Of a stretch of DNA of 64,000 bases, positions 1-64,000 are shown one piece after another (position 1 is the stretch's first letter; the number at the start of each line of letters is the position of its first letter). The notes under the pieces are model-generated. The model was not told where the DNA came from, searched no databases, and was given only the letters and a program-made list of their open reading frames with translations. The position numbers were made by a program, and so were the translations under genes. The DNA is from Undibacterium paludis (GTDB lineage Bacteria; Pseudomonadota; Gammaproteobacteria; Burkholderiales; Burkholderiaceae_D). The stretch lies in NCBI RefSeq assembly GCF_022568815.1, contig NZ_JAKZHX010000001.1, positions 682,001-746,000 of the forward strand, in the 5' to 3' direction.

Positions 1-578
1 TTATCGTGGCCATACAGATGGCTCAGAGCTGGCAAACCATCGTCAGCCGTAACGCCAGCCCGCTGGAGTCTGCCGTGCTGTCCGTGACACAAATCCATTC
101 TGGCAGCGCCACCAACGTAATTCCTGACGAGGCAACGCTGATAGGAACGGTGCGCGCCTTCAGTACGGAAATGATAGACCTGATAGAAAGACGCATGCAA
201 ACCATCGCTGAACATACGGCAGCGGCGTTTGACGCCCAGGTTGATTTTCGCTTCAAGCGCAATTATCCGCCACTGATCAATCATGCCAAAGAAACAGCAT
301 TTGCCACTGAAGTCATGCGCAGCGTGGTTGGCGATGAAAACGTTGATGCCCAGGTTGAACCTACCATGGGCGCAGAAGATTTTTCTTTCATGCTGCAGGC
401 CAGGCCAGGCTGCTACGTCTTCATCGGTAATGGTGATGGTGCCCATCGTGACTTCGGTCATGGCCTGGGCCCTTGCAATTTACACAACCCCAGTTACGAC
501 TTCAATGATGATTTGCTGCCAATAGGTGCAACTTATTGGGTCAGACTGGCAGAAGCCTACTTGAAAAAATCGACTTGA
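1..578 (+). CDS. M20-family metallopeptidase / amidohydrolase (C-terminal part)
   Basis: The reading frame is open from the left edge, so only the last ~190 residues are present and the true start lies outside the window. The visible part covers the dimerisation (lid) domain and the end of the catalytic domain of M20D amidohydrolases, the family of hippurate hydrolases and N-acyl amino acid deacylases. The motif GAEDFSFML, whose Glu/Asp region lies at the metal site, and the late segment HNPSYDFNDDLLPIGA are typical of the family. It probably removes an acyl or benzoyl group from an amino acid in the cytoplasm; the substrate cannot be read from this fragment. It is followed after 59 bp by the ClpP-like gene on the same strand. 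Confidence 0.85.
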   Translation, partial: IVAIQMAQSWQTIVSRNASPLESAVLSVTQIHSGSATNVIPDEATLIGTVRAFSTEMIDLIERRMQTIAEHTAAAFDAQVDFRFKRNYPPLINHAKETAFATEVMRSVVGDENVDAQVEPTMGAEDFSFMLQARPGCYVFIGNGDGAHRDFGHGLGPCNLHNPSYDFNDDLLPIGATYWVRLAEAYLKKST

Positions 579-637
579 GCAGCCATCTTGGCTGCCTCAA
601 CCCCTAGTTTGTAAACCCGCTCAGACAGAAGACTTCC

Positions 638-1216
638 ATGGCCGACGAAAAAGACAATAACGAAACGCAACGCAGCCCTTTCCTTGAAGAAAAGGCCTTC
701 AAATCCCGCACCGTAATGGTATTTGGCACCATCAATGACAAGCTGGCTGCCGATATCAGCAAACGCCTGATCGCCTTGTCGGCCGAGTCAAAAGACCCGA
801 TTACCGTGATGGTGTCATCCCCCGGTGGCCATGTGGAATCGGGCGATGTCATCCATGATGTCATCAAGTTCATTGATGCACCGGTCAATATGGTGGGGAC
901 AGGCTGGGTAGGCAGTGCTGCCGTCACCGTTTTCCTGGCTGTGCCGAAAGAGCGCCGTGTCTGCCTGCCCAATACCCGCTTCCTGATCCATCAGCCCAGC
1001 GGCGGTTTTGGTGGCCAAGCCAGTGATATCGCCATTCAGGCACGCGAAATCGTCAAGATCCGTGAACGTATTGCCGCCCTGATCGCACACGAATCCGGTC
1101 AACCTCTGGAAAAAATTGCGGCAGATATCGACCGCGACTATTGGATGAGTGCTACCGAAGCCAAGGAATATGGGCTGATATCACGCATCATCGTCAAACA
1201 GGGCGAACTGTCGTAA
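638..1216 (+). CDS. ClpP-like serine protease (atypical ClpP)
   Basis: A 192-residue protein of the ClpP/crotonase fold. The catalytic triad appears intact: Ser93 in GWVGSAAV, His118 in FLIHQPSGG and Asp167 in DRDYWMSATEAKEYGL, which matches the end of E. coli ClpP. The Ser motif differs from the classical GQAASM form, and the N-terminal loops that contact ClpX/ClpA are not recognisable. It is therefore an atypical paralogue rather than the housekeeping ClpP, which normally sits in a tig-clpP-clpX operon. It may form its own oligomer or work with another unfoldase; the partner is unknown. The ATG follows a weak AGAAG ribosome site. A hairpin lies just downstream. Confidence 0.85.
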   Translation: MADEKDNNETQRSPFLEEKAFKSRTVMVFGTINDKLAADISKRLIALSAESKDPITVMVSSPGGHVESGDVIHDVIKFIDAPVNMVGTGWVGSAAVTVFLAVPKERRVCLPNTRFLIHQPSGGFGGQASDIAIQAREIVKIRERIAALIAHESGQPLEKIAADIDRDYWMSATEAKEYGLISRIIVKQGELS

Positions 1217-1244
1217 ATCATACCGTTTGGATCACATGAAGCTA

Positions 1245-1271
1245 GCCTGCTGTTTTTGACGAGCAGCAGGC
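1245..1271. terminator. Hairpin between convergent genes
   Basis: An 8-bp stem, GCCTGCTG paired with CAGCAGGC, encloses an 11-nt loop. It lies between the convergent ends of the ClpP-like gene and the first chemoreceptor gene. On the plus strand it is followed by a short T-rich stretch (AGTTTTG), so it may terminate the protease transcript. Confidence 0.5.
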
Positions 1272-1290
1272 CAGTTTTGTTGAAGCAAAC

Positions 1291-3024
1291 TTAAAACTCT
1301 TCCCAGTCATCAGCAGCACCGGCGTTGACCGGCTCTTTCCTGACCGGGGCAGTTTTTACCTGACTCGTTCTGGCCACAGCCGGCCTGGGCAAAGCTTTGG
1401 TTTTAGACTTGTTGCCGGCCACTGTCGTTGTCGGTTTCACCGGGCCTGAAGGTTTTGCGCCGGCAACCTGCTGGCCCTGATCCAGTTTGAATACGCTGAC
1501 TATGCGGCTCAGGTTTTGCGCCTGGTTTTGCAGGGCGCCAGCGGCGGCAGCGGCTTCTTCCACAAGGGCGGCATTTTGCTGCGTCATCTGGTCCATCTGT
1601 GTCACAGCTGTATTGATCTGTTCAATCCCACTGCTTTGCTCTGTACCGGCAGCGGTAATTTCGCTGATGATATCGCTGACCCGCTTGACGCTGTCCACGA
1701 CTTCTTTCATGGTGGCGCCAGCCTGGTCAACCAGGCGCGTACCCTGCCCTACCTTGTCGACAGAATCGTTAATCAGTTCCTTGATTTCCTTGGCTGCGCT
1801 GGCAGAACGCTGGGCCAGATTACGTACTTCTGATGCCACCACGGCAAACCCCCTGCCCTGTTCGCCGGCACGGGCGGCCTCGACGGCAGCATTCAAGGCC
1901 AGGATGTTGGTCTGGAAAGCGATGCCATCAATCACGGCAATGATATCGACAATCTTCTTGGATGACTCATTGATGGACCCCATGGTATCGACCACCTGCG
2001 ACACCACGTCGCCACCTTTCTGCGCCACCGCTGAAGCTGAATGCGAGAGCTGGTTGGCCTGGCGGGCATTATCACTATTATGCTTGATGGTAGAAGTGAT
2101 TTCTTCCATTGACGAGGCTGTCTCTTCCAGTGAACTGGCCTGGTTTTCAGTGCGGTTGGACAAATCCAGATTGCCTTTGGCAATCTCGGTGGCGGCAGTG
2201 GTGATTTCATCGGTACCCTGGCGCACCTGGCTGACAACTTGCAACAGGCTCTGATTCATCTCTTTCAATGCCTGTAGCAGCAGGCCTGTCTCATCACGGG
2301 TTTGCACATCAATATTGCTGGTCAGGTCGCCCGAAGCCACCGTCTGCGCCAGCTTGACGGCATCCTGCAAGGGACGGGAAACGATACGGGCAATCGCATA
2401 GGCCAGTGCCAAGCCGAGCAGGATACTGGTGACCAGTACAACAATGATCAGGCTACGTGAAGCCTCGTATGACTCTGTGCCTTTCTTGTATGCATCCACA
2501 CCACCATCGACATTGGTTTTCACCATCTTGTCGACCAGGCCGCGCACCTTGGTGTTGAGTTTGGAAGAATCCGTACGCATCAACTCCATGGCTTCCTTGT
2601 TGTTGCCTTCACGGGCCAGGGCTGCCATTTTGTCGGATATCTGCAAATACTCCGTCATCGATTTCATGTAGTCATCGAACTGCTTTTTCTCTTCCGGGTC
2701 TGCCACGAGGCGCGCATATTCAGCTTCATTTTCCTTCAGTCCGGTGACGGCTTCCTTGGTGCGGCCGATATATTTTTCCACTTCCTCCTTGTTTTCAGCC
2801 GACACCATTTGCGCCTCTTGCGAGCGTATTCTTGACACGCGCTCCTTGATACCCATGGCTGCATTGACGCTGGGCATCCAGTTGGTGCCCAGTTCATAGG
2901 CATTCTGGTTGACCTTGGCCAGCATCACGATGGAAAACACGCCAAGAAATATCGTCAATGCCAGCAGGAAGCCAAAACCGACAAACAGCTTGGCTGAAAT
3001 CTTCAGGTTATAGAACATCTTCAT
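1291..3024 (-). CDS. Methyl-accepting chemotaxis protein
   Basis: A transmembrane chemoreceptor of about 577 residues. It has an N-terminal membrane segment (ISAKLFVGFGFLLALTIFLG), a periplasmic four-helix-bundle sensor of about 150 residues, and a second membrane segment (IIVVLVTSILLGLALAYAIA). A HAMP domain and the long cytoplasmic coiled-coil signalling domain follow. The conserved hairpin tip (FQTNILALNAAVEAARAGEQ) binds CheA/CheW. The protein ends DDWEEF, an xWxxF tail of the kind that docks CheR/CheB. The open frame extends upstream, but the ATG at 3024 has AGGA six bases before it and gives the same MK-FYNLKISAKL start as the neighbouring paralogue. The ligand is unknown. Confidence 0.93.
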   Translation of the reverse strand: MKMFYNLKISAKLFVGFGFLLALTIFLGVFSIVMLAKVNQNAYELGTNWMPSVNAAMGIKERVSRIRSQEAQMVSAENKEEVEKYIGRTKEAVTGLKENEAEYARLVADPEEKKQFDDYMKSMTEYLQISDKMAALAREGNNKEAMELMRTDSSKLNTKVRGLVDKMVKTNVDGGVDAYKKGTESYEASRSLIIVVLVTSILLGLALAYAIARIVSRPLQDAVKLAQTVASGDLTSNIDVQTRDETGLLLQALKEMNQSLLQVVSQVRQGTDEITTAATEIAKGNLDLSNRTENQASSLEETASSMEEITSTIKHNSDNARQANQLSHSASAVAQKGGDVVSQVVDTMGSINESSKKIVDIIAVIDGIAFQTNILALNAAVEAARAGEQGRGFAVVASEVRNLAQRSASAAKEIKELINDSVDKVGQGTRLVDQAGATMKEVVDSVKRVSDIISEITAAGTEQSSGIEQINTAVTQMDQMTQQNAALVEEAAAAAGALQNQAQNLSRIVSVFKLDQGQQVAGAKPSGPVKPTTTVAGNKSKTKALPRPAVARTSQVKTAPVRKEPVNAGAADDWEEF

Positions 3025-3097
3025 CATGCTTCCTTTGGAATAGATGAACAAAATTCAAGGACAGATGGAATGCAGGTGAGCAAGTCCCTGTCCCTGA

Positions 3098-4813
3098 CTA
3101 AAACTCTTCCCAGTCGTCGCCAGCTTTCACTGTTTCTCTTTGCTTCGGCAAGGCTTTGACTGTAGCAGCCTTGTTTGCATTACCAGCAAGGCGGGCCGGT
3201 CTGGTAACTGCTTTATTGTCTGATCTACTGGCAACAACCGGCTTGCTCTGTGCTGCCTGCCCCTGCTCCAGTTTGAATACGCCAACCACGCGGCTCAGGT
3301 TGGCCGCCTGCTCCTGCAAGGCGCCAGCCGCGGCTGCGGCTTCTTCGACGAGCGCGGCATTTTGCTGTGTTACCTGGTCCATCTGTATGATGGCATTATT
3401 GATCTGGTCTATGCCTGAACTTTGTTCTGCACCTGCTGCGGTAATTTCACTGATGATGTCACTGACCCGTTTGACACTCTCCACCACTTCTTGCATGGTG
3501 ACTCCAGCCTGATCGACCAGTCGGGTTCCCAGATCCACTTTTTCCACAGAGTCGTTGATGAGTGCCTTGATTTCCTTTGCGGCACTGGCAGAGCGTTGAG
3601 CCAGGTTACGCACCTCTGAAGCCACCACGGCAAATCCCCTGCCCTGCTCACCTGCGCGAGCCGCCTCGACAGCGGCATTCAATGCCAGGATATTGGTCTG
3701 GAAAGCGATGCCATCAATCACGGCAATGATGTCGACAATCTTTTTCGAAGATTCATTGATGGAGCCCATGGTATCCACGACTTGCGATACGACACTGCCC
3801 CCTTTTTGCGCCACCGTAGAAGCAGAATGCGAGAGCTGGTTCGCCTGACGGGCATTGTCACTATTCTGTTTGACGGTAGAGGTCAGTTCTTCCATGGAAG
3901 AAGCTGTTTCTTCCAGTGAACCGGCCTGGCTCTCGGTGCGCGCCGACAAATCCATATTGCCATTGGCGATTTCTGTTGAAGCAGTAGCAATCAAGTCAGT
4001 ACCGGTACGCACTTCACTGACCACGGATAAAAGACTGGCATTCATTTCCTTCAACGCCTGCAGCAACTCGCCTGTCTCATCCCTGGTTTTAACTTCTATA
4101 TTGCTGGTCAGGTCGCCCGATGCAACAGTTTTTGCGACTTTGACGGCCTCCTGTATGGGTCTGGCGACGACTTTTGCTATCCAGTAGGCCAACAGCAAGC
4201 CAAGCGCGGTGGTGACAACAATCAGGCCCAGTATCAGCGTCCTTGAATTTGCATAGATTTTCTCGCCCGTATGATATTCGGCGACGCCACCATCTGCGTT
4301 CACCTGCACCATCTTGTCAGCCAGTGCCAGCATGTCTGCATTCAATTTGGACGAGTCCCCGCGCAGGGTGGCCTTGGCTTCTTCGACATTGCCTGCAACT
4401 GCCTGTTCAGTCAGTTTCTTGCTCTCTACAGCATATTTTTCCCAGACTTTGCTGTACTCCGCAAAATAGGTTTTTTCTTCAGGTGTACTGATGAGCTTTA
4501 CATAATCTTCTTCATATTTTTTCAGCTCGGCGGCATAGTCTTTCCAGCGCTGAGTGTACTTTTTGATACTGGCCTCGTCACCGGCGGAAAGCACGATCTG
4601 CATTTCCTGGGTGCGCAGGCGTGAAATTCTTTCCTTGATACCCATGGCAGCATTCACGCTGGGCATCCAGTTGGTGCCCAATTCCAGTGCAGTCTGGTTA
4701 ACGCGAGACAACTGGAACACAGAAAAGCCACCGAGAAATATGGTCAGAATCAGCAGCAAAACAAAGCCAACATATAGTTTGGCAGATATCCTCAAGTCAT
4801 AAAACAATTTCAT
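3098..4813 (-). CDS. Methyl-accepting chemotaxis protein (paralogue)
   Basis: A 571-residue chemoreceptor with the same architecture as the next gene downstream: membrane segment, four-helix-bundle sensor, membrane segment, HAMP, signalling domain and a C-terminal DDWEEF docking tail. The signalling domains of the two are almost identical around the hairpin tip, while the periplasmic sensors differ clearly, for example KKYTQRWKDYAAELKKYEEDY here. This fits a tandem duplication followed by divergence of the sensor. The start is supported by AGGA six bases before the ATG. The 73-bp gap allows co-transcription with the downstream copy. No ligand can be inferred. Confidence 0.94.
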   Translation of the reverse strand: MKLFYDLRISAKLYVGFVLLLILTIFLGGFSVFQLSRVNQTALELGTNWMPSVNAAMGIKERISRLRTQEMQIVLSAGDEASIKKYTQRWKDYAAELKKYEEDYVKLISTPEEKTYFAEYSKVWEKYAVESKKLTEQAVAGNVEEAKATLRGDSSKLNADMLALADKMVQVNADGGVAEYHTGEKIYANSRTLILGLIVVTTALGLLLAYWIAKVVARPIQEAVKVAKTVASGDLTSNIEVKTRDETGELLQALKEMNASLLSVVSEVRTGTDLIATASTEIANGNMDLSARTESQAGSLEETASSMEELTSTVKQNSDNARQANQLSHSASTVAQKGGSVVSQVVDTMGSINESSKKIVDIIAVIDGIAFQTNILALNAAVEAARAGEQGRGFAVVASEVRNLAQRSASAAKEIKALINDSVEKVDLGTRLVDQAGVTMQEVVESVKRVSDIISEITAAGAEQSSGIDQINNAIIQMDQVTQQNAALVEEAAAAAGALQEQAANLSRVVGVFKLEQGQAAQSKPVVASRSDNKAVTRPARLAGNANKAATVKALPKQRETVKAGDDWEEF

Positions 4814-4992
4814 GGCAAGTCCTTTTGGTAAAAGAACGACACAATTGCAAAGCTCAGGAAACAGCGGAGGGATGATATGAATATATACTTCGTTTTAGAC
4901 GGCATTGTTGCAAACTGCAAATTTCACGAAGGTAATTTGCAGTTTGTCTTCAAAAAGTAACAAGGGCAAACTATCAAAGATAGTTGCAAAAG

Positions 4993-5017
4993 AAAAAAGC
5001 CGCATTGCGGCTTTTTT
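4993..5017 (-). terminator. Rho-independent terminator
   Basis: A perfect 11-bp stem (AAAAAAGCCGC with GCGGCTTTTTT) and a 3-nt loop lie 26 bp beyond the stop of the leftward phosphate-binding-like gene. The GC core and flanking A/T tracts make it a strong intrinsic terminator that could work in both directions. Confidence 0.85.
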
Positions 5018-5042
5018 CAGGGCAACAATAAAGTTGCGCTCA

Positions 5043-5456
5043 TCAAGGCAGAACAGTCACGACTTTTACTGTTGAGTCCACAGCTGAACGCTCTATGTAA
5101 CCTATGCCAGTAGGGTTGGCGGCCACCGCCTTTTTCACCTCGGCATTGTTATGCATTTCTTTTGGCGCCGTACCTTTACCGGTGAAAACCAGCTTGGACC
5201 AGATGGTCTTTACTTCAGACATGTCCTTGTCTGCTACCTTTTTATAGAACTCGGCACGGATGGGTGAATTCTCTGGCAAATCGACGGGGGTAAACATGGC
5301 AGATTTGCCAAGAAAAAATTGCGACGCCTGTGCTGCCGTCATGGCGGTGGCAGGATTGGAAGGATTGACCACCACCACCAGTTCGGCGGCACATGCCACG
5401 GATGTCGCTGACATGACGGCTATCGCAATCAATAACTGTGTTAAATGCTTATTCAT
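5043..5456 (-). CDS. Small PstS-like periplasmic substrate-binding protein
   Basis: About 137 residues with a signal peptide (LTQLLIAIAVMSATSVACA, cut near AEL). The mature part begins ELVVVVNPSNP and contains a PTGIGYIE motif, as in the small phosphate ABC-transporter substrate-binding proteins. At about half the length of PstS it is a single-lobe form; such proteins are often found with porins and sensory genes rather than with pst permeases. The ATG at 5456 follows GGGAGG, and an alternative ATG at 5468 overlaps the porin stop. It is the second gene of a two-gene leftward operon with the porin. Binding of phosphate or another oxyanion is an inference. Confidence 0.75.
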   Translation of the reverse strand: MNKHLTQLLIAIAVMSATSVACAAELVVVVNPSNPATAMTAAQASQFFLGKSAMFTPVDLPENSPIRAEFYKKVADKDMSEVKTIWSKLVFTGKGTAPKEMHNNAEVKKAVAANPTGIGYIERSAVDSTVKVVTVLP

Positions 5457-5467
5457 CGCGCCTCCCA

Positions 5468-6661
5468 TCAGAATACAAAATCAACTGCTGCTGCAAATAC
5501 GGTAACCGGGCCTTTGAAACCAGGTTTGGCGTTGATGAAAACACCGGGTCCGTTCTCTGGCGACATTCTGTCGAGCTGCAGTTTCAGGGCAGCCGATTTA
5601 TGGAAATCCCAGCGCACACCTACGCTGTTACTGGTTTGTATCGGTGAAGCTGATGCCAGTCCGTTTGCGCCCAGAGTATAGGGCAGCAAGGGGCCAGATG
5701 TCGGCAGGCCGGCGACAGTGCGCGGGCTGTCCTGCGTTGCTGATGCATGGACAAAATACGGCAGGAAACTGCCGGTACGGTAACCAAACATGGTGTACCA
5801 GGAAGTCGTGTCAGCGATCGACAGGCTGGCTGAAGAACGCTTGCCGTATTCTGCCTGAACGACAAAGTTCTTCCAGTCCACGCCCAGACCGACCGAAGTG
5901 AACGAAGCCTTGGTGTCATTGACGGCAATGGCGTTCGCTGCCGAAGCAAAACCAAACTTGTTCAGGCCGCTTACCAGGGTATTCAGATTGGTAGAATTAT
6001 CGACTGTCACCTTGGCGTCGACACGTCCGAAACGGAAAGTGAAGGGGCCGTTTTCCGCAACAATATTGACGCTTGATACGTTCTTGAATTTGGCTGTAAA
6101 ACCGCCGCGATTATCGGCATCGGTAACGCCATAGGTTACCTGCGCAGTCACGGCCGTATCGCCAAAATTGGTCTGGTACAGGGCATCGATGCCGTCCAGG
6201 CTTTCCAGTGTCACCTGCGTGTACATTTCTACCGGCGGACGTATCATGGTGTTGGCATAACCAACATTGCGGTAGTCAGAAATCATATAGACCGGCAAAC
6301 CGACGCGACCCAGGCGCAGGTTCAGGTTGTCATTGACCTTGGCTTTGGCAAACGCCCAGGCCAGTTCTGCACCAAAATTGTCCGTCACATTTTTTCGCAC
6401 CAGACCCTGGCCTGTGAAAGACAGCCAGTCATTCATTTTTGCCGTCACCTGTATGCCGAAATTGGAATCGACCCCGGTTTTGGCAGAACTGGTTACACCA
6501 GCCAACTGATTGGGGCGGGCAAATTCTGCGTCGGAAGAATTGCTGCGAGTGAGGGCAGCGGTACCAAATCCGCTGATAGTGACATTGGACGTGTCATCAG
6601 CCCAGGCAGCAGATACTGCGGATGTCATCGCCAATAAAGCGATAAAAGGCGTTAATTTCAT
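5468..6661 (-). CDS. Outer-membrane porin-like beta-barrel protein
   Basis: A 397-residue protein with a signal peptide (MKLTPFIALLAMTSAVSAAWA) and then a mature chain rich in alternating polar/aromatic strands such as VTISGFGTAALTRS. It ends in an aromatic residue (AVDFVF), as expected for BAM-assembled barrels. It resembles the gram-negative porins of betaproteobacteria that are paired with small PstS-like proteins. AAGGAG five to six bases before the ATG fixes the start. The stop overlaps a possible start of the phosphate-binding-like gene, so the two are probably co-transcribed. Substrate selectivity cannot be told. Confidence 0.8.
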   Translation of the reverse strand: MKLTPFIALLAMTSAVSAAWADDTSNVTISGFGTAALTRSNSSDAEFARPNQLAGVTSSAKTGVDSNFGIQVTAKMNDWLSFTGQGLVRKNVTDNFGAELAWAFAKAKVNDNLNLRLGRVGLPVYMISDYRNVGYANTMIRPPVEMYTQVTLESLDGIDALYQTNFGDTAVTAQVTYGVTDADNRGGFTAKFKNVSSVNIVAENGPFTFRFGRVDAKVTVDNSTNLNTLVSGLNKFGFASAANAIAVNDTKASFTSVGLGVDWKNFVVQAEYGKRSSASLSIADTTSWYTMFGYRTGSFLPYFVHASATQDSPRTVAGLPTSGPLLPYTLGANGLASASPIQTSNSVGVRWDFHKSAALKLQLDRMSPENGPGVFINAKPGFKGPVTVFAAAVDFVF

Positions 6662-7016
6662 GCTATCTCCTTGAAAGTTTCTTCATTGTAACTTTTAACG
6701 AATGGCAGGAATTTAGACTGTTTCTTCGAGGAAATTATTTAATATGTTGCCTCAATGAATATTTCCTATTGGTAATTTTGCACGGGTGACTTAAGCTCTC
6801 CTAGGAGATGCTTATCAGAAACAAAATCTTTGACCAGCCTTTTCAAGTTAGGTCATGGTCAGGCTGACAAGCAGGCCAGTTCACCATTTCTTGCACTTTC
6901 CGTGGCGAAATCCCCACAATCTTGTTCGCCTAAAAACAAAAAATGGCAAGCCTTTACAGCCTGCCATCACCAAATCAGTGCAAGTCTTTTATTAATTCAC
7001 ATCTGCAGACCCATAC
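6662..7016. other. 355-bp intergenic region
   Basis: This is the upstream region of the porin operon and the downstream region of the TonB-dependent receptor gene. It is AT-rich near the porin start. Apart from the receptor's terminator hairpin near 6940 I see no gene or repeat here. A short open frame at 6830-7033 has no coding character and overlaps the receptor stop. Confidence 0.6.
6936..6966 (-). terminator. Terminator of the TonB-dependent receptor gene
   Basis: Read on the minus strand, an imperfect stem (ATGGCAGGC with GCTTGCCAT, six perfect outer pairs) is followed by TTTTTTG. It lies about 50 bp beyond the receptor stop codon. Confidence 0.65.
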
Positions 7017-9233
7017 CTAGAAATCTGCGCTGACAGACAGGTTCCAGCTACGTGCCGGCACAAAGGTATATTGATCAAACTGCACGCCCTTACTATTGGT
7101 GGAAATCGAGGTGACATCCTGTTTGTCGAACACATTATTGATACCTCCCTGGATTTTCAGGTTCTTCAGCAGCCAGGCATCTGTCTTGAGGCGATAGCCG
7201 ATGGTGAAATCGGTCGTCGTGTAGGCAGCGATCTTGTAGGCAGCCGGTTCACCGTCCTTGGCATACTGGCTACCGGTGGTTTTTGCGATCAGCGAGCCAT
7301 ACAAACCATTGGCCTTGTACAAGACGCCGAATGCAGAAGTCGACTCTGGCGCCTTGGCTACCTGCAAACCAGTATCTTTCGCCTTGGCGCTGTTCAGCGA
7401 AGCATTCGCATGCAGCGAGAAACCACTGCCAAGATAGTAGGTAATGGCGCCTTCCAACCCCTTGTACACAACACCACCCTGGTTGTAGTACACGAGATCA
7501 TTACCGTTACCGGTCGAAGCAATCTTGTTGTTGAAATCGATGTAGTAAAAATCAGCATCAAATGTCAACTGATTCGACTGGTGAACCACACCCAGTTGAT
7601 AGTTGGTGGAAGTCTGTGGTTTTGCCGAGCTTTGGCCTGGATTATTCACATAAAACAGCGACAGGTCCGGCGCCAGGAAACCCCTGGCAATTTGTGCATA
7701 GGCAGACCATTCCTTGTTGATGCTGTAATTCGCCGTCAGGAAAGGCAGGGTCGTTGTATAGGTCTGCTCGGTCGTGGTCGGGATACGCGTGGTCTGATTG
7801 ACCTTGGCATCGAGCGAGCGCTGGAAGCTCACGTATTTCAAGCCGGGTGTAATGGTCAGCTCAGGCGAAGCAGCCCATTCAAATTCTGCAAATGGCTGAT
7901 ACTGCTTCCAGTTTGAGCCCTGGTCGTAAGACACATTCTTTGGCGCAGTCGATTCTTTGGGATTGGGCAAACCCAGGGTCCAGTCCAGGTCATAGGTGTG
8001 GCGATTGGTATTGGCGTTTTCCATCCAGATACCCAGGCGCAGCAAGCCTGCATCAAGACGATTGCTGGCCTTCAGTATATCGCCATTGACACGGTAGGCA
8101 TTGAGCTTGTTATAACCGGGCACATTCAGGTTGCCGGCGACACCGGCCTTGGTGCCGTTTGCTGTCGCGCCGCTGGCGTCCTGACCTGAGTAAGTATCAT
8201 TGGTATAGGAATAGGTGTACAGGGTATTGTCGATATCCCAGCCTGCCAGCCTCGATTGCAGGCGTATATAGTCAAAATCCGTGTTCTTGTTATTGTAGTT
8301 GTAGCCAAAATAGTTCTGGCTGGAACGGTCATTATTGAGCGCATAGTTTTTGCCGAACTGTGCCACCTGGCTCAAAGTTACGCCACCTTTGTCCGGTGTA
8401 TAGCTGGTGATCTTGTTAAAAGTGGAGAACACCGTCAAGGTGGTGTCTTTACCCAGGCTGCGCTGCAATTTGAACTGGTAATTGTCTTCAGTCACCGCGC
8501 TGTATGTCAGGTAGCCATCCGTGGTCAGGCGTGAGCCATTGAACATGAAACGGGTATCGCCAAAATGCGCCGCCGTGCCGCTGTCTATCTGCACACCGGT
8601 CATCCTGGTATTCCAGGAACCAAATGTCGCGTAGGGCGTGAAATGAAAGTCCTGTGACAATTCCTTGGAAAACAGATTGACGGAACCGCCAAAGGTCGCC
8701 TGACCCAGGTTGCTGGCATTGCCAGGACCACGTTCTATCACCATGCCGCCGATGATGCGAGCCGGGAAATACGACGTCGAGTGATGAGTAGGATTATTGG
8801 TATCGCCAAAAGGAATACCGTCATAGGTAATATTGTATTCCCCGTCCTGGAAACCACGCAGTGTCACCTTGGTTTCAGCCAACCCGGGGCCATTTGGCGA
8901 GACACCACCGCCCACGCCGGGAGCAATCCTGGCCACGGCATTGAAGTCTGCCAGCGGCGTCACAGACTGTTCGATAAAGGTGGCCGTAATGATGGACTGC
9001 GGCTGTGTCGCCTTCAATGAAGCCTGCACAGGTGCACGGTTGCCAACTGCCGAGCCGGTAATGACGACGCGCGATTTGATCGCTTCTGCATCCAGCGCAG
9101 ATGGCGACTCTGCCGGTGCTTCGGATACAGGAGCAGTCTGTGCACGAGCCTGCTGTTGCGCCATGCATGCCATGGCCAATAAGACCTGGGCTGTCATTAC
9201 CTGTACGGAAAATTGTGCTTGCTTGCGGTTCAT
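7017..9233 (-). CDS. TonB-dependent outer-membrane receptor
   Basis: About 738 residues. The signal peptide (VMTAQVLLAMACMAQQQARA) is followed by a plug domain, with a candidate TonB box near SRVVITG and the plug motifs VTLRGFQDGEYN and VIERGPGNASNLG. A 22-strand beta-barrel then ends in RSWNLSVSADF with the terminal Phe. It imports a large or scarce substrate, probably a metal chelate such as a siderophore, across the outer membrane using TonB-ExbBD energy. No siderophore genes are adjacent, so the substrate is unknown. The open frame extends upstream, but ATGs at 9236/9233 preceded by GGAAGG give a proper signal peptide. Confidence 0.9.
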   Translation of the reverse strand: MNRKQAQFSVQVMTAQVLLAMACMAQQQARAQTAPVSEAPAESPSALDAEAIKSRVVITGSAVGNRAPVQASLKATQPQSIITATFIEQSVTPLADFNAVARIAPGVGGGVSPNGPGLAETKVTLRGFQDGEYNITYDGIPFGDTNNPTHHSTSYFPARIIGGMVIERGPGNASNLGQATFGGSVNLFSKELSQDFHFTPYATFGSWNTRMTGVQIDSGTAAHFGDTRFMFNGSRLTTDGYLTYSAVTEDNYQFKLQRSLGKDTTLTVFSTFNKITSYTPDKGGVTLSQVAQFGKNYALNNDRSSQNYFGYNYNNKNTDFDYIRLQSRLAGWDIDNTLYTYSYTNDTYSGQDASGATANGTKAGVAGNLNVPGYNKLNAYRVNGDILKASNRLDAGLLRLGIWMENANTNRHTYDLDWTLGLPNPKESTAPKNVSYDQGSNWKQYQPFAEFEWAASPELTITPGLKYVSFQRSLDAKVNQTTRIPTTTEQTYTTTLPFLTANYSINKEWSAYAQIARGFLAPDLSLFYVNNPGQSSAKPQTSTNYQLGVVHQSNQLTFDADFYYIDFNNKIASTGNGNDLVYYNQGGVVYKGLEGAITYYLGSGFSLHANASLNSAKAKDTGLQVAKAPESTSAFGVLYKANGLYGSLIAKTTGSQYAKDGEPAAYKIAAYTTTDFTIGYRLKTDAWLLKNLKIQGGINNVFDKQDVTSISTNSKGVQFDQYTFVPARSWNLSVSADF

Positions 9234-9334
9234 CATCTGCCTTCCAGTGAGCTTGGTGGGTATAAAGCCCGCAAGTTTATGAAGCAGATATGACGTCCAG
9301 ATGTAGGGAAGATGACCGCTGAGTGACACGACAA

Positions 9335-9362
9335 CAAAAAACGGGGCAATGATTGCCCCGTT
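9335..9362 (-). terminator. Terminator of metallophosphoesterase gene 1
   Basis: On the minus strand, AACGGGGCAAT and ATTGCCCCGTT form a near-perfect 11-bp stem followed by TTTTTTG. It lies about 70 bp beyond the metallophosphoesterase stop and just upstream of the receptor gene, so it separates the two transcription units. Confidence 0.85.
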
Positions 9363-9431
9363 GCATGGTTTTAACAAAATTTAATTTTTCAGCTGGCGTC
9401 CCTGCACAAATCTCATGAACAAGACAACCCA

Positions 9432-10853
9432 TCAATGCGCAAAATCCTTGCATATATTTTTCTTGTCCTGCACCTGACATTGCGTCATCAATTTGCCCTG
9501 CTTGTTCCAGGCCTGAATTTTCCAGCCCTGCTCATCACGTTCCAGGAGAGTGAAACCCACTTCATTTGAATTACTGAAGAAATCAGTATGGGCGCCCGGA
9601 TAGGGTGTCGCACCTGCCGCCAGCGGTGTCGGTATCGCCATGTCCAGAGAAGACCCGCCGTTACCAGACACAAACTGTACAGGATGATTACTGCTGAAAG
9701 TCAGCGCTTCAAACAGATGTACATGGCCGGCAAGGGCCACCTGTATACCTGCGGGGAACAGGCGACTGGCATTGAGGTCCTGCATCACTCCCTGCATGGC
9801 TGGGTTGCCGGGCCGCACATCGAGGCCGCCACTTTTTTTCTTCTCTGCCGCCAGCCCCAGAACCGGATGATGGCTCAGGAAGATATTAAAATCAGCCCCC
9901 TCACTCAACTGATTCACCAGCCCGAATTGCTTCTTATAGATCTGATAAGCCTGCTCGTCTTTTGCCAGGGCCTTGCCTGGCGCTTTGGATGAATCGAAGA
10001 CCAGCAGTTGCGCCTGCCCATCCCCAAGCTTGCCCAGGGGAACCGCATAGGGAGGGCTGTAATCACCAGTCAGGTCGTATTGCTCAAGATTGCAATCCCT
10101 GCCCTTTTGCAGAGGGCGCGGGTCCATGAAACGCCACCAGCCCTGGCCGGCACGGGCACAGGATTCATGATTGCCGCGCACGACCACCCAGGGGGCGGCT
10201 TTCAGCAATGCTGCAGCCGGTGCAAAAAAGTCAGCCTGCCAGGTGTCCCAGCCATAACCCCAGGGGCTGCCTGCGCATTCCTTGTTACCCTCTGGGCAGG
10301 CATTTTCCCTGTAGTGATAATCGCCTACGTGCACCACCAGGTCAGGGTTGAAGCTGGCAGCAGTGTTTGCCATGGTACGAAAAGCCCACTTCTCACTGTC
10401 GTTGCAAGACTGAAAATAATCATCGTTCGATTTCAGGCGACAACCGGTGTCACCAATGACCACGATTTTCCTGATGACCGGCTTGGGCACAGGCAGGTCA
10501 TGACCGTCTATTGATGCCCGTTGTGTAGTTGCATGCAAGGTGGCGTCGCAGGTCAGCACAGGGAATACCGAAGCTTTTGACTTGTCTGCCGGACTGGCAG
10601 TCTTACGTTGTGGCATGGTTCCGGCAACAGCCCTCTGTTGCATGATGCTTGCCACGCCATCCTGCAACAGTGACGGGCATACGGTGTCCTCTGTGATCAC
10701 CCTCGCAACAGTTTGCCCCTGTTCTGTTTTAACCAGCCAGGCAGTCTGTAGTTTCTGCTCTTGCAGCAAGGGTGCGGTGCTGCAGGCAGTAAGCATGGCC
10801 AGGCAAGGTAAAACCAATTGTCTTGCAATTGATGACAGGATGTTGAGTCGCAT
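9432..10853 (-). CDS. Calcineurin-like metallophosphoesterase lipoprotein (copy 1)
   Basis: A 473-residue secreted phosphoesterase. The N-terminus has a lipoprotein signal with lipobox LTAC and Cys24 as the lipidation site. The metallophosphatase motifs are complete and in order: GDTG (134-137), GDYHYRE (177-183), GNHE (227-230), SHHP (327-330) and GHVH (376-379). These bind two metal ions. It probably hydrolyses phosphate esters at the cell envelope; the substrate is unknown. It is about 60% identical by eye to the protein at 15277-16713, and the two flank a solute-binding-protein/histidine-kinase operon. A strong terminator follows. Confidence 0.88.
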   Translation of the reverse strand: MRLNILSSIARQLVLPCLAMLTACSTAPLLQEQKLQTAWLVKTEQGQTVARVITEDTVCPSLLQDGVASIMQQRAVAGTMPQRKTASPADKSKASVFPVLTCDATLHATTQRASIDGHDLPVPKPVIRKIVVIGDTGCRLKSNDDYFQSCNDSEKWAFRTMANTAASFNPDLVVHVGDYHYRENACPEGNKECAGSPWGYGWDTWQADFFAPAAALLKAAPWVVVRGNHESCARAGQGWWRFMDPRPLQKGRDCNLEQYDLTGDYSPPYAVPLGKLGDGQAQLLVFDSSKAPGKALAKDEQAYQIYKKQFGLVNQLSEGADFNIFLSHHPVLGLAAEKKKSGGLDVRPGNPAMQGVMQDLNASRLFPAGIQVALAGHVHLFEALTFSSNHPVQFVSGNGGSSLDMAIPTPLAAGATPYPGAHTDFFSNSNEVGFTLLERDEQGWKIQAWNKQGKLMTQCQVQDKKNICKDFAH

Positions 10854-11245
10854 CTTTCCCTCGAAATATCAGCGTTAATCTGGGTGCAAGTATTTGCCAA
10901 AGTCGCTCAGGCTAGCGAAGATTCATGTCCGCATGATGAAATCATGGGCTTTCCTCCTTCACCTGCAATCACCCGTTCCGGAAATGAACGCATAAAGGTA
11001 AAAAATCTTGAATTCGCTCCCGACGCCAAACATTTTCCAGGCTTTCAAGGTATTGTCTGCGCTGAGCAGGTTGGCAATCGAAAATTGCCATGGGGAATTT
11101 TCCACATCTATAATAAGTAAAGCCCCTGTCTGCTACTAAGGCCCATGACACTGTGAGCCTGACTGCCCAGTGTGGTGGCACAAACTGGTGTTCGCTATCG
11201 TCCCTGGTTGTTGACCATGTCTGTTCATGGTTTTGGAGCACATTG
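10854..11245. other. 392-bp divergent intergenic region
   Basis: This region separates the leftward metallophosphoesterase from the rightward solute-binding-protein/kinase operon and must hold promoters for both. A good sigma-70 type promoter is visible for the rightward operon (next entry). I see no gene and no clear operator repeat. Confidence 0.6.
11085..11114 (+). promoter_or_regulatory. Predicted promoter of the SBP-kinase operon
   Basis: TTGCCA at 11085-11090 and a perfect TATAAT at 11109-11114 are separated by 18 bp. The start codon is 131 bp downstream, leaving a long 5' untranslated region. Confidence 0.5.
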
Positions 11246-12988
11246 ATGAGCAGCATACGGATTGCAATACGGATTTCAGGCTTGACGCTGTGCTGCATGC
11301 TGAGCATGAGTCAGGCCATGGCGGATCAGAAAGCAGCAGAAAAATGGCTGGATCAGGAGTTTGCCATTTCCAGTCTGTCGCGCCCCCGGCAACTGGAAGA
11401 AATGGCATGGTTCATTGCTGCTGCCGAACAACTCAAGCGCAAGGGCGTCAGGGAAATCCGGGTGGTATCTGAAATCATCGATACGCATGTCTATGAATCA
11501 ACGGTGCTGAGCAAGGCCTTCGAGGACATCACAGGCATCAAGGTGATCCATGAAACCATGCCAGAAGGCGAGCTCGTCGACCGCCTGCAAAAAGCCATCT
11601 ACACTGACAACAGCAACTACGATGGGTGGATATCCGATTCTGACCTGATAGGCACACATTACCGCTATGGTGTGATAGAGCCCTTGTCAGATTACATGAA
11701 GGGCGCCGGCAAGGAGTACACCAATCCAGGCCTGGATATCAAGGACTTCATCGGCACCAGTTTCACCACCGCGCCGGACGGCAAGCTCTACCAGTTGCCT
11801 GACCAGCAGTTTGCCAACCTGTACTGGTTCCGCGCTGACCTGTTTGCCCGCAAGGACTTGCAGGAGCGTTTCAGGCAAAAATATGGCTATGAACTTGGCG
11901 TACCGCAAAACTGGTCTGCCTATGAGGACATAGCCGAATTCTTTAGCCTTGATGTCAAGTCCATCGATGGCAAACCCATCTACGGGCATATGGATTACGG
12001 CAAGCGCGATCCTTCACTCGGCTGGCGTTTTACTGACGCCTGGCTGTCAATGGCCGGTGCGGCAGACCGTGGCATACCAAATGGCCTGCCAGTGGATGAA
12101 TGGGGTATACGGGTATCCAGCGACAAATGCACGGCCGTTGGCGCCAGCGTTGCCAGGGGTGGCGCAACCAATTCGCCTGCCGCCGTGTATGCGCTGACCA
12201 AATACCTGGAATGGCTGAACAAATACGCACCGCCACAGGCCAGGCAACTGAACTTCAGCGAAGCCGGTCCGGTACCGGCGCAAGGGCAGATTGCCCAGCA
12301 GATTTTCTGGTATACGGCATTCACGTCATCGATGATCAAACCAGAACTCAAGGTCATGAACCCCGATGGCACACCGAAGTGGCGCATGGCGCCCTCCCCT
12401 CATGGCGCCTACTGGAAAACCGGCATGCAGAATGGTTACCAGGATGTAGGGTCATGGACTTTCTTCAAATCCACACCGCCTGCACGCAAGGCAGCAGCCT
12501 GGTTATACGCACAATTTGTCACGGCAAAAACCGTTTCACTGAAAAAATCCATTGTTGGTCTGACCTTCATACGTGAATCAGACATACGACATGAATACTT
12601 TACAAAAAATGCGCCGCGCTACGGTGGCCTGATCGAGTTTTACCGCAGCCCGGCCCGCATCGCCTGGACACCAACCGGCAACAATGTACCTGACTATCCC
12701 AGACTGGCGAATTTATGGTGGAGCAACATCGCGCCAGCCATACAGGGCGAACTCAGCCCGCAGGCTGCCCTGGACAAGCTGGCTGACCAGATGGATAGCG
12801 TGATGGCCGAATTGCAAAGCAAGGGAATGAAAAACTGTGCGCCAAAACTCAATGCGCTGCAAGATCCGTCGAAATACCTGAGTGACAAAGGGGCTCCCTG
12901 GAAAAAACTGGCTCAGGAAAAACCGCGCGGCGAAACCATAGACTATGAAAAACTATTGCAGGCCTGGCGCGAAGGCAGGGTGAAATAA
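11246..12988 (+). CDS. Sugar-type ABC solute-binding protein, no permease nearby
   Basis: About 580 residues with a signal peptide (ISGLTLCCMLSMSQAMA). The mature protein has the layout of family 1 extracellular solute-binding proteins: an early VSEIIDTHVYESTVLSKAFEDITGI segment, then YDGWISDSDLIG and later PQNWSAYEDIAEFF. At 580 residues it is longer than the usual 420-450. The start at 11246 has GGAG seven bases upstream. No permease or ATPase gene is adjacent. Instead a histidine kinase begins 8 bp after the stop. The protein may deliver ligand information to the kinase rather than feed a transporter, as with LuxP/LuxQ or TorT/TorS; this is inference. Confidence 0.85.
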   Translation: MSSIRIAIRISGLTLCCMLSMSQAMADQKAAEKWLDQEFAISSLSRPRQLEEMAWFIAAAEQLKRKGVREIRVVSEIIDTHVYESTVLSKAFEDITGIKVIHETMPEGELVDRLQKAIYTDNSNYDGWISDSDLIGTHYRYGVIEPLSDYMKGAGKEYTNPGLDIKDFIGTSFTTAPDGKLYQLPDQQFANLYWFRADLFARKDLQERFRQKYGYELGVPQNWSAYEDIAEFFSLDVKSIDGKPIYGHMDYGKRDPSLGWRFTDAWLSMAGAADRGIPNGLPVDEWGIRVSSDKCTAVGASVARGGATNSPAAVYALTKYLEWLNKYAPPQARQLNFSEAGPVPAQGQIAQQIFWYTAFTSSMIKPELKVMNPDGTPKWRMAPSPHGAYWKTGMQNGYQDVGSWTFFKSTPPARKAAAWLYAQFVTAKTVSLKKSIVGLTFIRESDIRHEYFTKNAPRYGGLIEFYRSPARIAWTPTGNNVPDYPRLANLWWSNIAPAIQGELSPQAALDKLADQMDSVMAELQSKGMKNCAPKLNALQDPSKYLSDKGAPWKKLAQEKPRGETIDYEKLLQAWREGRVK

Positions 12989-12996
12989 AGACAGCC

Positions 12997-15264
12997 ATGG
13001 CAGCCGACAAAGATAAAAAGAGCATGTTTTTTCGCAGAAATATGAGTCTGCTGGCAGTCACTTTGCTAATCGTATTGGCGATACTGGCGCAATCCTACTG
13101 GAGCGTGCAGCAAGACAAGGCACTGACCCTGCAGGCAGAAAGCAATAATGCCCATGTCGCCGTGCGCCTGCTCGAAGAGCATGTTACCCAGACCATGCAG
13201 GACGGTGTACAGAAACTCGATGCCATCGCTGCAGCCGTGGCATCCTTCACCCATGACACTGCGGCTATCCACAGCCTGCTGGCATCGTATGATATCCAGG
13301 ACAACCGCTATATCAAATCCTTACGCTATGTAGACCTGCAAGGCAATAGCTGGGTCAGCTCACCGGACTTTCCGGCGCACCAGATGCGTGTCGCAGATCG
13401 TGAAGACATACGCTTTTTGCTCAAGCACCCGGAACACAGGGAAGTCGTCATCGGCAACCCTTATGAAAGTCGCTACGACAGTCAGTTGGTACTGCCCATT
13501 GCCCGCAATATTTTCGACAAGAATGGCAAGCAGCTGGCCATGATCAGTACCGACATACGGATCGCCTATTTTGCTGACCTGTATGCCAACGTGGCGAAAG
13601 AAAACAATGCCATGCTGGCCCTGATCGCCAATGCAGGCTTCATCATCGTCCGCTCTCCTTTCGAAGCACGCTATGTGAACCGCGACATCAGCAAGGAAGC
13701 AGCTACCCGCAATCTGGAAAAACTCGACAATGAAGGCAGTTTTTCTGACCCGTCCTGGCTCGATGATGAAGTCGAACGACTGTATGTCTATCGCAAGGTG
13801 AACGGTTTCCCACTGACCGTGGTATATGGTCGTGACTATGAAAGCATGCTGGAACCATGGCAGCAGCGTCTGCAAACCAGGCTGGTGTTCACCCTGGCAG
13901 TCATCATATTTTTATTGTCCGTCATGGGCTTGCTGGCGATACAGGTACACAAGTTACGGGTTTCAGAAGCAACACTGAGAAATGCCGAATACAAGTTCTC
14001 TGAAATCTTTGAGCGTTCGCCATTGCCACTGTCTCTGGTGAATTTAAACACCCGCAAGATCGATGCGGTCAATGATGCCTGGATCAAACTGTTCGGTTAC
14101 CGGCGTGAAGAAATACTGACAGACACTATCAATTATCAAAAAAAATTCTGGGCAGATAAAGAACAGTTAAAGCGATTCACCAACATGCTGCGTTCAGAAT
14201 CGCAGGTAGATCTTTTCCAGGCCACGCTGATACATGCCGACGGTTCGCACAGAATTTGCCTGTTATCTTCGCGCACTTACCTGGCAGACGGTGAAGAGCG
14301 CTATATCATTACGCCGCAGGACGTTACCCGTCAGCTCGCCGCCGAACAGGATTTGCTGTTGCTCAATGCCTCTCTGGAAGAAAGGGTCGCCAGACGTACA
14401 GAGAACCTGGAACGCTCCAACGCCGACCTGGCGGCAGCGCTTGACTCCCTGCAAATGATGCAGGGAGAACTGATAAGACAAGAGAAACTGGCTTCGCTGG
14501 GTTCGCTGGTGGCAGGTGTCGCGCATGAACTCAATACGCCCATCGGCAACAGCGTCACCGTGGCCAGTACCTTGCAGGATGAAGCCCTGCGCCTGCAGGA
14601 CGAAACCCGGCAGGGCATGATCAAGCGCAGCTCCTTCAATACCTTCCTCGATAATATCGTCTTCGGTTCGGATGTATTGATGCGCTCCCTGATACGCGCA
14701 TCAGAATTGATACGCAGTTTCAAGCATGTTGCCGTCGATCAGTCCAGCGACATGCGCAGGGATTTTGACTTGCGCCAGGCCCTGGAAGAGATTTTGCTGA
14801 CCAATTCTTCCCTGTATACCAAGACACCGTATGAAATGAAGACTGATTTGCAGGAAGGTATCAGCATGAACAGCTTTCCCGGCGCACTGGGTCAGATCAT
14901 AGGCAACTTCGTGACGAATGCGATCAGGCATGGTTTTGAAGACCGGCAAACAGGTATCATGTGTTTAAGCTGTCACCTGATTGATGCGCAACATGTGGAA
15001 ATACAATTCAGTGATGATGGCCGTGGCATCGCTGCCGAACATCTGGGTAAAGTGTTTGACCCTTTTTTCACCACCAAATTTGGCCAGGGAGGATCTGGCC
15101 TTGGTATGAATATCGCCTACAACCTGGTGACCACGGTACTCGGCGGCAAAATTCATTTATCCAGTGATGGTGGGCAGGGTAGTTGCTTCACCATGGTGCT
15201 GCCGCTGACAGCTCCAGAGACAGAAGCGAGCCAGGTCGGCAGCCATCTGGCTACCCACTCCTGA
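12997..15264 (+). CDS. Cache-PAS hybrid-type sensor histidine kinase
   Basis: A 755-residue membrane kinase. Membrane helix 1 spans ~17-35, an extracellular double-Cache-like sensor ~39-293, helix 2 ~296-316 and a PAS domain ~325-450. A coiled coil (EERVARRTENLERSNADLAA) leads into the HisKA dimerisation helix with the phosphorylated His510 in AHELNTPIG. The ATPase domain has the N box (NFVTNAIRHGF), G1 box (DDGRGIA), F box (FDPFFTTKFG) and G2 box (GSGLGMNIA). No receiver domain is present, and no response regulator gene is adjacent, so the partner is encoded elsewhere. It lies 8 bp after the solute-binding protein gene and is almost certainly co-transcribed with it. The gene ends 12 bp from the convergent metallophosphoesterase. 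Confidence 0.92.
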   Translation: MAADKDKKSMFFRRNMSLLAVTLLIVLAILAQSYWSVQQDKALTLQAESNNAHVAVRLLEEHVTQTMQDGVQKLDAIAAAVASFTHDTAAIHSLLASYDIQDNRYIKSLRYVDLQGNSWVSSPDFPAHQMRVADREDIRFLLKHPEHREVVIGNPYESRYDSQLVLPIARNIFDKNGKQLAMISTDIRIAYFADLYANVAKENNAMLALIANAGFIIVRSPFEARYVNRDISKEAATRNLEKLDNEGSFSDPSWLDDEVERLYVYRKVNGFPLTVVYGRDYESMLEPWQQRLQTRLVFTLAVIIFLLSVMGLLAIQVHKLRVSEATLRNAEYKFSEIFERSPLPLSLVNLNTRKIDAVNDAWIKLFGYRREEILTDTINYQKKFWADKEQLKRFTNMLRSESQVDLFQATLIHADGSHRICLLSSRTYLADGEERYIITPQDVTRQLAAEQDLLLLNASLEERVARRTENLERSNADLAAALDSLQMMQGELIRQEKLASLGSLVAGVAHELNTPIGNSVTVASTLQDEALRLQDETRQGMIKRSSFNTFLDNIVFGSDVLMRSLIRASELIRSFKHVAVDQSSDMRRDFDLRQALEEILLTNSSLYTKTPYEMKTDLQEGISMNSFPGALGQIIGNFVTNAIRHGFEDRQTGIMCLSCHLIDAQHVEIQFSDDGRGIAAEHLGKVFDPFFTTKFGQGGSGLGMNIAYNLVTTVLGGKIHLSSDGGQGSCFTMVLPLTAPETEASQVGSHLATHS

Positions 15265-15276
15265 CTCACCACTGGT

Positions 15277-16713
15277 TTATTTTGCAGCGGGCTTGCATTC
15301 CGTCTTCTTGCCATCTGTACGGCATTCTTCAATCATCTTGCCGTGCTTGTTCCATGCCTGGAATTTCCAGCCCGGTTGTTCGCGCTCTATGGTCATGAAG
15401 CCAACATCATTTGAATTGCTGAAGTGATCCAGCCTGGCCTCGTTGTAAGGTGTGGAATTGGCTGCCAGCGGTACTGGCAAAGGGGCGTCCAGCGAAGAGC
15501 CGCCGTTGCCCGAAACAAATTGCACTGGCTGGTCGGTGCTGAAAGTCAGCGCTTCAAACAAGTGCACATGACCGGCCAGGGTGGCCTGCACTTTGGCGGG
15601 AAATAACCGCGTACCGTTCAGGCCCTGCATGATGTCCTGCATGGGCAGGCTGCCCTGGTAGATTTTCAGGTCGCCATCCTTCTTGCGTTCCACCGCAAAG
15701 CCCAGTACCGGATGATGGCTGATGAAGAGGTTGAAGTCGGCTGCATCTGCCAGTTTGTTGACTGTCTTGAATTGTTCTGTATAAACCTGGTAGGCGGTAT
15801 CTGTTTTGGCAAATGCCTTGATAGGCATTTTTGCGGAATCAAATATGATCAATTGTGCATGCTCGCCACCGATGCGGCCCAGCGGCACAGCATAGGGATC
15901 ACTATAATCGCCAGTCATATCATTCTGCTCTTGCGCACAGTCACGCCCTTTTTGCAAAGGCCTGGGGTCCATCAGACGCCACCAGCCCTGACCGGCTCGC
16001 ACACAGGTTTCATGATTGCCACGCACCACCACCCATGGCGCAGCTTGCAGCAAAGCACTTGCCGGTGAAAAAAAATCGGCTTGCCAGGTATCCCAGCCAT
16101 AACCCCAGGGACTGCCTGCACATTCCTTGTTACCTGCGGGGCAGGCATTTTCGCGGTAATGATAATCACCGACATGCACAACCAGGTCAGGCTTGAAGCG
16201 CGCTGCAGTCTGCACCATTTCACGGAAAGCCCATTTTTCACTGTCATTGCAGGACTGGAAATAATCATCATTCGATTTCAGGCGGCAGCCGGTATCACCG
16301 ATCACGATGATTTTTTGCGCCACCGGTTTTGGCAAGGGCAAATCGCGCCCGGCTATGCGGGCAGTCTTGACTGTCGCTGGCAGTGGTGCTTCACAGGTCA
16401 GTACAGGAAAAGCCGAAGGCTTGCTGTCTTCGGACTTGCTGGCTGTCTTGCGCAAGGCCAGGGTTTCCATCGGTGCACGTGTAGCCATGGTTTGCAGCAT
16501 GCCATCCTGCACCAGTGTCGGGCAAACGGTATCCGTCGTAACAGCGCGGGCAATCGCCTGCCCCTGCTCACCGAGCACAACCCAGGCGGCCTGCAGCTTG
16601 TCGGCTTCTTCATTCTTCACCTGTACACTGGTACAGGCTGTCAATGCCGCCAATACACTGATGCAAGAAGCACCAAGTAGGGTACGCCGTATTTGCGCTG
16701 TCTTGAAACTCAT
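15277..16713 (-). CDS. Calcineurin-like metallophosphoesterase lipoprotein (copy 2)
   Basis: A 478-residue paralogue of the protein at 9432-10853. It has a lipoprotein signal with lipobox LTAC and the same ordered motifs: GDTGC, GDYHYRE, GNHE, SHHP and GHVH. The stretch from GDTGCRLKSND through AGSPWGYGWDTWQADFF is nearly identical in the two copies, while the N-terminal ~120 residues and the C-terminal tail differ. It probably acts on phosphate esters in the periplasm or at the outer membrane. The gene lies 36 bp downstream of the serine hydrolase on the same strand, so they may form an operon. Confidence 0.88.
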   Translation of the reverse strand: MSFKTAQIRRTLLGASCISVLAALTACTSVQVKNEEADKLQAAWVVLGEQGQAIARAVTTDTVCPTLVQDGMLQTMATRAPMETLALRKTASKSEDSKPSAFPVLTCEAPLPATVKTARIAGRDLPLPKPVAQKIIVIGDTGCRLKSNDDYFQSCNDSEKWAFREMVQTAARFKPDLVVHVGDYHYRENACPAGNKECAGSPWGYGWDTWQADFFSPASALLQAAPWVVVRGNHETCVRAGQGWWRLMDPRPLQKGRDCAQEQNDMTGDYSDPYAVPLGRIGGEHAQLIIFDSAKMPIKAFAKTDTAYQVYTEQFKTVNKLADAADFNLFISHHPVLGFAVERKKDGDLKIYQGSLPMQDIMQGLNGTRLFPAKVQATLAGHVHLFEALTFSTDQPVQFVSGNGGSSLDAPLPVPLAANSTPYNEARLDHFSNSNDVGFMTIEREQPGWKFQAWNKHGKMIEECRTDGKKTECKPAAK

Positions 16714-16749
16714 GCTGCTCTCCTCATATTCATCACAATTATCTGCTTA

Positions 16750-17967
16750 TCACACTGCGGCGCGATGGCCTACCGCCTCATAGGCCAACCGCTTGAAGTC
16801 GAAAGAAAACGGGTGCCAGAAGCTCATCAGCCTTTGCGTCATCAGAACACCGGCAATATGATGGCGCGGTGATATCCACCAGTGGGTACCGGCAATGCCA
16901 CCCCATTCAAATTCACCAGCCGCCGCCGGCGGGTCGATGGAAGAAGGCTGCAAAGTGACAGCGCCACCCAGTCCAAAACCCTTGCCCGGTACGGCGCCCA
17001 CACCGGGAAATGCGATACCGGTACCTGACGGCAAATGGTTTTGCATCATCAACCTGATCGTGTCCGGCCTCAACAAGGTGTCGCCATCCGGCATGAGGCT
17101 GCGCATCAGAGCCAGCATGTCCTGCATGCTCGACACCAGGCCACCACCACCGGACAGACGGGCGACCGGCGTCACAAAGGCGCCGGGGTACGGTGATTTG
17201 TCAAGCTTGCGCAAACCACGCTGCAAGATGTTTTGCGGATCAGCGCCGGAATAATACGATGCGAGCAGTTCACGCTTGTGTTCAGGCACGACAAACCCGG
17301 TGTCATGCATGGCCAGAGGATTGAGTATGCGCATTTGCAGGAAACGGTCAAAGCTCATGCCGCTGACCACTTCGACCAGTCTGGCCAGCACATCGGTGGC
17401 AATCGAATATTCCCAGGCTGTACCAGGATGAAAACTCAGCGGCAGCCCGGCCAGGACATCCATCATGTCTGCCAGGCTGCTGAAGGCATTCATCACCCGT
17501 CTTTCATTATAGGCCTTGTACATCAGCGTACCGTGGTCAAGCAGACCATAACTGAGGCCGGAGCTGTGATTGAGCAATTGCCGTATCGTGATAGGGGAAC
17601 GGGCTGCTTCGGTATCGTCTATGCTGGCAGCACCTGGCCTGAGCACCCTGCGGTTTGCCAGTTGTGGCAAAAACTCTTCAGCTGGCTGATCCAGTTCCAG
17701 CTTGCCATCTTCCATCAGCAGCAGTACTGCCATGGATGTAATCAGCTTGGTATTGGAAAACACGCGAAACAGATGATCATCGCGCATCGGCGTCCGGCTT
17801 TCACGGTCTGCCCAACCTGTGCAATGGCTGTGCACCAGTTCGCGCCCGACCAGGACGGCGGTGGACACACCGGACAGGATTTCCCTGTCCACATATTTTT
17901 GCATGGCGGCGTTGACGGCGCTGAAATCGTAAGTCATGTCCTGCAGTCTGGAAAAATCAAAACCCAC
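16750..17967 (-). CDS. Beta-lactamase-fold serine hydrolase
   Basis: A 405-residue enzyme of the class C beta-lactamase / D-peptidase / EstB-esterase family (Pfam Beta-lactamase). The SxxK nucleophile motif is SNTK in FRVFSNTKLITSMAVLLL. The Tyr of the YxN-type motif is likely in WEYSIATDVLARL, and GGGGLVSS plus GIAGTHWW lie in the C-terminal half. No signal peptide is seen, so it is probably a cytoplasmic esterase rather than a resistance enzyme. The start is uncertain: GTG at 17967 or ATG at 17937, neither with a good ribosome site. The gene precedes metallophosphoesterase copy 2. Confidence 0.82.
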   Translation of the reverse strand: MGFDFSRLQDMTYDFSAVNAAMQKYVDREILSGVSTAVLVGRELVHSHCTGWADRESRTPMRDDHLFRVFSNTKLITSMAVLLLMEDGKLELDQPAEEFLPQLANRRVLRPGAASIDDTEAARSPITIRQLLNHSSGLSYGLLDHGTLMYKAYNERRVMNAFSSLADMMDVLAGLPLSFHPGTAWEYSIATDVLARLVEVVSGMSFDRFLQMRILNPLAMHDTGFVVPEHKRELLASYYSGADPQNILQRGLRKLDKSPYPGAFVTPVARLSGGGGLVSSMQDMLALMRSLMPDGDTLLRPDTIRLMMQNHLPSGTGIAFPGVGAVPGKGFGLGGAVTLQPSSIDPPAAAGEFEWGGIAGTHWWISPRHHIAGVLMTQRLMSFWHPFSFDFKRLAYEAVGHRAAV

Positions 17968-18032
17968 ATATTACTACGCAGACAGCACGTCACCACCGCA
18001 GTCAGAGCAAGTTCTTGTAACACAAGATGTCG

Positions 18033-18365
18033 TCAACTCAATACAAATTGCCAGAAAAAAAAGACAACCAGGCCAGTGATAATGGTCAGCAACTGATGCC
18101 GGGTCACTGCACAAAGCAAGGCAGCCACGCTGGCCGCCACCAGCTGAGGGTTATGCCAGCTCAGTTCCAGCCCTTTACCATGCGGTGACAGTATCATCGG
18201 CACGATGATTGCGGTCAGCACCGTGACCGGTACAAAGTCGAGTGCCTTCTTCACATTGACAGAGAACGCCACGCGGTCACCCAGGATAAAGATCAGGGCC
18301 TTCACCAGAAAGGTGATAACAGCCATGCCAAGAATGGTCATTGTTATATCCATGGTCGTATTCAT
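18033..18365 (-). CDS. azlD: AzlD-family branched-chain amino acid transport subunit
   Basis: A 110-residue protein with four predicted membrane segments, such as MTILGMAVITFLVKALIFIL and FVPVTVLTAIIVPMIL. It matches the AzlD family. Its start overlaps the end of azlC by 4 bp (ATGA). AzlC and AzlD together export branched-chain amino acids and analogues such as azaleucine. Assignment rests on size, membrane topology and the pairing with AzlC. Confidence 0.85.
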   Translation of the reverse strand: MNTTMDITMTILGMAVITFLVKALIFILGDRVAFSVNVKKALDFVPVTVLTAIIVPMILSPHGKGLELSWHNPQLVAASVAALLCAVTRHQLLTIITGLVVFFFWQFVLS

Positions 18366-19087
18366 GCCTGCTCCAGCCTGACTTGTTTGTCGCCAAGAAA
18401 TGGCGAGGCCAGCATGCCGACAGTGACACCACTGGCAATGGCGATCAGCAAACCCAGTTTATAGGGCAGGTCCTGCAACAGGTACGCCGCACCACCCGCC
18501 ACAATCGCGGCAAACAAATGTGGCCGCTTGAACAACTGCGGCACCACAATGGCGATAAAGGTCGCCACCATCGCAAAGTCCAGGCCCAGCGTCTGCAACT
18601 TGGGGAAGATCGCACCAAACAGCAGGCCCACCAGGGTCCAGGCTTGCCAGTTGATATACATGGACAGGCCGGAACCAAGGAAATACCAGTGCCCCTGTGC
18701 AGCCTGCGGATGGTCACGGTAATAGCGGTCGACCACGGCAAAGGTCTCGTCAGTCAGTAAAAACCCCAAACCCCAGCGCCAGCGACGTGGTAAATGACGC
18801 ACATGCGGCATCAGGGCGGCGGCATACAGCATGTGGCGCAGGTTGACGATGAAAGTCGCCAGCCAGATCACCAGCATGCCGGTGTGGCTGGCGATAAGAC
18901 CGGTGGCAATGAACTGACTGGAGCCGGCAAACACTGCCAGTGACATTAACTGCCCCTGCCAGAGTTGCATTTGTGCCGTGGCAACTAGCGCGCCAAAGAT
19001 CATGCCAAAGGGTGCAGCACCGACCAGCATGGGGACGGTATCACGGATACCGGCAGTAAAACTTGTCAATCGGGAAGTGGTGGGCAT
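18362..19087 (-). CDS. azlC: AzlC-family branched-chain amino acid transporter
   Basis: A 241-residue inner-membrane protein. The N-terminal pattern FTAGIRDTVPMLVGAAPFGMIFGALVAT and the motif SLAVFAGSSQFIATGL are characteristic of AzlC, followed by LTDETFAV and several membrane helices. It forms the large subunit of the AzlCD exporter. The azlD gene overlaps its stop. The AraC-type regulator 174 bp upstream on the same strand may control the pair, as is common for azlCD loci. Confidence 0.9.
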   Translation of the reverse strand: MPTTSRLTSFTAGIRDTVPMLVGAAPFGMIFGALVATAQMQLWQGQLMSLAVFAGSSQFIATGLIASHTGMLVIWLATFIVNLRHMLYAAALMPHVRHLPRRWRWGLGFLLTDETFAVVDRYYRDHPQAAQGHWYFLGSGLSMYINWQAWTLVGLLFGAIFPKLQTLGLDFAMVATFIAIVVPQLFKRPHLFAAIVAGGAAYLLQDLPYKLGLLIAIASGVTVGMLASPFLGDKQVRLEQA

Positions 19088-19261
19088 GGCTGTATCCAGG
19101 TATCAATATGCTTGAACTGGAATCTTGCACGGCAAAACCGGATTGCGCTTGTACAATCTTGCGCTAATACGGGTATCAACTCGGCAAACACCGCGTTAAA
19201 TCAACTGCTTGTGGCCCTGAATATTGCCCGAATGTTGCGCTAAATCGAACAATGTCAGGAT

Positions 19262-20089
19262 TTACAGCCGCCAGCGACCCGGGGCAACACCAAAAGCCCG
19301 CTTGAAGTGGCGATTGAAATGGCTTTGATCGGCAAAACCTGTCATTGTGGCAATCTCGGTTACCGACAGGTTTTGTCGTAACAGGCTTTGCGCCCGATTC
19401 AGTCTCAACTGATTGCGCCAGGCATGCGGCGGCATGCCCGTGGTACGCGAAAACAGGCGTGCCGCATAAAAAGGGGATAAACCTACCTGTTGCGCCAGTT
19501 CGGACAGACTCAGGGCCTCGCTCAGGTTTTCACTGAGTCTGGCTTTCATCAGCTCCACTCTGGCGGCATCTGGCAACACCGTCTGTGTCACGGGACGGTT
19601 ACGGGCATAGCGCGACAATAACAGGGCAAAACCAGCCGTCAGGGCATTTTCTGCCGCCAGCGGGTCATTGCCGACTTCGAGCATGCGGTGCGCCAGTGCC
19701 AGTTGCGCGGCGACCTCGGCATCTTCTATCACACCATCAGGTAACCAGGGCACGCCGACAGGTGTCCCAGCCATGTCAGACGCCAGTTGCTGCATCCAGT
19801 CAACAGAGGGATAAAAGGCCCGGTAAGCCCAGCCGTGATCTGTCGCACGCTCACCGGTATGCACCTCGCCAGGGTTGATGGCGGCGATGCAACCGACTGA
19901 GGCCAGGCAACGTGTTCCGCGATAGCGATAAGTCTGCGCACCGGACTGGATGACGGGAATGGAAAACCCCTCATGCCAGTGCGGCGCAAATTCCTGGGCA
20001 AAATACTCTGCCGTCAACAGCTCGGCATCTGGCAGCAGAGGGCTGCGCCAGAAACGGGCATCATCACGAAAATTGGCAGGTCCGGGCAT
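19262..20089 (-). CDS. AraC-family transcriptional regulator
   Basis: A 275-residue regulator. The N-terminal cupin-like sensor (FAPHWHEGFSIPVIQSGAQTY, NPGEVHTGE) is followed by two helix-turn-helix motifs of the AraC type: LSLSELAQQVGLSPFYAARL and LSVTEIATMTGFADQSHFNR, ending FKRAFGVAPGRW. The His residues in the sensor suggest a small-molecule-binding cupin. It sits directly upstream of azlCD in the same orientation and probably regulates their expression. The effector is unknown. Confidence 0.92.
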   Translation of the reverse strand: MPGPANFRDDARFWRSPLLPDAELLTAEYFAQEFAPHWHEGFSIPVIQSGAQTYRYRGTRCLASVGCIAAINPGEVHTGERATDHGWAYRAFYPSVDWMQQLASDMAGTPVGVPWLPDGVIEDAEVAAQLALAHRMLEVGNDPLAAENALTAGFALLLSRYARNRPVTQTVLPDAARVELMKARLSENLSEALSLSELAQQVGLSPFYAARLFSRTTGMPPHAWRNQLRLNRAQSLLRQNLSVTEIATMTGFADQSHFNRHFKRAFGVAPGRWRL

Positions 20090-20451
20090 GGTGGCAAGAG
20101 TGCTGTCAGGTTCAGTCTATTGTATATGCTGTTCCGGCATGCTGCTGCCCGTACTGCCTGGACTGCCAAGCCTGTTGCCTGGTAACAAGCTGTTGTCTTC
20201 ACAGAAAACCCTGATGCTGGAAAACAACGTCAATGACTATGCATGAAAAATTTAAATGATTTCGTTTAAATTTTCCCACGCATGGGCAAAACACCTGATT
20301 CACAAATGCGGCGGGGATGTTGAATTTGTGCTGTTCAAGCACACTGAGCCACTTATAATGTCAGGCAAATGTCCAACATGTCGCTGGCGTGATGTGCGCA
20401 TGCTGGCTAACTCCCTACTCTTGAATCTCTTCGTCAGATGGAAAGCTCAAC
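20090..20451. other. 362-bp divergent intergenic region
   Basis: This region lies between the leftward AraC gene and the rightward nucleoside-transporter operon. It contains the perfect inverted repeat at 20247-20274. A TATAAT at 20354-20359 could be the -10 element of the transporter operon, but no convincing -35 precedes it. No small gene is evident. Confidence 0.5.
20247..20274. repeat. Perfect 10-bp inverted repeat upstream of the transporter operon
   Basis: AAAATTTAAA and TTTAAATTTT are exact reverse complements separated by 8 nt (TGATTTCG). The all-AT arms and the position about 180 bp before the ATPase start suggest an operator or an AT-rich extruding hairpin rather than a terminator. 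Confidence 0.6.
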
Positions 20452-22041
20452 GTGAATTCTGCCGCTTCACCTGTATTGCCCCGCCTGGAATTGAGCAATA
20501 TCAGCAAACGCTATCCTTCCGTGATAGCCAACGACGGTGTCAATCTGCAAGTGGCCCCTGGTGAAATCCACGCAGTGCTTGGTGAAAATGGCGCCGGCAA
20601 ATCCACCCTGATGAAAATCATTTTTGGTGCCGTCAAACCTGACTCGGGTACGGTGCGCTGGAATGGCCAGGAAGTCAAAGTGGCCAATCCACAAGATGCG
20701 CGCAAGCTCGGCATTGCCATGGTATTCCAGCATTTCTCCCTGTTTGATACCCTGACCGTCACCGAGAACATCGCCCTGGGCCTGGGGCAAGACGTCAACA
20801 TGCTGGAACTGGCAGAGCAAATCGCCCGCACCGGTGACAACTATGGGCTGGAACTGGAACCGCACCGCCATGTGCACACCCTGTCTGTGGGTGAGCGACA
20901 GCGTGTGGAAATCGTCCGTGCCCTGCTGACCAGGCCGCAATTGCTGATCCTTGATGAGCCGACTTCCGTGCTGACGCCGCAGGCTGTACAAAAACTGTTT
21001 GTCACCCTGCGCAAGATTGCCGATGAAGGCTGCAGCATACTGTATATCAGCCACAAGCTTGATGAAATCCGCGAACTCTGCCATAGCGCTACCGTGATGC
21101 GGGCAGGCAAGGTCACCGGTCATTGCGATCCGGCGCAGGAATCCGCCGCCAGCCTGTCACGCCTGATGATAGGCGAGGACTTGCCGCCTTCAAGCTATAC
21201 CGAACCCGTCACACTCGGTGAATCACGCCTGCAGATCAGGCAATTAAGCCTGCCAAAAGCGCATGCCTTTGCCACTGCACTGGAAGACATACAACTGGAA
21301 TTGTTTGGCGGCGAAATCGTCGGCATTGCCGGGGTATCGGGCAATGGCCAGCAAGAACTGCTGGCGGCCCTGTCCGGTGAAGACAGGCGCGCTGCTCCGC
21401 AGATGATACAGCTCAAAGGTAAACCTGTCGGCAATCGCGGTCCTGAAACCAGGCGCAGCCTGGGCCAGAGCCTGGTACCGGAAGAACGGCTGGGGCGCGG
21501 CGCCGTACCGGAACTAAGCCTGACTGACAACATGCTGCTGTCGCACCAGCACCAGCCCTTTGTGCGCACAGGCATGATCAATTTCCGCCATACCATACAG
21601 GCAGCAGCAGACATCATCAGCCGCTTCAAGGTCAAGGCTGGCGGGCCGGCAGCACTGGCGCGCAGCCTGTCAGGCGGCAATCTGCAAAAGTTTATCGTCG
21701 GCCGCGAAATCACACGCAGACCTGACGTCTTCATCGTCGCCCAGCCTACCTGGGGCGTGGATGTCGGGGCGGCAGCGCAAATCCATGAAGAAATACGTGC
21801 ATTGAAACAGGCCGGTTGCGCGGTACTGGTTATTTCAGAAGAACTTGATGAATTATTTGAATTGTGTGATCGCATGCATGTCATTGCCAAGGGCCGTCTG
21901 TCACCCTCCATTGCAACGGCCAGCGCCACCAGGGAAAAAATAGGAATGTGGATGAGCGGCCTGTGGGAAGAATGGACAACAGCAGAAACCGTATCGCTGG
22001 GCAGGACACCCCGCCGTCGTGAAAGGGGTAACCATGCTTAA
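20452..22041 (+). CDS. Nucleoside-type ABC importer, ATP-binding protein
   Basis: A 529-residue protein with two fused ABC ATPase domains, as in the YufO/NupO and sugar-type (RbsA-like) importers. Domain 1 has Walker A GENGAGKST, signature LSVGERQRVEI and Walker B LLILDEPT. Domain 2 has a degenerate Walker A region (GVSGNGQQEL), signature SLSGGNLQKF and VFIVAQPTWGVDVG. One competent and one degenerate site is usual for this class. It energises uptake of nucleosides or related compounds across the inner membrane. The start is a GTG with GGAAAG upstream. Its 3' end overlaps the first permease gene by 23 bp, so translation is coupled. Confidence 0.9.
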   Translation: MNSAASPVLPRLELSNISKRYPSVIANDGVNLQVAPGEIHAVLGENGAGKSTLMKIIFGAVKPDSGTVRWNGQEVKVANPQDARKLGIAMVFQHFSLFDTLTVTENIALGLGQDVNMLELAEQIARTGDNYGLELEPHRHVHTLSVGERQRVEIVRALLTRPQLLILDEPTSVLTPQAVQKLFVTLRKIADEGCSILYISHKLDEIRELCHSATVMRAGKVTGHCDPAQESAASLSRLMIGEDLPPSSYTEPVTLGESRLQIRQLSLPKAHAFATALEDIQLELFGGEIVGIAGVSGNGQQELLAALSGEDRRAAPQMIQLKGKPVGNRGPETRRSLGQSLVPEERLGRGAVPELSLTDNMLLSHQHQPFVRTGMINFRHTIQAAADIISRFKVKAGGPAALARSLSGGNLQKFIVGREITRRPDVFIVAQPTWGVDVGAAAQIHEEIRALKQAGCAVLVISEELDELFELCDRMHVIAKGRLSPSIATASATREKIGMWMSGLWEEWTTAETVSLGRTPRRRERGNHA

Positions 22042-23101
22042 GCTGGAATTGCGCGCAGCCAGTTCGCGCAGCATGGCGTATTTTTCACCTGTGCTGGCAC
22101 TGTTGCTGACCATATTCTTCGGCGCCCTGCTGTTCACGGCGCTGGGTAAAAACCCTTTGACCGGCTTGCAGGTCTTCCTGATCGAACCGGTACGCAGCAA
22201 GGCCGCCATTGCAGAACTGTTGCTCAAGACGACACCGCTGGTTTTATGCGCCCTGGGTTTGTCCGTCTGTTACCGCGCCAATGTCTGGAACATAGGCGCC
22301 GAGGGGCAGCTGATAGCCGGTGGCCTGGCGGCAGGCAGCACCATCCTGTATTTTGATAATGGCACACCCGGCTTGTCGGGCGGGATGGTGCTGATACTGG
22401 CGACTTGCGCCGGTGTCATCGGCGGTGCACTGTGGGCATCGATTACTGCCCTGCTGCGCGATCGCTTCAATGCCAATGAAATCCTGGTGTCGCTGATGCT
22501 GACTTATATCGCACAATTGCTGCTGATGTATGCGGTGAATGGCCCGTTGAAAGACCCGAATGGCATGAACTTCCCGCAGTCCAAGGTGTTTTCCAGTGAC
22601 TACCTGTTGCCGCACCTGTTCCAGGGCAGCCGCATTCATGCCGGTTTTATCGTCATGCTGGTCGCCAGCGCCCTGATGGCGGTGTTTGTGTACCGCAGCT
22701 TTGCCGGTTACCGCTTGACAGTAGGCGGGCTGGCGCCGCTGGCGGCGCGCTATGCCGGTTTTTCCAGCCGCCGCGCCTTGTGGACTTCGTTGCTGATCTC
22801 CGGCGGCTTTGCCGGTATGGCTGGCGCGTTTGAAGTCGCAGGCCCCATAGGCCAGGTGCTGCCTTCCATTTCACCCGGTTATGGTTTTGCCGCCATCATT
22901 GTCGCCTTCATTGGTCGCTTGAATCCCATAGGCACCATCTTTGGCGGTCTGGTGCTGTCGCTGTTTTATCTTGGCGGTGAAATGGCGCAATCACGGCTGG
23001 GCCTGCCGTCTGCCATCACCGGCCTGTTCCAGGGCATGCTGCTGTTCTTGCTGCTGGCTTGCGATACCCTGATCAATTACCGCCTTCGTTGGCAGAAATA
23101 A
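22019..23101 (+). CDS. Nucleoside-type ABC importer, permease 1
   Basis: A 360-residue inner-membrane permease of the BPD_transp_2 family. It has eight or more hydrophobic helices and the motif CYRANVWNIGAEGQL, typical of the larger permease of YufP/NupP-type importers. It pairs with the permease encoded 6 bp downstream. The start ATG at 22019 or an internal ATG at 22034 (MLKLELRAASS) overlaps the ATPase gene. The GAAAGGGG sequence before 22034 favours the latter. Confidence 0.88.
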   Translation: MKGVTMLKLELRAASSRSMAYFSPVLALLLTIFFGALLFTALGKNPLTGLQVFLIEPVRSKAAIAELLLKTTPLVLCALGLSVCYRANVWNIGAEGQLIAGGLAAGSTILYFDNGTPGLSGGMVLILATCAGVIGGALWASITALLRDRFNANEILVSLMLTYIAQLLLMYAVNGPLKDPNGMNFPQSKVFSSDYLLPHLFQGSRIHAGFIVMLVASALMAVFVYRSFAGYRLTVGGLAPLAARYAGFSSRRALWTSLLISGGFAGMAGAFEVAGPIGQVLPSISPGYGFAAIIVAFIGRLNPIGTIFGGLVLSLFYLGGEMAQSRLGLPSAITGLFQGMLLFLLLACDTLINYRLRWQK

Positions 23102-23107
23102 GCGACT

Positions 23108-24028
23108 ATGGAAAATTTTGCTGCGCTGATCGCCGCTTCCATCAACTCCGGCACGCCACTGCTGATTGCCGCGTTGGGCCTGTTGATCAATGAACGTGCA
23201 GGTGTGCTCAATCTTGGTGCCGAAGGCATGATGCTGGTGGCCGCCATCGTCGGTTTTGCCGTTGCCCATCAAACCCATTCACCGTGGCTGGGTTTTGCCG
23301 CCGGCGCCGTTGCCGGCATGCTGATGGCAAGTCTGTTTGCCTGGCTGGCGCTGGTGCTGGCCACCAACCAGGTAGCTACCGGCCTGGCCTTGTCTATCTT
23401 TGGCGGTGGTCTTTCCGCCTTCATCGGCCAGTCTTTTGTCGGACAGTCGCTGCCTGCCGGTGGCCATGGCATACCGTTGCTGGAAGATATCCCTTTTCTC
23501 GGCAAAGCCTTGTTTGACCAGCACCTGGCTGTGTATTTCAGCCTGCTGCTGTGTGGCGGCATCATCTGGTTTTTGTACCGCAGCCGCGCCGGTCTGGTCC
23601 TGCGCGCCATCGGCGAATCGCCGGAATCAGCCCATGCGCTCGGGTATCCGGTACGCAGGATACGTTATCTGTCACTGTTGTTCAGCGGTGCCTGCTGCGG
23701 CATCGCCGGTGCTTATCTATCCGTCGTCTATACGCCGATGTGGGTGGAAGGCCTGGTGGCAGGACGTGGCTGGATTGCCCTGGCGCTGACCACCTTTGCC
23801 ACCTGGCGTCCGGCACGGGTCTTGCTGGGTTCCCTGCTATTTGGCAGCGTGACGATTTTGCAGTTCCATTTCCAGGCGATAGGCATAGCGATACCTTCAC
23901 AGATACTGTCCATGCTGCCTTACCTGGCAACCATCGTCGTCCTGGTACTGATTTCACGGAACCCGGACTGGATACGCCTGAACATGCCGGCCTCGCTGGG
24001 CAAGCCTTTCCGCCCGGGTTCTGCATGA
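23108..24028 (+). CDS. Nucleoside-type ABC importer, permease 2
   Basis: A 306-residue permease of the BPD_transp_2 family (YufQ/NupQ-like). The motif INERAGVLNLGAEGMML near residue 30-45 is a family hallmark, and RAIGESPESAHALGYPV is the cytoplasmic loop that contacts the ATPase. It forms the membrane channel with permease 1. The gene is in the middle of a four-gene operon ending with the BMP-family binding lipoprotein. Confidence 0.9.
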   Translation: MENFAALIAASINSGTPLLIAALGLLINERAGVLNLGAEGMMLVAAIVGFAVAHQTHSPWLGFAAGAVAGMLMASLFAWLALVLATNQVATGLALSIFGGGLSAFIGQSFVGQSLPAGGHGIPLLEDIPFLGKALFDQHLAVYFSLLLCGGIIWFLYRSRAGLVLRAIGESPESAHALGYPVRRIRYLSLLFSGACCGIAGAYLSVVYTPMWVEGLVAGRGWIALALTTFATWRPARVLLGSLLFGSVTILQFHFQAIGIAIPSQILSMLPYLATIVVLVLISRNPDWIRLNMPASLGKPFRPGSA

Positions 24029-24104
24029 GCCTGCATAAAGATGTCGTTTTTTGCTGTACCTGTTTTTCAAGAAAATAAACTTAATCACCGGAGGGAAGCC
24101 CACC

Positions 24105-25265
24105 ATGAAAATGTCTCGCAGAAAAACCCTTGCAGCCGCCTTGTCCCTGGCTGTCGTCGGCCTGGCTGGCTGCGGCCAGAAAGAAGAAAGCAAATCTGCC
24201 AGCGCGGCATCTGCGTCTGCACCGGCCCCGGCCAGCAGCGCAGCAGCACCAGCCGCCGCAGAACCGCTGAAGGTCGGCTTCATCTATGTAGGCCCGGTCG
24301 GTGATGCAGGCTGGACATTCGCTCATGACGCCGGCCGCAAGGCAGTCGAAGCCAAATTCGGCGACAAGGTCAAGACCAGCTTTGTTGAAAACGTACCCGA
24401 AAGCGCTGCCGATGCAGAACGCGTAATCCGCGACCTGGCCACACAGGGCAACAAGGTCATCTTCGGCACCACCTTTGGCTATATGGAAGCCATGCTCAAG
24501 GTCGCCAAGGACTTCCCGGACGTCAAGTTCGAGCATGCAACCGGTTACAAAACTGCCGAGAACCTGGCGCAGTACGATGTGCGCACCTATGAAGGCGCCT
24601 ACCTGGCCGGTGTGGCCGCAGGCAAGATGAGCAAATCCGGCAAGCTGGGCGTAGTGGCGTCCATCCCTATCCCTGAAGTGCTGCGCAATATCAACTCCTT
24701 CACCCTGGGCGCACGCTCAATCAACCCCAAGGCCACGACCAAGGTCGTCTGGGTTAACAAATGGTTTGACCCGGGCAAGGAACGTGAAGCTGCTACCACC
24801 CTGATAGGCCAGGGCGTGGATGTGCTGATGCAGAATACCGACTCTGCCGCTGTCGTGCAAACTGCGGAAGAAAAAGGCGTCTACGCCTTTGGCTGGGACA
24901 GCGACATGAGCAAATTCGGCGCCAAGGCCCACCTGGCTGCATCCGTCATCGACTGGGGTGTGTACTACACCAAGCGCGTCGATGAAGCACTCAACAAAAC
25001 ATGGAAATCCGACACCACCTGGTGGGGCCTGAAAGAAAACATGATAGACCTGAAAGCCTTCAACGCCAGCCTGTCAGATGAAGTCAAGAAACTCATCGCC
25101 GACAAACGCCAGGGCGTCATCGACGGCACCGCCCCCATCTGGAAAGGCCCGATCAAGGACAATACCGGCAAGGAAGTGCTCGGCAAGGATGCCGTGGCTG
25201 ATGACAAGTTCCTGCATGACATCAAGTTTTATGTGGAGGGTGTAGAGGGGAAAGTACCGGGTTAA
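24105..25265 (+). CDS. BMP-family nucleoside-binding lipoprotein
   Basis: About 386 residues. The signal peptide ends in lipobox LAGC (in VVGLAGCGQKEE), followed by an Ala/Ser-rich linker and the BMP domain: LKVGFIYVGPVGDAGWTFAHD near its start, IFGTTFGYMEA, EGAYLAGVAAG and FGWDSDMS. BMP proteins bind nucleosides and purine-like compounds for ABC import, so this is the binding protein of the preceding transporter genes. The ATG at 24105 follows GGAGGG about ten bases upstream. A perfect 18-nt palindrome follows 30 bp after the stop. Confidence 0.92.
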   Translation: MKMSRRKTLAAALSLAVVGLAGCGQKEESKSASAASASAPAPASSAAAPAAAEPLKVGFIYVGPVGDAGWTFAHDAGRKAVEAKFGDKVKTSFVENVPESAADAERVIRDLATQGNKVIFGTTFGYMEAMLKVAKDFPDVKFEHATGYKTAENLAQYDVRTYEGAYLAGVAAGKMSKSGKLGVVASIPIPEVLRNINSFTLGARSINPKATTKVVWVNKWFDPGKEREAATTLIGQGVDVLMQNTDSAAVVQTAEEKGVYAFGWDSDMSKFGAKAHLAASVIDWGVYYTKRVDEALNKTWKSDTTWWGLKENMIDLKAFNASLSDEVKKLIADKRQGVIDGTAPIWKGPIKDNTGKEVLGKDAVADDKFLHDIKFYVEGVEGKVPG

Positions 25266-25295
25266 TTCAAGGAAAACCTCCCTCCGTTACGCAGG

Positions 25296-25313
25296 CGAGC
25301 GGCATGCCGCTCG
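25296..25313. repeat. Perfect 18-nt palindrome after the transporter operon
   Basis: CGAGCGGCATGCCGCTCG is fully self-complementary and lies 30 bp beyond the operon stop. It has no T tract, so it may be a weak or factor-dependent terminator, an mRNA-stabilising hairpin, or a site for a DNA-binding protein. Confidence 0.5.
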
Positions 25314-25420
25314 AATTCCCTGCTACACCGCAGAAGAAAGCAGGAGATTTTGTCTCTTCAGAGAATGCGGCCCATTTGAACCGGGTCGTATTTTCGGGTC
25401 AGTAGAGGGTGCACATTTTT

Positions 25421-25912
25421 ATGACATCGCCGTTGTTGATTATCCGCCGCGCCCAACCGCAAGAAGCTCGGGCATTAACGCTGATAGCGCGTCAATCCAA
25501 AGCCCATTGGAAATATCCTGCTTCCGCGCTGCAGGCATGGGAAGCGCAATTAACTGTCACCTCAGAGCACATTGAGAAAGAATCGGTCTGGCTTGCAGAA
25601 CATGAGCACGCAATTCTAGGTTTTTATCATCTCAGCTTTGCCGGGACTCAGTGCGACCTGGCTGATCTATTTGTATTACCAGAGGCAATGGGACAAGGAA
25701 TAGGCCGTAGTCTGTTGCAACACGCTATGGATAGTGCGCGTTACCTGGGTCAGGAAAAAATGACCATAGATGCTGATCCCTACGCAGAAAAATTCTACCT
25801 GTCCATGGGAGCTGTCAGAGTGGGCGAACTTACTGCTCCCATAGAAGGTGACCCGATGCGCGTGCGGCCCCAGCTCGTCCTGTTGCTGGACAATTTGACG
25901 AATGCCGAATAG
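25421..25912 (+). CDS. GNAT-family N-acetyltransferase
   Basis: About 163 residues with the acetyl-CoA binding region of GNAT enzymes: LADLFVLPEAMGQGIGRSLLQHAMDSA, containing the Q/RxxGxG/A loop (QGIGRS). It begins LLIIRRAQPQEARAL, typical of strand 1 and helix 1. The acceptor substrate is unknown. The frame is open from a GTG at 25409, but the ATG at 25421 has GAGG about eleven bases upstream and gives the usual N-terminus. Confidence 0.85.
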   Translation: MTSPLLIIRRAQPQEARALTLIARQSKAHWKYPASALQAWEAQLTVTSEHIEKESVWLAEHEHAILGFYHLSFAGTQCDLADLFVLPEAMGQGIGRSLLQHAMDSARYLGQEKMTIDADPYAEKFYLSMGAVRVGELTAPIEGDPMRVRPQLVLLLDNLTNAE

Positions 25913-25924
25913 GTTCGCCGGTTC

Positions 25925-26851
25925 TTACACCATCACCTTGGCCGACGCCTCCGCCACTATCCTTCTCAACCACTGTACTTCTGCCGCCGCATGAGCGCGC
26001 TCATGCCAGAGCATGAAGAACTTCATCCTGGGTACGGTGATCGGCATGGGCAGGACTTCTATCGGCCAGTCTTTGGCGCATTGCACGGCAAAACTGCGGC
26101 TGGTGGTGAAGATCAGGTCAGTGCGCGAGAGGACATAAGGCACCATGCCAAAATAGGGGATGGTCATCTGCACCTTGCGCTTCAGTCCTTGCTCGGCCAG
26201 GGCTGAGTCGATGATACTGCGATGTCCCATCATGTAAGGCGTGGGGGCCAGGTGGGCCATTTCCAGATAGTATTTGACCGACAGGCCCTTGCTGACCACC
26301 GGGTGCTTGCGGTTGACCATGCAGACGACTTCATCTTCGAATAATTGCGCCAGGTGCAGATGTGGTGGCAGGTCGGGCCAGTTGCCGATGACGCAATCAA
26401 GCTCGCCACTCTCCAGGCCCGCTGCATAGTCAAAACCGGCATTCAGGGCATGTACTGTCAGGCCGGCATTGGGCGCCTGTTCGCGCAGCTTTTCTATGAT
26501 GAGGGGAATCAGCAAGGCGCTCAGGTAATCGGGTGCGCCCAGCTGGAAAACTCTCTGGGTCGAAGCTGGCATGAAGGCCGGCGCCGGGCTGGCGATGCTC
26601 TCAAGGACATTCAGTCCCTGACGGGCCAGCAGCAAGAGTTCTTCACCACGCTCGGTTGCCGTCATGCCGTTCTTGCCGCGTACCAGGATGGCGTCCCCGG
26701 TAATCTCGCGCAGGCGCTTGAGCATATTGCTGATGGCAGGTTGCGATTGCCCCAGTTTCATCGCGGTGCGGGTGACGCTGCGCTCGGTCAGCAGGGTGTG
26801 CAAGACGCGCAATAAATTGGTGTCAAGCTGATCGACCAGGCGCTGGTTCAT
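25925..26851 (-). CDS. LysR-family transcriptional regulator
   Basis: A 308-residue regulator. The N-terminal winged helix-turn-helix reads LRVLHTLLTERSVTRTAMKLGQSQPAISNMLKRLREI, a LysR DNA-binding domain. The remainder is a periplasmic-binding-protein-like effector domain (RVFQLGAPDYLSALLIP). It resembles the NodD/LinR/PcpR-type subgroup by its start (LDTNLLRVLHTLL). It overlaps the upstream amidotransferase gene by 4 bp, so the two are co-transcribed, which is unusual because LysR genes are more often divergent from their targets. Confidence 0.92.
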   Translation of the reverse strand: MNQRLVDQLDTNLLRVLHTLLTERSVTRTAMKLGQSQPAISNMLKRLREITGDAILVRGKNGMTATERGEELLLLARQGLNVLESIASPAPAFMPASTQRVFQLGAPDYLSALLIPLIIEKLREQAPNAGLTVHALNAGFDYAAGLESGELDCVIGNWPDLPPHLHLAQLFEDEVVCMVNRKHPVVSKGLSVKYYLEMAHLAPTPYMMGHRSIIDSALAEQGLKRKVQMTIPYFGMVPYVLSRTDLIFTTSRSFAVQCAKDWPIEVLPMPITVPRMKFFMLWHERAHAAAEVQWLRRIVAEASAKVMV

Positions 26852-27633
26852 ACCTGCTCCTGCGTCAGATCCAGCACATCGCCATCGGCAAACACCAGCA
26901 TTTCACCGGCGGCATATTGCGTCCATGTTTCGTTGGCCGTCAGAGGTGCGGTGACAATCACTGCAACCTTGTCATCGGGTGTGGTCACCTGGGAAAAATC
27001 AACAGCGACATCTTCATCGGTCAGCGCAGCGGTCGCAAACGGGTGCTTGCGCACGATGTAGTAAAGATTGGTCGAACAATGGGTGAACAAGACTTCGCCA
27101 TGCGACAGCATCATGTTGAAGGTGCCATAGGCGGCGATCTCGGTCGTGATCTCGCGCATGAAGGCGGCCTGCTCGGTCAGCGAGGGCAAATTGTCACCAA
27201 AACGCTTGCGCATCTGCTGCAAAATATAACAGAAGGCCCGTTCGCTATCTGTATTGCCTACCGGCTGGAAGCTGCCATCGAGTACAGGGAAAAACTCTTT
27301 CAAGTCACCATTATGGGCAAACACCCAGTAGCGTCCCCAGCATTCACGTATGAAGGGATGACAGTTTTCCAGGCTAACCTGGCCCTGTGTCGCCTTGCGT
27401 ATGTGCGCAATGACATATTTGGATTTGATGGGATAGCGTTTGATCAGCTCAGCCACCGGCGATTCGACCGCGGACTGGTGGTCCACAAAGGTACGCACCC
27501 CTCGTCCTTCAAAAAAAGCAATGCCCCAGCCGTCCTTGTGCTCGTCCGTCAAACCGCCGCGTGTTGCAAACCCGGTAAAACTGAACACGATGTCAGTCGG
27601 GGTATTGCAGTTCATTCCTAGTAATTGACACAT
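26848..27633 (-). CDS. Class II glutamine amidotransferase-like protein
   Basis: About 261 residues of the GATase_6/YafJ type. After removal of Met1 the chain begins with the nucleophile Cys (MCQLLGMNCNTPTD), and DEHKDGWGIAFFEG, HIRKATQG and FAHNGDL follow as the Arg and Asn-Gly-Asp glutamine-binding motifs. It should hydrolyse glutamine or a gamma-glutamyl amide in the cytoplasm; YafJ-like enzymes have no assigned synthase partner. The longer frame (from 27678) would bury the Cys, so the ATG at 27633 is the correct start. Confidence 0.9.
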   Translation of the reverse strand: MCQLLGMNCNTPTDIVFSFTGFATRGGLTDEHKDGWGIAFFEGRGVRTFVDHQSAVESPVAELIKRYPIKSKYVIAHIRKATQGQVSLENCHPFIRECWGRYWVFAHNGDLKEFFPVLDGSFQPVGNTDSERAFCYILQQMRKRFGDNLPSLTEQAAFMREITTEIAAYGTFNMMLSHGEVLFTHCSTNLYYIVRKHPFATAALTDEDVAVDFSQVTTPDDKVAVIVTAPLTANETWTQYAAGEMLVFADGDVLDLTQEQV

Positions 27634-27889
27634 GATGCAAATAGTGAAAACAGTTTGCCCATACCTTACCATAGGCAAACCCGCTCATTCTTTCCATGTG
27701 CACAAGATTTTGAAATTTCTTATGCAATTAGCCACTGAAGCAGGTCATTCCCTTGTCTGGCGTGGGCTTGAGCCCTTGCCCCTTATCAATGTCTTACAAT
27801 TTGCCACTGGATATTGGGCAATCTGGAGCCGATAATCAAACCATAGTCAAGCCGTAGCCCTAACCCGGACATGTAAAGGACAGATCATC

Positions 27890-28213
27890 ATGCAAAACTT
27901 CAGTACAGATATCTTATTGATGGCCGTACCAGAGTTGAAAGAAGTCGCCCCCAAGCACTATGCGACACTGGTGCAACAAGCCGAGCAGGCCACCTTCAAG
28001 ACCAGCAAACCCTACTGGCGCGAGGTCCTGATTGTCTTGACCGCATTCATGAGTATTTACATTTTCGGCAAGATCGTTGCGCCAGACTCTCTGTGGATAA
28101 GTGGTGTGTTCACTGTCATCAGCCTGTTTGCATCGGCACTGCTGGTTGACTTGCTGTATTTCCGCAGGTTGAAAAAAGCCATCATCGCACGCCTGGCCCT
28201 GGTACAGGCCTGA
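27890..28213 (+). CDS. Small two-helix membrane protein of unknown function
   Basis: A 107-residue protein with two hydrophobic segments, VLIVLTAFMSIYIFGKIVAP and LWISGVFTVISLFASALLVDLLYF. It has a soluble N-terminal region of about 45 residues. A ribosome site (AAAGGA, ten bases upstream) precedes the ATG. I do not recognise the family. It stands alone between the amidotransferase and the ArsR-type gene. Confidence 0.7.
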   Translation: MQNFSTDILLMAVPELKEVAPKHYATLVQQAEQATFKTSKPYWREVLIVLTAFMSIYIFGKIVAPDSLWISGVFTVISLFASALLVDLLYFRRLKKAIIARLALVQA

Positions 28214-28220
28214 TCGCAAT

Positions 28221-28928
28221 TCAGGTTTTCAGGGCAAACACTTTTTGAAATTCGCGCCTGCCCCTGGCCGTCAGCGCCAGGGCGCGGCTGTCCAGATCAC
28301 GTTCCAGCCAGGCGCGGCTTAAAAACAGTTTGAGCAAGGCTGCCCCCAGTGCGCCTCCCAGGTGTGGTGTGCGTTCACTCCAGTCCAGGCAAGAGCAGGC
28401 AAAGCGCCGCCTGGCCTTGCGCGTAGCGGCTACATCCAGACCCATGTCCTGCAAGGCTGACTCACCTTTTTCTGTCAGTTCATAGTCGCTGGCATCCGTG
28501 CCAACCGGTGCGATCCAGGCTTGCTGCAATAAATAATCATGCATGCCGACTGCCACTTCCCCCGCCATATGGTCATAGCAGGTACGCGCCTTGCGCAGGC
28601 GATCCGGGGTATTCGGCACAAACTGCGGACGTGGCAAACCTGCCACCAGCAGCAGGGCTTCAAGCGCATTGGCCACTTCGCCACTGGCCAGCTGGTAATA
28701 CCTGTGCTTGCCCTGCGCCATCACAATGACCAGATGCTGTTCCAGCAATTTGCTTAAGTGCACACTGGCGGTTGAGGGGCTGACCTCAGCCACGACAGCC
28801 AGTTCGGTACTGGTGCGTGCCCGACCATCCATCAGGCAGCACAGCATGCGGGCCCGCGCCGGTTCGGCGATGGCGCCTGCCAGCCTGGCCAGTCCGGTAT
28901 CGGCGTAGTTGATATGATCTGCATCCAT
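28221..28928 (-). CDS. ArsR-type winged-helix regulator
   Basis: A 235-residue protein. Residues ~10-95 form an ArsR winged helix (EPARARMLCCLMDGRARTST, VSPSTASVHLSKLLEQHLVIV, GKHRYYQL). The C-terminal ~130 residues are longer than in metal-sensing ArsR proteins and contain Cys residues (FACSCLDWSERTPHLGGALG). This layout is known from many proteobacterial ArsR-like regulators of unknown ligand. It is divergent from the P450 operon with only 74 bp between start codons, so it may control that operon and itself. Confidence 0.88.
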   Translation of the reverse strand: MDADHINYADTGLARLAGAIAEPARARMLCCLMDGRARTSTELAVVAEVSPSTASVHLSKLLEQHLVIVMAQGKHRYYQLASGEVANALEALLLVAGLPRPQFVPNTPDRLRKARTCYDHMAGEVAVGMHDYLLQQAWIAPVGTDASDYELTEKGESALQDMGLDVAATRKARRRFACSCLDWSERTPHLGGALGAALLKLFLSRAWLERDLDSRALALTARGRREFQKVFALKT

Positions 28929-29002
28929 ACTTTGATGGTAGACGAATTGTTCAATGCGGGCAAGTCCTATACTGGCCGCATTCTCTCGTTGCCAAGGACA
29001 TC

Positions 29003-30223
29003 ATGCAAACCGAAATTACCCTTAATGTACTGACCGCAGCCAGTCATGCCAATCCCTACCCTTACTATGCCAAGCTGCGTCAAGGCCCTGCCCTGACCTA
29101 TGATGCTGAGCACAAATGCTGGCTGGCCAGTCGTGCTGATGTCGTGCAAAAAGTGCTGGAATCTTCTGCCTGTGCGGTCAGGCCTGCGACAGAACCTGTA
29201 CCTGCAAATATCGCAGGCGGCAGCGCTGGTGAAGTCTTCTCTTACCTGATGCGCATGAATGAAGGTCTGGCTCACATCCAGCCAAAACAGCTCATGCAAA
29301 CTTCATTACGATCACTGGATATGTCCGCCGTCGCTGAACTGGCTAGCAGGCATGCAGCACAACATGCTACAGGTCTGGCATTGAACCAGGGACAGGTGCT
29401 AACCCAATACCTGTTCGACCTGCCTGTTCATGTCATGGGTAGCATCCTTGGCCTGAGGCCAGAAGCATTGCCAGAACTGGCAAACTGGATGGCTGATTTC
29501 GTGCGTTGTCTGTCACCGCTGAGTACACCTGCGCAAATCGATGCCGCGCATCGTGCTGCACAATCCCTGCAAACCAGCTTCAGGCAACTACTGAAAGACA
29601 GCACATCACCGGCAGACAGTTTTCTGGCACACCTGCAAAAAGAAGCGCAACAAACCCACTGGACCAACACTGACGCACTGCTGGCAAACATCATTGGCCT
29701 GTTATCGCAAACCTATGAGGCAACAGCGGGCCTCACCGGCAACAGCATCGCTGCCCTGCATCAGCATTCGGAACTACTGCAAGGTTTGCAAGGAGAGAAA
29801 ACAGATTTGCAAACGCACATAAAAAACCTGGTCGCAGAAGTAGCACGCTTCGATGCACCGGTGCAAAACACGCGCCGCTTCGTGACCCAGGCTTGCGAGA
29901 TCAGCGGACTAAGCCTGCAGGCAGGCGATACGATCGTCGTTCTGCTGGCCGCCGCCAATCGCGACCCGGCTGCTAATCCAGACCCTGATCTTTTGCAACT
30001 GCAGCGTACAGACAGAAAAGTTTTCACCTTCGGCCATGGGCGCCACGCCTGCCCTGGCCAGGCTATTGCCGAACAGATCGCTGCCAAGGTCATCATGTAT
30101 TTGCTCGACTCACCCGATTTCAATTGGCAACACCTGACATGGACTTACCGCCCTTCCCTCAATGGCCGCCTGCCACAATTTACACAATCCAGTCAGACCA
30201 CCAACAAGGAGCAGTCATCATGA
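29003..30223 (+). CDS. Cytochrome P450
   Basis: A 406-residue bacterial class I-type P450. The haem-binding loop FTFGHGRHACPGQAIAEQIAA carries the axial Cys. Other landmarks are weaker: the I-helix segment around QTYEATAGLTGNS lacks the usual AGxET Thr pattern in its canonical form, and the ExxR helix is replaced by EVARFDAPVQNTRRF (E-V-A-R). It hydroxylates or otherwise oxidises an unknown small molecule with electrons from an external redox partner, which is not encoded nearby. It overlaps the downstream monooxygenase gene by 4 bp. Confidence 0.9.
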   Translation: MQTEITLNVLTAASHANPYPYYAKLRQGPALTYDAEHKCWLASRADVVQKVLESSACAVRPATEPVPANIAGGSAGEVFSYLMRMNEGLAHIQPKQLMQTSLRSLDMSAVAELASRHAAQHATGLALNQGQVLTQYLFDLPVHVMGSILGLRPEALPELANWMADFVRCLSPLSTPAQIDAAHRAAQSLQTSFRQLLKDSTSPADSFLAHLQKEAQQTHWTNTDALLANIIGLLSQTYEATAGLTGNSIAALHQHSELLQGLQGEKTDLQTHIKNLVAEVARFDAPVQNTRRFVTQACEISGLSLQAGDTIVVLLAAANRDPAANPDPDLLQLQRTDRKVFTFGHGRHACPGQAIAEQIAAKVIMYLLDSPDFNWQHLTWTYRPSLNGRLPQFTQSSQTTNKEQSS

Positions 30224-30564
30224 TCGCCGTCATTTTTGAAGTCATACCACACGCAGAAAACAAGCAGGAATACCTGGGCATCGCCGCACAGTTGGCCCCT
30301 CTGCTCAAAGAGATGGATGGTTTCATTTCGATAGAACGCTTCCAGAGCCTGACCGATCCATCGAAGATTCTGTCCCTGTCTTTCTGGCGTGATGAAGCAG
30401 CCGTTGCGAACTGGCGCAATACTGAAGAACATCGCGCTGCCCAGTCACAGGGGCGCAAACACATCTTCGCAGACTATCGTTTGCGCATCGCTCACGTGGT
30501 ACGTGACTACGGTTTGTCCGAGCGTGAGCAGGCTCCGGTTGATAGCCGTAAAATACACGTCTAA
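30220..30564 (+). CDS. Antibiotic biosynthesis monooxygenase (ABM) domain protein
   Basis: A 114-residue ferredoxin-fold protein of the ABM family, with the motifs MIAVIFEVIPHAENKQEYLGIA, MDGFISIERFQSLTDPSKILSLSFWRDEAAVANWR and EHRAAQSQGR. Such small dimeric enzymes carry out cofactor-free oxygenation or haem-related reactions in natural product pathways. Its ATG overlaps the P450 stop (ATGA), showing translational coupling; the longer frame from 30124 overlaps the P450 and is not the gene. Confidence 0.9.
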   Translation: MIAVIFEVIPHAENKQEYLGIAAQLAPLLKEMDGFISIERFQSLTDPSKILSLSFWRDEAAVANWRNTEEHRAAQSQGRKHIFADYRLRIAHVVRDYGLSEREQAPVDSRKIHV

Positions 30565-30584
30565 TTTTTCAAGGAAAATCCAGC

Positions 30585-31298
30585 ATGTCAGAACTTGATC
30601 TCTATCTCAAAAAACACTATCTGAACAAGGCGCAATTTGCCGCTGCCTGTCAGAGCAGTGAAGCAGAAATTGACACGCTAATGCAGGCGCAGATGCTGCC
30701 TGCACCTTCTTACGTCGTGACAGAAAATGCCAAAATATGCTCGGCTGTATTTGGTGAAATGGAGGCGACAGATACCAGCTCCGGTGATTATTTTCACCCG
30801 GCCAATACTGTCTGGTTTGACAGAGCAAAACAGATGATTGCAGCCCATGGCATAGACGCAGCCCCTGCGGCACTCAAACAGGAGTTCATTGTCAACTTCA
30901 GTGCCGCGTTATCTGCACTGAACATCTCTTTGTGGAATATCGCCGACAGTTTTGAGCCCGATGGCACGATCAAAACCACGGGTCTGACGGAGCGCGTGGA
31001 GTTTTCATGGAAACACTTTTTGCTCGGCACGTTTGGCCTGTGCGTTGCCAATCCGGTGTCGGAAGCGGCCATCGCCAACAAGGAAATCCTGCAGGAAAAA
31101 CTCAGCGCCCTCAGTGAAAATGGCGCCAAAGCCAGTTTCAGTCAGGCAGAAGCGGCGGAACTCCTACCCCTGGTTGATGCCTTTGCCGCCGCTGCAATGT
31201 GGTTCTCACCGGCAGAATATCACCTGTGCAGCCGCAAACGCCTGGTCGATGATTTCCGCCCCAGGTTACAAGCCATCATGACATCTGCTGCAGGGTAG
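30585..31298 (+). CDS. DUF6058-like protein, likely natural product associated
   Basis: A 237-residue protein beginning MSELDLYLKKHYLNKAQFAAAC with a MerR-like or helical N-terminal segment (EIDTLMQAQMLPAPSYVV). The rest is helical and contains FSPAEYHLCSRKRLVDDFRP. From memory this pattern fits the DUF6058 family, which databases label as natural product biosynthesis proteins; I could not check it. The reaction is unknown. It follows the ABM gene by 20 bp with an AAGGAAA ribosome site and is the third gene of the P450 operon. Confidence 0.65.
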   Translation: MSELDLYLKKHYLNKAQFAAACQSSEAEIDTLMQAQMLPAPSYVVTENAKICSAVFGEMEATDTSSGDYFHPANTVWFDRAKQMIAAHGIDAAPAALKQEFIVNFSAALSALNISLWNIADSFEPDGTIKTTGLTERVEFSWKHFLLGTFGLCVANPVSEAAIANKEILQEKLSALSENGAKASFSQAEAAELLPLVDAFAAAAMWFSPAEYHLCSRKRLVDDFRPRLQAIMTSAAG

Positions 31299-31368
31299 TT
31301 TTCTTCAATACACAAATGCCCGTGCAGGGTTTAATGCCGCATTGATCCATCAACTCTGCACAGGCATT

Positions 31369-31959
31369 ATGAATAATCTCTATCTGTCGATGGCAGCCTT
31401 CGCACTGGCTGCCTCTGTTTCTCCCGGTCCGGTCAATATCATGGCTTTGCGTTCAGGCACGCAGTTTGGCTTTCGCGCCAGCCTGGCGCATGTCACAGGT
31501 GCGACCATAGGCTTTACGGTTTTGCTGCTGTTGACTGGCCTGGGCCTGCATGAATTACTGGCCGTTCTGCCTGGGTTCACGCGCATCATACAATGGGCTG
31601 GTGTGGCATTCTTGCTGTTTCTCGCCTACAAGCTGGCGATCGACAATGGTGTCATTGATGCAGCAGAAGGCAGCAAAGGGCCGTCTGCATGGTATGGAGC
31701 GATGATGCAATGGCTTAATCCCAAGGCCTGGCTGGCCTCCATCGCGGGCATGGGTGCTTACGCAGCCAATGGCGACACCACCATGATCTGGCATTTCACC
31801 GTGATCTATTTTGTGATTTGTTATCTGTCTATCGCCGCATGGGCCTATGCAGGCACCGCCTTGCGCCAGTTGTTCAAGAAACCGGCGCTGATGCGCGGCT
31901 TTAATCGCAGCCTGGCATTGCTGCTGTTTGCCAGTGCCATATATCTGCTGCTGGTTTGA
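31369..31959 (+). CDS. LysE-family amino acid exporter
   Basis: About 196 residues with six hydrophobic segments. The N-terminal SVSPGPVNIMALRSGTQFGFRAS and the later QWLNPKAWLASIA are the two signature motifs of the LysE/RhtB superfamily. It exports amino acids or related compounds across the inner membrane. It could serve as exporter for the product of the preceding P450 cluster, though the 70-bp gap makes co-transcription only possible. It converges with an AraC regulator 6 bp away. Confidence 0.88.
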   Translation: MNNLYLSMAAFALAASVSPGPVNIMALRSGTQFGFRASLAHVTGATIGFTVLLLLTGLGLHELLAVLPGFTRIIQWAGVAFLLFLAYKLAIDNGVIDAAEGSKGPSAWYGAMMQWLNPKAWLASIAGMGAYAANGDTTMIWHFTVIYFVICYLSIAAWAYAGTALRQLFKKPALMRGFNRSLALLLFASAIYLLLV

Positions 31960-31965
31960 AAAAAC

Positions 31966-32796
31966 TCAGGCCTGGTATTGCCCCGGCGTTGCCGACAGCA
32001 GGCGCTTGAATACGCGCTGCAAATGCGCCTGGTCGGCAAAGCCAGCTTCGACTGCCGCATCGGCAATGCTGACACCACGCTTCAATTGCTCTTGTGCATA
32101 CTGCACGCGGCGGTTGACCAGGTAAGCATGCGGCGTCATGCCATACTGCTTTTTAAAGGCACGGAACAGATAAGAGGCTGACAAACCCGCATGGGCAGCG
32201 ATGTCGTCAAGATTGAGTTCTTGCGTACAATGCGCATGGATAAAATCAGCAGCCAGTTGCAACTTGTTATTTTCTGTCCGTAACTCCACAGGTGCAGGCT
32301 GCAAATGCCTGTGCATTTCAGAAAAATAATCGATCACGGCCCCTTGCCTGGCCATCAAATCCTGGTCAGGATCAACCAGCGTTTCGTAAAGCGCAAGCAT
32401 GCCTTCAAACAAGGCTGGTTCCTCAGAGACCACCGTTGCATAGGCATGGAAACCGGTCTCACCCTGCTGTCCCAGTTCTTGTTGAAGCGCGCCTAACCAT
32501 GCAGCATCCACATACAGCATGCAATAAGACCAGGGCAACTCATCAACCGGATTACAGGCATGCACCCGCCCGGGATTGATGATGACAACGCTGCCCGCCT
32601 GCACACGATGTTCCGCACTGTCGATGACAAAGCTGCTTTCACCGGTGATGATTGCACCTATGCTGAAAGTCTGGTGAGCATGCCTGTCATAACAGGCGCT
32701 GCGGCCGTCGGCCAGATAACGCGCCTCAATGAATGGCAACCTGTCGTCACGCCAGAAGCGCGGGACAAAATCTGCCAGTTTCTTGAGTTGCGCCAT
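31966..32796 (-). CDS. AraC-family transcriptional regulator
   Basis: A 276-residue regulator with an N-terminal AraC-type cupin sensor (HAHQTFSIGAIITGESSFVI, NPGRVHACNP) and a C-terminal double helix-turn-helix (LNLDDIAAHAGLSASYLFRA; VSIADAAVEAGFADQAHLQRV). It ends FKRLLSATPGQYQ. It is convergent with the LysE exporter, which it may regulate, since AraC proteins of this type are frequently linked to LysE genes. The effector is not known. Confidence 0.92.
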   Translation of the reverse strand: MAQLKKLADFVPRFWRDDRLPFIEARYLADGRSACYDRHAHQTFSIGAIITGESSFVIDSAEHRVQAGSVVIINPGRVHACNPVDELPWSYCMLYVDAAWLGALQQELGQQGETGFHAYATVVSEEPALFEGMLALYETLVDPDQDLMARQGAVIDYFSEMHRHLQPAPVELRTENNKLQLAADFIHAHCTQELNLDDIAAHAGLSASYLFRAFKKQYGMTPHAYLVNRRVQYAQEQLKRGVSIADAAVEAGFADQAHLQRVFKRLLSATPGQYQA

Positions 32797-32810
32797 GTGA
32801 TCAGTAAAAC

Positions 32811-34214
32811 TTATTTGCCGATACAGAAGCGCGAGAAGATCACACCGAGCAAATCATCCGATGTGAATTCGCCGGTGATGCTGTTCAAGCGGTCCTGCGT
32901 CAGGCGCAGTTCTTCGGCAAACAGGTCCAGCGACTGATCATTTTGCGCGGCGTATTCTGCGGCATTCTGCAAATGCTCATGTGCATGCTTGAGGGCGATC
33001 AGGTGACGCTCGCGGGCCAGATAGAGTGACTCGCCCGTCTGCTCCCAGCCGGCGATGCGCAGCAACTCCTTGCGCAATAAATCGATGCCGATGTGTTCAT
33101 GCGCCGACAGATAAATGTGCGTGGCATCCGACATTTCGTCGACGCTGGCATGGTGGCCAGACAGGTCTATCTTGTTCCAGATGCGTATCACCGGCACGCC
33201 TTCGGGGAAGCGCGCAACAATGGCTTCATCGGCACGGGTAGGGCCACGGCTGGCGTCCAACAGATGCAGTATAACATCAGCCTTGTCGACTTCTGCCCAG
33301 GTGCGCTCTATGCCTATGCGTTCCACCGTATCAATGGTATTGCTCTGGCCGTCTTCGACTTCATCATGCTCGTGACGTATGCCGGCCGTGTCGATGATGT
33401 TGAGCGGTATGCCTTCTATGTGTATGGTCTCTGTCACCTTGTCGCGGGTGGTACCGGCAATCGGCGTGACGATGGCGACATCGTCGCCCGCCAGCACATT
33501 CAACAACGATGATTTGCCGACATTCGGCTGGCCTGCCAGCACCACATTCAGGCCGGCGCGCAGCAAGGCGCCTTGCGCCGCCTGCTCGAACACTTTTTGC
33601 AGGGCTGTCTGTATCGCCTGCAACTGACCACGTGCATTCGATTTTTCCAGGAAGTCGATTTCCTCTTCGGGGAAATCCAGCGTCGCCTCGACCAGCATGC
33701 GCAAATGCACGACTTTTTCCACCAGTGCATGGATGACCTTGGAAAAAGCGCCCGACAGTGATTGCGACGCCGACTTGGCCGCTGCCTCGGTCGATGCCTC
33801 GATCAGGTCAGAGACGGCTTCTGCCTGTGCCAGATCAAGCTTGTCGTTCAGAAAGGCGCGTTGGGTAAACTCACCGGGCTCGGCCAGGCGCAGTCCGGCA
33901 TCCTTGCCCGCTTCCAGACAACGGCTCAACAGCATCTGCATGACCACAGGGCCGCCATGGCCTTGCAACTCCAGCACGTCTTCACCGGTATAGGAATGCG
34001 GCCCCTTGAAGTAAATGGCGATGCCCTGGTCAATGACCGTGCCATCTGCCTGGGTGAATGGCAGGTAACTGGCATGGCGAGGCTTGAACTGGATATCGCC
34101 AAACAGGGAGCTGATAATGGGGGCAAGATTCTTGCCAGAAATGCGCACTACGCCTATGCCACCACGCCCGGGGGCGGTGGCGATGGCTGCAATCGGGATG
34201 GGATCGTAAATCAT
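32811..34214 (-). CDS. mnmE: tRNA uridine-5-carboxymethylaminomethyl GTPase MnmE
   Basis: A 467-residue GTPase that, with MnmG, modifies the wobble uridine of tRNAs (cmnm5U34). The N-terminal folate-binding domain begins [20 protein letters not shown]. The G domain has G1 [10 protein letters not shown]2 region [10 protein letters not shown]3 DTAGIR and G4 NKID. The C-terminal CIGK gives the catalytic-site Cys typical of MnmE (CxGK). Length is as usual (450-470). It closes the conserved rpmH-rnpA-yidD-yidC-mnmE string, read in the same direction. Confidence 0.98.
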
Positions 34215-34312
34215 GGGTAAATTCTATCTGTGCTTGCACACTATGGGTGCAAATTAGTCTGTTAGTTTGTGACCGAAATGCGACAGGGAGCATGCCAGGA
34301 TTATCTGCTCTT

Positions 34313-34414
34313 GTAAGTTGGGCTACGGGGTATCAGCCCAACACTCAACTTCGAAATAACCTAAACGTTTTTAAAACGTCCAGTGTTGGGCTGGTAAACC
34401 GTAGCCCAACCTAC
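34313..34414. repeat. 102-bp element with 33-nt inverted terminal arms
   Basis: The left arm (34313-34345, starting GTAAGTTGGGCTACGG) and the right arm (34382-34414, reverse complement starting GTAGGTTGGGCTACGG) match at 29 of 33 positions. They both end with CAGCCCAACACT at the inner side. The core of 36 bp is AT-rich. This is the layout of a MITE- or REP-pair-like mobile or structured repeat. Confidence 0.8.
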
Positions 34415-34460
34415 ATATTGGGACGCAAATACAGCAAGGTTTTGCCCAACAAAATACCCC

Positions 34461-34494
34461 ATAAAAAAAGCCCGCAAGCAAACTTGCGGGCTTT
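34461..34494 (-). terminator. Terminator of the rpmH-yidC operon
   Basis: On the minus strand, an AAAGCCCGCAAG stem pairs with CTTGCGGGCTTT through a 3-4-nt loop and runs into TTTTTTTAT. It lies 28 bp after the yidC stop and is a strong intrinsic terminator. Confidence 0.9.
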
Positions 34495-34522
34495 CTCATT
34501 TGCTCAATTTTCAAGCTCTACT

Positions 34523-36181
34523 TCAAGCCTTATGCTCAGGCGGAATCAATTTGTTATTGATCACCCACTGCTGTGCAATCGACAAGATGTTGTTAACTAC
34601 CCAGTACAGCACCAGACCAGACGGGAAGAAGAAGAACATGACCGAGAACGCCAGCGGCATGAACATCATCATCTTCGCCTGCATAGGGTCAGCCGGAGCC
34701 GGGTTCAGCTTGGTAGTGATGTACATGGAAATCGCATACACCACAGGCAGGATATACCATGGATCAGGCGAAGTCAGGTCGGTGATCCAGCCCACCCATG
34801 GCGCGCCGCGCATTTCCACGCTGGCTTGCAAAACCCAGTACAGCGCCAAAAAGACCGGCATCTGGATCAGGATAGGGAAGCAGCCGCCGAGGGGGTTGAT
34901 CTTCTCGGTCTTGTACAACTCCATCATGGCCTGGTTCATTTTTTGCGGATCGTTTTTGTAACGTTCACGCACAGCCTGCATTTTTGGCGTCACGACTTTC
35001 ATTTTTGCCATGCTGCGATAACCGGCGGCAGACAACGGGAACAAGGCCAGTTTGATGGCGATGGTGAAGACCACGATAGTCCAGCCCCAGTTGCCCAGCA
35101 TCTTGTGTATCAGTTCCATGACCCAGAACAGCGGCTTGGCGATGATGGTCAACACACCGTAGTCCTTGACCAGTTCAAAGCCTGGCGCAATTGCTTCCAG
35201 TTTGGCCGATTCTTGCGGGCCGGAATACAGGCGTGCATTCATGCTCACGGTTGCGCCTGGGGCGACGCTGCCCATAGGCAGGACATTGCCTACTGCATAC
35301 AGATTGGTATCGACCTTCTTAGTGAAAATTTCACGCTTGGCCTTGTCTTGCGGGATGAAGGAAGACACAAAGAAGTGTTGCAGCATGGCTACCCAGCCAT
35401 TGTCAGACTCTTTGGCATGGCTGTCCGTGCCTTTGGCGATTTTTTCAAAATCCAGTTTCTGGAATTTGTCTGCTTCTGTATAGACAGCCGGCGCATAGAA
35501 TTCGCCGCTGCCAGAGAACATGCCGCCACTTTCGGGCTTGGTGCCATCATGCAGGAGTTGCAGGTACAGGGAAGGGGTAATCGCCGCAGTACCGGTATTG
35601 GTCACGTCATGGCGTACATCAATCAGGTATTCACCTTTCTTGAAGGTGAAAGTCTTGGTCAGCTTGACGCCACTCTGCTCTGATTCCAGCACCAGTTGCA
35701 CCTGGTTGCCATCACCCAGGTCGCGCGCGCCTGGCTTGGCGACGAAGCCGGATTTGTGATTGGGGAAAGGGCCACCGAGCAAACCGGTCTGCGCCAGGTA
35801 AGTGCGTTTTGCAGAATGGTCAAACAGGACGATGTTTTTTGTGTGGTCGTTGCTGTCTTTATGCTTGAGCAGTTCCAGACGCTTGAGTTCGCCACCGATG
35901 GTATCAATATCGGCCTTGATCACGTCGGTAGTGATCGTGATGGTTTCACTCTTGATCACCGGCGCGGCCGCTACATCGGCACCGGGGGCAGCCGCTACAG
36001 TGCTTGCAGCGGCGCTGGCCGCGGCAGATGCTGAAGCGGATGCAGACGCACTGGCGCTGGCAACTTTTGGTGGTGGCGCGGCAAAAATAGATGGCTTGCC
36101 GTTATATTGTCCCCAACCATTCCAAAGCATGATCAGCGACATTGAGAAAATTACCCACAGGACGGTACGTTTGATATCCAT
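34523..36181 (-). CDS. yidC: Membrane protein insertase YidC
   Basis: A 552-residue inner-membrane insertase of the gram-negative type. The N-terminal helix (TVLWVIFSMSLIMLWNGW) is followed by an unusually Ala/Ser-rich stretch (ASASASASASAAASAAAS), then the large periplasmic P1 domain. The C-terminal insertase core of five helices starts with LFWVMELIHKMLGNWGW. It inserts and folds membrane proteins with or without SecYEG. It is 9 bp from yidD in the rpmH-rnpA-yidD-yidC operon. The low-complexity linker is the only oddity. Confidence 0.97.
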   Translation of the reverse strand: MDIKRTVLWVIFSMSLIMLWNGWGQYNGKPSIFAAPPPKVASASASASASASAAASAAASTVAAAPGADVAAAPVIKSETITITTDVIKADIDTIGGELKRLELLKHKDSNDHTKNIVLFDHSAKRTYLAQTGLLGGPFPNHKSGFVAKPGARDLGDGNQVQLVLESEQSGVKLTKTFTFKKGEYLIDVRHDVTNTGTAAITPSLYLQLLHDGTKPESGGMFSGSGEFYAPAVYTEADKFQKLDFEKIAKGTDSHAKESDNGWVAMLQHFFVSSFIPQDKAKREIFTKKVDTNLYAVGNVLPMGSVAPGATVSMNARLYSGPQESAKLEAIAPGFELVKDYGVLTIIAKPLFWVMELIHKMLGNWGWTIVVFTIAIKLALFPLSAAGYRSMAKMKVVTPKMQAVRERYKNDPQKMNQAMMELYKTEKINPLGGCFPILIQMPVFLALYWVLQASVEMRGAPWVGWITDLTSPDPWYILPVVYAISMYITTKLNPAPADPMQAKMMMFMPLAFSVMFFFFPSGLVLYWVVNNILSIAQQWVINNKLIPPEHKA

Positions 36182-36190
36182 TTGCGTGTA

Positions 36191-36487
36191 TCAGGAAAGG
36201 GGTGAAGAATGACCAGTATGCTTGCCATCATGGCAGCACCGGGCAGATGTGGGGGCGATTTGCGATTTTTCACTAGCGGGCGGCACATGATCGACGCCGC
36301 CTGGGTGCCAGGGATGACATTTGCACAAGCGTTTGCCTGCCAGCAAGCTCCCCCTGGCAGCACCATGTATCTTGATGGCCTCGGCCGCATAGTTAGAACA
36401 ACTGGGATAAAAACGACAGTTCTGCCCCAGCATCGGACTGATTGCCAGTTGATAAAACCTGAGCAGCAGGAGCAGCAGTTTTTTCAT
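36191..36487 (-). CDS. yidD: Membrane protein insertion efficiency factor YidD
   Basis: A 98-residue protein. The family core spans residues 1-70: an amphipathic N-terminus (KKLLLLLLRFYQLAISPMLG), the three-Cys motif CRFYPSCSNYA and the end motif KCHPWHPGGVDHVP. It helps YidC-dependent insertion at the inner membrane. The C-terminal tail after residue 72 is longer than in most homologues and looks unstructured. The ATG lies 1 bp after the rnpA stop, in the correct register; the longer frame from 36523 overlaps rnpA and is discarded. Confidence 0.95.
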   Translation of the reverse strand: MKKLLLLLLRFYQLAISPMLGQNCRFYPSCSNYAAEAIKIHGAARGSLLAGKRLCKCHPWHPGGVDHVPPASEKSQIAPTSARCCHDGKHTGHSSPLS

Positions 36488-36488
36488 C

Positions 36489-36902
36489 TCAGTTTGCCTT
36501 TGCTGAACTTGCCGGTCCGGCAAACAGGCGTACGATTTCTGCCCTCAGCTCGCGCTTGAGCTGGGCAGTCCTGGCCGGCCCGTCCTTGCTGTTGACAGGA
36601 CGGGACAAACGCACAATGCAATCGACATTCAGCAAGGCTGACTGCCGGAAAATCTCGCGGGTGACACGCTTGATGGTATTGCGCGTCACGGCACGGGGCG
36701 CAAAGCGCTTGGCCGCCACCACACCCAGGCGGGCATGCGGCAAATCATTGGTCCTGGCATACAGCACAAAGTGCGCAGTCTTTTGCACGGGGCGCAAACG
36801 AAAAACGGATGAAAACTCATCCGTTTTAACGATGCGCCTGACGCGTGCAAAATCTGCACCGCCTGCGCCTGCCTGAACTGATTCAGTTATAGGATTGATC
36901 AT
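36489..36902 (-). CDS. rnpA: Ribonuclease P protein component
   Basis: A 137-residue basic protein. The RnpA signature ARLGVVAAKRFAPRAVTRNTIKRVTREIFR contains the RNR-like Arg/Asn cluster that binds RNase P RNA. The family usually has 115-130 residues; here a 15-20-residue N-terminal extension is present (INPITESVQAGAGGADFARV). It processes the 5' ends of tRNA precursors. It is located between rpmH and yidD as in nearly all proteobacteria. Confidence 0.95.
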   Translation of the reverse strand: MINPITESVQAGAGGADFARVRRIVKTDEFSSVFRLRPVQKTAHFVLYARTNDLPHARLGVVAAKRFAPRAVTRNTIKRVTREIFRQSALLNVDCIVRLSRPVNSKDGPARTAQLKRELRAEIVRLFAGPASSAKAN

Positions 36903-36941
36903 GCGAATTCAGCAAAGCTGCCGCAGACCAAAAACTGATCA

Positions 36942-37076
36942 TTAAGCTGCCAGGCGTTTACGGCCTTTGGCGCGGCGTGCGTTCAGAACAGCGCGGCCAC
37001 CACGGGTTGCCATGCGTGCGCGGAAACCGTGAGTGCGCTTGCGGCGAACGACGGAAGGTTGGTAAGTACGTTTCAT
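36942..37076 (-). CDS. rpmH: Ribosomal protein L34
   Basis: A 44-residue protein, [18 protein letters not shown] followed by [26 protein letters not shown], the complete and highly conserved L34 sequence. The frame is open further upstream, but the start at 37076 is fixed by conservation. It is the first gene of the leftward operon that runs to yidC, and its promoter lies in the adjacent origin region. Confidence 0.98.
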
Positions 37077-37375
37077 GTTGGTCTCGCTATTTGAGCAATA
37101 AAAAAAATCGGAATTACGGATAAAGGCTGTCTTGGGTGCGACTCCGGCTTGCACATTTTCGTCAGGCCTTTCGCCTTTACTGCCCCAAAACCGCTGCTCA
37201 TGGTGTGAAGCCAGGACCTATCATTAACTGATAATCAGAGCCGCACCAATAAAAGAGGGTAGGGAACCCTGAATTAGACACCATTTTTGCTTTGACTGTC
37301 AATCACTTAGCGCAAATTTTAATCAATGCACGCACATTTATTGGTGCAATGCAAAGAATAAATTTAAGGTCAAAC

Positions 37376-37385
37376 CTGTGGATAA
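37376..37385 (-). promoter_or_regulatory. Perfect DnaA box
   Basis: CTGTGGATAA reads TTATCCACAG on the minus strand, the consensus high-affinity DnaA binding site. It lies 310 bp upstream of dnaA and may serve origin firing and dnaA autoregulation. Confidence 0.8.
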
Positions 37386-37486
37386 CTCGGTCAAGCGGGG
37401 TTAAAATAGCGGATTAGCGCGGCACCGTTTTATGTCTTTAAGACAACTCACCCAGCGATAGAGGCGCAATCCTCAGGGTAATTAAA

Positions 37487-37611
37487 CAGGGCTTACGTAA
37501 AATGTCCCAGCAAGACGTAGCGACGAAGACAGTACTTTAGTACCGAATCTTGCTAAATCTTGCCAAATGCAGGAGCTGCAACGCAGCTGGGGCGGTTTTG
37601 CGTAAGTCCTG
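37487..37611. mobile_element. 125-bp MITE-like element upstream of dnaA
   Basis: CAGGGCTTACGTAAAA at the left end and TTTTGCGTAAGTCCTG at the right end are inverted repeats matching at 14 of 16 positions. They enclose about 93 bp without an open frame, including an internal palindromic stretch (CAGCTGCAACGCAGCTG). Size, terminal inverted repeats and lack of coding capacity fit a miniature inverted-repeat transposable element. No clear target duplication is seen. Confidence 0.55.
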
Positions 37612-37695
37612 TAGTAAGTCCTTTATATCCTATATATCGCACCGGTAGAATTTAATTCGGCACCGCGCATTTGCATTTAATAAATAAAGTCATAC

Positions 37696-39087
37696 ATGGA
37701 AAATTTCTGGCAGGCCTGTTCGTCCCAACTTGAGCAAGAGCTTCCACCGCAACAATATAGCGCCTGGATCAAACCGCTGGTACCGCTCGATTTTGAAGAC
37801 GGCAAGCTGCGCATTGCTGCGCCTAACCGCTTCAAGCTCGACTGGGTCAAGGCCCAGTTTGCCGGCCGCATCACGGACCTGGCCAAACAGTTCTGGGATG
37901 ACGAGGTTGAAGTGCAGTTCGTGCTAGACCCGCGCAGTAATAAAAAGCCTGCGCCGGCAGCGGCCGCACCACGCCCGCAAGGCGCTAACGCCGACCTCGA
38001 TGCCCAGGGCAGCATGCCAGAAATGATGTCTGAACCGGCCGCACCAGAAGTATCGCCACGCCGGGAACAAAGCCGCATCAATTCCGACCTGACCTTTGAC
38101 AGCTTCGTCACCGGTAAGGCCAACCAGCTGGCACGCGCTGCGGCCATACAGGTCGCCAACAACCCTGGCGTATCGTACAACCCGCTGTTCCTGTATGGCG
38201 GCGTTGGCCTCGGCAAGACGCACTTGATCCACGCCATCGGCAACCAGATACTGGTTGATAACCCGAATGCCAAGATACGTTACATCCACGCTGAACAATA
38301 TGTGCGCGACGTAGTGACCGCTTACCAGCGCAAAGGTTTTGATGAGTTCAAGCGCTATTACCATTCGCTGGACCTGCTGCTGATCGATGATATTCAATTC
38401 TTTGGCGGCAAGAGCCGCACACAGGAAGAGTTCTTCTATGCCTTTGAAGCCCTGATCGCCGCCAAAAAGCAGATCATCATCACCAGTGATACTTACCCCA
38501 AAGAAATCACCGGCATGGATGACCGCCTGATCTCACGCTTTGACTCTGGCCTGACCGTTGCGATTGAACCGCCAGAACTCGAAATGCGCGTCGCCATTTT
38601 GCTGAAAAAAGCGCACTCAGAAGGCGTCAGTATCTCTGATGATGTCGCCTTCTTCGTCGCCAAGCATTTGCGCTCCAACGTCCGTGAGCTCGAAGGCGCG
38701 CTGCGCAAGATCCTCGCTTATTCCCGCTTCCACGGCAAAGAAATCACCATTGATGTGGTGAAAGAAGCGCTGAAGGACTTGCTATCGGTGCAGAACCGCC
38801 AGATATCGGTAGAAAACATACAGAAGACCGTTGCCGACTTTTTCAACATCAAGGTCGCCGACATGTACTCGAAAAAACGTCCGGCCAATATCGCCAGACC
38901 ACGCCAGATTGCGATGTACCTGGCCAAGGAACTCACGCAAAAGAGCCTGCCAGAGATCGGCGAACTCTTCGGCGGCCGCGATCACACCACGGTCTTGCAT
39001 GCAGTACGTAAGATCGCCGCGGACCGCACCAAAAACCCTGAATGCAACCATGAGCTGCACGTATTAGAGCAAACGCTCAAGGGGTGA
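37696..39087 (+). CDS. dnaA: Chromosomal replication initiator DnaA
   Basis: A 463-residue initiator. Domain I begins [25 protein letters not shown] and is followed by an Ala/Pro-rich linker (domain II). The AAA+ domain III has Walker [11 protein letters not shown] and Walker [13 protein letters not shown], and domain IV carries the DNA-binding signature [15 protein letters not shown]. DnaA-ATP binds DnaA boxes and melts oriC. It is the first gene of dnaA-dnaN-gyrB. The ATG lacks a strong ribosome site, which is common for dnaA. Confidence 0.98.
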
Positions 39088-39135
39088 TGGCAGGGATGTT
39101 GTAGGATGTGCAATTGGATTTGTAATTAGCAGTTT

Positions 39136-39202
39136 CGTAGGGTGCGCCATGCGCACCAAGGCAGTAAAGCCAGCAAAAACGGTGCGCACGGCGCACCCTA
39201 CG
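39136..39202. repeat. 67-bp inverted-repeat element (GTAGGGTGCGCC family)
   Basis: Left arm 39136-39157 begins CGTAGGGTGCGCCATGCG; right arm 39181-39202 is its reverse complement with one mismatch in 22 positions. The short AT-rich core has no coding content. Such GTAGGGTGCGC inverted pairs recur in many proteobacterial genomes as interspersed repeats. Confidence 0.8.
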
Positions 39203-39256
39203 GTTGGCAAGAGTTTTGCTCTGGAATCAGCGGTACGCGTAAGCAACAAACGCCGC

Positions 39257-39284
39257 GGGATTCCAGCCTGCGCTGGAATGACGG
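39257..39284 (-). repeat. GCGCAGGC-family interspersed repeat, copy 1
   Basis: GGGATTCCAGCCTGCGCTGG and the following AATGACGG read, on the minus strand, CCGTCATTCCAGCGCAGGCTGGAATCCC. The core is palindromic (CCAGCGCAGGCTGG). This is a REP-like extragenic repeat. Confidence 0.75.
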
Positions 39285-39343
39285 TTTTGAGGGTACGGAC
39301 CGTATTGAGGTATCAGATGTTTAAAGCAACAAGAAAAGTATTA

Positions 39344-39371
39344 ACGTCATCCCAGCGCAGGCTGGGATCCA
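39344..39371 (+). repeat. GCGCAGGC-family interspersed repeat, copy 2
   Basis: ACGTCATCCCAGCGCAGGCT then GGGATCCA. It matches copy 1 in the opposite orientation, so the two copies form an inverted pair about 60 bp apart. Confidence 0.75.
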
Positions 39372-39590
39372 TCTGCGCAAGAGCCGTTTGCGCAGAACGA
39401 TAAAGAAATTTGGCAATATGCAGTGACTCCCTCCCCTTCAAGGGGAAGGTAGGGAATGAAAAATTTGTGAGGTGCGCAATATGCACCAAAGTAACAAGCA
39501 TGACAGCAGTAAATATGTGAAGCAGTTTATAAAAAAACAGTAAGAGATAATTTAAGTTCCTTATCACCATCATTTAGTGAGGATATTCAA

Positions 39591-40697
39591 ATGCAATTGG
39601 TTAAAACCCACCGGGACACCCTGCTCCGGCCTTTGCAAATTGTGAGTGGTATTGTCGAGCGTCGGCACACATTGCCGATTCTGGCCAATATCCTCATTCG
39701 CAAAGACGGTGAACAGGTGTCGTTCCTGTCCACGGACATCGAAGTGCAGATCACGACCAAGGCAGCCATAGGCTCGGGCGGCGACGTCACGGCCACTACC
39801 GTGGCTGCCCGCAAATTGCTCGATATCCTGCGCGCCCTGCCGGATGACAATGATGTTGTCCTGAAGCTCGACAACAAAAAAATGAGCGTGCAATCAGGCA
39901 AGTCGCGCTTCTCTCTGCAAACCCTGGCGGCGGAAGAATTCCCTACCGTGGCCCAGGCCGAGCATTTCAATGCCAGCGTCAACCTGCCACAAAAAACCCT
40001 GAAGCACCTGTTCAACATGGTGCATTTCTCGATGGCGCAGCAAGACATCCGCTATTACCTCAATGGCCTGTTGCTGGTCGTTGATGGCAAGAACGTCATT
40101 GCCGTGGCAACCGACGGCCACCGCCTGGCTTTCTGCCAGGTCGAAGTCGAGCAAGAGTTCCCGCGCCATGAAGTCATCATCCCGCGCAAGACCATCCTGG
40201 AATTGCAGCGCCTGCTCGAAGACAAAGAAGACCCGGTACAGATCGATATCGCCAACAACCAGGTCAAACTGACTTTTGCCGATATTGAACTGATCTCCAA
40301 ACTCGTCGAAGGCAAGTTCCCTGACTTTAACCGCGTCATCCCCAAGGGTTACAAAAACAGCTTCACCCTGGGCCGCGAACAATTGCTGCGTTCCTTGCAG
40401 CGTGCCGCGATCATGACGTCTGACAAGTTCAAGGGCGTACGTTGCGTGATCACCCCTGGCAGCATGCAGATATTGTCGACCAATGCCGACCAGGAAGAAG
40501 CGATGGAAGAAATCGAAATCGACTACGGCGGCGACAGCGTCGACATCGGCTTCAACGTCAGCTACCTGCTCGATGTCTTGAACAACCTCAAGTGCGACCA
40601 GGTATCTGTGTCGCTGGGCGACTCCAACTCATCAGCCCTGATCACCATCCCTGACAACACCGACTTCAAATATGTCGTCATGCCGATGCGGATATAA
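39591..40697 (+). CDS. dnaN: DNA polymerase III beta sliding clamp
   Basis: A 368-residue clamp subunit. It begins MQLVKTHRDTLLRPLQIVSG, has the typical RHTLPILANILI motif, and ends YVVMPMRI, matching the conserved C-terminus of DnaN. Three repeated clamp domains are expected. The dimeric ring tethers polymerase III and many repair proteins to DNA. A GTGAGGA ribosome site precedes the ATG. It is downstream of dnaA across a repeat-filled gap, so it may have its own promoter. Confidence 0.98.
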   Translation: MQLVKTHRDTLLRPLQIVSGIVERRHTLPILANILIRKDGEQVSFLSTDIEVQITTKAAIGSGGDVTATTVAARKLLDILRALPDDNDVVLKLDNKKMSVQSGKSRFSLQTLAAEEFPTVAQAEHFNASVNLPQKTLKHLFNMVHFSMAQQDIRYYLNGLLLVVDGKNVIAVATDGHRLAFCQVEVEQEFPRHEVIIPRKTILELQRLLEDKEDPVQIDIANNQVKLTFADIELISKLVEGKFPDFNRVIPKGYKNSFTLGREQLLRSLQRAAIMTSDKFKGVRCVITPGSMQILSTNADQEEAMEEIEIDYGGDSVDIGFNVSYLLDVLNNLKCDQVSVSLGDSNSSALITIPDNTDFKYVVMPMRI

Positions 40698-40749
40698 GTT
40701 GTAGATATTGACAGATGCCGTGGGCCTGATTGTTCACGGCGATCGTCAT

Positions 40750-40779
40750 ACCGTCATTCCCGCGCAGGCGGGAATCCAG
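40750..40779 (+). repeat. GCGCAGGC-family interspersed repeat, copy 3
   Basis: ACCGTCATTCCCGCGCAGGC followed by GGGAATCCAG, in the dnaN-gyrB gap. It is the canonical form of the repeat, with the palindromic core CCCGCGCAGGCGGG. The other two copies are in the dnaA-dnaN gap. Confidence 0.8.
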
Positions 40780-40913
40780 TGTCTTTTGTTATGCCGTAGC
40801 TCATCAACAGCGTCAACACTGAATCTCACCTGCACAGAAATGACAAAACAGTTTTTGAATGTGTTTCACATTGGGCGATTGACACAATTGTCCAAAACAG
40901 TTCGTTTTTTTAG

Positions 40914-43418
<2,505 letters not shown>

Positions 43419-43450
43419 TGTGCTGCGATAGCGGAGGCATTCAAAGTTAG

Positions 43451-43499
43451 TGCAATCAAGAGTAGATTTTTGCAATCAAAAAGTCGAAGTTATTGCAAT
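43451..43499 (+). repeat. Three phased TGCAATC direct repeats
   Basis: TGCAATCAA at 43451 and 43471, and TGCAATCT at 43493, start 20 and 22 bp apart, roughly two helical turns. They could be an operator or remnants of a larger repeat. Confidence 0.5.
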
Positions 43500-43611
43500 C
43501 TGCCCTTCTTTATATAGAAATTCGTCAAACGTGTATTCCCATCGATACAATGCTTGAAAACTTTTTGTAACAGTGATTAGAGGACGTCTGAAGCGACCAA
43601 TAATAGCGCAA

Positions 43612-43643
43612 AAAAAGGCCAACCTAAATAAGTTGGCCTTTTT
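43612..43643. terminator. Bidirectional terminator after gyrB
   Basis: AAAAAGGCCAAC and GTTGGCCTTTTT form a perfect 12-bp stem with an 8-nt loop. A T tract follows on both strands, so it can end gyrB transcripts from the left and the DUF262 gene transcripts from the right. Confidence 0.85.
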
Positions 43644-43882
43644 GTTTCTGCAACGAAAAATCAATGAGTCCGGTCTATTTCCGAATTTTCATCTCGTGGT
43701 AATAGCATCGAGAAAATCGCCGTCAGACGGTGTGAACTTACACATACATGAAGCACTAACACCGAACCTACGAGCATCAGCGCTGCTACCCAGAACTCGT
43801 ATAACCTCACTTAGGGAACCAAGAAATTAATAAGACTCTTGCGAAGAGAGCGGAACCGACACTAAAAATATTGAGTACTTTA

Positions 43883-45769
43883 CTATGAGTCTGGACCCGC
43901 CCAAATTACACGCGCTATGTCAAACAGTTTTTCTCCTCGTTCAGCTATTGCATCTTCGTTCCACTGCTGACGAGTCATCAGATCGCGATTAAGCTGAAGA
44001 TTTGAATGCTCAAATAAGGCTTGACGCTTCCGTCCATATGCATGATTTTGCAAAGACCGGTTGACCCCATAGTGCACGAGCGTCAAATTGCCAATTCGTG
44101 AAACCGCGCGCTCGCGCTCAATGATGAGTTTAGACCGCACATCTAAGCTGTCGGAGGCATATTGCAGGATACGAGCTTGACTTATATCGGTAGCAGTTGC
44201 ACTGGTTTGATCTGGCAATGGCCAATACGCATGCCAAGTCTGTGGGAGAATATGATCGATATCCAATGTGTCGAAAGCCAGTGGTACACGCTCCTCACTT
44301 TTCTCAGATCGCATCGCAGTCTCCAGCCTATGAAAAATTGCACGCAATTTTGCTGGATCCAAACGTCCTGGATAAACTTCACCTTCCATCCAATGCCGTC
44401 GAAACTCTTCGTCGCGCGGCCATCGTGCGGCAGCACCACTTGATTCTGCCAGAGTCGCTCGAAAAGCAGCTGAGGTCAATTTTCCGGCCTGTAGTTTTTT
44501 CAGTTGCTGCGCAAATACCTTGTTGTAACTCTTTCGCGTAAGTCCACAAATTGCGCGACGCACAAGGTAAGATTCTATACATCGAAAAATCTCGTTCTGT
44601 TCGATGTGCGACAAAGACGATACCGCCACTCTCAAAGCGAGGGCATGTGCTGGAGAAGCGTCCCAAACACTGATACGGCGTCCAAATACACCCACTGGAG
44701 TTTCGCCAGTACCTGTAACCAATGCGCGATATTGCTCAGCATAACTATTAAGCATTTCAAGCTGCGCGTCTGCTGTATGCAACTGCGCAGAATGGTCAAT
44801 GAAGCGGCGATATTCGGCATACAGCCGACCAATATCAATTTCCTCACCAGTTTCTGCTTGAACTGTTGTCTGGACAAACCATTCAAGTCTTGGCCGATTC
44901 AAGCGACCGCGTGACTGTGCCTCAGACCACAATGGCGACTCGAACTGCGACCAAAGTGTTGCATAAAGTTCGTCAGCATTACTCCCTGCCCGCATGAATA
45001 TAAAATTCCGAATCAAATCAGTAGAATGTAACGCTGCCCCGTGTCCGTTGAGCGTCTCAAAAATCACTTGAGCATCATCGTCCTCACCAAGTGATATACA
45101 AACAACGGAAATATCGGTTAACACTGCGGTGGCAAGTGCCATCGTGGAAGTAGCAGGTGGAATATCAGACTGCTCCAGCATCCATTCCGTCATTGCTGCA
45201 CGAAAGTATGCGATCGCCTCCAGCGCTGGCGGGTGTTCAACGCCAATCTTACGAACATTTCCAGTCTGTGTGAAACTAGAGGGGAAGCGATCCCGAAGGA
45301 CATCCATAGAGTTGGCGGTCATAGCTTGAACATATTGATCGCGATCACGGAAAGTCGGCCAGAGCTTAAATGGCTCTACAGTCTTGTCGTCCATCGTTTC
45401 TGGATTCGTATTAACAAGACACGATTCTATAATGGGCAGGAAAGTTACCTGCTCGCATTCCCGCAATGTGTGCATTAGAGCTCTGAGCACGTATTGCAAT
45501 GTAGTGAGCCGTTGCTGGCCATCAATGATGTGATGGCGCTCAACACCAAGCAGCCCCGCTTTTTTTTGCGGTTCTAATACGACGGCACCCATGAAGTGTG
45601 GAACTGCCTTGTCGCCAGTGATGCGGATGTCTGCCTTTTCACGAATATCCTCCCAAAGTCGACCCCATTGATCTTCTTTGTTCCAGACATAGGGACGTTG
45701 ATAAAATGGTACGCGGTATTGACGACGGTCTTGAAATATTTGCTGAACGTTAAAGGTACGTGAATCCAC
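43883..45769 (-). CDS. DUF262/DUF1524 protein, GmrSD-like predicted restriction enzyme
   Basis: A 628-residue protein. The N-terminal DUF262 domain has the sequence YRVPFYQRPYVWNKEDQW and the nucleotide-binding-type motif DGQQRLTTLQ (83-92). The C-terminal DUF1524 domain, around residue 515, carries DIDHILPQTW, an HNH/His-Me nuclease motif. GmrSD, a type IV enzyme, uses DUF262 for NTP-dependent cleavage of modified phage DNA. The GTG start has AAGGAT upstream. The gene is more AT-rich than the core operon and is separated from the helicase by 414 bp, so it is probably an independent defence gene. Confidence 0.85.
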   Translation of the reverse strand: MDSRTFNVQQIFQDRRQYRVPFYQRPYVWNKEDQWGRLWEDIREKADIRITGDKAVPHFMGAVVLEPQKKAGLLGVERHHIIDGQQRLTTLQYVLRALMHTLRECEQVTFLPIIESCLVNTNPETMDDKTVEPFKLWPTFRDRDQYVQAMTANSMDVLRDRFPSSFTQTGNVRKIGVEHPPALEAIAYFRAAMTEWMLEQSDIPPATSTMALATAVLTDISVVCISLGEDDDAQVIFETLNGHGAALHSTDLIRNFIFMRAGSNADELYATLWSQFESPLWSEAQSRGRLNRPRLEWFVQTTVQAETGEEIDIGRLYAEYRRFIDHSAQLHTADAQLEMLNSYAEQYRALVTGTGETPVGVFGRRISVWDASPAHALALRVAVSSLSHIEQNEIFRCIESYLVRRAICGLTRKSYNKVFAQQLKKLQAGKLTSAAFRATLAESSGAAARWPRDEEFRRHWMEGEVYPGRLDPAKLRAIFHRLETAMRSEKSEERVPLAFDTLDIDHILPQTWHAYWPLPDQTSATATDISQARILQYASDSLDVRSKLIIERERAVSRIGNLTLVHYGVNRSLQNHAYGRKRQALFEHSNLQLNRDLMTRQQWNEDAIAERGEKLFDIARVIWAGPDS

Positions 45770-46183
45770 GGTCTTAGATCCTTATTCGATGAAACAATTT
45801 GTCGATTACGAGGGAGACAATTAGGGCACTGTTATCCAAGATAAGCATTCTTGTTAGGTATCTTGACAGAATAGATAAAACTTGTCATGTCGTACCTCAT
45901 TCTGAATTTCATTCGCGATCGACAATCAAACTCTACCGATCTGAATTGATGCTGTGCTCAATGGAGTTTAAGTAGCGTAGATGCGGTAGTGGTACTGTCG
46001 CGGCAACGGGTCAATGTTGAAAGTGCTAAAAGAAATCGGCCACCCATTATTATTAAAGTTAATAACTGTAAAGAACCGAAGATAAGCCAAATCATGATAC
46101 GAAAAGTCAACTAATGGGGAGTCATATGAACCATATGCTCTCCTCTTTTTCATATTTTTCATATTTTTCAACGTGTTTAGTTG
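45770..46183. other. 414-bp gap with a 9-bp tandem repeat
   Basis: AT-rich spacer between the helicase stop and the DUF262 start. A 9-bp unit (TTTTTCATA) is repeated three times at 46146-46172, just beyond the helicase stop. A 67-codon open frame across it (45968-46171) is derived from this repeat and is not supported as a gene. A promoter for the DUF262 gene should be here. Confidence 0.5.
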
Positions 46184-48967
46184 CTAAGTGAGCTCAATCC
46201 ATCCAATCAAATAAGTCTCATACGCCTGTCCTTGTTTGACAATTCCTTTGTGAACAATATCTCGATGCAGCATGGGCTCGAGAATCAATGTAAGCCTCTC
46301 GGAAGCCTGTTTGCGACCTAATTTAGGTACGGACGGTTCCGAATCGAACAAATTATCAACGAACTTCTCCATTGTCGGCGATCGCCTTCCTTTCTCATCC
46401 ACCGCTAGAGCAACGACTATAGATCGCTGTCGATGTTTTTCGTCTGTAGCGACTACATGCCACAAAGACAGTATACCTTCACGGCCATCCGCACTTTTTA
46501 CAGACAAACCAAGATTCTCGGCTTCTGTGGACCTTAGAACATCGAGATATCCAGCAATCAATGGGTGATCGAGGCCAAGCAAGGATAGGTTTTCGTCGGC
46601 CAACGCTCGATCTCGGTCTGACACGAAATTGGCCTCAACCGTGGTGCCATCAACGCCGATAACTTGCCACACGCCATGACCGGCAGAGGCAAACTTCTTA
46701 CCCTCAGATTCCACCGCCGCCTTGACAAAGCTTTCCAATGCACCCATCCCCGCCGAAGTGTCAGATAAAGGCTTATAGTCGTCGATGTTGAAGCCGCCGA
46801 GGTCTTGGAATAATTCGAAGACCACAGCTTGCGCTTGACTCGCATTGGTCATCGCCGCCTCCAACTCGACGCGCGTGCGTTTTAGCTCAGGGTCTCCCAA
46901 CGCCTCGGCGTAGAGTTTCTCGTAGCTCAGCCGCTCGGAGAGTTGGCCTAAAATTTGAGAACGCAGGTCTTCTGCGACCTCGCCGTGTTCGTCGACTTTG
47001 CCAAGCGTCTTGGCGATCTCAGTGAGCTTCTCGTCGAGCAGCAAGAAAATCTTGCCTTCGATCGTGTCGGACAACACCAGGTTGTAGACCTGGGCCGTGT
47101 GCTTCTGGCCATAGCGGTGGATGCGTCCGATCCGCTGCTCCATATCCATCGGATTCCACGGCAGATCGAAGTTGAACAGCACGCGAGCATGCTGCATGTT
47201 GAGCCCCTCGCGCCCCGCCGCAGTGCAAATCATCACGCGCGGGCCATCTGCCTGCTTGAACCGCTTCTCTGCAGCGGCCTTGCTGCCATGGTCGCCGCCT
47301 TTGAGGACAACCACACCTTGCCCTGGATACTCGCGCTCGATCATCTGGCCTAGCATCTCGACGCTGCCCAGGTAAGTCGCGAAGATCACCACGCGCTCGC
47401 CCGCGTCCTGACGCCAGAGGGCTCCCAACGCCATCAGCAGTTTTTGGACTTTGGTCTCGGTCTCCCCGGGGAATCTGCGCAGCAAATCCTTGATGCGCAG
47501 GCGCTCCTCAGGCAAGGCGAGAGCAACAGACGCCACCGCCGAATCCTCGGCGGTGGCCAGCGCGACCTCATCGGACACGTTGGAAGCCATGTCCATGGCC
47601 TCCTCGTCGAGCTTCTTCAATATCTTGCGCTGGATGTCACCAAGGGCGCGATCGACCTCGATGTCGGCCAGGCGATCATCCCCAAGCCCGAGCTCCGAGC
47701 GGATCAGGTCTTTGGCCTCACGCAAGGATTCGTCGCGGCGGTCGATGTCGCGGTTTTCGTCATGCATCAGGGATTCGTGGACCGTCAACGCTATGAGGCG
47801 GCGGCGCAGCGTGCGCGCGACCGCAGCGAAGCTGGACGCGGCGATCTTCTGGAAGATCGTCATCACAAAGCCCAGAGCCATCCCCTTGTTTCCCTGACGT
47901 TTGGCCAGCGCGAAGCCGTCTTGCAGGTATTCGTTGAGCCCAGAGTAGAACAGCCGCTCTCGGTCATTCATCAAAAACGACTCGGTGTGGACCCAGCGCC
48001 TGGCAAACAAAGCGGTTCCATCCGGCTTGCACGCATCTGCCTTAGTTCGGCGCACCACGACCGAGTTGAGCCGGTGGCGCTCCTGCACCATCTCTTCGGG
48101 AGAATTGAACAAGGTCGAATCCAGTAACTGGATCAGCATCCAAAAACGGAAATGATCACCCTGGTGGGGAGTCGCGGACAGCAAAAGCAAATCTCGGCTG
48201 TGGTCACGAAGAGATTCGGCCAGCTTGTAATTCTCGGTCTTCTTGACCTTACCCCCCGACTTGAAGGCGGTCAGATGGTGAGCCTCGTCGAATACTACCA
48301 AGTCCCATTTCGGCGCTTCTTCAAGTTTCCTCACCCGCGCTTTGCGCTTCAGAGTGTCGATGCTGGCGATGAGGCGATCATGCTTGGCGAATGCATTGGA
48401 TTTCCGGTCCGTCACGTCGCCCTCGGAGCCGAACACCTCGAAGTTGAGGTTAAACACCTCATTGAGCTCGCGGTGCCAGTTGTTGACCAGGCCGGCCGGA
48501 ACCACCATCAAGGCGCGTTTCAGCTCGCCACGGCTGGCCAGCTCGCGCAGGATCAGCGCGGTCTCGATGGTTTTGCCTAGGCCCACCTCGTCGGCCACCA
48601 AGAAGCGGCGCGGCGCCGTGGTCGTCACGCGATGGGTCAAAACGACTTGATGGGGAAGCAGATCGATCTTGGCCGATGTGAGGGAGGCGGCACTCTCCAT
48701 CAACGGCAGGACATGGGCCTGCCATGCGAGCCACGCCTTGCGAGCCCTTTCGCGGCCTTGGCCGACGTTGACGACCACGCGCTGAGTCCTGCCAAAAGCA
48801 GGCAGCAACGCATCAACCGCGACCTGGCGCTCGCCCCCCTGAAAGAACACGCGGACATAGCCATCGGACACCGCCGATACGACGACGCCCTCGCCGAACT
48901 GAACGTGCCTTACCCGTTGGCCGGGATGGATGATCTGCGCTGGAGCGCCCTCGACGGCCAACGCCAT
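46184..48967 (-). CDS. SNF2/RapA-type helicase of the defence operon
   Basis: A 927-residue superfamily 2 ATPase. A small SH3/Tudor-like segment (~15-50: GQRVRHVQFGEGVVV) precedes helicase domain 1, with Walker A ADEVGLGKT (125-133) and the DEAH box (227-230). Helicase domain 2 has REGLNMQHARVLFNFDLPWN and the motif VI region QRIGRIHRYGQ. The closest functional analogues in known defence systems are BREX BrxHII and DISARM DrmD, which are SNF2-like. It probably translocates on double-stranded DNA to aid self/non-self discrimination or phage arrest. It is the last gene of the operon, overlapping the preceding stop by one base. Confidence 0.9.
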   Translation of the reverse strand: MALAVEGAPAQIIHPGQRVRHVQFGEGVVVSAVSDGYVRVFFQGGERQVAVDALLPAFGRTQRVVVNVGQGRERARKAWLAWQAHVLPLMESAASLTSAKIDLLPHQVVLTHRVTTTAPRRFLVADEVGLGKTIETALILRELASRGELKRALMVVPAGLVNNWHRELNEVFNLNFEVFGSEGDVTDRKSNAFAKHDRLIASIDTLKRKARVRKLEEAPKWDLVVFDEAHHLTAFKSGGKVKKTENYKLAESLRDHSRDLLLLSATPHQGDHFRFWMLIQLLDSTLFNSPEEMVQERHRLNSVVVRRTKADACKPDGTALFARRWVHTESFLMNDRERLFYSGLNEYLQDGFALAKRQGNKGMALGFVMTIFQKIAASSFAAVARTLRRRLIALTVHESLMHDENRDIDRRDESLREAKDLIRSELGLGDDRLADIEVDRALGDIQRKILKKLDEEAMDMASNVSDEVALATAEDSAVASVALALPEERLRIKDLLRRFPGETETKVQKLLMALGALWRQDAGERVVIFATYLGSVEMLGQMIEREYPGQGVVVLKGGDHGSKAAAEKRFKQADGPRVMICTAAGREGLNMQHARVLFNFDLPWNPMDMEQRIGRIHRYGQKHTAQVYNLVLSDTIEGKIFLLLDEKLTEIAKTLGKVDEHGEVAEDLRSQILGQLSERLSYEKLYAEALGDPELKRTRVELEAAMTNASQAQAVVFELFQDLGGFNIDDYKPLSDTSAGMGALESFVKAAVESEGKKFASAGHGVWQVIGVDGTTVEANFVSDRDRALADENLSLLGLDHPLIAGYLDVLRSTEAENLGLSVKSADGREGILSLWHVVATDEKHRQRSIVVALAVDEKGRRSPTMEKFVDNLFDSEPSVPKLGRKQASERLTLILEPMLHRDIVHKGIVKQGQAYETYLIGWIELT

Positions 48968-49488
48968 CAGGAAATCCGTTGAAGGTAATAACCCGATAAA
49001 CGCGGCGGCATATTGTCCTTCATCCTGATTTCCTGGCTATTGGGCTCGGAGCCATTCCACAGGCAACGTCCAAGCGGAATTTCCTTTGAGCCTTGCGCGC
49101 TTCTGCAATGCCAATAGGCTGCCTGCTCGGCCTGTCGATATGTGAACCGGCGCGAATCGGCAAACCAAAAAATCAGAGCCGCCTCGCGACCGCCCGACGC
49201 CACCGATTTCTGGAACGACAAGATCACCGGATAGATCGACTGCTCAAGCCAATCTGTGGCTTTGTCGGGGTGCAATGCATCCAAGGCTCCATCGAGACCA
49301 GCCACAACCAGCGCCCGATCCCGAATCAACACATCGTCAACGCCGACCCACCCGGCCGCCTTGAATCTCAGGAGCTGTCGAAGGCTGATGGGATTCTTGG
49401 GGCCACACAAGGCCGCGAGCTTCGCTGCGTCCCAAAGGATCGAGTGCCCCTGGCGCCACCAAACATCGATTTCTATCGGACTGCTCAT
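48967..49488 (-). CDS. Unrecognised 173-residue protein of the defence operon
   Basis: It begins MSSPIEIDVWWRQGHSILWD and has an alpha/beta pattern with the strands YPVILSFQ and AALIFWFADS. There is no P-loop, no nuclease or methylase motif, no zinc ligands and no membrane segment. I do not recognise the family. It is translationally coupled on both sides (TAATG with the methylase stop, TGATG with the helicase start) and has a strong GGGAGG ribosome site. It is therefore probably a stoichiometric subunit. The position, though not the sequence, recalls small accessory proteins such as BrxB or BrxF in BREX. Confidence 0.75.
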   Translation of the reverse strand: MSSPIEIDVWWRQGHSILWDAAKLAALCGPKNPISLRQLLRFKAAGWVGVDDVLIRDRALVVAGLDGALDALHPDKATDWLEQSIYPVILSFQKSVASGGREAALIFWFADSRRFTYRQAEQAAYWHCRSAQGSKEIPLGRCLWNGSEPNSQEIRMKDNMPPRLSGYYLQRIS

Positions 49489-52400
49489 TACGCCTCCCCA
49501 AACATATCAAATTGCCGCTTGCCGTCTTCCTCTTTGCCCTTGTGATCGGCAAGCCACCTAGAAAACAACTGCTTGGCAAGATGCGACGCCCTGCGCATCT
49601 CTGCCAAGCCACCGCGAGATCCAAGCCATTCCAACAAATCCGCCACTGCCGGGTGCGGAATGAAGTTTGGGTTGCTCAGGGTTTCGTCGACGCGGATTCC
49701 GCTGTCGGGATAGCACGCGCCAATCAAGAAAAGGGCCTGATCAAGGTCGCCCGACATCCCCTTTCGCGGCTTGCCCCGCCATGCCTGCGCAAACTCCAAG
49801 GGGGAGACGAGGTGGAACGATTTCTTCTCCTCGACGCACCATCCAAGCTTTTCAAAAACATCAAGCTCGGTGCCAGTGCCTCGTAGGAACTTCATCATCT
49901 GGTCGCGAGGAACGACGGCAATCTGATCGAAGATGCGCAAGAACTGGCGCGTATAGGGCTCCGCCAACACTGGCGGCACGATGCCACCTTCGCTATCGTC
50001 GATGAGCTGGCGAATGCCAGACAAAGCCTCAGGCAAAGTAAATTCGCGACCACGCTCGACATAGACTTTGCCGTAGTGCTTGGAAAAATATTCCAACGCC
50101 TTGCCGCGCTTGATCACTTCCAAATCAGCCTTCGGCAATCCGTCATGCTGATGCTGTTCGAGCAAATCCTTGAGCTGCTGGATATCGTCGGAAATCTTGC
50201 GACGCAGCTTCGCCCAACTAATCATTTCAGGCTCATCAACGCGCTTGCGGCAGACATGGATGATGTCGTATTCTACCTTCATCGAGCCAAACTGCGAATC
50301 TCCCTTGGACTCATCCCCACGGATTGGATAGGTGGCCTCCAAGTAGAAACCCGCTGAGAACAGGCTCTCCAGAACCTGAACCCATGGGCCGTCTTCACTA
50401 TGGTGGAAAGTGAATGCAAGCAGCCCGCCCGGCTTGATGATTCGATGCGCCTCTCGCCAGCACTCGGTCAAGATTCGCTGGTAGAAAGCCTTGGCGTCTT
50501 TTCCTTGGCGATATGGATTCTCCACCGCTTCCAAAGTCTTAGGCGTAAACGGATTCCCAAATATTTCCGGGTAGCGAGATCTTAGGACAGGCGCAAGCCA
50601 GACATAGAAAAAATCAGACAGCTCTGAATATTGGACCAGCTCGCTGAATGGCGGGTCCGTAATTACCATGTCGATACTTTCCGCACCAATGTGATGAAGG
50701 TCAGTTGATGAGCCACATGTGAGCACGACGTTATCCAGCACTGGATCGCCAACCTTGATCTTGATGCTTTTCCCTTGCTTGAGCTCTTTGGCAAGGTCTT
50801 TCGATTTGCGTTGAAGCTCCGTTTTAGTCACGCGTTCCCATGGATTAGCGCGCCATTCTAGCGATTCGATAAGGCCTTCGACACACGACTGCCAATTTCC
50901 ACGTCCGAGCCTGGCGTCAAAATTGTTCTCGACCGGCTTTGATTTCAACGAGTAGTTGTTTCCTGAAAAATGTGGCACGAGCTTGTCGTAACCTTCATCC
51001 CAAAAACACAATAAATTCTGATTGCGTATGTATTGCTGGAATGCACCGAGCAGAGCTTCCTTTGCTTCCCATCTACCCACCGGGCTCTCGACTATCGCCT
51101 TCAAAAGTTGCGCCAATACGAGCAATTGCCGCGTATTGAACATTTTCCAGTAATGTGTGTAGCCGTGATCTGGAATGCCCCATTTATGGGTTTTCCATCC
51201 GACCGACAATTCATCGGTGGGCCAGTAGCCAGCGAGGTCAGCGTCCTTGCGACCAGCCCACTCCAATTCACTCGCGACTATGGCGGACACATCGTTTGCC
51301 GGCACAAATGAGCGGCCGGAATATGGTTCGCCAGCGGCATCGCACTGTGGGCAATGCACGTGATATGCAAAGGGCGACATTGGCCCGGTCTTATGGCTTG
51401 CACGCACAGCATCAAGGACATCCGATCCCCGGCCACATGTCGGGGCTTGACATGAGAACGAAGATTTGCGCGGTTGCATACCTAACGCCGTCTGTTTCAT
51501 CTCAGCCGTGCCAACCACAGTCGAGATCGACCTTCCGGTGACAGGGTGAATCACGTTCGCTGGAAGAACCTCGCCACGAATTTCAATGAAACCTATAGTC
51601 TTGGCTCGTTCGCGATACCAACGAACATTGGCCTCAGCCGAATCTGTCGCACTCCCGCCCAATGGGGCTCCGCTTGCATCAACTGGCCCAGAACCCTTAA
51701 GCCAAAGCGGGTCAACCATGAGGCTCAGCAAAATCTTTTTATTTTCGCTCTTGCCAAGCACTGCGGATTCGCCCGTAAGAACGGCCATTTGATCTACGCA
51801 TGCGCTTCCGCATTTCGGACACAAATATTGCCCGGTCTCGTCCATGACTGCATATGGCTTCTCACCTCCCGCCACCACATACGGCTCACTTGGAGCCATA
51901 CGCGCGGGCCGTTGCTCGACATCAAAGATGGTGCCGCACGACCCGCAAGGTCTATCCTTCCACGCCTTAACCGTGAGCGTCTTCTTCGCGAATACGGGAT
52001 TGCCCATCAACGGCGTTCGATGCCCACAGCCATCGGCCTGGCACGGCCCATGTTTTGCCCAAAAGGTGTAAATCAGCTCCGGCCCCTCATAGCCATACTG
52101 CGCCCTATCCGCCAATGGAATGGCGGTCGGATCAAAGCCCTCTGGCTGATCCAGTCCCGTGAGTTTCGAGAACCAGCGACCTTTGTGTCCTTTGGGGCAG
52201 GAATGCGCGTAATACGGTCGCAAAGAAGATCCAACCTTGTGGTCGATATCGGCCAGAAGAGCTTGGACCTCCTCCTTGGTTGTCTGCGCAAGCTCGCTCT
52301 TGACTACGAACCACGACATCGGATTGAGATCGTTGCCAACCACTTGCATTCCAAGTCTCGCGGCCTCTACCAACGTGGTGCCTCCGCCCATGAAAATGTC

Positions 52401-52778
52401 CGCCACCTTCAATTTCGAGAAATTAGGATTGCCCTGGTGATTACCATAAAAAGATTTCCATACCGCCGCGCCGACCTGTCGCTCCGATGTCGGAGCCTTT
52501 GATGCGGCCGCGATGAGCATCGCCCGGAACACGCTGGAAGATCTGCGCGCCCAATATTTGCTGACCTGGTAGATCGGCTTGTCTGCGTTGCCCTCAATGA
52601 CCGCAACCTCATTGATCGGCAAAATCGGGAAGTCGACCTCGAGGCACGACTTCGGCCGATTTGGATTGGAGAAGTCGAGCCCCTCCAGCATCTGCAGCTT
52701 GCCCGCTTCCAACAACGCCGATACCGCGTCGAGGACTTGCTCTGCCTTGGGCTTGCTTGATTTTTTTTGAGTCGCCAT
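49488..52778 (-). CDS. DUF1156-type DNA methyltransferase
   Basis: A 1096-residue protein. Residues ~40-90 match DUF1156 (CLEVDFPILPINE, YWARRSSSVFRAML). SAM-binding motif I is FMGGGTTLVEAARLG near 129-143, with acidic ND (149-150). The catalytic motif DPPF lies near residue 705 (MVITDPPFSELVQY), the signature of N6-adenine or N4-cytosine amino-methylases. Between them lie several Cys-pair zinc ribbons (CPKGHKGRW, CGSCG, CPKCGSACVD, CPQCDAAG). It probably marks host DNA as self. ATG at 52778 has GAGG six bases upstream, better than the TTG at 52790. Confidence 0.9.
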   Translation of the reverse strand: MATQKKSSKPKAEQVLDAVSALLEAGKLQMLEGLDFSNPNRPKSCLEVDFPILPINEVAVIEGNADKPIYQVSKYWARRSSSVFRAMLIAAASKAPTSERQVGAAVWKSFYGNHQGNPNFSKLKVADIFMGGGTTLVEAARLGMQVVGNDLNPMSWFVVKSELAQTTKEEVQALLADIDHKVGSSLRPYYAHSCPKGHKGRWFSKLTGLDQPEGFDPTAIPLADRAQYGYEGPELIYTFWAKHGPCQADGCGHRTPLMGNPVFAKKTLTVKAWKDRPCGSCGTIFDVEQRPARMAPSEPYVVAGGEKPYAVMDETGQYLCPKCGSACVDQMAVLTGESAVLGKSENKKILLSLMVDPLWLKGSGPVDASGAPLGGSATDSAEANVRWYRERAKTIGFIEIRGEVLPANVIHPVTGRSISTVVGTAEMKQTALGMQPRKSSFSCQAPTCGRGSDVLDAVRASHKTGPMSPFAYHVHCPQCDAAGEPYSGRSFVPANDVSAIVASELEWAGRKDADLAGYWPTDELSVGWKTHKWGIPDHGYTHYWKMFNTRQLLVLAQLLKAIVESPVGRWEAKEALLGAFQQYIRNQNLLCFWDEGYDKLVPHFSGNNYSLKSKPVENNFDARLGRGNWQSCVEGLIESLEWRANPWERVTKTELQRKSKDLAKELKQGKSIKIKVGDPVLDNVVLTCGSSTDLHHIGAESIDMVITDPPFSELVQYSELSDFFYVWLAPVLRSRYPEIFGNPFTPKTLEAVENPYRQGKDAKAFYQRILTECWREAHRIIKPGGLLAFTFHHSEDGPWVQVLESLFSAGFYLEATYPIRGDESKGDSQFGSMKVEYDIIHVCRKRVDEPEMISWAKLRRKISDDIQQLKDLLEQHQHDGLPKADLEVIKRGKALEYFSKHYGKVYVERGREFTLPEALSGIRQLIDDSEGGIVPPVLAEPYTRQFLRIFDQIAVVPRDQMMKFLRGTGTELDVFEKLGWCVEEKKSFHLVSPLEFAQAWRGKPRKGMSGDLDQALFLIGACYPDSGIRVDETLSNPNFIPHPAVADLLEWLGSRGGLAEMRRASHLAKQLFSRWLADHKGKEEDGKRQFDMFGEA

Positions 52779-52786
52779 GCGAGTCC

Positions 52787-53782
52787 TCAATTCTGCTTGA
52801 CTATCTCAATGAAGGGGGACGCCACTTCAAGCAACGAAATCCCTCCATGAGCCAAATTTTTCCTGCCTCCCGCGACGCTCCATGAACGTCGCCCCAAGAC
52901 AAAACGATAAGCACCACGCGTCGTCGTCATCGCAATATCCAACGGTGGAGCCCAAGCCGAGCCTACCTGATCCTGCGATGAAGCGAACCGTTCCGCTCCG
53001 TATGTCGAGGCCAAATAATCCTTCTGAACCAAGTCATGGACATCACCGAATTGACCCGAAGCGGCATAGCCGTGATCGGAAGTGATCACCAGCGTTCGTC
53101 CTGTTGCTAGACGGTCGATGAAAGACCAGAACTCATCGCCGCACAGCACTGCGCCTACTGCCTGGGCCAACGGCGCCAACCCTTTGCCTGGTGCCGCGTA
53201 GTCGTGCAGCAACGAATCTGGCCACTCGTGCCAAACGAAAAGAGACGGGCTGTTGGGTAACGTGTTAGCACACTCCTGCCAAGGCTGATCAAAGAGAGCT
53301 GTCGCAGCGCCTGCGAGTTTTAAAGAATTCACCGCGCCAGCCGTCAAAGCTGAGCGTTGAGGCAGCCCCAATAACTTTGCAAAACTTGTTGTGTCGCTAG
53401 GCAGGGCCGAGGCACAAGCTTTCGCTTGTTTGATCTTGTAGCCACGACTTTCAGCCCCCGCCAATAGCCACGGCACCTCCCGCAGCGATAGCGCATCAAG
53501 GACCAACACGGCTTTGCCGCCCTGTACCTGATTCCAAAATTCTTCAATCGCTTTGGCATTGCTTGGAGCAGCAGACTCGAAGTCGCGCCATAGCTCCCAC
53601 GCAGAGCTGGAAAGGACCAGGTCGAGACCTTCGACCAACTTGTCGCGCCGAACCAATTCGGAAGCTGGATCGCCGACGATGGGGACAGACAATCGTTGCC
53701 ATAGCTCATCGAATATCAGTCGCCATGCTATTTGCGACGGCTCGATCAAAAGCCGATCAAGCAATGTGGAATCGACACTCAT
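52787..53782 (-). CDS. Short PglZ-fold protein
   Basis: A 331-residue protein with the alkaline-phosphatase-superfamily motifs of PglZ: LVLDALSLRE with metal-ligand Asp96, VITSDHGYA (235-238 SDHG) and AHGGISLLEVASPFIE (312-320). PglZ is the hallmark protein of BREX and Pgl systems, where it is 700-1000 residues long; this one is less than half that and holds only the catalytic fold with a short N-terminal domain. The start overlaps the DUF499 gene stop (TAATG) with AAGGAGG upstream. The reaction of PglZ is unproven even in BREX; a nuclease or phosphodiesterase role is likely. Confidence 0.88.
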   Translation of the reverse strand: MSVDSTLLDRLLIEPSQIAWRLIFDELWQRLSVPIVGDPASELVRRDKLVEGLDLVLSSSAWELWRDFESAAPSNAKAIEEFWNQVQGGKAVLVLDALSLREVPWLLAGAESRGYKIKQAKACASALPSDTTSFAKLLGLPQRSALTAGAVNSLKLAGAATALFDQPWQECANTLPNSPSLFVWHEWPDSLLHDYAAPGKGLAPLAQAVGAVLCGDEFWSFIDRLATGRTLVITSDHGYAASGQFGDVHDLVQKDYLASTYGAERFASSQDQVGSAWAPPLDIAMTTTRGAYRFVLGRRSWSVAGGRKNLAHGGISLLEVASPFIEIVKQN

Positions 53783-56499
53783 TAGGATTCCTCCTTCTCG
53801 GCATCGAGCCCGTATGAAAGGCCATCAGGCAATGTCCTGATGATCTGTTGAAGTTGCGCGCCAGTGAGCTTTTCGATGCGCAGGGACACATTCCTTATGG
53901 TCGTGCCTGGTTGGATTCGCCATGAATCCGCGACACGGCTCAGGAGATTCAAGCCCGATGTCGGATCGGCGCTCAACTTTGTGGTCATGATTGCCGGCGC
54001 CGGCCACGCTCCACCACCGTCTCCTGGCGCGGGTGGCTGACCGAACGGATTTATTGGCGGTTGCCCCGTTTGGCCTGGCAGGCCTGGAATGCCCGGAAGC
54101 GGTTGCGTCCCGCTTGGAGCTTGTTCACCAGCACCAGGCTGCCCAGAACTCTGCGGTGGCGTGCCAGGCAATGTCAACAGCGTGTCCTCCAACTGTTTTC
54201 CAGCAACGTCAAAGTCGCGCTTCATGCGCCTCAAGGCGACATCGGCATCTTCGCCGGGCGCTCGTTGCAGCGACCGCAAGCCACGCACATTGATGGCAAC
54301 CCGCCCATCGGCGCATACCGCGAGAACGGCATCCTTGGCCGCCGCTTCGCCTAGCCACGGTATGCATTCCTTGCCTCCGCGAGGCTCGCGCAATTCCGCC
54401 AGCAGTTTCGCAAGCGACAAGCTGCGCTGGGCGAACGAAACTACCATGTCGTCGAACTCCTCCGCGACAAAGAGGTTTTGCCTGATCTTGTCCTGGATCG
54501 CGACGGGAATCTTTTCTGCTTTGGAGCCGTGCGGTTCGGCATCAAAGACGCACTTCGGGGCATCCTCGCTATTCCACGTCCGCAAGATTGCAAAACGATC
54601 AAAGCGATCCGCAACTTTGGTCTTGATCTGATTGTTGAACTCGGTCGCCAAGGCACGATATGCCGCTTCCGTTTTCGCCCAGTCCTTGGCCAAAAACGCA
54701 GCGCGAGCCAGGATCATCAACTCTCGGTCTTGGTAAATGGTGCCTTCCTCGCCTTTTCGTGGAAGAAGGAACCTTGGCGTATTTCGACCCGAGACCAAGA
54801 ATTTCTTCACCCATTGGCCCAATGTCGCATCTAAAGTGTCAGGGCTAATGGGCAACACGATGATCGGGATCATGCGCGTGTCCCATGATTGCGGCCGATC
54901 GCGCTCATCCAATTCTTCCCATGGCGAATTGCTCCATTCGCGTTTGAGCACAATGGTCCGATACATGCCCGACAACTGAGCGTCGCCGCCGATGACATGG
55001 CGAATCTCCGTAGCGAGATAGTCCACGTCCTCGCCGTTTTGGAAAAGTTTGTCGTTGCGGGCGTGCGCCAACAAACGGGTGCGAGCATTCTCTTCAAGCT
55101 TGAATACCAACCGCGAACCAAGCTTGTGGATGTTGTAGCTGTTGTTCTCGATCGTTCCCAATTCCGCTTGGAAAGCGTTGTCGTCGACCTTTGAGCCGCG
55201 AGTGACATCAATTTGCAGAGTTTCCGGCTCGGCTCCAACCCGATGATTGTCAAGCGAGAGCGAGCGCAACCAAAGCGCGCTGACGATTTCGCGAAGGTGG
55301 GGAACCTGAGAGAGATCGCCACCCAAGGCCTCCTGCACAGCGGTCAAATTGCGCAGGGCTTTGTCGCGAAGCTGCTTGTGATGCTCAATGCCGACGGTGT
55401 CGATGAGCGAGGCGGCGCTGCCACGGTCATCGCCTGACAGCTCGAAATCAGCGGATGTAATGACAGGAACCTTGTCGCCCGATGCCTTGAAAAGTTCGAC
55501 CAAGATGCGAACCAGGTCCCGAGTGCCCTGCGCCTGCACAGCGAAAATGACCTCATCGTCAAGAAGCTGCAAAAGCTCAGGCGAGTATGGCCATGATTCG
55601 GAAAATCTGGCTTTGTGGCGTTCAAGTTCCGACCCTGGCTTGCTGGACAACCTCATGAACTCCGAAACGTGGGCCGCGATCAACGGCTCGATCTGCCCCG
55701 CAGGAATGTTGATCCGATTCTCGAAAATACGGTAGAGCAAAAGCTTGCGGCGATCGTGCTGCGCCTGCTCGCCTTTAAAGTCGACTCGAACAGGATTGAC
55801 GCGGAAAAGCTGCTGGGCCGCATTGGAGTTACCCTCTCGGACGGATACGACCAGCGACAAAAGCTCAGGATTGTTCTCAGCGATTTCAGACAATAGCTGA
55901 ATGAAATTGAAGGCCCAGACTTGTCGAGGCTCCCCGTTGGCATCGCTCAGGCCATCGAACCAGGTCTGAAACTCATCGAGCAAAAGCGCCGTAGGCTGTT
56001 CTTTGAACATCTCCATCAAGATGTCTTTTCCTGGAACCTCCGTTTTTCGTCCCTCCCACTTCCCCCTAGCGAATTCGCCCCTGGGATGACGCGCGAAGAG
56101 GATGTCCCAGAGGTAGGCGAATCGATGTTCGTGCAAAGGCTCCGCGATCACATGCAATTTCGATCGCAAGGACATGCCAGCCAATTCAGGTTGACCAACC
56201 CTGTCCGACCATGCCTTGAGCCAAGTCTCGCCGGCATCAGGATCGCTAAGCATGTGGCAAACCGCCGCCATCAAGTGGGATTTACCTTGCCCACGGTTGC
56301 CGACCATGACCACCGCTTTGTTCGATCCTGGCGCCACCGCTTTGATCGATTTAATCAGGTCGATCGATGGATACGTGATCGCCAAGAAGTCCTTGGCTTC
56401 CATGTCCAAGGCCCCCGTCTTCGCATCGTTATTGAAGTCGATGGTTGTTCCACGGAGCCTCGTTCCGCGAAACTCGTCGCGCAATTGCAATCCAAGCAT
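53782..56499 (-). CDS. DUF499-type AAA ATPase (BrxC/PglY analogue)
   Basis: A 905-residue ATPase. Walker A is GNRGQGKSHL (67-76) and Walker B is LLLDEF (172-177). The middle is a long helical region, and a Pro/Gly-rich linker (PGIPGLPGQTGQPPINPFGQ) precedes a short C-terminal domain (RNVSLRIEKLTGAQLQQIIR). This is the layout of the DUF499 proteins found with DUF1156 methylases in phage-resistance loci, and it plays the part of BrxC/PglY in BREX. The ATG follows AAGGGA. It is the first structural gene of the operon, 42 bp after the WYL regulator. Confidence 0.88.
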   Translation of the reverse strand: MLGLQLRDEFRGTRLRGTTIDFNNDAKTGALDMEAKDFLAITYPSIDLIKSIKAVAPGSNKAVVMVGNRGQGKSHLMAAVCHMLSDPDAGETWLKAWSDRVGQPELAGMSLRSKLHVIAEPLHEHRFAYLWDILFARHPRGEFARGKWEGRKTEVPGKDILMEMFKEQPTALLLDEFQTWFDGLSDANGEPRQVWAFNFIQLLSEIAENNPELLSLVVSVREGNSNAAQQLFRVNPVRVDFKGEQAQHDRRKLLLYRIFENRINIPAGQIEPLIAAHVSEFMRLSSKPGSELERHKARFSESWPYSPELLQLLDDEVIFAVQAQGTRDLVRILVELFKASGDKVPVITSADFELSGDDRGSAASLIDTVGIEHHKQLRDKALRNLTAVQEALGGDLSQVPHLREIVSALWLRSLSLDNHRVGAEPETLQIDVTRGSKVDDNAFQAELGTIENNSYNIHKLGSRLVFKLEENARTRLLAHARNDKLFQNGEDVDYLATEIRHVIGGDAQLSGMYRTIVLKREWSNSPWEELDERDRPQSWDTRMIPIIVLPISPDTLDATLGQWVKKFLVSGRNTPRFLLPRKGEEGTIYQDRELMILARAAFLAKDWAKTEAAYRALATEFNNQIKTKVADRFDRFAILRTWNSEDAPKCVFDAEPHGSKAEKIPVAIQDKIRQNLFVAEEFDDMVVSFAQRSLSLAKLLAELREPRGGKECIPWLGEAAAKDAVLAVCADGRVAINVRGLRSLQRAPGEDADVALRRMKRDFDVAGKQLEDTLLTLPGTPPQSSGQPGAGEQAPSGTQPLPGIPGLPGQTGQPPINPFGQPPAPGDGGGAWPAPAIMTTKLSADPTSGLNLLSRVADSWRIQPGTTIRNVSLRIEKLTGAQLQQIIRTLPDGLSYGLDAEKEES

Positions 56500-56541
56500 G
56501 TTATTCCCTTCGGTATTCTTCTTTGTGTCTATGTTCTGTAT

Positions 56542-57423
56542 TCAGTTCTCGGCCGCAGCCCCAAGCGCCAACACGGCGCTCTCCACCCCGTAGAGGGTGG
56601 GAGTGTTCCGAAGCCAAAGGTGATGCGATGCCGGATCAAGGCAGTGGTTTGGGGTCGCGTCGATCGACCAACGCCGCAGGACGTAGCCCGCCAAAGCCGC
56701 TCTCGTCTTCATCCGCAGCACGCCATCGCTCATGGCATAGTCCGCCTCCACCGCCTTGGGCCACTTGACGCCGGGATGCGGGACCAGCTCCATATCCACG
56801 ATCCGCGACCATTGCTCGTCCGCCCCGAGAAGCTCCCGCTCCTCGGCCTCGCCATCGATCTCTTGCGCCTTGACGATTCTGGTCAGGACGAAGTCGCCGA
56901 ACCGCTGCCGCTCCCGGTCGAACGCCCGAACGTGCCAACGCAAACCGTTGTCGGCCAACGCAACCGGCACGATCTCGCGCCGCTTCTGCCCTGACGACAT
57001 CGACAGATAGCTGATCTTGACCGGGCGCTTGGCACACATAGCCCTGGTGATGACGCCTAGGGTCGCCATGTCCGGCTGCACCAATTGGCCAGGCCCCTCG
57101 CATGGCGTGGCCAGCTTGAGGCCGAGCTCCAACCCATCGCCGAACCCCAGCAACAGCCATGCGAGCACGCGCTCGCAATGGAACTTGAAGATAGGGTCGA
57201 ATGACGCCGTGGGCCGGTAGCGCCTGCCCGCAAGGTCGTAATCGAGATTTCCCGGCGCCATCTCGCGGTAAATGCGCAAGTCGCGCGACGCTGCCGCCGG
57301 TTTAATCCCAAACCGAGTCTCGATGTCGCCGCGACTGAGCTTGCCTGTGAAAAAAGCGCGCAACTCTAGAAAGGCCAACCTCTCCCGTAGCGTTTGCGAC
57401 AACAATTCTTCCCTAACTTTCAA
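56542..57423 (-). CDS. WYL-domain regulator, BrxR/CapW-like
   Basis: About 293 residues. The N-terminal winged helix (RLAFLELRAFFTGKLSRGDIETRFGIKPAAASRDLRIYREM) is followed by APGNLDYDLAGRRYRP, then a WYL domain (VKISYLSMSSGQKRREIVPV, RWHVRAFDRERQRFGDFVLTRI) and a WCX-like end. This is the three-domain plan of BrxR/CapW repressors, which silence BREX and CBASS loci until induced. The start is best placed at TTG 57423, preceded by GGGAG at six bases; the frame is open further but that extension has no ribosome site. It heads the operon and is divergent from the HipA-like gene. Confidence 0.9.
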   Translation of the reverse strand: MKVREELLSQTLRERLAFLELRAFFTGKLSRGDIETRFGIKPAAASRDLRIYREMAPGNLDYDLAGRRYRPTASFDPIFKFHCERVLAWLLLGFGDGLELGLKLATPCEGPGQLVQPDMATLGVITRAMCAKRPVKISYLSMSSGQKRREIVPVALADNGLRWHVRAFDRERQRFGDFVLTRIVKAQEIDGEAEERELLGADEQWSRIVDMELVPHPGVKWPKAVEADYAMSDGVLRMKTRAALAGYVLRRWSIDATPNHCLDPASHHLWLRNTPTLYGVESAVLALGAAAEN

Positions 57424-57590
57424 TGCATGCTCCCGGACTCCTGCCCCTCTCGCGTATACGGAACGAACGCGCCAAAAACGCAAAGAATAACATGCGAATC
57501 ATTTTGATAGGGTATGCTATGTGCTATTAACGATAACGCGCAGCCAAAAATGAGCTCGACGACGCTAAAAATGCCAGAGGGAGGTGGGAG
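57424..57590. promoter_or_regulatory. Divergent control region of the defence island
   Basis: This 167-bp spacer separates the leftward WYL-led operon from the rightward kinase gene, so both promoters and the likely WYL-repressor operator should be here. For the rightward side, TTGATA (57504-57509) and TATTAA (57525-57530) are 15 bp apart, which is short. The kinase ribosome site is GGGAGGTGGGAG directly before the ATG. No clean inverted repeat was found. Confidence 0.4.
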
Positions 57591-58397
57591 ATGAGCGTGC
57601 CAATCCTCGATGCCTCCGCCTGGCGCGAATTCAGAGGGCAACCCGGCAATCCGGGCGTCAATTCGACCCACCTCGCGAAGATCGCAGACGAATCAGGCAA
57701 GGAGCGGATTTGTTATGTGAAGCTTGCGCCCGACCCGGACATCCCAGCCCTCCTTTGCGAAGCGTTAGGATGGGTGCTCGCCGGGTATGCGGGACTAAGC
57801 CGAGCTGAGTTTGTCGCCATCGTCTTGGTGGATGTGGCAACCCTACGTAAAAGCCAGCCCCTTCCACTTGAGTTCAATCACTTTGCCGCTCCGTTCTGCC
57901 CGGCTTGGTGTAGCCAGGCCGTGCCTGGGTCGGCAGTGCGCGACCACGCCAAACGAATGGATTTCATAGCCTCTCGCAAAGCTTTCCTGCGCTCGAAAGA
58001 CTCTCGGAAATTCGCCGCATTCGACCATTGGAGCGACCTCAGGGACCGCAACTTCGGCAATGTCATCCGCTCAGACAAGGGCTACACCACGATCGATCAC
58101 GAGACCTTGCTTTACGATACGCTATGGGTCGGCAAGACCAAGGGCTTTAACAAGCAGTGTCTCATGGAGCAGGCTCAACGCGCCCTCGACAGCAAGCAGT
58201 TCAAGCGCTTCCAGGTAGACATGGCCAAGGCTGCGACTGGGCATGCGGGTGCATTCTTGAACGCGCAATCCGATCTCGACGCCTTGATCGACCTGCTACT
58301 TCCAAACCAAACAGCCGCAAAAACAGGCATCGTCGCTACGTTGAATGCGCGATCGCAGCCAGGCTGGCTCGCTAACCAATTGGGAGTCATCGCATGA
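57591..58397 (+). CDS. HipA-like kinase
   Basis: A 268-residue protein resembling the small HipA_2-type kinases. Candidate kinase residues are all present: Lys44 in ICYVKLAPD, a Glu57-bearing helix (ALLCEALGWVLAG), the catalytic loop SDLRDRNFGN with Asp152 and metal-ligand Asn157, and the IDHE motif with Asp169. The classical HipA phosphorylates a tRNA synthetase to stop growth; the target here is unknown. The next gene overlaps by 4 bp, so the two form a couple, as with HipA_2 and DUF3037 genes. It has an exceptionally strong ribosome site. Confidence 0.7.
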   Translation: MSVPILDASAWREFRGQPGNPGVNSTHLAKIADESGKERICYVKLAPDPDIPALLCEALGWVLAGYAGLSRAEFVAIVLVDVATLRKSQPLPLEFNHFAAPFCPAWCSQAVPGSAVRDHAKRMDFIASRKAFLRSKDSRKFAAFDHWSDLRDRNFGNVIRSDKGYTTIDHETLLYDTLWVGKTKGFNKQCLMEQAQRALDSKQFKRFQVDMAKAATGHAGAFLNAQSDLDALIDLLLPNQTAAKTGIVATLNARSQPGWLANQLGVIA

Positions 58398-59317
58398 GCG
58401 AATCTAAACCAATCAGTATCAAGATAGACCATGGGAGCCTGAGCCAAGCAGCCAAAGCCACGCCCAAACCAGCCTTTGTGGGCGCATGGGCAACAATCGA
58501 ACTGCAGCCTGACCTATTTGCCCCGCAACGCTTCACTGTGGGTGTGGCTGTGCAATCCGCTGACGAGCGTCTGCATTTCAAGTTGCTGGACGATTTCAAG
58601 AAGTTCGAATGCGTGTACCCGGACGTGTTCCCGCAAAAGTCGGCGCGCGAATTAATGGCATATGCCGCAGAGGCTCTGCAACAAGCCGTCAAAGCCAAGC
58701 TGCCTCTTGACGCTGTCCGCTTTGAATCGCATTGCCTGTCAATCTCGCCGCCCTTGTTCACATCGGGAGAAGACAGGGAGGACAAGGTCGAGCGCCTATT
58801 TGCCGAAGTCGTCACCATGGCCCCCTCTCCCAAGAAGCGAGGAGGCGACTTCGAAACGATCGACACACCAAACGCTCGGCGTTTGGTAAACCGTTACTTA
58901 AAAGAAATCGCAGGCATCGATTTCGAGCGCTTTGTTCAAGAGGCGCAAACAGGAATTCTTATAGACGGCGATGATGGTTCCAGGCATTTCTTGGACTTGA
59001 ACTTGCTGACGTCGACCTCATGCGGCAGCGTTACCTCAGCTGTGTACAAAACATCGACTACTGTGGAGATAAATCTCCTCAAGGCAAGCCTGGATTTGAA
59101 AACCTGCTGCCGTAAGCGCCGCCTTGATTCCATGGGCTTGTTTCTATTGCTGCCTGATCCGCAAGCAATGGAGCAAAAAGAATACAAGCGAATCGAGGAG
59201 GTCATAGGCGACCATGAATGGAAACTTCAGCAGGATGGGTTTCGAGTAGTTAGCATGCCAGAGCCAGCGAGACTTGCATCTGAAATTTACGAATGGGTAA
59301 GGCCGGCGCTGACTTGA
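58394..59317 (+). CDS. Partner of the HipA-like kinase, possibly DUF3037-like
   Basis: A 307-residue protein. The N-terminal part (GAWATIELQPDLFAPQRFTVGVAVQSADERL) resembles the P-x(5)-E-x-x-N-V-G-V strand motif of DUF3037 proteins, which are usually encoded next to HipA_2 kinases. The C-terminal half (~190-307) is a separate alpha/beta domain that I do not recognise. The ATG overlaps the kinase stop, so translation is coupled. It could be the antitoxin, regulator or substrate of the kinase. The DUF3037 link is weak by eye. Confidence 0.6.
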   Translation: MSESKPISIKIDHGSLSQAAKATPKPAFVGAWATIELQPDLFAPQRFTVGVAVQSADERLHFKLLDDFKKFECVYPDVFPQKSARELMAYAAEALQQAVKAKLPLDAVRFESHCLSISPPLFTSGEDREDKVERLFAEVVTMAPSPKKRGGDFETIDTPNARRLVNRYLKEIAGIDFERFVQEAQTGILIDGDDGSRHFLDLNLLTSTSCGSVTSAVYKTSTTVEINLLKASLDLKTCCRKRRLDSMGLFLLLPDPQAMEQKEYKRIEEVIGDHEWKLQQDGFRVVSMPEPARLASEIYEWVRPALT

Positions 59318-59332
59318 AACATTTAAATTAAA

Positions 59333-59428
59333 TCAAGTAAGCAATCTAACCTGTTTCAAGATATCTGAGTATCCGGCCACGTCAATTTTGAAAGCATTAC
59401 CACAGTGAGGGCATATGATTTCGTGCAT
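59333..59428 (-). pseudogene. N-terminal remnant of a DUF2130-like gene
   Basis: Read on the minus strand from ATG 59428: MHEIICPHCGNAFKIDVAGY then SDILKQVRLLT and a stop at 59333. The CPHC pair followed by F-K-I-D-x-A-G-Y-x-D-I-x-K-Q-V-R is the well-conserved start of DUF2130 proteins (normally ~400-450 residues). The match stops abruptly after KQVR, and the rest of the gene is gone. The frame is intact up to the break, pointing to a recent truncation by recombination rather than slow decay. Confidence 0.7.
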
Positions 59429-59791
59429 GATTATTAGCTTTCACTTTAGTTAAAATCTTTGTCAACAGCTTCTGGAGCATCTCCGTTGGCAGTGAGTGTT
59501 GCTATTTGACAAACAATTGCTTGTTGATTTGCGAGAAAGTCAGATAACCCTCATTCAGAAATTAGCGTTTTGATCCCACTTTGCCATTTATACAAATGAA
59601 TTTACTCTAACCAAAAGTGAATATTTCATCAACTTACGAAGTTCAATATTGACAATTGTTTTCAAAATTGAATCGTCAGCAACCAATTGCCAACATTAAG
59701 ACCAACTTGTTGGCATATATTGTCAATTTTTGGATGGCGGGAATTGTTTGTCCTAATTCAGAAACAATCGTTATGATGATGTCATCATGCT

Positions 59792-60034
59792 TTAATCGAC
59801 TTGTTTCGTGGTGACGAAGATATTCGTATTCAGGTTATGTATATTACACATCTTGACCGACATGCCTGAATGTGAACGACATCCTTTTTCAGCAACCTTG
59901 GGAAGCACATCGCCTAAGGCCATGATCGATTCATGCAGAAAATTGCTTCGCTGTTGCATAGCCTTGAAATAATTTTGCCAATCGGCGAGCCTTTCCGACA
60001 GTAGGAAACACCGACGCTCAATTGAATCTTTACG
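59792..60034 (-). pseudogene. Possible decayed coding fragment
   Basis: An 81-codon open frame on the minus strand with coding-like composition: ERRCFLLSERLADWQNYFKA, then SNFLHESIMALGDVLPKVAE. There is no start codon near its beginning. A CAECRTNFDVKIQL Cys-pair segment lies just upstream in another frame, suggesting a frameshifted gene. I do not recognise the family. Confidence 0.3.
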
Positions 60035-60065
60035 TCAAAATTGGTTCTGCATTCCGCGCAAGGAT

Positions 60066-60692
60066 TCACCAAATACCGTCAATTGAAGGTGCATCTCGCA
60101 TTAGCTTGGTCACTGGACTATAGCTGTGTGCCAGTGCCTCGGATTGTTCCTGTGGTTTACTATACAAAGTTACACAGGTATTTAAAAGTTGAAAAAAACG
60201 ACTGGACTGGTTATCGATGAGTGACTCCGCTAAAGTCTCGTTATGACCTACGATGAATTCACCAAGGTGCCGAATCTCGCCAAGGCTGCTTTTGCTGTCA
60301 TCTAAGTGCTTTTGTAGCATTCGAGGGGAGATAGACCAATCAATACCATCTTTGCGTAATGCAACGCCCATGATTGGAGCCATAAAGTCGATAAGCCAAC
60401 CATCACATTCCACCCATGCGTGAAATGCCTTTTCATCGCTTACAAAGTAGCCGTTTTCGCTTCGGCCATACACAACAACGTTTGACTGTTGTTCGTCCAC
60501 CATAAGCGCCATACTGCCAACACTGATCGTCGCAGAAAGATGATAGTGTTCACGTAGTATGCTTGCTCCGGCGACTGCAAAGAAAATGCAGGAGCGGTGC
60601 GTAACTGCGATTTTGGACGATTCAAGTGCGCTATAGATAACTTGATAGATTCTTTGGTAGTCAGGTAACGGTAATAACGGCTGTCGGATCAT
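60066..60692 (-). CDS. DUF2026-like protein with Cys-His-Asp triad pattern
   Basis: A 208-residue protein. It contains HRSCIFFAVAGASILREHY with Cys35 and AFHAWVECDGWLIDFMAPI with His91 and Asp102. The Cys-His-Asp order with a Trp-rich strand recalls transglutaminase/papain-like folds. The pattern agrees with the DUF2026 family as I remember it. The ATG overlaps the stop of the upstream TIGR02391-like gene by 4 bp, so the two form a unit. The function is unknown; a protein-modifying or cleaving role in defence is possible. Confidence 0.65.
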   Translation of the reverse strand: MIRQPLLPLPDYQRIYQVIYSALESSKIAVTHRSCIFFAVAGASILREHYHLSATISVGSMALMVDEQQSNVVVYGRSENGYFVSDEKAFHAWVECDGWLIDFMAPIMGVALRKDGIDWSISPRMLQKHLDDSKSSLGEIRHLGEFIVGHNETLAESLIDNQSSRFFQLLNTCVTLYSKPQEQSEALAHSYSPVTKLMRDAPSIDGIW

Positions 60693-61489
60693 ATCTTCGT
60701 AGCGCCATCTAGTTTTCGATGGACGTATGACAGGATTCCAAATACGTCGATTGCATCTTGCTCCGGCATTGCCCAGGTGGTTTTTGGTGCATGTGCCACA
60801 GGATTCCGTATCGCGCCAAAAATGCCGACAAGCATGTTAGAAATTCCCTTTTGTTCGCTCAGCTCGGTGTCTGTCTTGAGCGAGTTTATGGCTAAAATTG
60901 GAGACTTCACCGAAAACACAGAGTTTACGAGATCTGCACCATCTGATCCCAGTCCTGACATGATTCGTAGCCGTTCCGCGACACCCTTCACAGCTTCAAG
61001 CACTGCATGAAAGTAGTTCTCTTCGAGTAGCTCTGCTTTGCAATACTTGAGCACTTCGATATGTGTGCCTCGGCTTTCAAGCAGAGAGTGTAAACGGCCA
61101 GCGCGAGCACGAGCACCATCAACGGTTGACTCCCGTGTAGCATGTACGACAAGGCCATCATTCCGTACTCGATAACCCGAGAATGCAAGGGCTACGTTGA
61201 GACCATCTTGACGCCAGCGAAACAGATCCGGCATCGAAACATATTTGGCCGGGGCCATTGCTTTGTTGATGAACTGAATCAAGAAATTACCTGCTTGGAC
61301 TTCATTTTGTTTGTGAACCATGGCGTTGTACAGACGTTTCCACTTGGTAAGTGTTGGGTCTGTGTCAGCCACACCTATTTCCAAGAGCAGATATGCGATC
61401 TCGGTTCCTGTGAGACCGTTCGTCGAGTCAGCTAACACTTTACAAACAGCTTCAAGCTCAGCTGAAGCAAAACAGGGGAGAGTTGCCAT
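60689..61489 (-). CDS. TIGR02391-like protein with HEPN-type R-x4-H motif
   Basis: A 266-residue protein. The C-terminal part, GIFGAIRNPVAHAPKTTW followed by QDAIDVFGILSYVHRKLDGA, is the signature end of TIGR02391 (Ymh-like) proteins found in defence loci and mobile elements. RNPVAH (Arg228 to His233) fits the R-x(4-6)-H active site of HEPN ribonucleases. The N-terminal ~80 residues (ELEAVCKVLADSTNGLTGTEIAYLL) form a separate helical domain. It is the first gene of a two-gene unit with the DUF2026-like gene. Confidence 0.7.
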   Translation of the reverse strand: MATLPCFASAELEAVCKVLADSTNGLTGTEIAYLLLEIGVADTDPTLTKWKRLYNAMVHKQNEVQAGNFLIQFINKAMAPAKYVSMPDLFRWRQDGLNVALAFSGYRVRNDGLVVHATRESTVDGARARAGRLHSLLESRGTHIEVLKYCKAELLEENYFHAVLEAVKGVAERLRIMSGLGSDGADLVNSVFSVKSPILAINSLKTDTELSEQKGISNMLVGIFGAIRNPVAHAPKTTWAMPEQDAIDVFGILSYVHRKLDGATKI

Positions 61490-61594
61490 AGTTTATAGTT
61501 TTGATCGTACCTATTTAATCAACATCACTATTTTTACAGATTTTAGGCATTTTATGGAAATTCGATAAACTCTCTAGACTCCGCATATCTGTTA

Positions 61595-61867
61595 TCAATC
61601 CAAATGTTCTTTGATAGCGGCGAACATCTCAGGATTGACAAGTTCGCTTAGTGATATGCCTAAGGCCTGGGCGAGAATGTCCATATTATCTATCGACACA
61701 TTCCGTATGCCCCTCTCAACCTCACTCACATAAGTCCGACTCAACTCGGAGCGTAGAGCTAATTCTTCCTGCGAGATGTCTTTTAGTCTGCGCGCACGCC
61801 GCAGATTCTGGCCAAATATTTCCCGCATTGAGAGTTGTGTTTTAGATTTCTTCATAGCTGCAAGCAT
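61595..61867 (-). CDS. XRE-family helix-turn-helix regulator
   Basis: About 86-90 residues (ATG 61867 or 61855, neither with a strong ribosome site). The Cro/C1-type domain reads FGQNLRRARRLKDISQEELA then LSRTYVSEVERGIRNVSIDN, ending LAQALGISLSEL. The size and sequence resemble controller (C) proteins of restriction systems. It lies 105 bp upstream of the TIGR02391-DUF2026 pair on the same strand and may regulate it. Confidence 0.85.
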   Translation of the reverse strand: MLAAMKKSKTQLSMREIFGQNLRRARRLKDISQEELALRSELSRTYVSEVERGIRNVSIDNMDILAQALGISLSELVNPEMFAAIKEHLD

Positions 61868-62030
61868 CTAATCCACACACTTTTCAGTCCACCAACTATC
61901 AGGAACTTATATGCAACTATGAGTGACAATTAGTCAAAGAAAGGCTATATTTCGTGCTGACGCTTTTTTACCGGCAATTATTTTTCTTTGGTCCAAGTAT
62001 TAACCCCACTTCAACCGAAAGGGCATAGTA

Positions 62031-62789
62031 ATGAGAATGAGTGCTCATCAAGGGCTAAGGCGTCTGTTCGCCGCTTTTCCTTTGGGTATTTTCGCGCTTA
62101 CTGGATGTGTTACAGCGCCAACGTCACAGCAAGAGAGCAAAGATGGGCAGCCTGTCCAAGCAACTGGCCAGGCATTTGGCGAGCGACTGAACGCGTCCAT
62201 TAATACGGTTGGTAATGCCATCATCGCCCCTGTCCAGAGCGGAAATAACAAAACCGGAGCTGCTGCTCAAGATGGCAGTCTGCGTCTCAGCAATTTGCCT
62301 GCCAAAGACATTATTGGATCGAGTAGCTCTCCTGACTGGCCCAGGGTTGCTGTCAACATCAATAAGCTGCCCAAGTGGTTTTACGGCATGCCACCAGGTG
62401 GCTTGCCTGGCCGCTATTCAGCCAATGACTGTATCAACGTGTCGCTCACGGTATGGAACGATGCAAAGCATTCAGTCAATTACGACAATCTCAATGTGTG
62501 CGGTGACGACATCGTGCGGAACACACCATTCAAGGATGTCGGCCTGATGTGGAAGAGCTTTGGTGTTGTCAGTGGGATGCAGCACACCGGCACACAGCGC
62601 ACGCGTGGCCCATTACCGCCACAGTATCTGTTTCCCAATAAACCTGGTTACGACCTGTTTTTCAATCCCAATGGCAACTACTACATCGGCAGCATCATGA
62701 TGACAGTGGGATATAACTGGAATGAAGCCCAGGATTCCCGCTTCTGGCTCGTGAATGTGCCAACCCAGGCAGAAGTGGCCAGGCAATAG
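62031..62789 (+). CDS. Lipoprotein of unknown function
   Basis: A 252-residue protein with a lipoprotein signal: a basic start, hydrophobic LFAAFPLGIFALTGC with lipobox LTGC, then a Ser/Gln-rich linker. The mature domain contains LPKWFYGMPPGGLPGRYSAN, VSLTVWNDAKHSVNYD and a C-terminal YYIGSIMMTVGYNW. I do not recognise it. AAGGG about nine bases before the ATG supports the start. The next gene follows on the same strand. Confidence 0.7.
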   Translation: MRMSAHQGLRRLFAAFPLGIFALTGCVTAPTSQQESKDGQPVQATGQAFGERLNASINTVGNAIIAPVQSGNNKTGAAAQDGSLRLSNLPAKDIIGSSSSPDWPRVAVNINKLPKWFYGMPPGGLPGRYSANDCINVSLTVWNDAKHSVNYDNLNVCGDDIVRNTPFKDVGLMWKSFGVVSGMQHTGTQRTRGPLPPQYLFPNKPGYDLFFNPNGNYYIGSIMMTVGYNWNEAQDSRFWLVNVPTQAEVARQ

Positions 62790-62848
62790 TCGGTGATCAA
62801 TCATTATTGCGTTTAAGACTGAATTTCTGGCCTTGGCACTTCCCACAC

Positions 62849-63466
62849 ATGTCACTTTTTATGAAACGACCCACTCCTTACGACATATCAACGTCTGCTG
62901 CTTCACATACGCTCGCCTCTCTATTTGGTACGGTCTACTTCTTGGTATGCGTTGTGACTGCCTTCGTCCTCCTGGTAGGCGGAATGGAGAAATGGACAGA
63001 AAAACTAGTCGCCATTCTGATCATTGGTGGCTTCATCGTCTGGATCAGGTATATCAGCAAACAAGGAAAGACTCGTGCGCTCTCTGTGCTGGCATCGGTC
63101 AATCAGGAATACGGCACGAAGTTCGAGTCCGGTAAGTCGATAGGATTTGCACGTGAGGAAGACTACACCCTGTTTGATCCTGATGCCAGGAAGATCCTGT
63201 TCATGAAATACAACGGGCATTGTGTATGGGTAGTAGATTTTGCAGAGATCAGCAACTGGGATATATTGTGGAATGAGCAGGTCAAGTTGCAGGGTGATAC
63301 ATTTAAGGTCAAAGACAATAACTATCGGTTCAGATTTTATCTGAATGATCTGGAATCTCCTTCAGTGACCATGAAGATAGGTAGCGGTACAGCGGCCAAG
63401 GAGTGGAGTCATCGCATCAATTTACTGCTGGCGGGCAAGAAACTGCCGGAAAAAAATAATACGTAA
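62849..63466 (+). CDS. Membrane protein of unknown function
   Basis: About 205 residues. Two membrane helices near the N-terminus (VYFLVCVVTAFVLLVGG and LVAILIIGGFIVWIRYI) are followed by a soluble domain of about 130 residues with the strands ILFMKYNGHCVWVVDFAEIS and YRFRFYLND. The start is uncertain: ATG at 62849 or 62861, with no clear ribosome site. I do not recognise the family. It may be co-transcribed with the lipoprotein gene 59 bp upstream. Confidence 0.6.
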   Translation: MSLFMKRPTPYDISTSAASHTLASLFGTVYFLVCVVTAFVLLVGGMEKWTEKLVAILIIGGFIVWIRYISKQGKTRALSVLASVNQEYGTKFESGKSIGFAREEDYTLFDPDARKILFMKYNGHCVWVVDFAEISNWDILWNEQVKLQGDTFKVKDNNYRFRFYLNDLESPSVTMKIGSGTAAKEWSHRINLLLAGKKLPEKNNT

Positions 63467-63485
63467 ATCGCTCTACGACATTACC

Positions 63486-63959
63486 TTACTGATGATCCTC
63501 GTGCGCTTCTTGAAAAGCGGCTAAGTTCGCCCTGGCATCATAGAGAGCATGATGCGGAGGCAGGCCATGCTTCTTATAAAACTCATACTTCAGAACTTCA
63601 TCGATATTGCTGGCAACCAGAAGCGGGCGGCACCAAGCTGGAACTTGATAATCGATAGCATCAATAAATAAGTCCCAATCGGTCTGGTAGTCGTAGCAAA
63701 TCTCTATATCCGTGTTCTCAGGGCGAACGGCGGATAGCCAGGCAAGAAGCTGCTGGCATAAACTATCTCTTGTCATCGCTGCGCCAGGTATCCTGCCTAG
63801 CAGCGGAATGACTGCTTCACGCACAAAGGCGCTGCAGCTTGCATCTGGGTATGGAATCTCTGCGTAGAATTCCTCGTCTGTAGCACTCACCAAGCCTATG
63901 CTGATGAGGTGCAGGTCGAGGAAATCAGTGAATTCTGTGTCGATGAATATTTTTTTCAT
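63486..63959 (-). CDS. DEDD-family 3'-5' exoribonuclease-like protein
   Basis: A 157-residue protein. The exonuclease motifs are FIDTEFTDF (Asp7, Glu9), DYQTDWDLF (Asp94) and PHHALYDARAN (His136/137, Asp141), in the order expected for DEDDh exonucleases. The small size and the FIDTEFT start resemble the Rv2179c-like exoribonuclease family. It would trim RNA (or DNA) from the 3' end. It is convergent with the membrane protein gene, and the island regulators lie 1.6 kb away. Confidence 0.85.
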   Translation of the reverse strand: MKKIFIDTEFTDFLDLHLISIGLVSATDEEFYAEIPYPDASCSAFVREAVIPLLGRIPGAAMTRDSLCQQLLAWLSAVRPENTDIEICYDYQTDWDLFIDAIDYQVPAWCRPLLVASNIDEVLKYEFYKKHGLPPHHALYDARANLAAFQEAHEDHQ

Positions 63960-64000
63960 GAGCAGTTAATGACCAGCAGCGAAATTTATTTTCAAACATC

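Follow-up and report, generated by a model that had tools for sequence, protein, structure and literature searches.

Which class of defence system is encoded by a compact operon of Undibacterium paludis whose PglZ is only 331 residues long, and how might such a system act? The operon lies within a 64,000-nucleotide stretch of genomic DNA (hereafter the window), and a preceding sequence-only reading had assigned it as a BREX-like defence operon, an assignment the gene set continues to favour. We estimate a probability of approximately 72% that the operon encodes a Type-3 BREX-Related (BR) restriction-modification-like system, acting by the mechanism proposed below. The Type-3 BR class was described by Rakesh and Krishnan (NAR, January 2026; PMC12839542).

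Organisation of the operon and its surroundings

ORF calling in the window identified five tightly packed core genes at 46184-56499 on the minus strand, with neighbouring genes sharing overlaps of 1 to 4 bp. Read 5' to 3' on this strand, the order is WYL regulator, ATPase, PglZ, methylase, 173-residue protein and helicase, which confirms the earlier account of five structural genes and a WYL regulator, all read leftward with overlapping or near-zero gaps. The WYL gene (56542-57483, minus strand; 313 residues from the longest start) is located 42 bp before the ATPase gene, and the operon limit previously placed at 57423 falls inside its frame. Pfam and PDB matches identify the product as a regulator of the BrxR/CapW kind (7qfz, E 4e-71; CapW 9c5g, 4e-38; BrxR 7t8k, 6e-24); BrxR is reported to be a repressor of Type I BREX (PMC9122601).

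Divergent from the operon are a HipA-like kinase (57591-58397, plus strand) and its 307-residue partner (58394-59317, plus strand). In a single comparison, the kinase shared 56 of 217 aligned residues with a protein annotated as a HipA family kinase (E 4e-13); it has no Pfam and no PDB-sequence match. The partner has no Pfam match either, and its homologues are annotated next to HipA family kinases. A GmrSD gene sits downstream of the operon, and a feature at 43883-45769 (minus strand) lies beyond the helicase end. Neither the HipA-like pair nor the GmrSD gene formed part of the sequence-only finding.

Comparison of the window with a 39.8-kb stretch of a same-genus genome (G270) revealed a sole common block at 46181-59323, with 88.4% nucleotide identity. 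This block, which takes in the HipA-like pair, is regarded as an exchangeable cassette. The two edge regions were searched for repeats separately rather than against each other: none were found at the helicase edge, while one direct and two inverted repeat pairs lie beyond the opposite edge. All ORFs are open, and dN/dS values against the same-genus copy range from 0.05 to 0.12 for the five core genes, the WYL gene and the HipA-like pair, all of which are under purifying selection.

Conservation of the core genes and inserted modules

Relatives were surveyed in 99 records, consisting of the window and others gathered by PglZ similarity, so that PglZ is present in 99/99 by construction. From the genome collection the top 80 loci out of 195 were taken, and these thus lean toward the window's own PglZ. 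The sequence-only reading depended on the five genes staying together in other genomes, and indeed 87 of the 99 records contain all five on a single strand in identical order. The remaining 12 comprise nine records cut at a contig or locus end, two haloarchaeal loci (L006 and L007) in which the small protein and SNF2 helicase were unrecognised, and one with fragmented frames (L022). Two records (L003 and L008) are near-identical copies.

Extra genes were found between core genes in 28 of the 87 complete records; the raw count was 30, with L037 and L054 dropped because the gap is the rest of a split methylase. The methylase is undamaged in 26 of the 28, following exclusion of L038 (which retains only approximately the last 100 methylase residues) and L027 (only the first half). 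In L076, broken methylase and helicase frames occur alongside inserted genes. Inserted modules include SIR2-HerA, HEC-01, IetAS, TIR and Schlafen; nucleases are among the inserts, and many are NADases, proteases or unknowns. The inserts occupy three core-gene junctions, the ATPase-PglZ junction being interrupted in only 1 of 98 records. Of 98 records, 81 show a 1- or 4-bp overlap of the ATPase gene with the PglZ gene, which suggests coupled synthesis.

The ATPase and a standalone PglZ

The 905-residue product of 53782-56499 (minus strand) is a DUF499-like AAA+ ATPase, a BrxC-like putative scaffold. It scores 22.5 bits against Pfam DUF499 (E 2.9e-5), slightly below the 23-bit cut-off, and 19.9 bits against DUF6079, likewise below 23 bits. 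The BrxC/DUF6079 match is confined to approximately 30-40 residues around the Walker A motif (GNRGQGKS at residue 67), which is kept in all 87 ATPase homologues of at least 800 residues with closed ends. An ATPase homologue occurs in 98 of 99 records and is annotated as DUF499 in five plasmid records. The PADLOC HmaC profile does not match the ATPase at E up to 0.01.

The PglZ (52787-53782, minus strand) gave weak profile matches to PADLOC PglZ (4e-6) and NCBIfam BREX_PglZ_3 (8e-5). It has no Pfam match in the library scan; across the genome that contains the window, Pfam PglZ (PF08665) matches nothing at E 0.001 and so misses this protein. Only positions 516-641 of the 642-position BREX_PglZ_3 model are matched, with a score of 21 against a 250-bit cut-off; scores this far under the cut-off, here and for DUF1156_antiphage below, indicate kinship and not membership in the named families. 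No match was found among 50,697 phage records at E 0.01. The protein is a bare catalytic domain with no fused part, and its predicted fold (pLDDT 90.5) upholds the earlier claim of a miniature, standalone PglZ: the model matches PorX (E 1.9e-11) and BREX PglZ (9zn5_B, E 2.3e-6), with phosphonoacetate hydrolase and ecto-nucleotide pyrophosphatases among further fold matches. Profile comparison likewise retrieved PorX (E 9e-4) and a PglZ-domain protein (9nv3_C, E 3e-3). Residues D96, T131, D236, H237 and H312 are invariant in 7/7 and 58/58 aligned sequences and constitute a candidate metal site based on the family pattern. Residues 1-85 of the model are almost entirely helical, whereas the PglZ N-terminal domain is described as an alpha/beta sandwich (PMC12839542), and residues 1-98 of the Type I BREX protein are reported to bind BrxB (PMC13326643). 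Judging by the model, docking would thus have to differ.

The best fold matches are PorX chains, one of which was solved with the dinucleotide pGpG, and these rank ahead of BREX PglZ. Together with the proposal of nucleotide depletion as an added role (PMC12839542), this would fit a system that is Type-3 BR by descent, in which PglZ is a nucleotide or second-messenger phosphodiesterase that depletes or reads a small molecule instead of cutting phage DNA. We consider this unlikely: Type I BREX PglZ is reported to be a metal-dependent nuclease that binds BrxB and cuts plasmid and phage DNA, with the nuclease activity contributing to defence (PMC12205998), and the methylase insert diverges between several close relatives, as expected for sequence-specific restriction.

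The methylase and its target-recognition insert

The methylase gene (49488-52790, minus strand) has a TTG start codon, with a possible alternative ATG four codons downstream, and encodes a 1100-residue DUF1156/HmaB-type DNA methylase. Profile matches include PADLOC HmaB (1e-34), DUF1156_antiphage (a score of 92 against a 1000-bit cut-off) and N6_N4_Mtase. Motif I (FMGGGTT at residue 133) is followed by a target-recognition insert (approximately residues 137-736; 50581-52380, minus strand) and by DPPF at residue 712. The insert carries two four-cysteine sets, C250/C255/C282/C285 and C324/C327/C447/C452; conservation is 100% for every one of these cysteines except C452, which reaches 93% (86-93 sequences). 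The modified base is probably adenine; PADLOC-DB labels HmaB as an adenine methylase, whereas the PADLOC paper predicted m5C (PMC8565338).

The insert is the most divergent portion of the cassette. Insert identity is 0.56 for L084/L085 (other columns at least 0.92), 0.67 for L059/L094 (at least 0.94) and 0.79 for the window and L100 (at least 0.90), while L056/L057 show 0.58 in the insert, 0.80 in the N-terminal part of the methylase and at least 0.93 elsewhere. These pairs are not mutually independent, and other pairs lack insert divergence (L080/L085, 0.97; L057/L061, 0.94; L004/L077, 0.96). Because the longest helicase was taken for this comparison, L056, L057 and L061 are represented by a second and divergent gene, and this choice accounts for helicase identities of 0.25-0.26 against L055. 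Several close pairs therefore differ chiefly in the insert, suggesting that the methylase probably sets target specificity. We infer an exchange of target domains; rapid divergence in place would look alike. For the window itself, divergence of this domain became visible only with a second genome.

The helicase

The helicase (46184-48967, minus strand; 927 residues) is of the SNF2/RapA type and BrxHII-like, with RapA as best PDB match. It matches SNF2 domain, Helicase_C, BrxH and DrmD profiles, the PADLOC BrxH match running across positions 83-836 of 933, and no nuclease domain was matched by Pfam. The match to HmaA (3.5e-91), along with that of the methylase to HmaB, raises the alternative of an Hma (helicase-methylase-ATPase) system that gained two accessory genes. 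This is improbable, in that the ATPase lacks an HmaC match, the HmaA match ends at position 691 of 1176, leaving absent the C-terminal part to which PMC12839542 assigns the Type-1 BR nuclease, and the small protein occurs in 89 of 99 records though it was not used for collection. Least credible of all is a diverged Type-3 BREX or DISARM relic lacking an active defence role, which would fit the BrxH and DrmD matches of the helicase and the weak match of PglZ to the BREX-3 model, and which is contradicted by open frames under purifying selection, the short BrxC/DUF6079 match of the ATPase, and the lack of BrxA, BrxF, DrmB and DrmC among the listed matches of the nine proteins scanned.

The 173-residue protein

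The small alpha/beta protein encoded at 48967-49488 (minus strand) has no match in the three profile libraries scanned, and a PDB sequence search yielded no homologue. A homologue sits between methylase and helicase wherever both are present, and a Walker A motif was found in 0 of 89 homologues. In the structure model (pLDDT 91.2), inspected by eye, strand 104-108 is separated from the last strand 163-169 by three short strands, matching the iSTAND description of PMC12839542. Position, topology and missing Walker A all fit, making the protein a candidate iSTAND, a putative BrxB/BrxF-like sensor or bridge. A Foldseek search with the model gave a best E of 0.12, and BrxB structures do exist in the PDB. 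Profile comparison gave E 0.1 for BrxF (6 sequences), 0.2 for BrxB (2) and 0.57 for a BrxB-like set (4), while PglZ, included as an unrelated control, did no worse (E 0.056); with comparison sets this shallow, these null results are weak evidence in either direction. When 52 members were scanned against Pfam and PADLOC, the matches were to three Pfam families (best E 0.045) and one PADLOC family (E 0.0011), each of them seen in one member only.

Proposed mechanism and wider implications

The PglZ nuclease activity, BrxC:BrxB:PglZ complex, methyltransferase specificity and BrxR repression invoked for the Type-3 BR mechanism are carried over from published experiments on Type I BREX, where the core complex is reported to consist of BrxC, BrxB and PglZ (PMC13326643) and the methyltransferase acts as specificity factor. 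Phage defence, like all that is specific to the action of this operon, is what we infer. The methylase would mark bases, probably adenines, at a motif chosen by its insert, and the same enzyme would recognise unmarked foreign DNA carrying that motif. The ATPase would assemble on the unmarked DNA, with the 173-residue protein as a putative BrxB-like bridge, and license the standalone PglZ, leading to nicking of the DNA; the RapA-like helicase would translocate along or remodel the DNA. The WYL protein may keep the operon repressed until infection. The gating step is uncertain, since in Type I BREX the activation of PglZ is described as having no direct link to DNA modification status (PMC12839542), and its nuclease activity is reported to be unchanged by BrxB binding (PMC12205998).

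A more tentative extension treats the operon as a modular chassis. It is possible, if doubtful, that ATPase and PglZ form a fixed motor, coupled in translation, which works with methylase target domains that can be swapped. We place similarly modest credence in the three junctions being docking slots in which whole abortive modules (SIR2-HerA, HEC-01, IetAS, TIR, Schlafen) are lodged, to act once the core is blocked. With no greater confidence, the bare PglZ could be the smallest working BREX effector, docking without the BrxB-binding N-terminal domain of Type I.

How BREX stops phages is still unsettled, and full systems require large multi-domain proteins; a five-gene relative with a catalytic-domain-only PglZ could allow the core reaction to be studied in isolation. 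Naturally occurring pairs differing mainly in the insert, such as L084 and L085, lend themselves to testing whether the methylase alone determines the target, in protection as well as in attack. The published view of a PglZ-reliant subtype with few or no backups would be altered by the NADase, TIR, protease and Schlafen modules present as inserts.

Comparison with known systems

Type-3 BR systems combine an ATPase, a standalone PglZ, a methylase, a small iSTAND and a nuclease-free helicase (PMC12839542). They were described in 569 taxa, of which 466 (82%) carry an iSTAND gene, and standalone PglZ is near-universal; the methylase is an N6-adenine enzyme with a TRD insert and, in some members, two 4C zinc fingers. 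The present operon shares the DUF499-type ATPase, the standalone PglZ with intact candidate metal site, the DUF1156 methylase with two four-cysteine sets, the nuclease-free helicase and a small-protein gene inside the core locus, whose product is an iSTAND by candidacy only; no difference was found in any defining feature tested. The sequence-only suggestion that pairing PglZ with the 173-residue protein might be new thus gives way to an already described variant. Differences lie around the core: the cassette includes a HipA-like pair ('hipa' has 0 occurrences in the main text of PMC12839542), and backup nucleases, described there as absent or kept in limited instances, contrast with inserted genes, some of them nucleases, in 28/87 complete records. 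These modules may already appear in Supplementary Data S4 of that paper. Relative to PMC12839542, and within the open-access literature searched, our additions are the survey of order and inserts, insert divergence in close pairs, and the cassette with the HipA-like pair.

The profile tests made also bear out the earlier view that the layout is neither full BREX nor DISARM. Full Type-3 BREX has a homologous ATPase, a methylase with nested target insert, a BrxHII helicase and a PglZ domain (PMC12839542), whereas here PglZ is a bare catalytic domain and the ATPase is DUF499-like rather than full-length DUF6079; it was rejected as BrxA and BrxF are unmatched among the listed matches of nine proteins (for three, the best 25 PADLOC matches, in the helicase's case of 53) and PglZ has 331 residues against a 642-position model. 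DISARM was rejected, as the helicase matches DrmD and more weakly DrmA, with no DrmB or DrmC among the families listed. Hma and Type-1 BR share the helicase, methylase and ATPase core, with PglZ here replacing the helicase-linked nuclease; plain Hma was rejected on matched HmaA and HmaB with unmatched HmaC (E up to 0.01). Type I BREX islands differ in their core gene set; those with embedded PARIS or BrxU are reported likewise to hold defence modules in or beside the core, and they resemble the present locus in their BrxR-type regulator and nearby GmrSD enzyme (PMC11341690; PMC8565348).

A conserved five-gene operon

The predicted defence operon recognised by the sequence-only reading is real and conserved in our survey. 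Five genes run on the minus strand from 56499 down to 46184, with neighbouring genes overlapping by 1 to 4 bp, and encode (5' to 3') a 905 aa ATPase, a 331 aa PglZ, an 1100 aa methylase (TTG start), a 173 aa protein and a 927 aa SNF2 helicase. No insertion interrupts the core genes in the window. A WYL regulator (313 aa) is located 42 bp upstream. That reading's coordinates and gene calls all proved correct, with the exception of the WYL regulator start, which remains uncertain.

The ATPase contains a Walker A motif and scores 22.5 bits against DUF499, slightly under the cut-off. The methylase is matched by the HmaB, DUF1156_antiphage and N6_N4_Mtase profiles, with FMGGGTT (motif I) at residue 133 and DPPF at residue 712. 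SNF2, Helicase_C and a weak RapA_C were identified by Pfam in the helicase, for which the top PADLOC profile is BrxHI/BrxHII and the closest PDB relatives are RapA. PDB relatives of the WYL regulator include 7qfz, CapW and BrxR.

PglZ and the small protein

Matches to PglZ in sequence libraries are weak. A profile of 58 PglZ homologues retrieved PorX and a PglZ-domain protein from the PDB, and the predicted model (pLDDT 90.5) matches PorX (E 1.9e-11) and the Acinetobacter BREX PglZ (9zn5_B, E 2.3e-6). Residues D96, T131, D236, H237 and H312 are invariant across the 58 homologues and, read from the PglZ/PorX family pattern, are candidate metal-site residues. Residues 1-98 of the Type I PglZ are reported to bind BrxB (PMC13326643), and the N-terminal domain is given as alpha/beta in PMC12839542; in contrast, residues 1-85 of the window's PglZ model are helical almost throughout. 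If the 173 aa protein is a BrxB counterpart, its docking on PglZ must therefore differ from that in Type I.

No match to the 173 aa protein was found in PADLOC, Pfam or NCBIfam, and scanning 52 homologues against Pfam and PADLOC gave matches in single members only, the best being a PADLOC membrane-protein model (0.0011). The predicted model is confident (pLDDT 91.2). Foldseek returned nothing significant, the top match being a RecA (E 0.12); many of the 50 matches listed are RecA/RadA/KaiC P-loop folds of low probability. A profile of the protein found no match in BrxF and BrxB sets, scoring no better than an unrelated control. The strand order of the model, judged by eye, agrees with the iSTAND description in PMC12839542, and none of 89 homologues contains a Walker A motif. 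The protein is likely an iSTAND, and we treat it as a candidate.

Distribution

The 99 records surveyed consist of the window, 7 loci on plasmids (L002-L008), 80 from the genome collection (the best 80 of 195 PglZ relatives), 8 from IMG/VR and 3 from same-family genomes, with PglZ similarity the collection criterion for every record but the window. All five genes occur on one strand in identical order in 87 of these; in nine of the remaining 12 a contig or locus end truncates the set, two are haloarchaeal and one is fragmented. The haloarchaeal plasmid loci (L006, L007) retain ATPase-PglZ-methylase, while an SNF2 helicase was not recognised; downstream, L006 contains a PD-(D/E)XK protein and a UvrD-type helicase. 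This PglZ is rare in the window's family (4/294 genomes, its own counted); on plasmids it was found in 42 of 72,556 records (E 1e-3), with Klebsiella the source of 28. The operon is present in the 8 IMG/VR loci (L092-L099), versus 0 matches in 50,697 phage records; these loci may belong to prophages or satellites, or be plasmids that were misclassified. Three loci from sphingomonad-type genomes (L056, L057, L061) possess a second, divergent SNF2 helicase of ~1050 aa upstream of the ATPase, at about 2.4-5.6 kb in these loci. The methylase is shrunk in L027 (first half kept) and L038 (last 100 residues kept, the gap holding an Eco57I-type methylase), which may reflect real loss, replacement or assembly error.

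Probable methylase-borne specificity

Type I BREX offers the template for how the operon most likely works. There, PglZ is described as a nuclease that requires metal and binds BrxB (PMC12205998), the core complex as BrxC, BrxB and PglZ (PMC13326643), and BrxR as a repressor (PMC9122601). Two of our results fit this picture. One is the gene arrangement: the genes for ATPase and PglZ share exactly 1 or 4 bp in 81/98 records, and their junction carries an insertion in only one of 98 (L076), which suggests that synthesis and assembly of the two proteins are coupled.

The other comes from a comparison with the same-genus genome G270 in 200-bp steps, in which the cassette shows an identity mostly between 0.83 and 0.99, dropping to 0.645-0.785 at 50581-52380. 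This corresponds to methylase residues about 137-736, where the target-recognition insert lies after motif I and before DPPF. Identity is lower at the 3' end of the helicase gene as well (about 0.75). Against G270, dS is also uneven, reaching 1.3 in the methylase but 0.09 in PglZ and 0.15-0.44 in the others, so not all of the cassette shares one history. Other locus pairs behave similarly: in L084/L085 the insert has an identity of 0.56 with every other column at least 0.92, values are also low in the close pairs L097/L099 (0.74) and L059/L094 (0.67), and in L056/L057 the insert (0.58) compares with 0.80 for the methylase N-terminal part. Where the ATPases are at least 0.70 identical, 551 of 1103 comparable, non-independent pairs have an insert value 0.15 or more under that of the methylase C-terminus. 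The drop is absent in L057/L061 (0.94), L004/L077 (0.96) and L080/L085 (0.97). The insert may have diverged either through recombinational exchange or through fast change in place. We infer that the methylase insert would set the target of the whole system.

Cargo between core genes

A gap of at least 600 bp separates core genes in 28 of the 87 complete records; this excludes L037 and L054 from an initial 30, as their gap is a split methylase, and retains L027 and L038 despite their damaged methylases. By junction, gaps occur at PglZ|methylase in 25/96 records (L037 and L054 still counted), methylase|small protein in 8/89 and small protein|helicase in 9/88, each relative to records holding both neighbours. 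Gaps >400 bp in 31 loci contain 75 same-strand ORFs of at least 90 aa, of which 30 were scanned against Pfam and 10 of these also against PADLOC; L021 and L064 are not among the complete records.

SIR2 with HerA was identified by scanning in L042 and by similarity in L003, L008 and L087 (annotation gives SIR2 in L003, HerA in L008). On the Klebsiella plasmids, this pair occupies the PglZ|methylase junction (L003 6110-8987; L008 9602-12479), and the spacing between PglZ and small-protein matches is identical in 4 compared plasmid pairs, among the matches listed. HEC-01A/B (AAA_21 with DUF4276) was scanned in L087 and assigned by similarity in L067, L071, L072 and L083. Further cargo includes IetAS (L078), a CAP12/Pycsar-type TIR (PADLOC PDC-S35; L020), Schlafen AlbA_2 (L045, L069; L076 by similarity), PIN (L086), a YhcG-type PD-(D/E)XK nuclease (L018; L064 by similarity), a metallo-beta-lactamase-fold protein (L020; L021 and L030 by similarity), AAA_21 or AAA_15 ATPases (L019, L025), PDC-M30A with DUF5131 (L031), DUF1828 (L014), a lipase (L092) and a restriction-type methylase (L038), with weak matches to HEPN (L021) and HSDR_N (L027). 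For seven of the scanned ORFs, no family exceeded its curated cut-off (L023, L025 second gene, L026, L040, L064, L072, L083); the same holds for the first gene of L020.

Cassette boundary and flanking genes

The sole block common to the window and a contiguous 39.8-kb G270 stretch spans 46181-59323 (88.4% identity), from the helicase stop to slightly beyond the far end of a gene pair (57591-59317) that is divergent from the operon. The two genes resemble a kinase of the HipA family and the gene beside it. In this single comparison, then, the pair moves together with the operon; dN/dS against G270 (0.09 and 0.11) indicates purifying selection on both genes. A single-sequence search (E 1e-3) found no homologues in the other 97 records, so the pair is not a general part of the Type-3 BREX-Related (Type-3 BR) system. 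A WYL homologue lies upstream of the ATPase on the same strand in 13 records, the window counted, of the 89 with at least 1 kb of sequence there. A lower-GC stretch beyond the cassette contains DUF2026 and Hypoth_Ymh genes (60066-61489).

Outside the shared block, 414 bp downstream of the operon, lies a GmrSD type IV restriction enzyme (43883-45769). A same-strand GmrSD homologue starts no more than 600 bp after the helicase in 5 of the 75 records with at least 600 bp of sequence there (window, L050, L093, L094, L097). A GmrSD start is also present at the contig end of L052, and a weaker homologue upstream on the other strand in L089. BrxU, of the same family, is reported to give complementary protection in a type I BREX island (PMC8565348), and the GmrSD enzyme likewise adjoins the window's operon. 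The variable region is bordered by gyrB (40923-43425). When 40 relatives were compared with window 38000-43880, none of the matches listed extends beyond about 43505, so the defence genes appear, on this alignment, to be placed in a variable region directly after gyrB. The operon of G270 is located away from the gyrB match in that genome.

Comparison with known systems

The sequence-only reading had suspected a new variant; however, the gene set belongs to Type-3 BR, published in January 2026 (Rakesh & Krishnan, NAR 2026, PMC12839542) and described again in PMC13326643. As described there, the Type-3 BR core consists of a DUF499 ATPase, an N6 methylase (two 4C zinc fingers in a subset) and a nuclease-free helicase, with a standalone PglZ near-universal in 569 taxa and iSTAND in 466. 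The window agrees on the points compared (ATPase family, standalone PglZ, methylase and nuclease-free helicase), while searches with the fold of the small protein gave no significant match; the system is therefore already known in print. We found no experimental work on Type-3 BR itself in the literature searched. According to PMC12839542, auxiliary or backup nucleases are absent from Type-3 BR or kept in limited instances, and its main text does not mention SIR2, TIR, NADase or DUF4276. Nesting as such is already known, a Salmonella type I BREX island having an embedded PARIS (PMC11341690). The operon is thus a real, conserved and under-described predicted defence system of a published type, to which the present analysis adds evidence for methylase-borne specificity, junction-specific cargo and a cassette boundary.
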